Of a DNA stretch of 41,041 nt, positions 1 through 41,041 are shown one piece after another. Source of the stretch: Anaerolineae bacterium (GTDB lineage: Bacteria; Chloroflexota; Anaerolineae; B4-G1; SLSP01); contig JALOOJ010000010.1 in assembly GCA_025454475.1 (NCBI GenBank), positions 1 to 41,041 on the forward strand. The letters run 5' to 3'. The first letter of the stretch is position 1. Each line of letters begins with the position of its first letter. Below the pieces are notes generated by a model that was given only the letters and a program-made list of their open reading frames with translations, made no database searches and was not told the DNA's origin. A program made the position numbers and the translations under genes.

Positions 1-68
1 CGGCGCCCGAGACCTTTATGCAGAAGGTCCTGCGCGCCATCAGAGGGTTCCTGGGGCTTGGGAGTTAG
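1..68 (+). CDS. 3' end of an unidentified gene (partial)
   Basis: An open frame enters from the left edge and ends at the TAG at 66-68, giving a 21-residue C-terminus that ends in GLGS. It stops 15 bp before the ABC permease gene and is probably the upstream member of the same operon. In MacB-type loci that position is usually an ATPase, an adaptor or another permease. The fragment is too short to tell which. Confidence 0.45.
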   Translation, partial: APETFMQKVLRAIRGFLGLGS

Positions 69-83
69 GAACGAGGTGGCCGG

Positions 84-1506
84 GTGAACCCGCGGGATCT
101 GATCCGCCTTGTCTTGAGTAATCTGAAGCGCATGAAGGGCCGGGTGATCATGACGGCGCTCGGTGTCGTCATCGGCACGGCTGCGGTGATCGTCCTCGTG
201 TCGCTGGGGGTTGGTCTGCAGCGCCAGGCGACACAGAGTCTCGGCGCGGGCGGCTCGTTGACCGAGCTGCGCGTCAGCGCAATGCCGGACTACCAGATGG
301 TGGAGGCCGTTCCGGTGGGCGGCGGGGGAGGACGTGGCGCGCCGCAGTCCGATCAGCTCCGGCTGGACGCCGCTGCGTTGGAGGAGATCCGCGCGCTACC
401 GAGCGTGGAGAGTGTCTCGCCACTGGAGAACCTGCAGATGGGCGGCGAGCTGGTCTTTGGCCGCCTTCGCGGTTGGGGACAGATTGTGGGAGTGGAGCCG
501 GAGATGCTGGCGGATGTCGCGGTTGCGCAGGGCTTGGGGACAGATTGTGGGAGTGGAGCCGGAGATGCTGGCGGATGTCGCGGTTGCGCAGGGCACCACC
601 GATATCCTTCGAGGGCAGGTCGTCATTGGTGGGCGCGTGCCCGAGAACTTCTATGACCCCGACGCCATGTCGCAGTACGGCTACGGTCCCAAGGTTATGG
701 TCGGTGGGGGCCCCGGCAGTTCGGAGAAGCCCGATCTCTACAATCAGATCGTCAGGATGAACCTGCAGCGCTACAGCGACGACGGCACAATGACCGAGAA
801 AGCAGTGCGCTTTCAGGTGGCCGGGATCCTCGCACTGGTCGGGTGGCGGCACGACTACACGATCTACGCGCCATTCCGCGACGTGGTCGCCTACAACAGC
901 TGGGCTATGGGTCAGCGACGTGATCCCGAGCGCGATGGCTATCATGAGGTCGTCGTGCGGGCGACGAGTCGGGGCACGACGCTGGACGCGGAGCAGGCGA
1001 TTACCGCTATGGGTTTCATGGTCCAGTCGGAGCGCCAGCAGGTGGAGCAGATGAATCAGTATTTCCGCACGCTGCAGGCGATCCTTGGTGGCATCGGGGC
1101 CATCGCGCTGCTTGTTGCGGCCTTTGGCATCGCCAACACGATGCTGATGGCCATTCTGGAGCGCACGCGCGAGATCGGATTGATGAAGGCGATCGGCGCA
1201 TCGAACCAGGCGGTGATGGTGGTCTTTCTGGCTGAGGCCAGCGGCATCGGCCTGCTCGGTGGGATAGGAGGCGTGCTTCTCGGTGGGATTCTCAGCGGCA
1301 TCGCCAACCTCGTCGCTAAGAGCATGCTCCAGAACCAGGGGCAGGGCATTCTCATGCCGGGCGCGTCGACGACGATCGCGCACATCCCGCTGTGGCTCCC
1401 AATCTTCGCACTGGTTTTCTCGGCGCTCGTGGGCACGATTTCCGGTGCCTATCCTGCGAGCCGAGCTGCGAGGCTGAGCCCGATCGAGGCGCTGAAATAC
1501 GAGTAA
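84..1506 (+). pseudogene. MacB/FtsX-type ABC transporter permease, frame broken by a 61-bp tandem duplication
   Basis: The N-terminal part reads from ATG 84: a membrane helix at about residues 20-45, then a MacB-like periplasmic domain. The C-terminal part reads in another frame to the TAA at 1504-1506 and carries the FtsX core, with three helices, the ILERTREIGLMKAIGA signature and the terminal PASRAARLSPIEALKYE that is typical of the family. The frames are split by two exact 61-bp copies at 473-594. Because 61 is not a multiple of 3, the second copy shifts the frame, and translation from 84 stops at 656. Removing one copy gives a continuous protein of 453 residues, normal for this family. 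As written, the gene would make only a 190-residue truncated product. The family exports macrolides, lipoproteins or peptides together with an ATPase. A recent inactivating mutation, slippage-based switching or an assembly error could each explain the duplication. Confidence 0.85.
473..594 (+). repeat. Exact tandem duplication, 2 x 61 bp, inside the permease gene
   Basis: Copy 1 is 473-533 and copy 2 is 534-594. Both begin TTGGGGACAG and end TTGCGCAGGGC and are identical at all 61 positions. The flanking bases differ (G at 472 versus C at 533; T at 534 versus A at 595), so the unit is exactly 61 bp. The lack of any divergence means the event is very recent or artefactual. Confidence 0.97.
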
Positions 1507-1522
1507 CGGCCAGGGAGGGTGA

Positions 1523-2323
1523 ATGGATTTCAACTCCGTCACGTGTATCACCTATTCGCCGACGCGTACTTCCTATCGGATCGTGTCCGCAGTTGCCGCA
1601 GGCCTCGGAGCCGGCGCTACTCTTGATGTGGATCTGACCTTGCGCAGAGTCGGCGTGAAGGTCGCCGTAGCGGCAGAGGATCTCGCGGTTTTCGGCGTGC
1701 CGGTGTACGCGGGGCGCGTCGCTGCCACGGCGGTTGAGAGGATGCGCTTGGTGAAGGGGCAGGACACGCCGGCAGTGCTGGTCGCCATCTACGGCAACCG
1801 TGCCTACGAAGATGCGCTGGCGGAGCTGGCGGACTTGGTGTCGGCCTCCGGCTTCGTCCCAGTTGCGGCAGCTGCTTTCATCGGCGAGCACTCCTTCTCG
1901 ACCGAGGCTGTGCCCTTAGCTGCGGGACGTCCGGACGCCCACGACCTCGAGCTCGCAGTTGCCTTCGGTCGCGATGTGCGCGCGATTCTCGGCGCCGCTG
2001 CGGGCGTCGCGGATGTCGCACCGCTGGTGGTGCCGGGGAACCGTCCATACCGCAAAGGCGTCCGCGAGACCGACAGCGCTCCCGAGACGCTATCGGATCT
2101 GTGCACGCTGTGCGGAAAGTGCGCCGATGCCTGCCCGGTGGGTGCGGTTACGGTTCTTGACTCCGTCGAGACAGATGGTTGGGCATGTACCCTCTGCTGT
2201 GCGTGTACCAGGGCGTGTCCTACCGGCGCCCGCGTGCTCAACGACGCGGGCGTTCTGCGCACGATGCAGTGGTTAGCTCGCGAGTACTCCGCGCGTAAGG
2301 CGCCGGAGCTATTCCTGCCCTGA
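1523..2323 (+). CDS. EFR1-type flavodoxin / 2[4Fe-4S] ferredoxin protein
   Basis: This 266-residue soluble protein has an N-terminal flavodoxin-like domain. The segment YSPTRTSYRI at residues 11-20 lies where flavodoxins bind FMN phosphate. A C-terminal bacterial ferredoxin domain carries two complete Cys sets: C194-x2-C197-x2-C200-x3-C204-P and C222-x2-C225-x2-C228-x3-C232-P. That order and length match the EFR1 family of small electron carriers, which probably pass electrons between FMN and two [4Fe-4S] clusters in the cytoplasm. The partner is unknown. The ATG is preceded by GGGAGGG. The gene starts 16 bp after the permease gene and is probably co-transcribed with it. The FMN loop departs from the usual SxTGNT pattern, so flavin binding is less certain than cluster binding. 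Confidence 0.85.
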   Translation: MDFNSVTCITYSPTRTSYRIVSAVAAGLGAGATLDVDLTLRRVGVKVAVAAEDLAVFGVPVYAGRVAATAVERMRLVKGQDTPAVLVAIYGNRAYEDALAELADLVSASGFVPVAAAAFIGEHSFSTEAVPLAAGRPDAHDLELAVAFGRDVRAILGAAAGVADVAPLVVPGNRPYRKGVRETDSAPETLSDLCTLCGKCADACPVGAVTVLDSVETDGWACTLCCACTRACPTGARVLNDAGVLRTMQWLAREYSARKAPELFLP

Positions 2324-2354
2324 CGTCCCGTTCGATTGGCACAAGGAGGAAGTC

Positions 2355-3839
2355 ATGGAGACGTGGATCCGGAACGCCCGCGCGCTGCGCGCAGCCTATA
2401 TCGGTGATCCCTATCGCCCCGGCTACCACATCGTGGCCCCTGAAGGTGTCTGCGCGCCCTTCGATCCCAATGGCGCGCTCTTCTGGAACGGGCGCTACCA
2501 CCTCCACGTGATCGTGCAGACCGAGAAGGGCCACTGTTGGGACCACATTTCGAGCCACGACCTTGTGCATTGGCGCCACCACGGGCTATCGCTCGAGCCT
2601 GGCGGCGTTGACGAGGGCATCTTCAGTGGCGGCGCGTTTCTCGACAAGGCCGGCGTGCCTACGATATCGTATTGGGGATTGGGAGCGAATGCCGGTATCT
2701 GTCTGGCGACGAGCACCGATCCTGACCTTGCCGTCTGGACGAAGTGCGCGCAGAGCCCAGTCATCCCACAGACGTCCTCGGGTATCTACGAGGGCAACGA
2801 TGGGCTTGTCTATGGTGCGGCGGACCCCTCGGCGATCTGGGTTCATGCGGGGCGTCACTATATGCTCACGGGCAACCTGCTCGTTCTGAGGAAATACGGG
2901 CTGGAGCGTGGCCTCGAGGAGCATAAGGGCGATACAGCGTATCTTTTCGTCTCGGATGACCTAACTCAGTGGGAGTATCTGCACCCGTTCTACACCTCGA
3001 GCCGCGCGTGGACCCGCGAGGATGAGGACAACATGTGCCCCGACTTCTTCCCTTTGGGCGACAGGCACATGCTGCTCTTCATCAGCCACAACCTTGGGTG
3101 CCAGTATTACCTGGGCCGGTACGAGAGCGATGTCTTCTACCCGGAGATCCACGGGCGTATGACGTGGGTGGACAACGCGTTCTTCGCGCCCGAGAGTCTC
3201 TTGGATGACAGAGGCCGGCGCATCATGTGGGCCTGGGTCTTTGATGGGCGAGAGCCGCCAACCCGCGCGGCGAGTGGGTGGTCCGGGACGCTGAGCCTGC
3301 CGCGGGTGCTCTGGCTGGGTGAGGATCGCACATTGCGGTTGGCGCCGCCTGAGGAGCTGGCAGGGCTGCGCACCAAGCTGCGGACCTTTTCCGGACTCAC
3401 AGTGCCTGTCGACGGTGAGGTTCGGCTTGAGGGTGTGTGGGGGAACAGCCTGGAGCTCGATGTGGAGATGCGCATCGGCAGCGCTGCACAGGTGGGAATC
3501 AAGGTGTGCTGCTCCCCCGATGGTGAGGAGCAGACGCTGGTCTACTACGATGCCGTCGAGGGCAAGCTCAAGGTCGACACAACGCGATCTAGCCTCGGCG
3601 AGGGTGCCAAGGTCGTCGAGGGCGGGCCCCTCACGCTGGGCGATGGACAGCCCTTGCGGCTGCGAGTCTTCGTCGATCGTTCGATTGTCGAGGTGTTTGC
3701 CAATGAGCGCCAGGCCGTGACTCGGTGCATCTACCCGACGCGGCGTGATAGCCTCGGCGTGTCCCTGTTCGCCAGGGGGGCCGCTGTCGAGGTGCCGGCG
3801 GTCCAGGTTTGGGAGATGGCTCCGGCGAACCCATGGTGA
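2355..3839 (+). CDS. GH32-like glycoside hydrolase (fructosidase-related)
   Basis: The protein has 494 residues and no signal peptide, with ATG after AAGGAGGA. The N-terminal five-bladed propeller motifs are recognisable: FDPNG at 36-40 (nucleophile position D37), FSGGAF at 90-95 for the usual FSGS block, and AADP at 155-158 for the RDP block (transition-state stabiliser D157). The C-terminal beta-sandwich carries the typical VDRSIVEVFAN block. GH32 enzymes hydrolyse beta-fructosides such as sucrose, levan or inulin. The acid/base block, normally ECP, reads NMCPDFF here, so the catalytic Glu position is M227. The enzyme may use another residue (E222 and E224 are close by), have a different specificity, or be inactive. 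The family call is firm; the fructosidase activity is not. Confidence 0.82.
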   Translation: METWIRNARALRAAYIGDPYRPGYHIVAPEGVCAPFDPNGALFWNGRYHLHVIVQTEKGHCWDHISSHDLVHWRHHGLSLEPGGVDEGIFSGGAFLDKAGVPTISYWGLGANAGICLATSTDPDLAVWTKCAQSPVIPQTSSGIYEGNDGLVYGAADPSAIWVHAGRHYMLTGNLLVLRKYGLERGLEEHKGDTAYLFVSDDLTQWEYLHPFYTSSRAWTREDEDNMCPDFFPLGDRHMLLFISHNLGCQYYLGRYESDVFYPEIHGRMTWVDNAFFAPESLLDDRGRRIMWAWVFDGREPPTRAASGWSGTLSLPRVLWLGEDRTLRLAPPEELAGLRTKLRTFSGLTVPVDGEVRLEGVWGNSLELDVEMRIGSAAQVGIKVCCSPDGEEQTLVYYDAVEGKLKVDTTRSSLGEGAKVVEGGPLTLGDGQPLRLRVFVDRSIVEVFANERQAVTRCIYPTRRDSLGVSLFARGAAVEVPAVQVWEMAPANPW

Positions 3840-3907
3840 TGGCGCCCACCGGGGACCCGTTCTCTAGGTAGGTCAGGAGGTTCCTGCCAATCCGGAAAGG
3901 GAGTACC

Positions 3908-4030
3908 GTGGCACCGGGTGCGGATCGTCGTGTTGGTGCTGTTTGCGCCGCTCTGTTGGCTGCGGAGGAGGCCGAGATGCTGGCTGCGCACGGCGAAGCC
4001 TACCGGATCTGCCGGCGCGCACGCGTGTGG
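3908..4030 (+). pseudogene. Decayed C-terminal fragment of an isoprenylcysteine-methyltransferase-like gene
   Basis: In one frame (about 3912-3955) the translation WHRVRIVVLVLFAPL looks like a membrane helix. One frame over (about 3950-4000) it continues AEEAEMLAAHGEAYRICRR. That second part aligns with the C-terminal block of the intact neighbour at 4101-4790 (EEGALHREFGAIWERYVER): the EE pair, the Gly at position 10 and the aromatic at position 13 all agree. A helix followed by EE-x7-G-x2-aromatic is the end of ICMT/PEMT-type enzymes. The two parts are in different frames and the rest of the gene is missing, so this looks like a remnant of a duplicated copy. It could be chance; the match is short. 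Confidence 0.35.
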
Positions 4031-4100
4031 CAGCGTAGGTGTGGTCTAGCACTGCCTCGTCGATTCACGCTCATGTCTTCCATAGGGACTGGAGGCGGCG

Positions 4101-4790
4101 ATGCGAGTCGTGCGCGCTATGAGCACTTTCCTGACGGTGTTGGTGGTCTACCAGGGCGTATCGCTCCTGGGCTGGGGATTCGGTGACCTTGACGGCTACT
4201 TTGCCCTGGGCCCACGGCTGGCCTATGCCCTTGTCGTCGTCGCGTTTGCGCTGGGCGGCGCCGTGCAGGCCTATGGATCGCTCGCGGGTATCCGAGGCGC
4301 GCGAGGCCTGAAAGACAAGCGTGTCGCGCGCCAGGCGGTCGTGTCCATCGTGGTTGTGACAATGATGTATGGGGCCTTCTTCTTTCTGCCCTATGCCGAC
4401 CAGCGCGAGATCGGCACTTTCTATCTGGATCTCCCTCTACGGTATGCAGGTGTGGTGCTGGCCTGTGCCGGGTATGCGTTGGTCCTCTGGTCGGGGATCG
4501 CGCTGGGCAGCATGTACAGTAAGGAGGTCACGATTCAGGAGGACCACCACCTGGTGACGACCGGGCTGTACAGTGTTGTGCGCCATCCGCGGTACCTCGG
4601 TGTGCTGCTCTTGGCGTCTGGTCTGATGCTGCTGTACCGGAGTTGGGTGGGATTGGTGCTGGCGATGGTGCTGGTGCCGATCTTGTTCCAGCGCATACGC
4701 GATGAGGAGGGGGCTCTCCATCGGGAGTTCGGTGCGATCTGGGAGCGCTATGTCGAACGGACATGGCGGCTGATTCCCCACATCTACTAG
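4101..4790 (+). CDS. Isoprenylcysteine carboxyl methyltransferase (ICMT/PEMT)-family membrane protein
   Basis: This is a 229-residue integral membrane protein with about five hydrophobic helices. Its C-terminus shows the family's SAM-binding signature: HHLVTTGLYSVVRHPRYLG, then an RDEE-x-AL-x2-EFG-x2-WE-x-YVERTWRLIP tail. Bacterial members methylate small lipophilic or unknown substrates at the membrane, and prenylated proteins are not expected in bacteria. The ATG at 4101 is preceded by GGAGG with good spacing; a second in-frame ATG lies at 4119. The gene ends 15 bp before the nucleotidyltransferase gene. The substrate cannot be predicted. Confidence 0.8.
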   Translation: MRVVRAMSTFLTVLVVYQGVSLLGWGFGDLDGYFALGPRLAYALVVVAFALGGAVQAYGSLAGIRGARGLKDKRVARQAVVSIVVVTMMYGAFFFLPYADQREIGTFYLDLPLRYAGVVLACAGYALVLWSGIALGSMYSKEVTIQEDHHLVTTGLYSVVRHPRYLGVLLLASGLMLLYRSWVGLVLAMVLVPILFQRIRDEEGALHREFGAIWERYVERTWRLIPHIY

Positions 4791-4805
4791 GGCAGGAGCA
4801 GGCCA

Positions 4806-5678
4806 ATGAAGGAGACGAAGCCCATCGGTTCCACGGGAGAGATCGATCCCGCGGCAAGCGGCGATGCTATGAACGACTTCCTGCGGCTGGCCGAAGGAAT
4901 CGCTTCATGCTACAGCCAGGCACAGCAGGTGGAAGCAGTGGCGTTGGGTGGCTCAGCGGCGTCGGGTCTGGTCGAGGCGGGCTCTGACATCGATCTTTAC
5001 GTCTACCTGAACGCCCCGTTACCCCTACAGGTTCGCAGCAGCATCGCGCGCGCCGCTGCATCCTACGCAGAGGTGGATAACCAATTCTGGGAGCCCGGCG
5101 ATGAGTGGATCGACAGGGTGTCAGGTATTCACGTCGACGTGATGTTTCGCGACATCGGGTGGATTCAGGACCAACTGGACCGAGTGCTGCTTCATTTTCA
5201 GGCAAGCGTCGGCTACACGACGTGTCTGTGGCACAATGTGATGACGTCGAAGCCGCTCTATGACCGCGGAGGCTGGTTCCGACGATTTCAGGAGCAGGCC
5301 GCGCGGCCCTACCCGGAGCAACTTCGGGGCGCGATCATCGAGAAGAATCACCCGATTCTGCGCACGACCGCCTCATCGTATCTCTACCAACTGACACGGG
5401 CTGTCGCGCGTGAGGACTGGATCAGTGTGAACCACCGCGTCGCCGCCCTGCTGGCGAGCTACTTCGACATCCTATTCGCCATCAACCGAACACCGCATCC
5501 GGGTGAGAAGCGACTGCTGCAGATCGCGCTGTCCACCTGCGCGCGGACGCCTGAGGGGATAGTCGAGCATATCGAGGCGCTTCTGAGGGCAACTCATAGG
5601 GCAGAGGTCCTCACCAGCGCCGAGTGTCTCATCGACGGCCTGGAGAACCTGCTCAGGGCCGAAGCCTTGATTGCGTAG
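4806..5678 (+). CDS. Nucleotidyltransferase-domain protein (Pol beta superfamily)
   Basis: The 290-residue soluble protein has a clear nucleotidyltransferase signature at residues 48-67: GGS (G48-S50), a short spacer, then SDIDLYVY with the two metal-binding Asp at D61 and D63. The rest is a mostly helical C-terminal domain of about 180 residues, similar in organisation to DUF4037 or aminoglycoside-nucleotidyltransferase-like proteins. Such enzymes transfer NMP to small molecules, tRNA or proteins; the acceptor is unknown. The ATG follows AGGAGC. The gene sits in a same-strand row between the ICMT-like gene and the GH3 gene, but nothing links their functions. Confidence 0.78.
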   Translation: MKETKPIGSTGEIDPAASGDAMNDFLRLAEGIASCYSQAQQVEAVALGGSAASGLVEAGSDIDLYVYLNAPLPLQVRSSIARAAASYAEVDNQFWEPGDEWIDRVSGIHVDVMFRDIGWIQDQLDRVLLHFQASVGYTTCLWHNVMTSKPLYDRGGWFRRFQEQAARPYPEQLRGAIIEKNHPILRTTASSYLYQLTRAVAREDWISVNHRVAALLASYFDILFAINRTPHPGEKRLLQIALSTCARTPEGIVEHIEALLRATHRAEVLTSAECLIDGLENLLRAEALIA

Positions 5679-5738
5679 GGGCCGGCAACCGCGCTATCTT
5701 GCGCGTTAGGCTGCATCCTGCACCTCGGGAGGCAATGG

Positions 5739-8048
5739 ATGGTCGATCGGATAACGAACCTGATCGCCGCGATGACACTGGAGGAGAAGGCATCATTCTG
5801 CTCCGGGCTGGATGCCTGGCGGACTAAGCCGATCGATCGGCTGGGTATCCCATCGGTCATGATGTCCGACGGGCCTCACGGGCTGCGGAAGCAGAAGGGG
5901 GATTCCCCGGCGCCCAATGAGGCGACGGTGCCGGCAACTTGTTTTCCTACGGGAGCAGCGCTTGCGGCGACGTGGGATCGCGATCTTGTGGCGCGCGTAG
6001 GCATTGCCATTGCTGAAGAGGCACAGACCGAGGGTGTGGGGATTGTGCTCGGACCGGCGGTGAATGTTAAGCGGAGCCCCCTCTGCGGACGCAACTTCGA
6101 GTACCTCTCCGAAGACCCCTACCTGATCGGCGAGCTGGCGAAGGCCTACATCCGGGCGGTTCAGGAACAGGGCGTGGGCGTATCGCTCAAGCACTTTGCG
6201 GCCAACAACCAGGAGACCAGGCGCATGCTGATCGACACCATTGTCGATGAGCGAACGCTGCGTGAGATCTACTTGGCCGGGTTCGAGACTGCGGTGCGCG
6301 AGAGTCGGCCCTGGACGGTGATGTGTGCCTACAACCGTCTGAACGGGACCTACTGCTCGGAGCACCCGTGGCTGCTGACCGAGGTACTCCGCGAGCAATG
6401 GGGCTACGACGGGATCGTCATATCCGACTGGGGCGCGGTCAATGACCGGGTCGCGGCCGTCGCAGCGGGGCTGGAGCTGGAGATGCCTGGGAGTGGTGGC
6501 GTAACCGATGCCGATATCGTGGCGGCTGTGCGTTCGGGACAACTTGGTGAGAGTGTGCTCGATCGTGCGATTGAGCGTCTCCTGACCATGGTCTACCGTG
6601 CCATCGACGGGTACAGGGCCGGTACGACGTTTGATGCGGCAGCGCACCAGGCTCTGGCCCGTGAGGCTGCGGGCGCATCGGCTGTGCTCTTGAAGAACGA
6701 GGGAGGTATGCTTCCGCTGGCCCGGGAGGGCACGATTGCCTTCGCGGGCGCCTTCGCACGCGAGCCACGCTATCAGGGCGGCGGCAGCTCACACGTCAAC
6801 CCAAGCGCGATGACGTGCGCGTATGACGAGGCTGTGCGGCTCGTGGGTGACCGCGCGATGATCACCTATGCGCCGGGCTACTCGCGGGCTACCGCAAAGG
6901 TCGATACCGGGCTGATTGAGGCGGCGCGTGGGGTGGCAGCCGCGGCCGACGTCGCTGTGGTCTTTGTTGGCCTCACTGACGCTGACGAATCGGAGGGATA
7001 CGATAGGGCTAGCCTCGATATCCCGCCTAGCCACTTGGCGCTGCTGGACGCGATCCTTGCCGTGCAGCCGCGCGTCGTCGTCGTACTGAGCAACGGCTCG
7101 CCGATAGCCATGCCGTGGTTGGGCCGCGTGCCCACCGTGCTGGAGGGCTACCTCGGGGGCCAGGCCGGTGGTGCGGGCCTCGTGGATGTGCTCTTTGGCG
7201 CCGTGAACCCGTCGGGTAAGTTGGCCGAGACCTTTCCGGTACGTCTCGAGGACACGCCTGCCTACCTCGACTTCCCCGGCGATGCGACGCGCGTCGTCTA
7301 CAACGAGCGGCTCTACGTCGGATACCGGTACTACGATGCTCGGCATCTTGAGCCGCTCTTCCCGTTCGGCCACGGCCTGTCCTACACGACCTTCGCGTAC
7401 AGCGACCTTGCTGTCGACCGGGACAGGCTCGACGATACGGGCACCGTTAGGGTCGCGGTGAAGGTGACCAACACCGGTCCCGTTGCGGGCGCCGAGGTCG
7501 TGCAACTCTACGTGCGCGACGTCGAGGCATCCGTGCTCCGACCGCCCAAGGAGCTCAAGGGATTCGAGAAGGTCCGGCTGGCGCCGGGTGAGGCGCGGAC
7601 CATCGATTTCCGCCTGGGCAAGCGCGCCTTCGCTTTCTGGGACGAGGCTCGTGGGGACTGGCGGGTGGAGACTGGGACGTTCGAGATCCTTGTGGGGGCT
7701 TCAAGCCGTGACATACGGCTGCGGGACATCATCACTGTAAAGTCAACGACGGAGGTCTCGAAGCCGTTCGGTTGGAACAGCACGCTCTCCGAGATTGGGG
7801 GCAGGTGGATCGGCGCGCAAGTCTTGGCAGCGGTGAAGCGGGCACTGGAGGCTGCGTTGGGCTCCCGCGATGGCGATACCTCTCAGGCCCGAATGGTTGA
7901 ATCGGTGCTCTCGGAGATGCCGCTCAGGAACCTCGTCGCGAGCAGCAGCGGGCGGTTCTCGCGGGAGAACGGGCAGCTGCTGCTCGACGTGATGAACGGT
8001 AAGCGCAACGCGCTGGCATTGCTCAAGCTGCTGAAGCAGCTCCTCTGA
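5739..8048 (+). CDS. Glycoside hydrolase family 3 beta-glycosidase
   Basis: The protein has 769 residues and no signal peptide, so it is probably cytoplasmic. Domain 1 is a TIM barrel with the KHFAANNQE substrate-binding block and the nucleophile motif GIVISDWGA, nucleophile D230. Domain 2 is an alpha/beta sandwich containing VVFVGLTDADESEGYDR. A fibronectin-III-like domain (VTNTGPVAGAEVVQLYVRD) lies at about 570-665. This is the common three-domain GH3 beta-glucosidase or beta-xylosidase layout, which releases terminal sugars from oligosaccharides. An extra helical tail of about 100 residues follows the FnIII domain and is not part of the standard set. The start has GGGAGG six bases upstream; an ATG at 5735 is in another frame. 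Sugar specificity cannot be set from sequence. Confidence 0.93.
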   Translation: MVDRITNLIAAMTLEEKASFCSGLDAWRTKPIDRLGIPSVMMSDGPHGLRKQKGDSPAPNEATVPATCFPTGAALAATWDRDLVARVGIAIAEEAQTEGVGIVLGPAVNVKRSPLCGRNFEYLSEDPYLIGELAKAYIRAVQEQGVGVSLKHFAANNQETRRMLIDTIVDERTLREIYLAGFETAVRESRPWTVMCAYNRLNGTYCSEHPWLLTEVLREQWGYDGIVISDWGAVNDRVAAVAAGLELEMPGSGGVTDADIVAAVRSGQLGESVLDRAIERLLTMVYRAIDGYRAGTTFDAAAHQALAREAAGASAVLLKNEGGMLPLAREGTIAFAGAFAREPRYQGGGSSHVNPSAMTCAYDEAVRLVGDRAMITYAPGYSRATAKVDTGLIEAARGVAAAADVAVVFVGLTDADESEGYDRASLDIPPSHLALLDAILAVQPRVVVVLSNGSPIAMPWLGRVPTVLEGYLGGQAGGAGLVDVLFGAVNPSGKLAETFPVRLEDTPAYLDFPGDATRVVYNERLYVGYRYYDARHLEPLFPFGHGLSYTTFAYSDLAVDRDRLDDTGTVRVAVKVTNTGPVAGAEVVQLYVRDVEASVLRPPKELKGFEKVRLAPGEARTIDFRLGKRAFAFWDEARGDWRVETGTFEILVGASSRDIRLRDIITVKSTTEVSKPFGWNSTLSEIGGRWIGAQVLAAVKRALEAALGSRDGDTSQARMVESVLSEMPLRNLVASSSGRFSRENGQLLLDVMNGKRNALALLKLLKQLL

Positions 8049-8104
8049 TGTCCGGGCAACGTGTCGTCCGGGGCGGCGGTTCCGGCAAGTAAGGAGTTGC
8101 ATCG

Positions 8105-9022
8105 ATGTCTGAACGCTCGGTTATCCTGGTTCTGCGAGGTATCGGTGCACTGATGCTTGCGGTCGGCATTGGGGCGCTCGTAGTGGCGCCGCTCGAGATG
8201 ATCTGCTTCTCGTGGTTCTCCGAGGGTGGGCGATTCGGTTACAAGGGGTTCGGATTCGGGTCCTTCATGTTCGGCAACCTGGCGATGCAGATCCTGGGCT
8301 ACTATGGTATCGCCGTCCTGACGATTCCCCTTGGCTACGGGCACTGGATGCTGCGGCGTTGGGTGCGCCCCGTGATGCTGGCGCTGCTTCGGATCTGGTG
8401 GGTGCTGGGCGTTCCGTTGCTTGTCGTCTTCCTGCTCGTACTGCTGATGAGCAAGGATCTTACAATCGGCGCTGCTATCGCTGTCGCAGGCACTGCGCTG
8501 TTCTCGTATAGCGCCCTCCCTGTCATACTGTCCCGGCTCTATCGGTGCGATGGCGTCAGTATTGTCCTTGAGCGTGGCGACTCCAGCCCAACTTGGGCCG
8601 ATCGTCTCGGAGTCTCCACGTTGGTTGTGCTGGGATTACAGGCATTCTGGGTTGTGGCGTTGCACTTGTTGTTCTTCTTCAGGGGCATGTTCCCCCTACT
8701 GACGCGATGGGCTACCGGCCTCACCGGCCTTGCCCTGATCGATGGTGCGGTGGTCGCCCTCTTGGTCCTGATTTGGGGCACACTGCGGCGGCGCCGCTGG
8801 GCGTGGTGGGGGGTGCTGGCCTATTTCGGCGCGATGGCTGTGCTCTGGGTGGGTACGCTCATCAGCACTCGTTGGGATGAGCTCCTGGCTGTACTGGCTT
8901 TCCCGCCCACTGAGGTGGCCATCCTCGGCGGTCTCCCAATCCAGGGTTGGCACGGGGCCCTGCTCGTAGGGCTGCCGCTAGCGGGGACCGTGGGTGCGAT
9001 CCTGCGCAACGATGCGGTATAA
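8105..9022 (+). CDS. Polytopic membrane protein of unknown function
   Basis: The product has 305 residues and several long hydrophobic stretches, roughly residues 8-30, 55-78, 90-118, 122-142, 170-198, 205-228, 235-257 and 275-298. That suggests seven or eight membrane helices with short loops. I recognise no enzyme or transporter signature. The ATG has AAGGAG upstream. Its TAA overlaps the ATG of the MFS gene in a TAATG arrangement, so the two are probably translated together and may act together in uptake. No signal peptide separate from helix 1 is seen. Confidence 0.7.
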   Translation: MSERSVILVLRGIGALMLAVGIGALVVAPLEMICFSWFSEGGRFGYKGFGFGSFMFGNLAMQILGYYGIAVLTIPLGYGHWMLRRWVRPVMLALLRIWWVLGVPLLVVFLLVLLMSKDLTIGAAIAVAGTALFSYSALPVILSRLYRCDGVSIVLERGDSSPTWADRLGVSTLVVLGLQAFWVVALHLLFFFRGMFPLLTRWATGLTGLALIDGAVVALLVLIWGTLRRRRWAWWGVLAYFGAMAVLWVGTLISTRWDELLAVLAFPPTEVAILGGLPIQGWHGALLVGLPLAGTVGAILRNDAV

Positions 9023-9023
9023 T
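9018..9023 (+). promoter_or_regulatory. TATAAT -10 hexamer just before the MFS start
   Basis: An exact TATAAT overlaps the stop codon of the membrane-protein gene and lies 7 nt before the ATG at 9031. If used, transcription would start at about the ATG and give a leaderless message for the MFS gene. No good -35 is visible, and the TAATG overlap offers an alternative way to translate the gene. Confidence 0.35.
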
Positions 9024-10329
9024 GCGGTATATGCCGCTACTGCGCGCTTCTTCTAGACTCTTGGCCCGTCTTCGGTCATTCGACATCTACGCCCTCCGCG
9101 GCACCCCGCCCGAGAACCACCGTGGGATGCGGGCATTCTGGTTCGACAGCCTCCTGGCCTCGATGTCCGACGCCTTCTGGGCGAACTACAGCAGCCTCTA
9201 TGTGCTCTCCCTGGGAGGCACGCGCACGCAGGTGGGTTGGATGTCCTCGGCCTCCAGCTTCGCTGGGATGCTGATGCCCGTGCCCGGCGCAGCGCTGACC
9301 CGACGGGTAGGCCAGCGTCGGCAGATGGTCGTGGTATTCTCGGTGCTGTTCCGGATCATGTTCCTGCTGGCAGCCCTGGCCCCGTTGGTCGTGAGGCGAC
9401 CCGCTGTGATCTGGGTCGTGATGGCGTTCTTCGTGCTGCGCGCAGGTCTGCTCAACACCTTCACCCCGGCGTGGCTCTCGCTGACGCGCGATATCGTGCC
9501 GCAAGAGCACCGCGGGCGCTACTTTTCCTCGCGCAATCTCATGCAGGCGATCACGACGATGCTGATGGTGCCGCTTGCCGGGGCCATCATCGAGACCGCC
9601 GGCGAGCCGGTCGGCTACCAGATAGCGCTGGGCATCGCGTTCTGCGTTGGCCTCGCTGCTTCGTACGCGTTCAGCCGGATCCCGGAGCAACGCCGGAGCG
9701 CGGTCCGTCGGGCCAGTGTCGCCGAACAGGTGCGCAGCCTCTGGCAGGCGGTGACCCGGAGCCGTCCGTTTCTAGTCTTCATCCTGATCCGCATCCTCTT
9801 CGACCTTGGCCTGATGGTGGGCGGGCCCTACTTCACGACCTTCCAGGTAGAGGTGCTCCAATCGCCCGCCAGCACGATCGGGCTCCTGGTGACACTCAGG
9901 TCGTTTACCAGAATGATCGGCCTGCGCTTCTGGGGGCGGCTGCTGGACCAGAGAGGCGCACGGTGGGTAATCACTGCGGCCTGCTTGTTCATTCCGGCGC
10001 TTCCGATGGTCTACACGGTCGCCAGTCGGCCCTGGCACATCGCCTTCGTCGACGTTCCGTCGGGGTTCCTGTTCGCGGGGTATGAGCTAGCCGCCTTCGC
10101 GCTGATGCTGGAGCTTCTCGAGGGTGAGGACAACACGCAGGCCGCTGCCGGCTACATGACGCTTTCAAGCGCAGTTAGCATCGCCGGGCCGCTCATTGGC
10201 GGATGGCTTATCTCGCGCTTCGGCTACTCGGGGGACTTCGTCGTGTCGGGCGCGATTCGGGCGGCTGCCGCGATCCTGTTCCTGGTCACCTTCAAGCCGT
10301 TCGGGACGCGGCGTGTGCGGAGCACGTGA
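9022..10329 (+). CDS. MFS transporter
   Basis: The 435-residue protein has about ten to twelve hydrophobic helices arranged in two halves. The loop after the first pair of helices (ALTRRVGQRRQMVV) is the MFS motif-A region, and a long basic loop between the halves (FSRIPEQRRSAVRRASVAEQV) is the expected central cytoplasmic loop. MFS proteins move small solutes using ion gradients. Being between a GH3 glycosidase and a sugar isomerase, a sugar or sugar-acid substrate is plausible but inferred. The frame is open further upstream, but the ATG at 9022 in the TAATG overlap, or the ATG at 9031, fits much better. The N-terminal 30 residues are basic and precede the first helix. Confidence 0.85.
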   Translation: MRYMPLLRASSRLLARLRSFDIYALRGTPPENHRGMRAFWFDSLLASMSDAFWANYSSLYVLSLGGTRTQVGWMSSASSFAGMLMPVPGAALTRRVGQRRQMVVVFSVLFRIMFLLAALAPLVVRRPAVIWVVMAFFVLRAGLLNTFTPAWLSLTRDIVPQEHRGRYFSSRNLMQAITTMLMVPLAGAIIETAGEPVGYQIALGIAFCVGLAASYAFSRIPEQRRSAVRRASVAEQVRSLWQAVTRSRPFLVFILIRILFDLGLMVGGPYFTTFQVEVLQSPASTIGLLVTLRSFTRMIGLRFWGRLLDQRGARWVITAACLFIPALPMVYTVASRPWHIAFVDVPSGFLFAGYELAAFALMLELLEGEDNTQAAAGYMTLSSAVSIAGPLIGGWLISRFGYSGDFVVSGAIRAAAAILFLVTFKPFGTRRVRST

Positions 10330-10369
10330 GCTGCTCGCCGCTTACTCATTCCATAACCTCGGAGGGATC

Positions 10370-11194
10370 ATGCTGTCAGTTACAACGGACTACGTCAAGG
10401 GCACGGGCGATCCCGAGCCCTACCTTCGCCGGATCGCGGACGCAGGCTTCACGCACCTGCACTGGTGCCATCAGTGGAACACCGACTTCCTATATGGGCC
10501 AGCCGAGATCGACCAGATCGGCGCGTGGCTTGGCGAGCTAGGTCTGCGGATGCTCGACATACATGCCAGCCACGGCGTTGAGAAGGTCTGGGGGTCACTG
10601 CGCGAATACCAGCGACTTGCAGGGGTCGAACTTGTGCAGAACCGGATCGTGATGGCGGCGAGTCTGGGCAGCGATGTCATCATCCTACACCTGCCGCCGC
10701 TCCCTCCTGAAGACACCGGCACCGGCGCCTGGGTTTCCGTCCGCAGGTCGCTGGACGCGTTGGCGCCGTTCGCAAGGGCTCGTGGCGTAAGGATCGCCCT
10801 TGAGAACCTCAATCCTGCGAACTTCCTCGCCATCGGGCGGCTCTTTACCGAGTACGAGCCCGACTTTCTGGGGCTCTGTTATGATGCGGGTCATGGAAAT
10901 GTCGCCGGAGACGGGCTGGACCAGCTTGCCACGCTCCGGGACCGCCTGATCTCCGTGCACCTGCACGACAACGACGGGACCGGCGACCATCACAACCTGC
11001 TCTTCTCCGGCACGGTGGATTGGCAGAGGCTTGCGGCGATCATGGCCACATCCTCGTACGAGAAATGCGTGAGTATGGAGCTTTCGATCGGACGGAGCGG
11101 CTACACCGATGAAACCGCTTTCCTGCAGCGGGGCTACGAGACAGGGATGCGCTTCGCGACTATGATTGCAGAGGCAAAGGGCGTCAGCGGCTGA
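10370..11194 (+). CDS. Sugar phosphate isomerase/epimerase (xylose-isomerase-like TIM barrel)
   Basis: The protein has 274 residues, with ATG at 10370 behind GGAGGG. It belongs to the AP-endonuclease-2 fold of divalent-metal TIM barrels. The metal-site motifs appear in order: the Glu in IALENLNP, Asp and His in LCYDAGHGN, His and Asp in SVHLHDNDG, and the terminal Glu in VSMELSIG. Members isomerise or epimerise sugars and inositols or cleave abasic DNA; the complete metal set and sugar-gene neighbours favour the former. It is the last gene of the + strand row and is followed by a strong hairpin. The open frame upstream overlaps the MFS gene and is not needed. Confidence 0.87.
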   Translation: MLSVTTDYVKGTGDPEPYLRRIADAGFTHLHWCHQWNTDFLYGPAEIDQIGAWLGELGLRMLDIHASHGVEKVWGSLREYQRLAGVELVQNRIVMAASLGSDVIILHLPPLPPEDTGTGAWVSVRRSLDALAPFARARGVRIALENLNPANFLAIGRLFTEYEPDFLGLCYDAGHGNVAGDGLDQLATLRDRLISVHLHDNDGTGDHHNLLFSGTVDWQRLAAIMATSSYEKCVSMELSIGRSGYTDETAFLQRGYETGMRFATMIAEAKGVSG

Positions 11195-11214
11195 GCGTGT
11201 GCACTCGAGCTGGC

Positions 11215-11249
11215 AAGCGCCCAAGGCTTTCCGCTGACCTTGGGCGCTT
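11215..11249. terminator. Perfect 12-bp hairpin between convergent genes
   Basis: AAGCGCCCAAGG at 11215-11226 pairs exactly with CCTTGGGCGCTT at 11238-11249 around an 11-nt loop. It lies 20 bp after the isomerase stop on the + strand and 29 bp after the receiver stop on the - strand, so it can serve both. Neither strand has a run of T after the stem. It could be a non-canonical bidirectional terminator or a 3'-end stabiliser. Confidence 0.7.
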
Positions 11250-11278
11250 CCTAGTTCATCCGCCAAACCACGGGCCTG

Positions 11279-11659
11279 CTAGCGAAGGTAGCGCTTGATC
11301 TTCCCGAGCAACTGCTCTGGGTCAATCGGCTTCGACACAAACTCGCGGATGCTGAGCAGTTGGTTGGTGGGAAAGGTCTCCGCGTACTGCGAGGCGGCGA
11401 TCGAGGACACCATCACAATCGGGATCTTGCTCAGCGTTGGGTCATCCGCGATCTGCTGCGTCGTGTAGTACCCATCGAGCGGCAGGGCCATCATCACATC
11501 CATCAGCACGAGATCGGGCAGAACCTCACGCATCCGGGCGAGGCCGGCCTCTCCGTTGGGCGCTTCGTCCACATGATAGCCCGCACTCTCCAATACCAGG
11601 CGGGTGGCGAGAACCAGATCGGGGTCGTCATCAACTATGAGTATCTTCTTGGGCTCCAT
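11279..11659 (-). CDS. Stand-alone response-regulator receiver (CheY-like)
   Basis: This is a 126-residue single receiver domain. The acidic pocket is IVDDDPD near the N-terminus, the phospho-acceptor is D54 in LVLMDVMM, the beta4 block is IPIVMVSS and the conserved lysine lies in FVSKPID. There is no DNA-binding or enzymatic output domain. The ATG at 11659 has GGAGG seven bases upstream; the longer frame from 11695 has no such site. It starts 41 nt after the histidine kinase stop and is the obvious phosphotransfer partner. Its output is presumably by protein contact or by relay to another protein. Confidence 0.9.
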   Translation of the reverse strand: MEPKKILIVDDDPDLVLATRLVLESAGYHVDEAPNGEAGLARMREVLPDLVLMDVMMALPLDGYYTTQQIADDPTLSKIPIVMVSSIAASQYAETFPTNQLLSIREFVSKPIDPEQLLGKIKRYLR

Positions 11660-11700
11660 GGGAGTTCCTCCAGTTCGTGCTGAGCGATCGGACACGGTTA

Positions 11701-13671
11701 TTATGACATGGACACGCCGGACGGGCCAGTGCTCACCGACAGCGCGTCGGTCGGCCTCGCGTCGGATGGCGACTCCTCGGACATCAACGGCAGTATCACC
11801 GTGAACGTCGAGCCCTTTCCAAGCGCGCTGCTCACACGAAGGCTCCCACCGTAGCGGGTCACAATGTCTTTGGTGATGACCAGCCCCAGGCCTGTGCCCT
11901 GTTTCACCTGTTCCTTTGCGTTGGGCGCGCGGTAGAACTCCTCGAATAGATGCGGCAGAGCGTTGTCGGGGATGCCAATGCCCGAGTCCGTGACGATGAG
12001 CCTCGCGGCGCCGGCTTGGCGCTCGAGTGTGAGCTCTACCATGCCTCCGCTGGGTGTGTATTTGACCGCATTGGAGACGAGGTTGGTCACCGCCCGGTCG
12101 ATTTCCTCATCATCGGCCGCAACCGTCAGCGTAGCCTCCTCGGGGAGGTCGAGCCCGAAATCGATCTGCTTTTCCACTGCGGCGGCCTGGTACCGATCGT
12201 GAATCCTGCGGACAACCGTCATGAGATCGACGGGCGCCATCTGCGTTGTCCGCCGGAGCCCGGCCTTACCGGCGGCGACGTCGAGCAGGTCGTCGATCAA
12301 CGTCTGGAGGAACTCGTTGCGGCGCAGAGCTCGGACAATCATGTCGTTCTGTACCGTCGAGAGGCTGCCGGCATAGCCTCCGGCAAGCGTCTTGAGCAGG
12401 CTGTGCACGACGCCGATTGGCGACCGCAGCTCGTGGGTCACCAATAGCACGAACTTGCGCTTAGCTTCCTCCAGGTGCTCGATGGCTTCGTAGGCCATCG
12501 CATTCTCGATGGCAATGCTCCCGTGGCTGGCCATGGCGCGCAGAAACTGCTCATCTTCGCTGGTGAAGCACTGGACCCGATCACAGTACACGCGGATGAT
12601 GCCCAGAGGGCCGGACTTGCCCGTGAGCGGTGCCGTGAGCGTAGCGCGGATGCCCTCGGCGGCTGCTTCAGCCGGGTATTGCAGCCGCGCATCGGTTGAG
12701 ATGTCCGGCACGGCGACGATCTCTCCCTGGAGGACCTGCTGGACCAACGGATTCTGGTCCACGAGCAGGCATCCTTTCTGGAGGTAGGCATCCCTGAGGC
12801 CGTAGGTGCTGGCGAGGCAGAGCTCAGTGCTGGTCTCTTGGAGCAGGCGGATCGTGCAACCCTTCACCTTCATCACGCTAGCCGTGCTCCGTGTCAGACG
12901 GTCAAGCACTTCCTGAAGCTCCAGCGTCGAGCTGACAGCCTGGGCGCTCTCATATAGAGCGGCAACCTGGCCGATAGCCCTCTGCAGATCCTGCCCGAGT
13001 TGCACCATCTCGCCCTCGCGCGCACGGAGCCGGCGCGTGGTACGGGTGGCCAGGTATGCCGACACGAACACGGCGCTGGCAAAGAAGAAGAGCACGGAGA
13101 AGACATACAGTGGCAGCGCGTACAGCTCTGTAGGGAGCAAGCCTTTGACATGATGGTGCGGCAGGACCCCTGCGTACTCCAACCAGGCAGTCGTGGAAAG
13201 CAGCAGGGAAGCCAACCCGGTGAAGAGGAACGTATCACGCGCCGACAGCAGAATCGCGGACAACGTTGTGTGGAAGAAGAAATACAGAATCGCCGGGCTC
13301 TCGATGCCACCGGAGAAGTGGATGAGCGAGGCCATTGCGATCCAATCGACACCAATCTGGACGCGTGCCAGCCTGCGGGCGCTGGCGCTGATGCCGGTGA
13401 GGTCACACTGGATCTTTGCCAGCCAACGCTGAAAGATTACGTTGTACGCCAGGATCGCGACGCCCGTGACGTACAACTCCAGTGTGTTGAGGCCCAGGCC
13501 CAGGAGCGTATTGGCGACCCACGTGGCGACGATCACGCCGCCTCCGGCAACCCACCGTAGGCGGCTCAGCCAGTGCAGGCTCATACAGAGCTCATACTCG
13601 ACAGGCATCCGGCCGAGGTGGCTCGTGCTCCAGGCAACTGGGGCGCGGTCCGAGGTTGGGGCCTGATTCAT
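11701..13671 (-). CDS. Membrane sensor histidine kinase with GAF domain
   Basis: The protein has 656 residues. An N-terminal membrane region of about six helices (residues 30-190) has almost no extracellular loop, as in kinases that sense within the membrane. A short linker helix follows, then a GAF domain (about 245-385), a HisKA dimerisation domain with H413 in VTHELRSPIG, and a HATPase domain with the N box (DRAVTNLVSNAVKYT), G1 (DSGIGIPD) and G2 (GTGLGLVIT). It autophosphorylates H413 and should pass phosphate to the receiver encoded next. The gene lies 69 nt downstream of the 24-haem cytochrome gene on the same strand, so a role in sensing redox state or the electron acceptor is a reasonable inference. 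The signal is unknown. Confidence 0.92.
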   Translation of the reverse strand: MNQAPTSDRAPVAWSTSHLGRMPVEYELCMSLHWLSRLRWVAGGGVIVATWVANTLLGLGLNTLELYVTGVAILAYNVIFQRWLAKIQCDLTGISASARRLARVQIGVDWIAMASLIHFSGGIESPAILYFFFHTTLSAILLSARDTFLFTGLASLLLSTTAWLEYAGVLPHHHVKGLLPTELYALPLYVFSVLFFFASAVFVSAYLATRTTRRLRAREGEMVQLGQDLQRAIGQVAALYESAQAVSSTLELQEVLDRLTRSTASVMKVKGCTIRLLQETSTELCLASTYGLRDAYLQKGCLLVDQNPLVQQVLQGEIVAVPDISTDARLQYPAEAAAEGIRATLTAPLTGKSGPLGIIRVYCDRVQCFTSEDEQFLRAMASHGSIAIENAMAYEAIEHLEEAKRKFVLLVTHELRSPIGVVHSLLKTLAGGYAGSLSTVQNDMIVRALRRNEFLQTLIDDLLDVAAGKAGLRRTTQMAPVDLMTVVRRIHDRYQAAAVEKQIDFGLDLPEEATLTVAADDEEIDRAVTNLVSNAVKYTPSGGMVELTLERQAGAARLIVTDSGIGIPDNALPHLFEEFYRAPNAKEQVKQGTGLGLVITKDIVTRYGGSLRVSSALGKGSTFTVILPLMSEESPSDARPTDALSVSTGPSGVSMS

Positions 13672-13740
13672 CTCTCTACTCCCGTGACCCTCTCCTTGTG
13701 TGTTATCCCGACGACCGCCGGCCCTTGCGTGGTACCGGCC

Positions 13741-16700
13741 TCAGGGAAATGCGAACGGTGGGTTCGATACGGACAAATTCACGTAGGGCCAACTCCTGCC
13801 GTGGCAGTTCTGGTTTGCGCAGAAGGTCTCCTCCTCGTGGCAGTCAACACAACTGCCGTCGAACGTGTAGCGATGGTCGGCGATCCAAGTGCTTGAGAGG
13901 TGGGTCGGCGGCTGCCAAGCAGGCCCAAGCTTGATCTCGGGTGCCGGCTCCCCTTCCTCGACGGTCTGCGGAATCGTGTGACAGATCGTGCAGTGCAGAC
14001 GGATCGACTGATCACCATCGGCCTGGGCATAGTGCTTACCATTGTGGCAGCGGAAGCACCCAGGGTCCTCAAGGTGGGCCAGGTTGTCCGGGTAGGTCGT
14101 CGAGAAGACCTGTTCCTTGGGGAAGTGAGAGATGGCGTACATGTCCTTGAGTTCCTGAACCACATCAGCCAGGACATCCTGCTGGGTCCCGTAGATGCTC
14201 GGATATGACGCCTGGTAGAACGCCGGAATGGCCTCGATGGCCTGGATAGCGGCCTCTTCGTCCGGCCCTGCCTCGAGCGCGTTCCAGGCTTCGCGCCTCA
14301 GATAAGGCAGATCGGTGGGCAGCACGCCGTTGGCCAAAGCTTCGTCCAGCATCTCGTTGCTCGAACGGAAGATGTGCGATGCACGGTTGTGGCAATCGAT
14401 GCAATCCATCTCGCGCACCTCGTACTGAGCAAGCTGGTCCTCAGTCAGTGGGTTGGTCACATCGACATAGGTCACGACCTTCCCGTCGATCTCGGCCCGC
14501 ACCCAGGGGATGATCTGTCGCTGCGGATCGGTGGCGACGTACTCCACCTTGTTCTCGATGTGCCAGTGGATGCCCTGCCCTTGCCCCGCGCGCTCGGTCC
14601 CGCCGCCGATCTTCAGGAGCATCGTGGTGGTAGAGCGGGAGTTGTCCTCGTCGTTGGCGAAGTGCGGGATCTCTATAGCACGATCGGCGTAGAAGACCTC
14701 GGGCCAGTGGCAGACTTCACAGACATCGCGCGCCGGGCGTAGCGTCTCGACGGGTGACGGAATTGGGCGTTCCCAGCTATTCGTGGTGTAGAGCCAGAGC
14801 TCGCGCAGGCCGTTGAGCTTGGCGTTGAACTCCGCGCCGAGTCCGGGGCCGACGTGGCATTCCGCGCAGTCCACGTTGGCGTGGAGCGAGGTATGGTAAG
14901 TCACATACTCGGCGCGTGTGGCGTGGCAGAGCTCGCCGCAGAACTCGGTCGAGGCGGTGAACTCGAGCAGATAGTGAAGGCTGACCCACCCAACAAGCGC
15001 TGAACCGAGGACAAGCAGAACCATGGTCGCGGTACCCCTGCGATGCTCTCGCAGCCAACCTACGGCTCCCTTCCTCGTGACGCTACGGTTGCGGAGGACC
15101 AGCGCGGCAAGGAGGATGGCAAGAAGGAATCCCCCGACAATGCCGCCGATGATGCCGAGGGATAGGTTGAGGCTCTGGCGGCGCTCCGCCAAGGCTTGAT
15201 CGAGCTCGCCCACATAGGCGCGGCCCTCGATCCGGTACTGTGGCGTCGTGCGAGATTCGGGCGGCGCGTCGGGTGTGTCCGAAGGCGCCGCGCGGAAGAG
15301 ATCAGTGGCGCGAACCTCGGCGTAACCCAGCGCAGCGAAGTCGAGGCGGCCCTGATCGTGCGTGTGACAGTCCGGGCAGCGAAGCGCCTCGGAGGCGGGC
15401 GCGACTTGGTGGTTCAGCGTGAACAGCAGCTCGCTGGTGGTGGGTGCCCAGTTGCCCGAGTAGTCGACGCCTGCGGCCACCACGCCGTCGGCGACAGCCG
15501 CGTTCAGGTCGCCGGTGATGGCGAACGTGCTTACACTGATCGGGATGGCGTCTCCCGACGCCGCGTCAGCCGGCACGCTGGATACCACGGCCCTCCAGGG
15601 CGCAAGCCTTGCCGTGGCATCATCGATGGAACCAATAGGCCCATCTGGGCCCTGCGCGTCGCCGTTCCACCAGCGGTAGACGGGAACGACTCCGCTTTCC
15701 AGTTCGGATACCGGTGTGTACAGCCCATTCTCCTGCAGCAGCGACTGGGTCCAGTCCTGAGCCACGAGCGCGGGGTAGGCCGGATCGCGAGCGACGGCGG
15801 GGATGTGGCAGGTCTGACACGCGACGCGGTCGAGGTGTCTATCGATGGCGGTGAAGCCTGTTGGATGGTCTCCATCGTGGCAGGTGGTGCAGTCCAGGGC
15901 CAGACCAGGCTCGTCAGAGCCGGAGCCAGGAAAGTCGTGACCGTCTGCATGGTGGCAATCGACGCACTGCAGCCCGCTGGAAACGTGGATATCCCTATTG
16001 CCCAACGTGGGTGAAGCGCCGTGCTCGGCGCCGGGCCCCCCCAGGATGCTCTCGTGACAGCGGAGACACGTGGCGCTGGTCGGGCTCTGGACGTTCCGAA
16101 CGACCTCGAGGACATCGATGCCCGGGGCGGGCACGATCCGCAGTACGCCGTTGACGTTGGCGACGGTGCGCGCGTAGTTCGGCCCGTGGCACATCAAGCA
16201 GTCGACATTCCTGCCGTCGGCTTCGGTCAGGGCGTCCGGTGGGTTGGGCCTGTTGCCAACGCCCACATGGCACTGTGCGCATCCGCCGAGTTGCGCCGGC
16301 TTACCGGGATCCTGTGGCTGAAGGAGGTCCAGCCAGTTCGTCTCCGCTACCGCAGTCGGGAGTCCGACGAATGCGGAGTTGGCGCCGATGACGCTGCCAG
16401 CGCCCTGATCCACGCTCTGTGCCACCCCGAGCCACGAGTAGTGTGTGGACCCTGCGACCTCCGCGCCAGCCTCTGGGTGACAGGTCAAGCACGTCTCCGG
16501 CCCATCGTAGCGGGTGAGGTTGCTGTGTGGTGAGCCGGCGTCTGGCTCTGCCAGGGCGCTCAAGAACCGTGCGCGCTCGGGCTCGAATCCCAGCGCCAGA
16601 AAGCCGAGGCGTCCGCCACGCGTATGGCAGTCAGTGCACGCGAGCGCCTCTTCGGCAGGCGCCACCCCGTGATTCTGGGCCCAGAGCATCTCCGTGGTTA

Positions 16701-18030
16701 TCCATCCGAGCTCGCCGCTGAAATCGGCGCCGCTGCTCGCCATTCCTGAGGCCGTCGCTAATGGCCAATCCCAGCCGCTCCAGTAGGCGGTCACATCTGA
16801 GGAGCTATCGGCGAACAGGTTGGGTGTAACGAGGGTGTTGTTCCCCGCGTCATAGGGCTGCACACCGCTGAACCGCTTGAACGGCGTGATCTTCCCATCT
16901 CCCAGAGCACCCTGAGGTGCGTTCAGCGGCACGACCTGGTTCGGGTCTATGGTATCTCTTACGGTGAGGAAGGTCGTCGCGCCGTTCCACCAGCGATAGA
17001 CGGGGTTGACCTCGCTCTCGTTGCTGAAGGAGCCCATCTGGGTGTCGTAGACGACGTTGCCCGCTGCGTCTGTCTCGATGGTAGGCTGGCCCGCGGCGTT
17101 CACGATGCCGGCGGTCGACCAGTCCCACGTGAGCCTGAGCGCCTGCCCACGAGCGATCTCGGGGATGTGGCACGTCTGGCACGCCACAGACTCTGTGTGC
17201 TGTGTCAGGGCTGCGCGGCGAGGGCTATCCTGGTGGGGCGCGTTTTCGCCAGTGTGGCAGTCGTCACACGTGACGGGCGCCTCACCACCGTAGAGCCGGC
17301 CGGCGATCGCGTGGTCCTGGCCGCCGTGGCAACTGACGCAGCTGAAGCCCAGGCCGTCCGTGCCCATGTGGACATCCAGCTCGCGGCTCGGTGCGCTCAA
17401 CGCGGCGTCCAGGTTGCCGTGCCTGACGGCGTCGTCACCATCCGCAAAGTGACACGATCCGCAGTTGGCGCGTCCGGGGGCCGCAACGCTCTGTGCTACC
17501 GCGGCAAGGTTCACGGGCTCCCAGAGGTCACCGGACCCCGGTGGGAACTCGCGAGCCTCGCCGAGGACCACGTAACCTGCCGCGGTCGGGAACTTGCGGT
17601 AGGTCCCTGTGCTGTCGTGGCAGACCAGGCAGTCAACGTCAACCTCGGTCGCGGTCTCGAAGAACGATGGGCCTGTGTAGCCATAGCCCACGTGACACGA
17701 CGCACACCGGGGCTCGTTTCCAGCGATCGCCATCAGCGTGTTGTTGATGACGACGTTCTTACCAAGCTGCCGCCCCGTGACAGGATCGGTGGCCTCCCAC
17801 GACCAGTGAGAGGAGGCCATCACCTCTTGCCCGGCGAGGTAGTGGCACGTCAGGCAGGCTGCTGTGACCTCCTGTGGGGCGGTGAAGGGGCCGGCTAGCA
17901 CCGTGAAATGGCTGTGGTCCTGCGTGTCGTTCTGGGCGGCTGCGGGCTCACCGGCCGCAAACACGACGCCGGCGCACAGCAGCGCGATCGCCGCGATGAA
18001 GAGAGTCCAACCCCTGGGTGGAGACTGCAT
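13741..18030 (-). CDS. 24-haem cytochrome: OTR-like octahaem x2, two TM helices, NapC/NirT-like octahaem module
   Basis: The protein has 1429 residues from the ATG at 18030 (AGGAG eight bases upstream; signal peptide about 1-32). Haem sites by first Cys are: module 1 at 59, 109, 134, 190, 231, 255, 284, 465; module 2 at 514, 584, 611, 655, 689, 714, 738, 885; module 3 at 1031 (CGELCH, CX3CH), 1055, 1104, 1210, 1325, 1347, 1394 and 1404 (CANQNCH, CX4CH). All others are CxxCH. Modules 1 and 2 are a tandem duplication sharing the SHWSW/THYSW, VYRWWNG and NHxVAPAxEAL blocks. They resemble octahaem tetrathionate reductase (OTR), which reduces tetrathionate, nitrite or hydroxylamine in vitro. Helices at about 954-979 and 1001-1023 flank a basic cytoplasmic loop. 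Module 3 begins like NapC/NirT quinol dehydrogenases. Predicted role: membrane-bound quinol-to-acceptor electron transfer outside the cytoplasmic membrane. The domain reading is strong; the substrate is not known. Confidence 0.92.
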   Translation of the reverse strand: MQSPPRGWTLFIAAIALLCAGVVFAAGEPAAAQNDTQDHSHFTVLAGPFTAPQEVTAACLTCHYLAGQEVMASSHWSWEATDPVTGRQLGKNVVINNTLMAIAGNEPRCASCHVGYGYTGPSFFETATEVDVDCLVCHDSTGTYRKFPTAAGYVVLGEAREFPPGSGDLWEPVNLAAVAQSVAAPGRANCGSCHFADGDDAVRHGNLDAALSAPSRELDVHMGTDGLGFSCVSCHGGQDHAIAGRLYGGEAPVTCDDCHTGENAPHQDSPRRAALTQHTESVACQTCHIPEIARGQALRLTWDWSTAGIVNAAGQPTIETDAAGNVVYDTQMGSFSNESEVNPVYRWWNGATTFLTVRDTIDPNQVVPLNAPQGALGDGKITPFKRFSGVQPYDAGNNTLVTPNLFADSSSDVTAYWSGWDWPLATASGMASSGADFSGELGWITTEMLWAQNHGVAPAEEALACTDCHTRGGRLGFLALGFEPERARFLSALAEPDAGSPHSNLTRYDGPETCLTCHPEAGAEVAGSTHYSWLGVAQSVDQGAGSVIGANSAFVGLPTAVAETNWLDLLQPQDPGKPAQLGGCAQCHVGVGNRPNPPDALTEADGRNVDCLMCHGPNYARTVANVNGVLRIVPAPGIDVLEVVRNVQSPTSATCLRCHESILGGPGAEHGASPTLGNRDIHVSSGLQCVDCHHADGHDFPGSGSDEPGLALDCTTCHDGDHPTGFTAIDRHLDRVACQTCHIPAVARDPAYPALVAQDWTQSLLQENGLYTPVSELESGVVPVYRWWNGDAQGPDGPIGSIDDATARLAPWRAVVSSVPADAASGDAIPISVSTFAITGDLNAAVADGVVAAGVDYSGNWAPTTSELLFTLNHQVAPASEALRCPDCHTHDQGRLDFAALGYAEVRATDLFRAAPSDTPDAPPESRTTPQYRIEGRAYVGELDQALAERRQSLNLSLGIIGGIVGGFLLAILLAALVLRNRSVTRKGAVGWLREHRRGTATMVLLVLGSALVGWVSLHYLLEFTASTEFCGELCHATRAEYVTYHTSLHANVDCAECHVGPGLGAEFNAKLNGLRELWLYTTNSWERPIPSPVETLRPARDVCEVCHWPEVFYADRAIEIPHFANDEDNSRSTTTMLLKIGGGTERAGQGQGIHWHIENKVEYVATDPQRQIIPWVRAEIDGKVVTYVDVTNPLTEDQLAQYEVREMDCIDCHNRASHIFRSSNEMLDEALANGVLPTDLPYLRREAWNALEAGPDEEAAIQAIEAIPAFYQASYPSIYGTQQDVLADVVQELKDMYAISHFPKEQVFSTTYPDNLAHLEDPGCFRCHNGKHYAQADGDQSIRLHCTICHTIPQTVEEGEPAPEIKLGPAWQPPTHLSSTWIADHRYTFDGSCVDCHEEETFCANQNCHGRSWPYVNLSVSNPPFAFP

Positions 18031-18274
18031 CTTGCACACTCCTGCCATAGAGTTCGGGCTTGGATGTGGGCAGCCCCAGTAGAAGCGCGCCTGGATACTA
18101 TGGGAACCCAGAACGCGCGTGATAATGAGCATGAGCCAACGATATGGCATCGATCGCCATCATAGAGCCAAGCCGGGGAAAGCACAACTGCGAGAAGGCC
18201 GAGTTCCTCTGTTTAGGCGCCGAGGACTCCCGAAGCTCCCCGGCACTGCCGACGGTGTCCGGCATCGACGACGG

Positions 18275-20461
18275 CTAGGGTCGAACCATCGCCGTCATAT
18301 CGACGGTGTTCTGGTCGCCCACGCTCGCGAGCGTATCATACAGAAGCTGCAGCACGTACTCGCCATTGTGGGCGAACGCTCCTGGGTCCTTGTGTACGTA
18401 CTGGTAGTTGTACGCAGCTCGAAGCAGACGCGGGGTCCAGCCTGTGTAGGCATTGGCACGGTCGATCTCGTCCGCGTCGACCAGACCGTTGGCATTCAGG
18501 TCCTTGAAGAAGTAGGGACTGTCGTCGCCGTAGACGATCGGCGCCCCAAGCGCGGTTGCCGCGTAGTCCAACATAGCTGCGTAGACCGCTTCCTCCATCG
18601 TGGCGATCTCTTCGGCGAGGCCCTCCTCGGTGTCGCCGTCGCCGTCGAAGTCCGCCTCCGACATGCGGATGGTTTCGACATCCTCCGTCTTGTGGCAGGT
18701 CCTGCACCTCTCGGTGTCCACCGCCAGGCCGTGCACGTTGTGGCAGTCAACGCACGTCTCCGCGCCCTCCACGTGCTCGCGCTGGCCGGCGTACTCCTGC
18801 CCGGCGTACTCATAGCCTCCATGAGCATCCCCGCCCAGCAGCGTTGCGCCGGCGGCAAAATAGTGGACGTTGACGAAGGGCTGATCCGTCATCGCGTCAT
18901 CGTCGCCCAGGCCGGCAATGACGCGATCGACGGAGGGGCCTGACTCGCGGCCCTGGTGGCAGCTCATGCAGACGTTGCTGTTGGGGTTGCCGCTGTCGAG
19001 GACAGCGCCGCTGGGGAACCGCACGGTCGTCACTACCCGCGGAGCGAAGTCCTCTGACGCGGGATCGTGGCAGGTGGTACAGGCCAGGCCTGCGGCAGGT
19101 GCGGCGGATACGGTCACACCGTCTTTGAGATACGTAGGCAGTCCTGTCGTGCTGTGGCATCTGGCGCACCCGGCACGGACCTCGCCAGCTCCATCAAAGT
19201 ACCGGAAGGCGTACTCAGAACTGGCGAAGTGCCCCGCGTCGATTCGGTGTGCGGAACTCAGGTCGACCGGGCTGGTGAGGACGCTGTTGAGGTCGGTGAT
19301 GCTGTCGTAGAGCAGCTCGATGATGTACTTGCCGCCGTGGGCGAAGGCGCCCGGATCCTTCACCGATAGATGCAAGTTGTAGGCGGCCTTCGCGAGTCTG
19401 CCGGTGAAGCTGGCATAGCCGTTGTCGCGGGAGGCCTCAGCCTCGTCGACAGCGCCATTCGCATTCGTGTCAGTTAGGAAGTAGGGGTACGCGTCCGGGC
19501 TGTAAGCGATCGCATTTCCCGTCACCTCCTTGCTGTAGGCTTGCATGGCCTCGGTGAGCATCGCCTGCAGCCCTTCGATCTCGTAGTACACCCCCTCTTC
19601 GGTGTCGCCGTCGCCATCGTAGTCGACTTGGGATCCCATCGTGCGAACGTTCTTGAGGGCGTCGACCGTGGTCACACCCTCGTGGCATTCGCTGCAGCGG
19701 TCGATGCGGATTTCGAGAGTATGGGGCTGGTGACAGTCGATGCACGTGTCGAGGCCGCCTGCGTGGTCGAACTTCACATCGTAGGCCTGGTTAGCATACT
19801 CGTACCCACCCATCGCCCACGTCCCGTACTGCGTTGCCGAAGCGGCAAAGTAGTGGATGTTGGTGAAACGAAGGTCCGCGCTGGAGACGTCCATGTCGGA
19901 CAGGGCGGCGGCCTCGATGGCAGCGTCCACGGTGGCGCCTGCAGCGCGACCTTGGTGACACTGCATGCAGCGGGCCTCGTCACCCAGACCGGTGACCTCC
20001 AGCCCCGATGGGAAGACGACGTTGGTAAGGATCACTGTGGCATCATTGTGGCAGGCGACGCACGTGATTACCGATCCGATCGCCGCGGCCTGGTCCACAA
20101 CACCCGCCGGGCTGCCATCCGCCCCAAGATAGTCCTGGTAGCCGTAGGTGCTGTGGCAACGTGCGCAGTCTTCCGGGACTACTGCGGGATCGTCCTCGTT
20201 CCAGTGCACGAAGGCTTCGGCGGCGGCGTCGGCATGGGGGGAGGACAGCCATTGGCCCTCGAAGGGCGCAGATACGGAGGAAGGGCACTCGGGCGGTTCG
20301 GGGCAGATGATAGGCTCTGGACAGGCTGCCTCTGGCGTGCAGGCCGTCGTCGGCGGTGGTGTCAGCTCCGTTGGCGCCTGCTTCTCCGCGTTGCACCCGG
20401 CCAGCGCCAGGCCGATCAAGACCATCATCGGCAGCAGGACGAACACTCTACGTGGCTGCAT
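18275..20461 (-). CDS. Decahaem c-type lipoprotein with duplicated pentahaem/EF-hand modules
   Basis: The protein has 728 residues. The ATG at 20461 follows GGAGGG and opens a lipoprotein signal with lipobox LALAGC (lipidated C23). A Pro/Glu-rich tether follows with Cys at 41, 47, 53 and 59. Ten CxxCH sites fall in two sets of five: 99, 134, 165, 240, 256 and 432, 461, 498, 570, 586. Each pentahaem set is followed by two calcium-loop motifs: DYDGDGDTEE (from D280) and DTNANGAVDEAE (from D331) in the first half, with counterparts from D604 and D654 in the second. Each half ends with a shared helical block containing KDPGAFAH. It should be a surface- or membrane-anchored electron carrier. It lies 244 bp upstream of the 24-haem gene on the same strand, and the two are probably partners. 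I do not recognise a named family for the whole protein. Confidence 0.88.
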   Translation of the reverse strand: MQPRRVFVLLPMMVLIGLALAGCNAEKQAPTELTPPPTTACTPEAACPEPIICPEPPECPSSVSAPFEGQWLSSPHADAAAEAFVHWNEDDPAVVPEDCARCHSTYGYQDYLGADGSPAGVVDQAAAIGSVITCVACHNDATVILTNVVFPSGLEVTGLGDEARCMQCHQGRAAGATVDAAIEAAALSDMDVSSADLRFTNIHYFAASATQYGTWAMGGYEYANQAYDVKFDHAGGLDTCIDCHQPHTLEIRIDRCSECHEGVTTVDALKNVRTMGSQVDYDGDGDTEEGVYYEIEGLQAMLTEAMQAYSKEVTGNAIAYSPDAYPYFLTDTNANGAVDEAEASRDNGYASFTGRLAKAAYNLHLSVKDPGAFAHGGKYIIELLYDSITDLNSVLTSPVDLSSAHRIDAGHFASSEYAFRYFDGAGEVRAGCARCHSTTGLPTYLKDGVTVSAAPAAGLACTTCHDPASEDFAPRVVTTVRFPSGAVLDSGNPNSNVCMSCHQGRESGPSVDRVIAGLGDDDAMTDQPFVNVHYFAAGATLLGGDAHGGYEYAGQEYAGQREHVEGAETCVDCHNVHGLAVDTERCRTCHKTEDVETIRMSEADFDGDGDTEEGLAEEIATMEEAVYAAMLDYAATALGAPIVYGDDSPYFFKDLNANGLVDADEIDRANAYTGWTPRLLRAAYNYQYVHKDPGAFAHNGEYVLQLLYDTLASVGDQNTVDMTAMVRP

Positions 20462-20571
20462 GGGCGCCCTCCGATCTCGATAGGGGCTGCAGCGTGACCA
20501 GCACACCCACGTTCAGGGCTGTGTGCCGAGGGCGGCTCCACGGCAGCCTGGTGTCTAGGGAATCAGCCTAT

Positions 20572-20577
20572 ATTATA
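20572..20577 (-). promoter_or_regulatory. -10 element (TATAAT) of the multihaem cytochrome operon
   Basis: The minus strand reads CGCTATAATATAGG here, an exact -10 consensus about 110 nt before the lipoprotein ATG. No convincing -35 is found 16-18 bp upstream, so an activator may be needed. The downstream 244-bp gap before the 24-haem gene shows no promoter as good as this one. Confidence 0.5.
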
Positions 20578-20700
20578 GCGCGATTTCCGATCTCATCGGC
20601 ACCCATCTGCTACTCGCTCGGCAAGTGCTGGAGTAGATCAGCCGGTCGCTTCGCGAGACCACCGAGGCGTGCGCCCTGCGTTAGCCAACCTGGAATGCCC

Positions 20701-20728
20701 TTGTGCCTCGCGGGATGTCGTGTATCCT
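20701..20728 (+). promoter_or_regulatory. Possible promoter of the ccm operon
   Basis: TTGTGC (20701-20706), a 16-bp spacer and TATCCT (20723-20728) lie about 55 nt before the ccmE ATG. Both boxes match consensus only partly, so this is a weak call. Confidence 0.25.
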
Positions 20729-20783
20729 CTGCTGTCATTAACCTGCTGTGTCGGACCAGTCTGCTTGACGTCTTGGGGGGACT

Positions 20784-21266
20784 ATGCGGAATCGAAGCAC
20801 GTTCATTGTTGCCGGGCTGCTGGTAGTTGCCGCCGTTGTGTACCTGATTATCTCGAGTACCGGCACGACAGCCCAGTACTTCCTCACTGTGGCGGAGCTG
20901 CGGGCGATGGGCGAACAGGCATACGAGCGGAACGTTACCGTGTCCGGCGCCGTCCTCGGCGAGACCATCTCGTATGACGCTATGCGTCCCCAAGTCACCT
21001 TCACGATCGTCCAGGTGCCGGCCGATCCTGACGAGGTGGAAGCAGCCGGAGGCTTGGCACAGGTGCTCCACGACGCTACCCTCGATGCTTCGCGGCCGCG
21101 GCTCGAAGTTGTCTACGACAGTGTGAAACCAGACCTTCTCACCAATGAGGCGCAGGCGATCGTGCGTGGCAAGTTGCGTGAGGATGGTCGTTTTCTGGCC
21201 GATGAGCTGCTGCTAAAATGTCCCTCGCGATATGAGGACGCGATTCCTGAGCAGACGGGGGACTAG
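20784..21266 (+). CDS. ccmE: CcmE haem chaperone, Cys (CxxxY) type
   Basis: The product has 160 residues: a short cytoplasmic start, one membrane helix (about 6-25) and an outward-facing OB-fold beta domain. CcmE takes haem from CcmABCD and hands it to CcmF for attachment to apocytochromes. Classical CcmE binds haem through His in a HxxxY motif; here the site is KCPSRYE, with C146 and Y150. This CxxxY variant is known from archaea and from Desulfovibrio, where it goes with a reduced Ccm set lacking CcmH. The first gene of the ccm operon, it is followed directly by ccmF-ccmG (stop at 21264-21266, next ATG at 21267). Confidence 0.9.
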   Translation: MRNRSTFIVAGLLVVAAVVYLIISSTGTTAQYFLTVAELRAMGEQAYERNVTVSGAVLGETISYDAMRPQVTFTIVQVPADPDEVEAAGGLAQVLHDATLDASRPRLEVVYDSVKPDLLTNEAQAIVRGKLREDGRFLADELLLKCPSRYEDAIPEQTGD

Positions 21267-23777
21267 ATGATTTCCGAGATTGGGCAGAACCTGGTTGGGC
21301 TGTCGCTGATCCTGTCACTCTACTGCGCAGTCGCGGCATACTGGGGAATTCGCCGCAGGGACGACCGCTGGGCCCTGAGTGCACAGCGAGGGATGATCGC
21401 GCTGGCAGGACTGCTTGGGGCGGCGCTATTACTGCTTCTGTTGGCGTTCCTGACTGATGACTTCGCGGTGCGATATGTGGCGCAGCACTCGGCCACGTTC
21501 ATCCCTGTCTACCTGAAGATCTCCGCAGTCTGGGCTGGGCAGGAGGGTTCACTGCTGTTGTGGTGCGCGATGCAGGCTCTCTTCGCGGCACTCGCTACGG
21601 CGCGTCCGTCCGAGAAGGCGCGCCCGCTGGTGCCGTGGGCCACGGTGTTCCTCAGTCTCATCACGGCCTTCTTCGTCGCCGTGACGGCGCTGCTCTCCAA
21701 CCCGTTTGTCCCTTCAGGCGTGGCGCTCACGCAGGGCCAAGGTCTCAACCCACTCCTGCGCCATCCGGGTATGATCTTTCATCCCCCAGCGCTCTATGTG
21801 GGGTACGTTGGGCTGGCGGTGCCCTTTGCCTTTGCCATGGGTGCGCTTGTTACCCGAAAACTGGAGGACTGGACTGCCGCTATGCGGACCTGGACCCTGG
21901 TCGCGTGGCTGGGGCTCGGGGTGGGGCTTCTTCTGGGGATGCGCTGGGCGTACGATGTTCTGGGTTGGGGCGGTTACTGGGGGTGGGATCCGGTTGAGAA
22001 TGCGGGGTTACTGCCCTGGTTTACGGCCACGGCGCTCGTGCACGGGGCGGTGATGCAGGAAGAGAGGCGGGGATTTCAGGTCTGGAACGTGCTGCTTGCG
22101 GTGTTCTCGTTCGCGTTAGTGCTGTTTGGGACCTTCGCGACCCGCAGTGGGATGATCCAGTCGGTTCATGCCTATGCGCAGTCAGACCTGGGCAGTTATT
22201 TCCTGTCCGCGATCGCTGTGACCCTCATCGGCTCGTTCGCGCTCTTGCTGAGCCGGCGCAAGGTGCTCGCGTCGCCGGCCAACCTGGAGACGTTACTCTC
22301 GCGCGATGGAATGTTCTTCCTCACGTTGGTTGTGCTCTCGTTGCTGGCGTTCTCGGTTTTCATCGGTAGCGTGCTGCCAACGATCACGGCGCTCGGAAGC
22401 GCGACGGGGCTAGGAAGCGCGGGGGCGCTTGCATCGCGGCGCTTCGAGGCGGGTCCGGCGTGGTTTGACCGCGTGACTGGCCCGCAGTTCGGCCTGTTGG
22501 TCCTGCTGATCGGAGTCTGTCCGCTCCTGGGACGTGCCACCGCGGCACTCTCCCGACTCAAGGCACGCGCGTGGCTGCTCGTCGTCGGCGCCCTGGGCGT
22601 TCCACTCGTGCTGGCTGCTGCAGGGCTCACCCAGGCGGTATCTCTGGTCGGGTTTTCGGTGGTGGGCCTCGCGGGCGTGGTTACGGTTGGCGAGATTGCG
22701 GATGGCGCGGCTGCGCGCAGCAGACGAACGCGCGAGGCTCCGCTCAACGCGCTGTGGCACCTCATTCGGTTGCAGCGGCGCAAGTATGGCGGTTACCTCG
22801 TTCACGTTGGCGTGGTTCTGATGGCCATCGGTGTGATCGGGACACGGCTCTACCCGTTTGAGGTACAGCAGACCCTGCAGGTGGGGCAACCGTATGAGGT
22901 CGGTCGCTACACCCTCGTCTATGAGGAGCTCAGACAGGAGTTCGTCGACGACCACTCGCGCAACTATGCGACCATCTCCGTCTACGTGAACGGCGAGCCC
23001 GTTGCCGTGCTCGAACCGCGGCTCGATCGATACTCAGGCACCGACCAGTCACTCAACATTCCTGCCGTGCGCCCGATGGTGCGCGAGGATCTCTATCTGA
23101 TCCTCGCCGGATGGTCCGACGATGGGGCGATGGCCACGGTCAAGATCGTCATCAACTCCCTGGTGAACTTCCTCTGGTTGGGCGGGCTGGTGTTCCTGGC
23201 TGGTGGCGCTCTGGCGCTGTGGCCTTCGATGCAGAGCCGGACTATGTCGGTGGTGGCTGCCGTTGTGGGACTGTCGCTCCTTGCGGGGTCTGCGTGGGCA
23301 ATGTGGGGAGCGTCGCACGGGATGGCCTCGAACGAAGGTGGGCGTCCCCTGGCGGGACAAGAGGCGCCGGACTTTCGCCTCGCCCTGCTGGATGGCGGTA
23401 CTGTGTCACTCAAGCAGTTGCGGGGTCAGGTCGTCTTGGTCAACTTCTGGGCCTCTTGGTGCCCCCCATGCCAGGAAGAGATGCCCGCTCTGCAGGCAAC
23501 CTGGGAGGAGTTCAGCGACCGCGGTGTCAGCTACATCGGCATCGCTTATCAGGACGAGAGAGCTTCCATAGACGAGACCGTCGCGGCCTTTGGTACGACG
23601 TACCCGGTTGGTGTCGATGCCGGTGACAGTATTGCCAGCCTCTATGGCATCACTGGTGTTCCGGAGACGTTCATCGTAGATCAGGATGGGCGTGTTGCGT
23701 ATGTCCACATCGGGCCGGTGTCGGCAGACTTGGTGCGATCCGAACTGAGCGCTTTGCTTGCGTCGGTTGATAACTAG
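21267..23777 (+). CDS. ccmF: CcmF-CcmG fusion: haem lyase plus thioredoxin-like thiol reductase
   Basis: This is a single 836-residue reading frame. Residues 1 to about 655 are CcmF: many membrane helices and the haem-handling WWD signature at 234-241 (WGGYWGWD, then PVENAGLLPW). After the last CcmF helix a new helix (about 655-680) leads into a ResA/TlpA/CcmG thioredoxin domain with GQEAPDFRL, the redox site WCPPC (C732, C735) and the cis-Pro block GVPETFIVD. CcmF attaches haem to CxxCH motifs; CcmG keeps those cysteines reduced. The two are normally separate proteins. There is no stop, internal frame change or repeat at the junction, so the fusion looks real. It would place the thiol reductant beside the lyase. 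Confidence 0.9.
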   Translation: MISEIGQNLVGLSLILSLYCAVAAYWGIRRRDDRWALSAQRGMIALAGLLGAALLLLLLAFLTDDFAVRYVAQHSATFIPVYLKISAVWAGQEGSLLLWCAMQALFAALATARPSEKARPLVPWATVFLSLITAFFVAVTALLSNPFVPSGVALTQGQGLNPLLRHPGMIFHPPALYVGYVGLAVPFAFAMGALVTRKLEDWTAAMRTWTLVAWLGLGVGLLLGMRWAYDVLGWGGYWGWDPVENAGLLPWFTATALVHGAVMQEERRGFQVWNVLLAVFSFALVLFGTFATRSGMIQSVHAYAQSDLGSYFLSAIAVTLIGSFALLLSRRKVLASPANLETLLSRDGMFFLTLVVLSLLAFSVFIGSVLPTITALGSATGLGSAGALASRRFEAGPAWFDRVTGPQFGLLVLLIGVCPLLGRATAALSRLKARAWLLVVGALGVPLVLAAAGLTQAVSLVGFSVVGLAGVVTVGEIADGAAARSRRTREAPLNALWHLIRLQRRKYGGYLVHVGVVLMAIGVIGTRLYPFEVQQTLQVGQPYEVGRYTLVYEELRQEFVDDHSRNYATISVYVNGEPVAVLEPRLDRYSGTDQSLNIPAVRPMVREDLYLILAGWSDDGAMATVKIVINSLVNFLWLGGLVFLAGGALALWPSMQSRTMSVVAAVVGLSLLAGSAWAMWGASHGMASNEGGRPLAGQEAPDFRLALLDGGTVSLKQLRGQVVLVNFWASWCPPCQEEMPALQATWEEFSDRGVSYIGIAYQDERASIDETVAAFGTTYPVGVDAGDSIASLYGITGVPETFIVDQDGRVAYVHIGPVSADLVRSELSALLASVDN

Positions 23778-23791
23778 GGGATGGGTGGACC

Positions 23792-24181
23792 ATGAGCCTG
23801 GGAACAATCCTGGTGAGTCTTGCGGTGGTGGTGGGTGTAGGGGCCTACGTGGCCTGGCCATTTCGGCGCACGGACGCGCTCGGGGCTGAAGCTGACGTGG
23901 ATCGCGTGGTAGAGGCATGGGTGAGGCGTGTGCAGACTGAGGCAGCCAGAACTGAGGCCGTGGGCAACAAGGCTGAGGCAATGCCAGATAGTATGGCGCA
24001 GCCGGTAGAGTCCGTATCAGCTCGGGCTCCAGGCGGCTCTGCGGTCAGTGCCGCCGTAACCACCGACACTGACACCGACGAGCCGGCCAACTTCTGCCCG
24101 TATTGCGGTCGCCGAGTCGAGCCGGACCACATGTTCTGCCCAAGGTGCGGCAGGCAGCTCATGAAGCAAGAGGTGCGGTGA
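23792..24181 (+). CDS. Membrane-anchored zinc-ribbon protein in the ccm operon
   Basis: The protein has 129 residues. One N-terminal helix (about 3-22) is followed by a variable Ala/Glu/Thr-rich linker and a C-terminal zinc ribbon with C102-x2-C105 and C116-x2-C119 (CPYCGRR...CPRCGRQ). It lies 14 bp after ccmF-ccmG, and its TGA overlaps the next ATG (TGATG). The linker follows the only helix together with the ribbon, so both are on the same side; basic residues after the helix (WPFRR) favour the cytoplasm. It may help assemble the Ccm machinery. It does not look like CcmH, which has an LRCxxC motif. Function unknown. Confidence 0.75.
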   Translation: MSLGTILVSLAVVVGVGAYVAWPFRRTDALGAEADVDRVVEAWVRRVQTEAARTEAVGNKAEAMPDSMAQPVESVSARAPGGSAVSAAVTTDTDTDEPANFCPYCGRRVEPDHMFCPRCGRQLMKQEVR

Positions 24182-25359
24182 TGCGGCAGCGTTGGCTAAG
24201 CATCAGCGCCCTGGCGCTGCTCGTAGCCGCGGTGTGGGTTGGTAACGTCGCCGCACAGGGGGGCGGTGACCGCATCGTAGGTACGGTCGTCAACGGCACC
24301 CCAGGTGGGACGCTGCCAGTTGGCGTGCCTGTGACGCTGCAGTTCTTTAGTGAGGGCGCATGGACTCAGGTCTACACGAGCACCCTGGCGACCGACGGTT
24401 CGTTTCGCTTTGAAGGCCTGAGCGCTGAGACCGGTAGCGACTTCTTGATCAGCTTGACCCATCAGGACGTCGCCTACTTCTCGCAACCAGCCACACTCGA
24501 GGATCGTGAGACAGTGGTTGACATCACCATCTTCGAGCCCACGGAGGACATATCGGGCGTCCAGGTTGACCAAGCGCACCTGTTCATCGTGCCGCTGGGC
24601 GACCGTATCCAGGTTGCTGAATACTACCTCGTCGGCAGCAGTGCTGAGCGAGCTTACGTAGGCACGCAGAAGACCGGGCAGGATAGACGAACGACGCTGT
24701 CCTTCACCGTGCCCTCAGGGGCCACATCACTAGGTTTCGAGGATAAAGGGCTGGGCGAGCGGTTCCTGGGGGACGCGAGCGCGTTTGCCGATACTATGCC
24801 GATCCTTCCTGGTACCGGTACGACCGAGGTGAGTTTCAGCTATGAGCTGGCGTACAGCGTCGGTATGGAGATTGCGCGTGTCGTCGATGTCCTGACGAAG
24901 TCGGTGGTGATCATCGTGAATGGCACCGAAGTCGGGATCGAGGGATCGGGCGTGATCTTCGCCGGTGTGATCGACACGCAGATGGGGAAGGCAGCTTCCT
25001 ACACGGCAGGCCCTCTGGAGCCCGGCAGTCCGCTTGTCGTGCGGTTCGTCCCGCAGACCAATGCCGCAACTTCGATGCAGGAGGGCGGCGATGGGGCACC
25101 GGCGGGCCGGGCGCCGCAGGAGCGCAACCCGGCAGTCGAGGCCGCGGTTGGCGCACTGGTGTTCGTGGGTGCCGGCGTTGGCGTCTACCAGCTCTGGCAT
25201 CGGCGGAGTCGCCCAACGCTGCCGGAGTCGGCGCGTGAGACGATCCTGGCGCTTGCAGCCCTGGACCGACGCCACGCGGAAGGTGCTATGGACGAGGACC
25301 AGTATACGCGCGAGCGCGAGGGGCTGATGCGCAAGGCTCGGGCGGTTCTCAAGCGGTGA
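24181..25359 (+). CDS. Signal-peptide protein with beta-rich domains and C-terminal TM anchor, ccm accessory
   Basis: The protein has 392 residues, starting at the ATG at 24181 in a TGATG overlap with the zinc-ribbon gene. A signal peptide (about 1-25, ending VAAQ) is followed by a carboxypeptidase-regulatory-like or CnaB-like beta domain (VGTVVNGTPGG ... GSFRFEGL), a second beta-rich domain, a membrane helix (about 318-338) and a short cytoplasmic tail with a helical block (RHAEGAMDEDQYTREREGL) like a SHOCT motif. The location between ccmF and ccmA points to a role in cytochrome c maturation, perhaps scaffolding or apocytochrome handling in place of missing CcmH/CcmI. I know no experimentally named family for it. 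Confidence 0.72.
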   Translation: MRQRWLSISALALLVAAVWVGNVAAQGGGDRIVGTVVNGTPGGTLPVGVPVTLQFFSEGAWTQVYTSTLATDGSFRFEGLSAETGSDFLISLTHQDVAYFSQPATLEDRETVVDITIFEPTEDISGVQVDQAHLFIVPLGDRIQVAEYYLVGSSAERAYVGTQKTGQDRRTTLSFTVPSGATSLGFEDKGLGERFLGDASAFADTMPILPGTGTTEVSFSYELAYSVGMEIARVVDVLTKSVVIIVNGTEVGIEGSGVIFAGVIDTQMGKAASYTAGPLEPGSPLVVRFVPQTNAATSMQEGGDGAPAGRAPQERNPAVEAAVGALVFVGAGVGVYQLWHRRSRPTLPESARETILALAALDRRHAEGAMDEDQYTREREGLMRKARAVLKR

Positions 25360-25369
25360 TCCTAGCGCG

Positions 25370-26863
25370 ATGCTCGAGATAGCCGGCCTGACCAAGTCAT
25401 TCGGCCCGCGCCAAGCTCTGGCGTCGGTCAACCTGTTGGTCGACGACGGCGACTTCGTGGTCCTGGCGGGGCCCAACGGTGCGGGCAAGACGACGCTTCT
25501 CCGCATACTGGCGATGCTGATGCGCCCGAGCTCGGGTACGCTTCTTCTTGGGGGTGTTGACTTGCTTCGGGCAGGGCCCGGGGTGCGGAGGCAGATCGGG
25601 TACCTCAGCCACCGCACGCTGCTCTACGACGATCTGACCGCTGAGCAGAACCTGCGCTTCTACGCGCGGATGTATGGTATGGCGGAGCCTGAGGCGCGGA
25701 TCGCCGAGTTACTGGCACGCGTTGACTTGGCGGAACGCCGCGGTGACCTGGTGCGTACTTACTCGCGGGGGATGCAGCAACGGCTGGCTGTGGCGCGAAC
25801 GCTGTTACACGAGCCGCGTCTGCTTCTGCTGGATGAACCCTACACGGGGCTCGATCCTGTGGCTTCCGACAGGTTGACTGCACTGCTCTCCGGGCTGAGT
25901 GGTGAGGGGCGTACGCTGCTGCTGACGACGCACGCGCTGGAGAGCGTGGCGTTGGCTGGTCGGCGGGGGGTGATCCTCAGCCGTGGGCGCGTGGTGTATG
26001 ATGGCGTGATCGACGACCCTGCGGGGTTCGGGGCGCGCTATCGTGCGCTGGTGGGGTCGCCAGCCTCTGCTTCCCCCCCTTCCGGCCCTCGGGCATCGGA
26101 ATACGTGTCCGCCCGTTCTGACGGGCGGAGAAAGGGAGCGGAATCCGGACCTCTCTCCACGACAGGGGGAGATACGAAGAGGGGGGAGGCGCCGGGCTAC
26201 CTACGGCAGGTGCTTGCTATCGTCGCCAAAGACCTGGCGGCGGAGATGCACACGCGTGAGATTTTCAGCGCGATGGCGGTCTATGCCATTCTGGCGATGC
26301 TCATCTTCAGCTTCGCCTTGGACCTCCGCGGGGCCGTGGCCCGGGCAGCGGCGCCTGGTGTACTGTGGGCGTCGATTGCGTTCGCCGGTACGTTAGGACT
26401 GAACCGATCGATGGCCCGTGAGCAAGAGAACGGCGGGATGGATGGATTGCTCCTGTCTCCCGCCGACCGCACGGTGGTTCTCGTCGGCAAGGCGCTGGGC
26501 AGTCTGGCGATGATGGCGGCACTGGAGGCGGTGCTGGTGCCGTTGGCCACGATTCTGTTTAACGTGGGACTTCTCAACGCGGGTGTGCTGGCGGTCGTTC
26601 TGGTGGGCAGTGTCGGGTATGCGTTGGTCGGAACCCTGCTCGCGGCGATCGCCATCAACACGCGTGCACGTGAGGTGATGCTCCCGATCTTGCTGCTGCC
26701 GCTGGTCGTGCCGATGCTCATCGCGGCTGTGCAGGTGACGGGTGGCCTCCTGGAGGGCTTGCGTTGGGCTGACCTGCGCGGATGGACCCAATTGCTGGTG
26801 GTGTATGATCTGCTGATCGCAGCAGCGTCGCTGTTAACATTCGAGATCGTGGTGGAGGCGTAG
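25370..26863 (+). CDS. ccmA: CcmA-CcmB fusion: haem exporter ATPase plus permease
   Basis: A single 497-residue frame. Residues 1 to about 228 are the ABC ATPase CcmA with Walker A GPNGAGKT (34-41), signature YSRGMQQR (131-138) and Walker B LLLLDEP (151-157). Residues 277-497 are CcmB: an amphipathic start (LRQVLAIVAKDLAAEM) and about six helices. CcmA and CcmB with CcmC and CcmD load haem onto CcmE. They are normally separate chains. The 48-residue linker (229-276) is rich in Ser, Pro, Gly and Arg and is encoded by DNA with strong inverted repeats, as if a mobile palindromic element had become translated. No stop or frame change interrupts it. The gene starts 10 bp after the previous stop. 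Confidence 0.9.
   Translation: MLEIAGLTKSFGPRQALASVNLLVDDGDFVVLAGPNGAGKTTLLRILAMLMRPSSGTLLLGGVDLLRAGPGVRRQIGYLSHRTLLYDDLTAEQNLRFYARMYGMAEPEARIAELLARVDLAERRGDLVRTYSRGMQQRLAVARTLLHEPRLLLLDEPYTGLDPVASDRLTALLSGLSGEGRTLLLTTHALESVALAGRRGVILSRGRVVYDGVIDDPAGFGARYRALVGSPASASPPSGPRASEYVSARSDGRRKGAESGPLSTTGGDTKRGEAPGYLRQVLAIVAKDLAAEMHTREIFSAMAVYAILAMLIFSFALDLRGAVARAAAPGVLWASIAFAGTLGLNRSMAREQENGGMDGLLLSPADRTVVLVGKALGSLAMMAALEAVLVPLATILFNVGLLNAGVLAVVLVGSVGYALVGTLLAAIAINTRAREVMLPILLLPLVVPMLIAAVQVTGGLLEGLRWADLRGWTQLLVVYDLLIAAASLLTFEIVVEA
26054..26197. repeat. Palindromic, REP-like insertion forming the CcmA-CcmB linker
   Basis: Inside the coding frame lies a perfect hairpin: TCCGCCCGT (26108-26116), TCTG loop, ACGGGCGGA (26121-26129). 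Around it, a 5' C-run (CTTCCCCCCCTT) faces a 3' G-run (AAGAGGGGGGAGGC) as imperfect outer inverted repeats, and TCTCC/GGAGA pairs lie within. Such nested palindromes are typical of intergenic repeat elements, not of coding DNA, and the encoded residues have no conserved pattern. Confidence 0.5.
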
Positions 26864-26868
26864 GCGCT

Positions 26869-27570
26869 ATGACAGGGGCTTCGGTCACACTGCGGCATAG
26901 AGATTGGGTTGGGCTCGCACTTGCGGGTCTGAGCGTGGTTTCATTTGTCGCGGCGCTCTGGATGGTATTCGGTTACGCGCCCCGCGAGGCAACGATGGGC
27001 GATGTGCAGCGAATCTTCTACTTCCACGTGGCGTCAGCCTGGGTTGGGTTCTTCGGGTTCTTCGTGACGTTTGCTGCCGGCATCCTCTATCTTGCCTATG
27101 CCGATCGGCGGTGGGACGTCGTGGCCCACGCCTCTGCACAGGTGGGCCTAGCCTTCATCACGATGACGCTACTCACTGGGATGCTTTGGGCCAAGCCGGC
27201 CTGGGGCGTCTACTGGACCTGGGAACCGCGTCTGACCATTTCCGCGGTGCAGTGGCTGCTCTACGTCGCGTATGCGATGCTGCGTGGATCGGTAACGAGC
27301 GCTGAGCGGGAAGCACGATTTGCTGCTGTATACGGAATCGTGGCCTTCGTCACCGTGCCTCTCTCATGGTTCGCCATCCGCTGGTGGCGGACGATCCATC
27401 CGCAGATTGTGTCAGGTGAGGGCATGGCCATAACACCGCCGATGGCCCAAACGCTGTTCGTATCTCTGGGTGCATTCACTCTGGTCTACGCCGCGCTGCT
27501 GCTGCAGCGCATCAGGCTGGCGGATGCACGAGATCGACTCGAGGCACTGCGTCTGGCTGGCGAGTCCTGA
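26869..27570 (+). CDS. ccmC: CcmC haem-handling protein
   Basis: The protein has 233 residues and six predicted helices. The family's WWD-type signature is at 112-119, WGVYWTWE, followed by PRLT. Conserved His in FYFHVASAW (first periplasmic side) and in TIHPQIV fit the two haem-ligand His of CcmC. CcmC places haem on CcmE. The usual Asp of the signature (WxWD) is Glu here. The gene follows ccmAB by 5 bp. CcsA-type proteins share the signature, but length and neighbours support CcmC. Confidence 0.9.
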   Translation: MTGASVTLRHRDWVGLALAGLSVVSFVAALWMVFGYAPREATMGDVQRIFYFHVASAWVGFFGFFVTFAAGILYLAYADRRWDVVAHASAQVGLAFITMTLLTGMLWAKPAWGVYWTWEPRLTISAVQWLLYVAYAMLRGSVTSAEREARFAAVYGIVAFVTVPLSWFAIRWWRTIHPQIVSGEGMAITPPMAQTLFVSLGAFTLVYAALLLQRIRLADARDRLEALRLAGES

Positions 27571-27581
27571 GGAGGGTCGTG

Positions 27582-27701
27582 ATGCCCGTCTACGTCATTG
27601 TCGCCTATGCCATCTTCTGCCTTGTGCCTCTCGCGCTTGGAGTGACGACGGCTCTGCAGCGCCGCCATGTGCTGCGCGAGATTGAGGCTCTGGGCGAGTA
27701 G
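27582..27701 (+). CDS. ccmD: CcmD-like small membrane protein
   Basis: A 39-residue open frame beginning MPVYVIVAYAIFCLVPLA, with one hydrophobic helix followed by a charged helix (LQRRHVLREIEALGE). The ATG has GGAGG six bases upstream, directly after the ccmC stop. Size, single helix, charged C-terminal tail and position after ccmC are those of CcmD, which stabilises the CcmABC complex and is needed to release haem-loaded CcmE. It is the last gene of the ccm operon. Confidence 0.85.
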   Translation: MPVYVIVAYAIFCLVPLALGVTTALQRRHVLREIEALGE

Positions 27702-27735
27702 ATCGGTAGGAGAGCCCTATCGGTCTTCGTGGCGT

Positions 27736-27752
27736 GAGTCTAGCGCAGACTC
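27736..27752. terminator. Short hairpin after ccmD
   Basis: GAGTCT (27736-27741) and AGACTC (27747-27752) form a perfect 6-bp stem with a 5-nt loop in the 100-bp gap between ccmD and the FkbM gene. There is no T-run, so terminator function is uncertain. Confidence 0.25.
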
Positions 27753-27801
27753 CCAAACTGGCCTCCACTGAAATCGACCACTTCCTAGAAAGGGTGACGA
27801 G

Positions 27802-28812
27802 ATGCCGGGTTCTGCAACTCAAGATCGCTACATTGGCTCCGTGGTGCGCAGAATTTTGAGCCGCAAGGACACGGATCGCGCAGACCGGGCCGATGTACGG
27901 TACTGCTACAGGCTGCTGTTGGGTCGCGAGCCAAGTTCCGCTGACTGGAGCTATTACCTGCCAGTCCTGGCCCGCGGTATTTCGCGCAGAAGCCTTGTGG
28001 AGGGTTTCCTGGTATCAGAGGAGTTCGCCAAGAGGTACACGGAGCCACCCGACTATGTGGTGACTGACTATGGGTTTGGTATTCACGTTGATGCGCAGGA
28101 TCGCGATATCGGGGCGGTGATACTCGAGAAGCGCATGTATGAGCCCCATGTCACGGCTGCGCTGGGCCGTGAGCTCCAGTCGTCCAACGTGTTCCTTGAT
28201 GTGGGGGCAAATGTGGGTTGGTTCTCGCTGTTAGCGGCACGGATACTGGGCGAAGGGAGAGTTTTGGCTGTTGAGCCCAACCCCAAGAACCTACAGCTGC
28301 TCTACGCCAGCATCTGCCGGAACGAGATGAGCAATATCACTGTCTATCCCTATGCTGCCTCTGAGGTAGCCAGGCTGCTTGGCATGGAGAGTGTCGGTTC
28401 CAATGGCTTTGTAACTGGTGTGTCGACCGCACGGTCTGGTCGAACGTACGTTCAGGGTATACGGCTTGACGACCTACTTCGGCACGAGCCGAGGATCGAT
28501 GTCGTCAAGCTCGACATTGAGGGGCACGAACCTTTCGCTCTCCGTGGGATGACAGATCTGCTTACCCTTCACCGCCCGGTGGTGTATACCGAGTTCCATC
28601 CGAAGGCGATGAAAGACAACTTCGGCCGTGACGGCAGAGAGTATCTGCAGGCGTTGGTATCGCTTGGGTACCACCTGGCGGTCCTGGGTATGGATGGCGT
28701 TGAGACGCAGTCGCTGATGATCGACGACGTTCTGGATCACTGGCGTCGTCATAACAGAGCGCTTGGTATGCTTGATGAGGCCCACATCGACCTTGTCTGC
28801 CGACCCCGATAA
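27802..28812 (+). CDS. FkbM-family methyltransferase with N-terminal DUF4214-like domain
   Basis: The protein has 336 residues. Residues about 30-75 (YRLLLGREPSSADWSYYL ... FLVSEEFAKRY) match the DUF4214 pattern often found on proteins acting on glycans. The rest is a SAM-dependent methyltransferase: motif I DVGANVGWFSLLAA, motif II VLAVEPNPKN, and the FkbM block VVKLDIEGHEPFALRGM. FkbM enzymes O-methylate polyketides, sugars or cell-surface glycans. It is separated from ccmD by 100 bp and has its own AAAGGG ribosome site, so it is probably not part of the ccm operon. The target is unknown. Confidence 0.88.
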   Translation: MPGSATQDRYIGSVVRRILSRKDTDRADRADVRYCYRLLLGREPSSADWSYYLPVLARGISRRSLVEGFLVSEEFAKRYTEPPDYVVTDYGFGIHVDAQDRDIGAVILEKRMYEPHVTAALGRELQSSNVFLDVGANVGWFSLLAARILGEGRVLAVEPNPKNLQLLYASICRNEMSNITVYPYAASEVARLLGMESVGSNGFVTGVSTARSGRTYVQGIRLDDLLRHEPRIDVVKLDIEGHEPFALRGMTDLLTLHRPVVYTEFHPKAMKDNFGRDGREYLQALVSLGYHLAVLGMDGVETQSLMIDDVLDHWRRHNRALGMLDEAHIDLVCRPR

Positions 28813-28832
28813 AGCTTTGGCGCGTCGCACGA

Positions 28833-28855
28833 GGGTCGGGACCCTATGCCGACCC
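28833..28855. terminator. Hairpin after the FkbM methyltransferase gene
   Basis: GGGTCGG (28833-28839) pairs exactly with CCGACCC (28849-28855) around a 9-nt loop, 20 bp after the stop codon. No T-run follows. The remaining 137 bp up to 28992 show nothing further that I can support. Confidence 0.35.
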
Positions 28856-28992
28856 AGCAGGGCGCAACGCCAACTTCCGATCAGTAGTCCTCGGGCCGCC
28901 GTCGCGCCCTTGCTCCGGCGAATAACAACCTTGCGGCGAAGTAGTTCGGCGACGGTTGCTCGCGTATGACAGGTCTCGGAGCTGGAGGTGAC

Positions 28993-29646
28993 ATGGATCT
29001 GGGCGCGGTCGCATGGCTCGGCGGTTCTCCCTGTTCGGGGAAGAGCTCGGTGGCCGGGCGACTGGCTGAACGGGGCGATGTCCGCATCTACCACGTCGAT
29101 GAGGCTTTCGGCGACTTCGTTCGACGCGTCACGCCTGACCGGCACCCAGTCACGTCAAAGTGGACAACCACGCCCTGGAACGACCTGTGGATGCAGCCAA
29201 CGGACGTGCTGTTGGCTGAGGCAATCGCGGCCTACTCGGAGCAGTTTGAGCTGATCCTGGAGGACCTTCGTGGTATGCCGGACGGAGAGGCAGTGCTGGC
29301 GGAGGGCACGGCCCTGCTGCCGGCTCTGGTGGCTCCGCTGCTGGCATCGCGCGGGCAAGCGCTCTGGATGGTTCCCACGGAGGCGTTCCAACGCGCGATG
29401 TACCCGAAGCGCGGCACGTGGGTCCAGGACATCCTTGCGTCGTGTGCGGATCCGGACGCGGCGCTCAAAGCCTGGATGGACCGCGACGTGGCCTTCGCTC
29501 GCTGGGTAGCGGCGGAAGCCTGCGTCCTCGGCCTGTCCGTTGTGTGGGTGGACGGCTCGCAGGACATTGCGATGCTGACCGAGCTCGTGGTTGCCCGGCT
29601 GGACCTGGGTGGCCAGATGGTCCGAGAGACGGAAGGTGATGGTTAG
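28993..29646 (+). CDS. P-loop kinase (chloramphenicol-phosphotransferase-like / AAA kinase)
   Basis: The protein has 217 residues, with ATG at 28993 behind GGAGG; an upstream in-frame ATG at 28966 has no ribosome site. Walker A is GGSPCSGKSS near the N-terminus, followed by a YHVDEAF block at the strand where small-molecule kinases place a catalytic Asp and by a helical lid region. The fold resembles chloramphenicol phosphotransferase and shikimate-kinase-like proteins, which phosphorylate small alcohols. It overlaps the next gene by 8 nt, and the two products share the same type of P-loop, so they may work together or be diverged duplicates. The substrate is unknown. Confidence 0.72.
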   Translation: MDLGAVAWLGGSPCSGKSSVAGRLAERGDVRIYHVDEAFGDFVRRVTPDRHPVTSKWTTTPWNDLWMQPTDVLLAEAIAAYSEQFELILEDLRGMPDGEAVLAEGTALLPALVAPLLASRGQALWMVPTEAFQRAMYPKRGTWVQDILASCADPDAALKAWMDRDVAFARWVAAEACVLGLSVVWVDGSQDIAMLTELVVARLDLGGQMVRETEGDG

Positions 29647-30526
29647 GGGAACGGTCATTTTCCTGAATGGGGCGTCGAGCTCCGGGAAAACAAGCATCGT
29701 TAAGGCACTGCAGTCGGTGCTGGAGGTGCCGCATCTTGACGCGGGACTGGATCGGTTCCTGTGGATGCTGCCGAAGCGCTACCTGGATCGTCCGCTCTGG
29801 GATGATGTGCTAGGCCTCAACACTGAGGCCGGGCAGACAGGACATCGGCTTGTGTCAGGGATGCACCGCGCGATCCTTGCCCTATCCGAGGCCGGGTGCA
29901 GCGTTGTCGCGGACCACGTGTTGGTGGAGTCGGCCTGGGTGGCTGACGCCGCGATGCTCTTCGCCGATCTGCCAGCCTATCTGGTCGGCGTGCGCTGCCC
30001 GATCGAGGTGCTAGAACAGCGCGAGCGGGATCGTCGCGACAGAACGCTAGGCCAGGCCAGGGCACAGCACGTAGTCGTCCACGCGCATATCCTCGCCATC
30101 GGGGGCTATGACATAGAGGTGGACACATCCGTCGACAGTCCCGAGACGTGTGCGCGGGCCATCACGACGCACATCGCATCGACGCCGCCCCAGGCCTTTG
30201 GACGTATGCGCGCCAGCTTCACGGCCTTACCTCCGGTCCAGTTCCCGATCGAACGATCCCCATTCCCTTGCCGCATAGGCTGCGGTGCGTGCTGCATCGC
30301 CCTGTCAATCTCGTCGCCCATTCCCGGGATGCCGGAAGGGAAGCCCGCGGGCGTGCGCTGCGTCCAGCTCACGCCGGACAACCGGTGCATGCTCTTCGGG
30401 CTGCCAGAGAGACCCGAGGTCTGCGTACGGCTGCGGCCTGAACCGGAGATGTGTGGCGAGACCGCGCAGGACGCGCTAGCTTCCCTTGAAGCTCTGGAGC
30501 GGCTGACGCGCCCTGATCCACAGTGA
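29639..30526 (+). CDS. Fusion of a CPT-like kinase with a YkgJ-type cysteine cluster domain
   Basis: The protein has 295 residues, with ATG at 29639 inside the end of the previous gene. Residues 1 to about 180 are a chloramphenicol-phosphotransferase-like kinase: Walker A NGASSSGKTS (10-19), LDAGLDRFLWMLP, and VVADHVLVE for the Asp-bearing strand. Residues 208-273 are a YkgJ-like zinc/iron-chelating module with eight Cys: 211, 215, 218, 219, 241, 250, 262 and 272 (CRIGCGACC ... SSPIPGMPEGKPAGVRC ... EMCG). YkgJ-type proteins are usually free-standing and of unknown role. Joining one to a small-molecule kinase is unusual. The fusion is in one frame and the junction (about 181-207) looks like an ordinary linker. 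Confidence 0.8.
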   Translation: MVRGTVIFLNGASSSGKTSIVKALQSVLEVPHLDAGLDRFLWMLPKRYLDRPLWDDVLGLNTEAGQTGHRLVSGMHRAILALSEAGCSVVADHVLVESAWVADAAMLFADLPAYLVGVRCPIEVLEQRERDRRDRTLGQARAQHVVVHAHILAIGGYDIEVDTSVDSPETCARAITTHIASTPPQAFGRMRASFTALPPVQFPIERSPFPCRIGCGACCIALSISSPIPGMPEGKPAGVRCVQLTPDNRCMLFGLPERPEVCVRLRPEPEMCGETAQDALASLEALERLTRPDPQ

Positions 30527-30540
30527 GTCCGGAGGATGCG

Positions 30541-31683
30541 ATGAAGATCACCCACGCCGAAGCCTATCTTACGTCGGACATGCGCAGCAACGCGGTCTTC
30601 CTAAAGATCGAGACTGATGCGGGCATCACGGGTTACGGTGAGGCCACCAACCACTTCCTGCCGGAGGCGTCTTTCGGGATGCTCAAGGATCTGACGCCCT
30701 ATCTGATGGGCGAGGACCCGGAGCGCATCGAGTATCTTTGGCAGTCGTGCTTCCGGCGACGGTTCTACCGCGGCGGGCCGGCGACCGGCGCGGCCATTAG
30801 CGCCATCGACATGGCGCTGTGGGACATAAAAGGTAAGGCCCACGACATGCCGGTCTATCAGTTGCTGGGCGGTTTGGCGCGGACGAAGGTCCGTGTCTAT
30901 GGTCACGTGACCGGTCGGTCCGCAGAGGAAATCGCGGAGCAGGCCCAGCAACGGGTCGCCAGGGGTATCACCGCGATCCGGTTCCGTGGCTTCCACACCT
31001 ACGACGATCAGGGCCTGCACGACCACCGCTTGGCTGTCGCCCAGCAGATCGAGTACCTCGCTGCTATCCGCGAGGCCGTAGGCAATGATGTCGACATCAT
31101 TGTGGAATGCCACGGTCGGTACGATCCTGAGTGGGCTGTTGAGCTCGCGAAACGCGCTGAGCCCTACCATCCCTTCGTGATCGAGGACCCGGTGCGCCAC
31201 GAGAACCCGCAGGCGCTGGCTCAGGTGCGCGCCGCGACCATTCTGCCGCTCGCGACCGGTGAGCGTTATCACAGCAAGTGGGAGTTCCGTGAGCTGATCG
31301 TGAACCAGCACGTCAACTACCTGCGGCCCGACGTGTGTCACTGTGGCGGCATCACGGAAATGCGCAAAATCGCGGCGCTGGGCGAGACGTACTACCAGGA
31401 TCTGATCCTGCACAACAACGCCGGGCCGCTGGGCACAGCGGCGTCCCTGCACGCCGCCCTCGCGCTCCCCAACGTTGCGCTGCTCGAGGCGCCCTGGGTC
31501 AATGGCGCCGGTGAGACCGACGTTGTTGGACCGTATCCAGAGGTCGCCGATGGCTACGCTCTGCCGCTGGACGGACCGGGCCTCGGGATCGCGTTTGACG
31601 AGGCACTGGCGGCCTCAAAGCCCTTTAGGCCTTCGTTGCAGCCGCGTCTGAATGCGCTGGATGGCTCGGTGCGCGACTTCTGA
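30541..31683 (+). CDS. Enolase-superfamily dehydratase/racemase (galactonate-dehydratase-like), copy 1
   Basis: The protein has 380 residues; ATG at 30541 follows GGAGG by five bases. The N-terminal capping domain (ITGYGEA) and the modified TIM barrel of the mandelate racemase subgroup are clear. Metal ligands are E189 (in VECHGRYD), E215 (IEDPV) and E241 (GERY). H191 two residues after the first ligand and H291 (LHNNAGP) sit where GalD-type enzymes have their acid and base histidines. The expected reaction is dehydration of a sugar acid such as a galactonate or gluconate to a 2-keto-3-deoxy acid. It is followed by a cupin gene 47 bp downstream. Confidence 0.88.
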   Translation: MKITHAEAYLTSDMRSNAVFLKIETDAGITGYGEATNHFLPEASFGMLKDLTPYLMGEDPERIEYLWQSCFRRRFYRGGPATGAAISAIDMALWDIKGKAHDMPVYQLLGGLARTKVRVYGHVTGRSAEEIAEQAQQRVARGITAIRFRGFHTYDDQGLHDHRLAVAQQIEYLAAIREAVGNDVDIIVECHGRYDPEWAVELAKRAEPYHPFVIEDPVRHENPQALAQVRAATILPLATGERYHSKWEFRELIVNQHVNYLRPDVCHCGGITEMRKIAALGETYYQDLILHNNAGPLGTAASLHAALALPNVALLEAPWVNGAGETDVVGPYPEVADGYALPLDGPGLGIAFDEALAASKPFRPSLQPRLNALDGSVRDF

Positions 31684-31730
31684 TCTACCCCACAACTTAC
31701 CCAAGATCCATGCGAAAGGAACGCGCTGCA

Positions 31731-32090
31731 GTGAACACGACTATGATCAAGCGACAGTCGAAGATGTTTCATGGCCCCCTGCCGAACTGCCATGGGGGGA
31801 TCGGGGCGTTGGATTACACGGTCGTACTGGACGGCACGGACTTGCCCGGCAGGCGCCTCAACTTCCTCCATAACGATTTCCTCGAGCCCGGCGTCACCAT
31901 CGGTGAGCACACCCACGGGGACGATGAGGAGTACTACTACATTGTCGCAGGGCGCGGCGAGATGATCCTGGATGGTGAGCGCTTCAATGTCGGGCCAGGC
32001 GACGTCACCGCCGTCTTCCCGGGCGGGAGTCATAGCCTGGAGAACACCGGTGACGAGACGATGCACATGATCGTGATCAGCGTACGCTGA
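31731..32090 (+). CDS. Small single-domain cupin
   Basis: A single conserved cupin barrel of about 120 residues. Motif 1 is GEHTHGDDEEYYYIVAGRG, with the His, His and Glu that bind metal; motif 2 is PGDVTAVFPGGSHSLEN, with the last His. Such cupins bind sugars or act as isomerases or dioxygenases; the neighbouring enolase-family gene suggests sugar-acid metabolism. The start is uncertain. GTG at 31731 has AAAGGA 11 bases upstream; ATG at 31710 and ATG at 31743 are alternatives without a clear ribosome site. Confidence 0.8.
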   Translation: MNTTMIKRQSKMFHGPLPNCHGGIGALDYTVVLDGTDLPGRRLNFLHNDFLEPGVTIGEHTHGDDEEYYYIVAGRGEMILDGERFNVGPGDVTAVFPGGSHSLENTGDETMHMIVISVR

Positions 32091-32129
32091 TTGCGATCTG
32101 CCTGCACGGCGTTGTGCTCCCGGCTTCGC

Positions 32130-32828
32130 CTATGCCAGCGCGTCAAGGATCCGCTGGAACAGCAGCCCGCGGGTGCAATAGGTCTGCTGCTCCTCGGCGA
32201 GTTGCGCCCCAAAGGTGCGGATCAGGTCGAGTCCCATCACCATGTTGCCGAGTGGGTTCACGTGCAGCGGGTCCTGCATAAGCTCGCGGTAGAGGCCGAC
32301 ATGCTGCGTGCGGAGGCGCTCCCAACGGCGTAGGTGGTCGACAAGGGGGGCGCGGTCCTCGGCAGCTACGCGGCGTACGGTAGCCATGAACGCGAGGAAC
32401 CGCGTGCCGTGCGGGGCGCCGAGCCCCTGGATGTCGGCGCTGTAATAGGTCTGGAACACCGGGACGGCACCAAGATCGCGAACCTGGCGATCGAGTCTGC
32501 GGAGGTTGTCGCCGAACGCCTCCTCGTCGATGCCTGAGTCGGGCTTCGAGTCGTTGCCGCCGATGGTGATGAGGACGACGTGCGGCTGGTAGGCCGCGAC
32601 ATCCTCGTCGAAGCGCGCCAGGAGCCCTGGGGTCGTATCGCCGCCGACGCCGGTATTGATGAATGTGTGCACGCGCCCATAGGTCTGCGCTAGTCCCAGC
32701 TCGAGCCAGTCGAACCAGTGTAGGTCGTGAAGGCGGCGCTCCGTGTTGGATGAGCCAAAGGCCACGAACCGGGTCCGCGGCTTGGTCTGCAGTCGTTCGA
32801 TGATCGTGCTGATGCTCACTTGCGTCAT
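32130..32828 (-). CDS. SGNH/GDSL-type hydrolase
   Basis: The protein has about 232 residues, without a signal peptide. Block I is AFGSSNTERR (nucleophile Ser, with Ser replacing the usual Asp of GDS), block II is INTGVGGDTT with the oxyanion Gly, block III is ITIGGNDS with the oxyanion Asn, and block V is DPLHVNPLGN with the catalytic Asp and His. These are esterases or carbohydrate deacetylases. It is the only minus-strand gene in this part of the window. The start is doubtful: ATG at 32828 directly abuts GGAGGG, GTG at 32819 has that same site nine bases upstream, and TTG at 32840 lies 8 nt after a TATAAT. Confidence 0.84.
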   Translation of the reverse strand: MTQVSISTIIERLQTKPRTRFVAFGSSNTERRLHDLHWFDWLELGLAQTYGRVHTFINTGVGGDTTPGLLARFDEDVAAYQPHVVLITIGGNDSKPDSGIDEEAFGDNLRRLDRQVRDLGAVPVFQTYYSADIQGLGAPHGTRFLAFMATVRRVAAEDRAPLVDHLRRWERLRTQHVGLYRELMQDPLHVNPLGNMVMGLDLIRTFGAQLAEEQQTYCTRGLLFQRILDALA

Positions 32829-32848
32829 CCCTCCAGCCAAGTAGATGC

Positions 32849-32876
32849 ATTATACGCCGGGTCCGGTGGGTGTACA
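32849..32876 (-). promoter_or_regulatory. Promoter of the SGNH hydrolase gene
   Basis: On the minus strand TGTACA (32871-32876), a 16-bp spacer and an exact TATAAT (32849-32854) precede the gene. The predicted start site near 32842 leaves a leader of only about 2-23 nt, depending on which start codon is used. Confidence 0.5.
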
Positions 32877-32917
32877 CTGAGGGGGCGTGGGTGGGTCGCT
32901 GCAATCAGGGGGGACAG

Positions 32918-35032
32918 ATGGTTGGCACCATGATGGAGCGCGCCGAGGCGCTGTTGGTTCGTTGGGCCGCCGCCGCCGAAAAGTATCGGCACAGAGTCGT
33001 CGGCGATCCGACGATGGGGTGCTACGGCCCAGGCTATATCCATTGGGGCGTGCAGGCCAACTGGAATTACGCCGCGGCTATGGCCACGTTGGCGGACCGC
33101 AGGCAGGCGTCCGGGGCGGCCGACGCTGGCCACTGGCGCGCGCGGGCGCATTCTGCGCTGCGATTCGCGCTCGCGACCCACCTCACAGGCGACCGTACGG
33201 GGAACGATGGGCGACAATGGGGTCACAGTTGGATCAGCATGCTCGGGATCGAGCGTGGAATGCACGGGGTTCCACTTCTCGCGGAGGTGCTCACCGAAGG
33301 CGATCTGAACGCGCTGCACCGCGTGCTGGTGAGTGAGGCCACGTGGCTGCTGCACGATGCACGGCGGGGCGTGCACGAGGGCGTGGTCGCCGCGCGGTGG
33401 AACAGCAGTGGCTGCAATGTGCCCGAGTCGAACATCTGGTCGGGCGCGCTGCTCTGGCGTGCTGCGCAGCGCTATCCCGACGAACCCGACGCCGGCGACT
33501 GGATGGAACGTGCGCACACGTACTTCATCAACGGCGTATCGGTTCCCGCTGACGCCGAGGACCAGGCGATGGTTGCGGGAATGCCGGTTGCCGCCCGCTA
33601 CGTTGGCGCCAACTACTTCGCCAACTATGCGCTTGACCACCACGGCTACCTCAACGTTGGCTACATGGCGATCTGTGTCTCCAACGCCGCGATGTTGGCC
33701 TTCGACATGCAGAAAGCACGGCTGCCGGTCCCCGAATCGCTTTATCACCACCAGGCGGATCTGTGGCAGGTGCTGCGGCGCTTCATCTTCGGCAACGGGC
33801 GGCTCGCGCGAGTTGGCGGTGATAGCCGCGTACGGTACAGCTATTGCCAGGAGTACCTGCTGCCGGCACTGCTCTTCGCTGCGCACGCCCTGGGGGATAG
33901 CCATGCGCTGTCGCTCGCGGATGGGCAGCTTGCGCTCATCGAGGAGGAGATGGCGGCGAGCCCCGATGGGACGTTCTACGGGAACCGGCTGGGCCGGATG
34001 CGCGACACGAATCCGCATTACTTCACCCGGCTGGAGTCCGATCGCGCCTGCGTGCTCTCGATGGTGCTGAACTACCTGCCTCTGTTGTCGCCCCCCGCCA
34101 AGCCCGTCGACGACTTTGAGACGTCGGTTGCCGGTCTGTGGGCCGAGCCCGAACATGGGGCAGTGGTGCACCGTTCCGCAGCACGATTGGCGTCCTTCGC
34201 GTGGCGGGCAAATGGGTTGACGCAGGGTCTATGCTTGCCTCCGAGTGACCCCAGAGCAGTCAGCTCAGCGGAGTGGGCGTCCAACCTTGCGCCAGTGGTG
34301 CGCTTCCTGGGCGACGACGGCGGTCAGCATCGCCGCCTCCTCGCACACACAATCGAGACCTTCCCCGGCGGGTTCGTCACTTGTGGCGCCGTGATGGAGG
34401 GGGTCGACATCCGCGTGGATGAGGGGGCTCAGTGCACTGACCAGGCGACCACGCACTTGGCCTTCGCCGCGCTTCCCGACGGTCGGACTTGCGTGGGACT
34501 GCACCTGGTGATCGCTGCGGAGGACCGCCTGGGCTACCTCACCGAACTGAAAGGGCTGCACCTCAATATCGCGAACGACTGCTTCAACGGATTTCGCCGT
34601 GACTTCCGGGCAGCCTCTGGACAGTGGATCTTCGCGTCACCGCCGTTGGAGGACGAGACGGTAACGCTCGACAGCACGTGGATGTCCGTGGATGATGTCG
34701 TTGGCGTGGTGTTGCTCTATGGCAGCGACGGGCTGGTTGTCGACCGGTCCGAGGCGCGGCGTGGCGGGCGCTACCAGTCGCTTTTCGTGGAGGAGGTGTG
34801 CAGTTCCGTGCAGCGTGGGCTGATACCGACCGGTCCTGGCGACGTGCTCGTCGATGTGGGATTTGCCTTGCTCTCGGGCGGGATGGCATCCGAGACAGCC
34901 GCCATACGTGGGGGGCAACTGGGCGCCGACGGAGTTCTGGTGCGCGGCGTGTGGGTGGAGGGCGTGGATGGCGCGCGTTATGAGGTCGTCGCCGACTTCG
35001 CTACGGGCACCGCCCAAGTGCAGATTGTGTAG
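32918..35032 (+). CDS. Large protein of unknown function, possible alpha/alpha-barrel carbohydrate-active enzyme
   Basis: The protein has 704 residues, from ATG 32918 behind a GGGGGGAC stretch; no signal peptide. The first 400 residues are helical and rich in Trp, Tyr, His and Asn (NWNYAAAMATLAD, WNSSGCNVPESNIW, GANYFANYALDHHGYLNVGYMA), the look of an alpha/alpha-toroid enzyme such as a polysaccharide lyase or unsaturated glycuronyl hydrolase. The last 300 are beta-rich, as in the sandwich domains that follow such toroids. No signature lets me name a family. It lies between an SGNH hydrolase and another large sugar-related protein, which suits a role in glycan breakdown. Functional confidence is low. 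Confidence 0.65.
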   Translation: MVGTMMERAEALLVRWAAAAEKYRHRVVGDPTMGCYGPGYIHWGVQANWNYAAAMATLADRRQASGAADAGHWRARAHSALRFALATHLTGDRTGNDGRQWGHSWISMLGIERGMHGVPLLAEVLTEGDLNALHRVLVSEATWLLHDARRGVHEGVVAARWNSSGCNVPESNIWSGALLWRAAQRYPDEPDAGDWMERAHTYFINGVSVPADAEDQAMVAGMPVAARYVGANYFANYALDHHGYLNVGYMAICVSNAAMLAFDMQKARLPVPESLYHHQADLWQVLRRFIFGNGRLARVGGDSRVRYSYCQEYLLPALLFAAHALGDSHALSLADGQLALIEEEMAASPDGTFYGNRLGRMRDTNPHYFTRLESDRACVLSMVLNYLPLLSPPAKPVDDFETSVAGLWAEPEHGAVVHRSAARLASFAWRANGLTQGLCLPPSDPRAVSSAEWASNLAPVVRFLGDDGGQHRRLLAHTIETFPGGFVTCGAVMEGVDIRVDEGAQCTDQATTHLAFAALPDGRTCVGLHLVIAAEDRLGYLTELKGLHLNIANDCFNGFRRDFRAASGQWIFASPPLEDETVTLDSTWMSVDDVVGVVLLYGSDGLVVDRSEARRGGRYQSLFVEEVCSSVQRGLIPTGPGDVLVDVGFALLSGGMASETAAIRGGQLGADGVLVRGVWVEGVDGARYEVVADFATGTAQVQIV

Positions 35033-35188
35033 CCTTGCGGTGAGGACGCTGGCCCTCCCTGACCGATCGTTGTATTGCGCAGACGCGGCACACCGCTAGT
35101 GCAGCGCAGGATCGGCGAGGCGGCGAGTCTCACCAAAGCACCGGACGGCATCGGCAGACCGTCACATAACCAAGGAGGAACTATCGGT

Positions 35189-37048
35189 ATGGCCAAGACT
35201 GGCGAGCGGTATGAGCACTTTAACGTGGCCATCTACGCGCGGTCGTATGAGGTGCGAGAGATGGCGAATCCGGGTTGGTTGGAGGCGCGCTTCGACGTGA
35301 TGCAGCGCCACGTGAGGGTCCGCAAGGTCTACCTGGAGACGCACCGTGACACGGTTATGGCAGACCGGGCCACGATCGAGGGCGCGCGGCGGTTCTTTGC
35401 CGACCGGGGGATCGCGACCGCCGGCGGGATCACCTATACCCTCAACGAGCGCAATCGCTTCCAGACGTATTGCTACACTCGTCCCGAGTCGCGGGCAAAG
35501 GTGCGTGAGATCGCTGAGTTCACCGCGAGCCTCTTCGACGAGTTTATCCTCGACGACTTTTTCTTCACCAACTGCAAGTGCCCGGCCTGTATCGACGCCA
35601 AGGGCGATCGCAGCTGGACCGACTACCGGCTGGGTCTGATGGCGGAAGCCTCGCAGAGCCTGGTGGTGGGACCGGCGAAGGCCGTGAATCCCAAGGTGCG
35701 CGTGATCATCAAGTACCCTAACTGGTACGAGCACTTTCCCGCGCTGGGCTTCAACCTTGAGCTTCAGCCTGCGATCTACGACGGACTCTACACGGGCACC
35801 GAGACGCGCGATCCCGTCGTGAGCATGCAGCACCTGCAGCCATATGAGAGCTACCAGATTGTGCGCTATCTCGAATCGCTCAAACCCGGCGCCAACTTGG
35901 GCGGGTGGGTCGACCCCTTCGGTTCCAGCACGATTGACCGCTATGCCGAGCAGCTATGGCTGACCGTCTTCGCCAAGGCGCCCGAGGTCACGCTTTTCGA
36001 CTTCCGATCGCTGGAGATGCCCCTACACCCGTCACAGCGGGCTCCGTGGCAGGATGAGCGTTGTGCGGCGCCAAAGGTCTGGGGTGTGGGCGTGGACTTC
36101 GACGCGATGGTCGAAGGCTACCGGAGAGAGGATGGGACGTTCACGGCGGACGCCACCTTCTCGCTTGCGGCAGGGCACGCCTTTGGGATCGTCGATGCCG
36201 TGATGGGCGAGTTGGGCGAACCGGTGGGCGTCGCCAGCTACCGACCCTATCACGCAACGTCCGGCGAGGACTTCCTACACAACTACCTCGGGATGATCGG
36301 CATACCGGTCGCGCTGCAGGCGACCTTCCCGGAGGGCGCCGGCACTGTGCTCCTCACAGAGGCTGCAAAGGCCGATCCAGACATCGTTGCCAGGATCTCG
36401 GCGCATCTCCTCAAGGGACAGAAGGTCGTCGTCACGTCAGGTTTCTACAGGGCGCTGCAGGGGGGTGAGCCTGGTAACACCATCGAGGACATCGCGGAGC
36501 TCGAGGTCACGGGCGCCAAGGCGGTCGTGAGTGAGTTCTTAATGGGCTGGCGCACAAGGGTGGAGGCGAGCGGGCCAATCCTGCTCCCGCACGTGCGCTA
36601 CATGACGAACGATGCGTGGGAGGAGATCTCAGGACTCACGAACACGACGGGACATCCGTTGCTCGTCTCGGCAGCCTACGGGCCGGGCGTGCTCTACGTG
36701 CTCACGATCCCGGACAACCTCGACGATCTCTACAAACTGCCTGAGGCGGTCCTGGCGCGCATCCGCGAAGTTGTGGTCGCGGACCTACCGCTTTACGTTG
36801 ACGCCCCGGCACAGGTATCGTTCTTCGCCTACGACAATGACACGGTCACTGTCGAGTCGTTCCTGCCGGAGGTGGCAGACATGGCCCTCGTTGCGGCGAA
36901 GGGCGTTACCGAGGTGCGGGACGTGCTCACCGGCGACCTGCTCGAGGGCGAGCCGATCTTGGACTGGCGTCAACAGCCCACGGGTGCCGCGCGGTACCCA
37001 ACGCAAGTCGGACCGCATATGTTTCGTTTGTTTCGCTTCTCGCGGTAG
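35189..37048 (+). CDS. Putative TIM-barrel glycoside hydrolase with GATase-like domain
   Basis: The protein has 619 residues; ATG at 35189 with AAGGAGG ten bases upstream is preferred to the longer open frame from 35075, which has no ribosome site. Residues 1 to about 320 read as a beta/alpha barrel: FDEFILDDFFFTNC with a Cys pair (CKCPAC), then VRVIIKYPNWYEHF. Residues about 350-490 (ASYRPYHATSGEDFLHNYLG ... GAGTVLLTEAA) resemble the class-I-glutaminase-like trimerisation domain of GH42-type enzymes, and a beta-rich C-terminus follows. Similar proteins are usually annotated as hypothetical glycosyl hydrolases. Catalytic residues cannot be assigned with confidence. Confidence 0.65.
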   Translation: MAKTGERYEHFNVAIYARSYEVREMANPGWLEARFDVMQRHVRVRKVYLETHRDTVMADRATIEGARRFFADRGIATAGGITYTLNERNRFQTYCYTRPESRAKVREIAEFTASLFDEFILDDFFFTNCKCPACIDAKGDRSWTDYRLGLMAEASQSLVVGPAKAVNPKVRVIIKYPNWYEHFPALGFNLELQPAIYDGLYTGTETRDPVVSMQHLQPYESYQIVRYLESLKPGANLGGWVDPFGSSTIDRYAEQLWLTVFAKAPEVTLFDFRSLEMPLHPSQRAPWQDERCAAPKVWGVGVDFDAMVEGYRREDGTFTADATFSLAAGHAFGIVDAVMGELGEPVGVASYRPYHATSGEDFLHNYLGMIGIPVALQATFPEGAGTVLLTEAAKADPDIVARISAHLLKGQKVVVTSGFYRALQGGEPGNTIEDIAELEVTGAKAVVSEFLMGWRTRVEASGPILLPHVRYMTNDAWEEISGLTNTTGHPLLVSAAYGPGVLYVLTIPDNLDDLYKLPEAVLARIREVVVADLPLYVDAPAQVSFFAYDNDTVTVESFLPEVADMALVAAKGVTEVRDVLTGDLLEGEPILDWRQQPTGAARYPTQVGPHMFRLFRFSR

Positions 37049-37093
37049 TAGTGAGCGAACACGACAGAGCCGGTCGCCTCACGCTCGGGATGT

Positions 37094-37117
37094 AGGCCGG
37101 GACGCCTGTCCCGGCCT
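37094..37117. repeat. REP-like perfect palindrome
   Basis: AGGCCGGGAC (37094-37103) pairs exactly with GTCCCGGCCT (37108-37117) around GCCT, 45 bp after the stop of the 619-residue protein. A very GC-rich 10-bp stem with a 4-nt loop, no T-run, in a spacer, is typical of dispersed REP-type elements and could also end transcription. Confidence 0.55.
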
Positions 37118-37199
37118 GGCGGCTAGGTGCACGGCCATCCGGAGCGCGAACACGAAAGCGCCAGGTAGAACCGATCGCCCCCACATGGGTCCGACTCCC

Positions 37200-37219
37200 G
37201 TTGGCCAACCAGAGTTGGC
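37200..37219. promoter_or_regulatory. Overlapping inverted repeats upstream of the MNT gene (possible operator)
   Basis: GTTGGCCAAC at 37200-37209 is a perfect 10-bp palindrome, and its right half repeats as an inverted copy (GCCAAC-CAGA-GTTGGC, 37204-37219). The set lies 33-52 bp upstream of the TATAAT at 37252, a place where repressors or activators bind. Function is inferred only from position. Confidence 0.3.
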
Positions 37220-37251
37220 GGTGCATCGATGTGCGGCATCGGGGCGCGGTG

Positions 37252-37257
37252 TATAAT
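37252..37257 (+). promoter_or_regulatory. TATAAT -10 box of a probably leaderless gene
   Basis: An exact TATAAT ends 6 nt before the ATG at 37264. Transcription starting about 7 nt downstream would begin at or next to the start codon. There is no ribosome binding site before this ATG, which fits a leaderless message. No clear -35 is seen. Confidence 0.5.
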
Positions 37258-37263
37258 CCTGGT

Positions 37264-37725
37264 ATGACTTACCTAGATGAGTTGTTGTTCGACAGCACAC
37301 CAGCAGAGCGTAGTGTGATTCTAGCGGCGCTTAGCGCTGCTCTCGTCGATGCACCCGAAGTCGCGTTCGCCTTCCTCCACGGGTCGTTCGGCAAGGTGGG
37401 ACGGTATCATGATATCGACATCGCGGTCTACTTCGTGGGGCTGGACGACGAAGCCATAGGCCGGCGCATGGCTGACTTGGCCCGGGGCCTCGAGGATGCC
37501 GCCTTCGGCGCAAACAAGACCCGCCCACACCCGCCGATCGATGTGCGCGCGTTGAACCATGCGCCGCTTGGCTTCGGCTATCAGGTGTTGCGTAGCGGGC
37601 AGTTGCCTGCAAACCGTGATGATAAGCTCCGCACGGAGTGGACTGAATCCATGATCAGCCGCTATCTCGACATCAAACCGCTCTACGAAGCTGCGCTCAA
37701 GGAGGCGATGATCTCATGGCATTGA
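37264..37725 (+). CDS. MNT-type nucleotidyltransferase (MntA-like)
   Basis: The protein has 153 residues. The minimal nucleotidyltransferase signature is complete: HGSFG (G40, S41), DIDIAVYF with D50 and D52, and a third Asp, D93, in PIDVRAL. In HEPN/MNT toxin-antitoxin pairs such proteins AMPylate and silence a HEPN RNase. No HEPN gene is adjacent: upstream is a glycosidase-like gene and downstream a ThuA-like gene that overlaps by 10 nt. So it may be a solitary member with another target. Start chosen at ATG 37264, just after a TATAAT box. Confidence 0.82.
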   Translation: MTYLDELLFDSTPAERSVILAALSAALVDAPEVAFAFLHGSFGKVGRYHDIDIAVYFVGLDDEAIGRRMADLARGLEDAAFGANKTRPHPPIDVRALNHAPLGFGYQVLRSGQLPANRDDKLRTEWTESMISRYLDIKPLYEAALKEAMISWH

Positions 37726-38399
37726 ACAGGAGCCTGGTTCATAGGCGCTTCGACAGACACAGCATGCGCGTTCTTGTGATCACCAATGACTTCTGGCATC
37801 CCGGCACCGTAGTGCACGCCGGGCTGGCGCCCCTCGAGGCCGAAGGCTTCGAGTTCGACTGGATCGACGATGCGGGCGAGTGGTCGGCCGACAAGATGGA
37901 TGGCTATCCCGTCGTAGTGTTGAGCAAGTCCAACAACACCTCGCAGACGGACAAGACCCCCTGGGTCACAGCCGAGGTGGAGCAGGCGTTTGCTGACTAT
38001 GTGGTGCGCGGCGGCGGGCTGCTGGTCACGCACTCCGGCACGGTGGTGCGCGGTACGACGATCTTGTGCCCGCTAATCGGGGGCGCCTTCGTGCAGCACC
38101 CGGCACAGTGCCTCGTAACCCACGAACCTAAGGCCGGACACCCGCTGACAGTGGGCGTGACAGGCTTCACGGCTAAGGATGAGCACTACCATATGCAGCT
38201 TGAGCCAGGCGTCACGGACGTGTTTATGACTACGACGTCCGAGCACAGCGCCCAGCCCGGCGGCTGGACCCGCACGGAGGGCGAGGGCCGTGTCTGTGTC
38301 CTTACGCCGGGCCACAACGTGGAAGTGTGGTTGGAGCCTGCGTACCAGGTGCTGCTCGCCAATGCGCTGCGCTGGTGCGCGGGGACGACCAACAGCTAG
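37716..38399 (+). CDS. ThuA-like (trehalose utilisation) protein
   Basis: The protein has 227 residues with a class-I-glutamine-amidotransferase-like fold: MRVLVITNDFWHPG, FADYVVRGGGLLVTHSGT, and EHYHMQLEPGVTDVFMT. ThuA-type proteins act in disaccharide catabolism and lack the full glutaminase triad. The ATG at 37716 has AAGGAGG ten bases upstream, inside the end of the MNT gene, giving a 10-nt overlap and likely translational coupling. An internal ATG at 37764 would fit the fold start too but has a weak ribosome site. Placement among enolase-family genes fits sugar use. Confidence 0.83.
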   Translation: MALNRSLVHRRFDRHSMRVLVITNDFWHPGTVVHAGLAPLEAEGFEFDWIDDAGEWSADKMDGYPVVVLSKSNNTSQTDKTPWVTAEVEQAFADYVVRGGGLLVTHSGTVVRGTTILCPLIGGAFVQHPAQCLVTHEPKAGHPLTVGVTGFTAKDEHYHMQLEPGVTDVFMTTTSEHSAQPGGWTRTEGEGRVCVLTPGHNVEVWLEPAYQVLLANALRWCAGTTNS

Positions 38400-38556
38400 G
38401 ATCATCCCGTCGATCAGCGTAGGGGCTGCCGAGATCGCGCCCCCGGGTTGTGGGCATGAGCTGTCCGACGCCAGTGGCGATCTCACTTCTGAAGAGCGCG
38501 CCTCCGAGGTAAGTGCCGGGGACTGCGGAAAGCCCCGCACTGAGAGGGCCCTGCCG

Positions 38557-38585
38557 TTGACATCCGGGCGCGCCTCGTATATCGT
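38557..38585 (+). promoter_or_regulatory. Promoter of the second enolase-superfamily gene
   Basis: An exact TTGACA (38557-38562) is followed after 17 bp by TATCGT (38580-38585), 40 nt before the GTG start with its GGGAGG site. It lies in the 225-bp spacer after the ThuA-like gene, which shows nothing else that I can support. Confidence 0.5.
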
Positions 38586-38624
38586 GGAAGCCAGACTGGT
38601 ACCCGAAGAAGGGAGGTCATCCTA

Positions 38625-39803
38625 GTGAAGGTCATCGCAGCGGACATCTACGACGTCGATCTGCATCGCTGGAAACCGCCGATCATCCTCCGCCTGATCA
38701 CCGATGAGGGGATCTACGGGTTGGGGGAGTTCCCACTGGCCTATGGCACTGGGCGCCAGGCCGCGATCGCAATGACGAAGGAGATGGTGGAGCACTTCGT
38801 CATCGGGGCTGACCCCATGCAGATCGAGGCGATGTGGCACACGCTCTTCCGCCGCACGTTCTGGGGGCAGGGGGGCGGTCCGGTCGTTTATGGTGGGATG
38901 AGTACCATCGACGAGGCACTGTGGGATATCAAGGGCAAGGCTCTGGGACGACCGATCTATGACCTGCTGGGCGGCAAGGTGCGCGACAGCATCCATGTCT
39001 ATGCCAATGGCTGGTACAGCGGCGAGTGGGCGCCGGGGAACAACCGTGCTCCCGCCACCATCCAGGAGTTCGGTGAGTTCGCAGCCGAGGTCGTGGCCTT
39101 GGGCTACGACGGGCTCAAGTTCAACCCGTTTTTTGCGCCGCGCGGCGAGAAGCGGCCCGCGCACGAACGGATGCTGGAGCCCTGGCGCGCTGACCTGGGC
39201 TATGCGCGAGTGAAGGCCGTTCGCGACGCGGTTGGCCCCGATGTGGCGATCATGGTCGAGTGCCACGGCTGGTTCGGCCCAGCCTCGGCGATCGAGATGG
39301 GGCGCCGCCTGGTTGACCTCGACCCCTACTTCTACGAGGAACCCGTCGACGCGATGAATGTGGCCTGCATGAAAAAGGTCGCGGACAACGTCCCGCTCAA
39401 GATCGCGGCAGGTGAGCGTCTGTACACCCGCTACGGCTTCCGGGAGTACATCGAACAACAAGCGATCGATATCCTGCAGCCCGACATCGGGATGGCGGGG
39501 GGGATCACCGAGGTGAAGAAGATTGCGGCGTACGCCGAGACGTATGACCTCTATATCCAGCCGCACAACTGCCACGGTCCCATCGCGACCGCCGCCGCGG
39601 CCCAGATCGACGCCTGCACGACCAACTTCCTGGTTCAAGAGATGGTGCCGTTCCGCGAGTCGATCACCTACGAGTTGGTGAACGAGCCGCTGGATACGCG
39701 GATCAAGGACAGCGCTATGCCGGTGCCCGAGGGCCCGGGCCTGGGTGTGACGCTCAACGAGGAGCTGGTGGCGCGGTGCCCGCGAATCCATATCGGCGAG
39801 TGA
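38625..39803 (+). CDS. Enolase-superfamily dehydratase (galactonate-dehydratase-like), copy 2
   Basis: The protein has 392 residues. It starts with GTG at 38625, eight bases after GGGAGG. Metal ligands are E212 (VECHGWFG), E238 (YEEPV) and E264 (GERL); H214 and H314 (PHNCHGP) occupy the GalD-type acid/base positions. The barrel strand carrying DGLKFNPF supplies a lysine (K in GLKF) at the second-strand position used by mandelate racemase relatives. Likely a sugar-acid dehydratase. It has its own promoter and is followed 26 bp later by copy 3. The pair are paralogues, not a recent duplication. Confidence 0.88.
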   Translation: MKVIAADIYDVDLHRWKPPIILRLITDEGIYGLGEFPLAYGTGRQAAIAMTKEMVEHFVIGADPMQIEAMWHTLFRRTFWGQGGGPVVYGGMSTIDEALWDIKGKALGRPIYDLLGGKVRDSIHVYANGWYSGEWAPGNNRAPATIQEFGEFAAEVVALGYDGLKFNPFFAPRGEKRPAHERMLEPWRADLGYARVKAVRDAVGPDVAIMVECHGWFGPASAIEMGRRLVDLDPYFYEEPVDAMNVACMKKVADNVPLKIAAGERLYTRYGFREYIEQQAIDILQPDIGMAGGITEVKKIAAYAETYDLYIQPHNCHGPIATAAAAQIDACTTNFLVQEMVPFRESITYELVNEPLDTRIKDSAMPVPEGPGLGVTLNEELVARCPRIHIGE

Positions 39804-39829
39804 GCGAAAAGGCGGGGGGGAATCAGAGA

Positions 39830-41017
39830 ATGCAAGGCTCGACGAATGACGGACTAGACATGATGGGGACCGGACAGGTGAAGATCACGGCGATCAAGGC
39901 GGTGGCGCAGAAGCGCGGCACCACGCTGGTCAAGGTCGAGACCGATGCCGGCGTCTATGGCATCGGTCCGTGCCATGGGAGCGGGCCGTTTGTCCGGGCG
40001 ACCATCGCGGGACTCGAGGGTCCGCGTCTACCGCACCTGGGCCTCATAGGCAAGGATCCCCTCGCGCTCGGTGTCCATTTCCACAACATGCTCTATGCGT
40101 ACCCACAGCGCGGACGCGTGATTGGGGTGCTGAGCGCGATCGACATCGCGCTCTGGGACCTGGCGGGCAAACTCCTGGGCCAGCCGGTGCACGCGCTGTT
40201 GGGCGGCCCGTTCCGCGACCGGATCAGACTCTACTCGCACTGCCGCGGCGGGGATTTCCTGAGCAAGTCCGAGTGGCGCGACCGTGCGCGGGAGCTGAGG
40301 GATGATCCTCACGGTTTTACGGCGTACAAGATCGACATCCACCATGTGCTGGGGGTGCCTATGCAGCAGTACAGCCCCGGCATCGGCCCACGCGAGGCGC
40401 GGGATGTGGCCAGGGCCTATGAGCTTGCGCGCGAGGCACTCGGCGACGACATCGACATTATCGTCCACTGCCACAACGAGTTGGACCTTCCGAGCGCGAT
40501 AAAGGTGGCTGAGGCGGTGGAGCCGATCAGACCGCTCTACCTTGAGGACCCGATCATGCCGGAGTTCTCCGACGCCTGGGTCGCGTTGCGGCGGACGACG
40601 CGCGTCCCTCTGATGGTCGGCGAGAACATCGCCCTGGCAGAGGGAGCGCTGCCGTTCCTGCAGGCGCAGGCCGTTGACTGCTTGCAGCCTGATCTGATCA
40701 ACTGCGGAGGCATCTCGGCTGCGAAGCGCATCGCCGACCTGGCGGCGTTGTACCGCATCCCTGTCTCCTGTCACAACGTCAGCGGTTATGTGTTGAACAT
40801 GGCCTCACAGCAGCTCTCGGCGGCGATCTTCAACTGCCCGCTCATGGAGTGCACGCGTAATGCCAACGACGCTCCGGAGGCCACGGGGGAGAAGCTTGTG
40901 ATCGAGGATGGGCACATGAGGGTGGCATCGCGCGCGGGGTTGGGGCTGGAGCTCGACTTCGACTATCTGAAGGCGAACCGGGCCGACGGCGAGCCCTGGT
41001 GGGATCAGGAGACCTGA
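39830..41017 (+). CDS. Enolase-superfamily protein, copy 3, with altered first metal ligand
   Basis: The protein has about 395 residues; ATG at 39830 is chosen, 39860 is an alternative, and the frame is open from 39776. The mandelate-racemase-type barrel is intact: YKIDIHH at strand 2, E239 (LEDPI), E265 (GENI) and H315 (SCHNVSG). The first metal-ligand position reads VHCHNEL, so H213 stands where copies 1 and 2 have Glu, with H215 following. Metal binding or the reaction may differ. N-terminal residues up to about MMGTGQ precede the capping domain. The stop is 24 bp before the window end, so the gene is complete. Confidence 0.86.
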   Translation: MQGSTNDGLDMMGTGQVKITAIKAVAQKRGTTLVKVETDAGVYGIGPCHGSGPFVRATIAGLEGPRLPHLGLIGKDPLALGVHFHNMLYAYPQRGRVIGVLSAIDIALWDLAGKLLGQPVHALLGGPFRDRIRLYSHCRGGDFLSKSEWRDRARELRDDPHGFTAYKIDIHHVLGVPMQQYSPGIGPREARDVARAYELAREALGDDIDIIVHCHNELDLPSAIKVAEAVEPIRPLYLEDPIMPEFSDAWVALRRTTRVPLMVGENIALAEGALPFLQAQAVDCLQPDLINCGGISAAKRIADLAALYRIPVSCHNVSGYVLNMASQQLSAAIFNCPLMECTRNANDAPEATGEKLVIEDGHMRVASRAGLGLELDFDYLKANRADGEPWWDQET

Positions 41018-41041
41018 GCGCCTTACGCAACCACCGGCTGT

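Follow-up and report, generated by a model that had tools for sequence, protein, structure and literature searches.

Gene, Reading Frame and Haem Count

Does a single gene of this Anaerolineae bacterium (phylum Chloroflexota) encode a complete path from quinol to a terminal reductase, or does it assemble the same parts into something else? The window (the whole stretch of 41,041 nucleotides that was analysed) contains one uninterrupted frame that runs from 18150 or 18030 to 13741. Reading the ORFs places it on the minus strand, which the preliminary description of this locus had not specified. We consider it probable that the product is a membrane-anchored, quinol-linked electron conduit with 24 haems, the OTR (octahaem tetrathionate reductase) modules of which are no longer catalytic. 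Two starts are possible, ATG 18150 (1469 amino acids) and ATG 18030 (1429 amino acids). The latter is the better one, being preceded by AGGAG at a distance of 8 nt and followed by a signal peptide. Residue numbers of modules and motifs are given in the 1469-amino-acid numbering (start at ATG 18150). The gene and its parts are as follows:

13741..18030, minus strand: 24-haem OTR-OTR-ImcH fusion gene (start ATG 18030; open from ATG 18150)
17953..18030, minus strand: signal peptide MQSPPRGWTLFIAAIALLCAGVVFA (hydropathy peak 2.43; AGGAG 8 nt upstream of the ATG)
16561..17925, minus strand: module 1, OTR-family octahaem domain, residues 76-530 (TIGR04315 492 bits; 1sp3 E 8e-102)
15286..16545, minus strand: module 2, divergent OTR-family octahaem domain, residues 536-955 (TIGR04315 166 bits; 1sp3 E 2e-28)
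15097..15153, minus strand: transmembrane helix 1, residues 1000-1018 (hydropathy), corresponding to the C-terminal anchor of OTR paralogues
15022..15096, minus strand: positively charged loop (+6), predicted to be cytoplasmic
14965..15021, minus strand: transmembrane helix 2, residues 1044-1062, the counterpart of the one N-terminal anchor that Anaerolineae ImcH homologues have
13744..14964, minus strand: module 3, ImcH-type octahaem domain with CX3CH, six CXXCH and CX4CH (PF03264; NrfH 2j7a_C)

The protein comprises 22 CXXCH motifs (1000 shuffles gave 0.06 on average and never more than 1), besides one CX3CH (residue 1071) and one CX4CH (residue 1444), both of which are conserved in ImcH homologues. 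This motif count agrees with the 24 candidate haem sites (8 + 8 + 8) initially reported for one polypeptide, and profile matches bear out that one frame contains two OTR-like modules in tandem, a hairpin of two helices and a module related to NapC/NrfH. The two helices and the +6 loop between them provide mutually consistent topology signals.

Two OTR Modules with Altered Active Sites

Modules 1 and 2 both belong to the OTR family. Profile TIGR04315, with a cut-off of 375 bits, scores 651.8 over the whole protein; when the modules are scored singly in the genome scan, the first exceeds this cut-off (492) and the second falls below it (166). Module 1 was placed by its match to the OTR structure 1sp3, the alignment covering the full domain (E 8e-102), while modules 2 and 3 were modelled apart. 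The AlphaFold2 model of module 2 matches 1sp3 with a Z of 25.6 over 370 residues. All 15 histidines that are invariant in canonical OTRs (eight in CXXCH motifs and seven others) are kept in module 1 and again in module 2.

The position of K153, probably the ligating lysine of OTR, since its number agrees with that reportedly given by Mowat et al. (2004), is occupied by R243 in module 1 and by E709 in module 2. That of C64 is L139 in module 1 and absent in module 2. Both indices were confirmed in 1sp3 (153 and 64), and both residues occur in 13/13 of the canonical or module-1-type OTRs that formed the comparison set. In OTR, a conserved lysine ligates the catalytic second haem (PMC11024163). 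In two Anaerolineae OTRs the codon for C64 is an in-frame TGA, and SelA was found in one of the two, which fits a catalytic C64. On the other hand, module 1 retains two more lysines (K56-type and K110) that all canonical OTRs share. The tyrosine-adjacent K110 was considered as the catalytic ligand and discarded: its residue number differs from that of Lys153, and it is kept in module 1.

Since K153 and C64 are lost in both modules, even though every conserved histidine is kept, the "terminal reductase" of the preliminary description is left unsupported; module 2 as a second working OTR was rejected on the same loss. We think it unlikely that the protein is a self-contained quinol-to-acceptor enzyme whose OTR modules still work as terminal reductase (perhaps on a changed substrate), driven by the fused quinol dehydrogenase. 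Such an enzyme would account for the strong family membership of module 1 and for the retention of all ligands of the seven bis-His haems. Haem 2 of each module could moreover still be catalytic, five-coordinate with its CXXCH histidine as ligand and distally open, as in HAO, a point that also counts against the conduit. Nevertheless, both modules have replaced exactly those two residues that no member of the comparison set has given up.

An ImcH-Type Third Module

Module 3 had been described as NapC/NirT-like. This similarity holds: PF03264 (NapC/NirT) scores 45 bits against a cut-off of 24.1, NrfH (2j7a_C) matches by sequence (phmmer, E 1e-7), and the fold of the N-terminal part aligns with 2j7a_C over 143/145 residues (Z 6.7; Foldseek probability 1.00). 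More precisely, its sequence makes it an ImcH-type octahaem protein, which is related to NapC/NrfH but is not a plain NapC/NirT protein. ImcH represents the inner-membrane quinol oxidase family of Geobacter sulfurreducens (PMC6295460), for which Desulfuromonadales/Geobacteraceae homologues (L063, L083, L088 and L099) served as stand-ins in the comparison. The ImcH signature is complete, with CX3CH (CGELCH at 1071) beside the membrane helix, followed by six CXXCH and finally CX4CH, and 12/12 conserved ImcH histidines are kept. The best matches among stand-alone ImcH-type proteins show 38-46% identity over about 410 residues. Instead of the three N-terminal helices of ImcH, two are found here, one of them probably OTR-derived, and one in the Anaerolineae homologues.

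Quinol oxidation by module 3 is in doubt, because the haem-1 methionine (CX3CHxM), Met in 48/53 ImcH homologues and needed by NrfH for menaquinol oxidation (Met49; PMC10654088), is T1078 here. At the NrfH Asp89 position, the phmmer alignment places a glutamate. The lysine equivalent to NrfH Lys82, presumably the quinol-site lysine, is retained as K1111 (Lys in 52/53 homologues). The proposed role of quinol dehydrogenase is weakened by the loss of the methionine; the retained lysine speaks for it.

Genomic Neighbourhood

The genes around the fusion gene are:

18275..20461, minus strand: decahaem lipoprotein with two pentahaem repeats, upstream; a conserved neighbour of stand-alone imcH
11701..13671, minus strand: membrane histidine kinase with a GAF domain, downstream, on the same strand as the fusion gene
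11279..11695, minus strand: response regulator, likewise downstream on this strand, with a conserved counterpart in sister genome G004
20784..27570, plus strand: cytochrome c maturation cluster, divergent (CcmE, CcmF with a fused ResA/DsbE-like domain, a CcmA-CcmB fusion and CcmC)

A homologue of the lipoprotein adjoins stand-alone imcH in at least 12 Chloroflexota loci, near-full-length matches showing 47-57% identity. For three unrelated ORFs of the window, PHROGs returned nothing. G004 has lost the fusion gene and retains the kinase and the lipoprotein as remnants, and its outer genes follow the same order as here (response regulator, kinase remnant, lipoprotein remnant, CcmE, CcmF). Such a loss in a sister species, combined with the loss of diagnostic residues in all three modules, would suit a fused cytochrome that is being lost, drifting now that its catalytic residues are gone. 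We regard this as quite improbable in view of the intact 24/24 haem sites, 15/15 OTR histidines per module and 12/12 ImcH histidines, the lack of any stop or frameshift in 4.3 kb, and a GC3 of 0.79-0.80 in each of the three modules.

Fused and Separate Relatives

That OTR and NapC/NrfH-type partners are normally separate proteins, as previously stated, agrees with our survey: among 59 OTR-like and 111 ImcH-like frames, this one included, OTR and ImcH are fused in one frame only here, and the parts are separate genes in all relatives that can be read whole. The preliminary description would have given up the fusion if relatives carried separate genes and a mis-join were seen at this place; the former is the case, and no sign of the latter was seen. 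A false joining of separate otr and imcH genes during assembly, as the single occurrence and the single metagenome bin of 369 contigs might suggest, is the least credible explanation, given that neither junction has a stop or frameshift, GC3 is uniform, a search for a long repeat at the junctions found none, no further match to OTR or ImcH turned up in the bin at the thresholds applied and the outer genes keep their order in G004, points that speak for the locus but not directly for either junction. No full-length match turned up among plasmids, and a search of the open literature found no published account of an OTR-ImcH fusion. OTR-OTR-ImcH combines known parts in a new architecture, which is known from a single metagenome-assembled genome.

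Modules 1 and 2 share the eight-haem layout and the 15 conserved histidines with OTR (Shewanella SO4144, PDB 1sp3), and module 2 also its fold, but they differ from it in lacking K153 and C64, in being present as two tandem copies, in their membrane anchorage and in their fusion to ImcH. Module 3 resembles ImcH in its CX3CH beside a membrane helix, its CX2CH series and its NapC/NrfH-like start, whereas it has no stand-alone N-terminus, has exchanged the haem-1 methionine for threonine and is fused to OTR modules; Anaerolineae members of ImcH have one membrane helix, and the extra CX4CH haem is shared with other Chloroflexota copies. NrfH and CymA (NapC/NirT family) are alike in the fold of the N-terminal part and the K82-like lysine, but contain four haems instead of eight and differ at the Met49 equivalent, which is lost here. 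The nearest relatives of module 2 are found in the same class in G702 and G772, where OTR is fused in frame to another membrane-anchored multihaem module. K153 is missing there as well (Gln), while the partner is a nine-haem protein with a C-terminal anchor and not ImcH. G772 has a single OTR module, and the G702 frame is cut by the contig end. MmcA of Methanosarcina is an OTR relative that lacks the catalytic lysine and acts as an electron conduit (PMC11024163). Like the OTR modules of the fusion, it places this fold beside the membrane, but it has seven haems, has lost the haem 2 motif and is a separate, unfused protein in an Rnf operon (PMC11024163).

A Putative Electron Conduit and Its Origin

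In the electron conduit that we favour, electrons from the menaquinone pool would enter the ImcH-type module at its CX3CH haem, cross the other haems of module 3 and then the 16 haems of the two OTR-derived modules, which would no longer catalyse but act as a wire or buffer. The exact order of haems along this path is presumed. The next carrier may be an acceptor beyond the membrane, for instance the decahaem lipoprotein encoded beside the fusion gene. The gene probably originated by in-frame fusion of an OTR gene, whose product had a C-terminal anchor, with an imcH gene behind it. This anchor and the N-terminal one of ImcH would then have formed the hairpin, so that all 24 haems lie on the outer side. 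As the catalytic residues are replaced and the haem-binding residues kept, the protein resembles a ready-made 24-haem wire and not a complete enzyme.

Electrons normally leave a cell through several separate cytochromes that meet by diffusion. We give an even chance to the fuller reading of a 24-haem wire in a single polypeptide, which would lead from the quinone pool to beyond the membrane by way of an ImcH quinol dehydrogenase and two OTR modules retired from catalysis, the cell itself perhaps being without a conventional outer membrane. With the chain fixed in one protein, the step from the quinone pool to the exterior would become testable in one molecule. Alongside MmcA, the fusion would provide a bacterial case of an OTR enzyme turned conductor, its haem ligands kept and its catalytic residues gone, and it suggests an evolutionary recipe in which a C-terminal and an N-terminal anchor, once joined, make a hairpin.

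Layout of the fusion gene

The fusion gene lies on the minus strand, in a frame that begins with ATG 18150 and reaches its stop at 13741. Translation more likely starts at ATG 18030, since AGGAG stands 8 nt upstream of it and a signal peptide follows; residues are nonetheless numbered from ATG 18150. The protein carries 22 CXXCH motifs (1000 shuffles: mean 0.06, maximum 1), and a CX3CH (1071) and a CX4CH (1444), both kept in homologues, bring the total to 24 haem sites.

Features of the fusion protein
Residues 41-66: signal peptide
Residues 76-530: module 1, 8 haems
Residues 536-955: module 2, 8 haems
Residues 1000-1018: helix 1, then a +6 loop
Residues 1044-1062: helix 2, after the +6 loop
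After helix 2, up to residue 1469: module 3, 8 haems

Identity of the modules

Modules 1 and 2 are members of the octahaem tetrathionate reductase (OTR) family. The family profile TIGR04315 scores the whole protein at 651.8 bits (cut-off 375); taken singly, module 1 reaches 492 bits and module 2 166, below the cut-off. The solved Shewanella OTR (1sp3) matches module 1 over its full length (E 8e-102) and module 2 at sequence level (E 2e-28). Module 2 was modelled together with helix 1 in AlphaFold2 (mean pLDDT 76); the sole significant Foldseek match of this model was 1sp3, on which our in-house aligner superposed it over 370 residues (Z 25.6).

Module 3 matches the NapC/NirT Pfam model, one of the profile types proposed as a check in the preliminary description, and also NrfH at sequence level. 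NrfH is likewise the best Foldseek match of its structure model (pLDDT 79.5; probability 1.00, E 7e-3); the in-house alignment to NrfH covers 143/145 residues at Z 6.7, with unrelated single-helix matches scoring similarly. The ImcH family is marked by a CX3CH next to a membrane helix and a CX2CH series (PMC6295460), and module 3 shows this signature, with CX3CH at its helix, then a CX2CH series. It is matched best by stand-alone proteins, 474-768 aa long. The architecture is as proposed, with two OTR-like modules, a helix pair and a NapC/NirT-like module in one frame.

Catalytic residues of the OTR modules

Modules 1 and 2 were compared with 13 canonical or module-1-type OTRs, with K153 and C64 numbered as in 1sp3. 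We take K153 to be the Lys ligand of the catalytic second haem, as Mowat and co-workers reportedly described in 2004; the number fits a Lys invariant in all 13 rows. Module 1 has Arg in place of K153 and Leu in place of C64; module 2 has Glu in place of K153 and no counterpart of C64. A highly conserved Lys holds the catalytic second haem of OTR, and the related MmcA, which lacks this Lys, has been described as an electron conduit (PMC11024163).

The OTR half had been proposed as the terminal reductase of a quinol-to-acceptor wire. Both modules retain all 15 invariant OTR His (eight in CXXCH motifs, seven elsewhere), which would fit an active fused reductase, but with K153 and C64 altered this function is not supported and is unlikely. 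The same complete His set, in a frame without stop or frameshift, renders a decaying gene more doubtful still.

C64 gains weight because its codon is an in-frame TGA in two genomes. In the module-1-type OTR genes of these two species, at loci L117 (G607) and L119 (G574), the TGA falls exactly on the Cys64 codon (INNFU), and their products are probable selenocysteine proteins. SelA scores above cut-off in G574 and is a fragment at a contig end in G607; a Sec-containing TIGR04315 member has previously been listed (PMC13188914). In another OTR gene (L126, genome G678), the haem-3 CXXCH has an in-frame TGA where its first Cys should be (VDU-LVCH). SelA was not found for this genome, and the TGA reflects a sequencing error or a broken gene.

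Occurrence and genomic context

The search covered overlapping genome sets, drawn from near relatives (about 99), the phylum (400), the class (396, with the OTR profile), a different order in which these proteins abound (56) and the window's own order (all 48 available genomes). A single scan of GTDB contigs added 80 loci. No OTR-ImcH fusion was found in relatives among these genomes and loci. The fetched DNA held 59 OTR-like and 111 ImcH-like frames, and the architecture is unique within the survey. As only the frame described here combines both, the two parts are normally separate, as had been expected. In the nearest relatives of module 2 (G772 and G702; support 90/86), the OTR module continues in frame into a 9-haem cytochrome with a C-terminal anchor (L193 and L155; the complete copy totals 17 haem sites). 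In G619, an OTR continues into more haems up to the contig end. A further locus (L146:1811-11229, G095) clusters 22-haem, 32-haem and 9-haem cytochromes with a stand-alone ImcH 3' of them.

Separate genes in relatives, together with a mis-join here, had been named as grounds against a genuine fusion. The former were found, but an assembly artefact is very improbable on the indirect evidence of the unbroken frame, a third-position GC of 0.79-0.80 across all modules, junctions without long repeats and, at the thresholds used, no other OTR or ImcH match in the genome bin. One contig of a same-genus genome (G004) holds, in the window's order, the response regulator (78% identical), kinase and lipoprotein remnants, CcmE and CcmF, whereas the fusion gene is absent from that contig. 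This shared order shows that the flanking parts of the locus form a unit. This scar (L180:14064-16927), where response regulator, kinase tail and decahaem lipoprotein piece adjoin CcmE, records the loss of the fusion gene.

Upstream of the fusion gene, on the same strand, lies a decahaem lipoprotein of two pentahaem repeats. Its homologues adjoin stand-alone imcH in at least 12 Chloroflexota loci (near-full-length matches, 47-57% identity), so the fusion gene takes the place of imcH in a conserved pair. On its downstream side follow a membrane histidine kinase with a GAF domain and a response regulator. A cytochrome c maturation cluster runs divergently, and its genes are inherited within the genus:
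21267-23777, plus strand, single-frame fusion of CcmF with a ResA/DsbE-like thioredoxin domain, kept in same-genus and same-family genomes
25370-26863, plus strand, one-frame CcmA-CcmB fusion
Elsewhere in the window's genome, in-frame haem-motif clusters (contig C71, about 4983-6880; C92, about 186-980) probably encode more multihaem cytochromes.

Membrane topology and proposed role

In module 3, the Met two residues past the haem-1 His, present in 48/53 homologues, is replaced by Thr; menaquinol oxidation by NrfH requires that Met (PMC10654088). The NrfH-Lys82-like residue is present, as in 52/53 homologues, and Glu occupies the position of NrfH Asp89 (phmmer alignment).

Many Anaerolineae OTRs of module-1 and module-2 types have a single C-terminal membrane helix, which aligns with helix 1, while the single N-terminal helix of Anaerolineae ImcH homologues aligns with helix 2. 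Joining the two would have created the hairpin, whose short loop has the charge (+6) expected of a cytoplasmic loop, and this hairpin would put all 24 haems outside. On balance, we consider the fusion protein to be probably a membrane-anchored conduit, in which the ImcH part would sit at the membrane and the two OTR modules, no longer catalytic, would extend the conduit by 16 haems.
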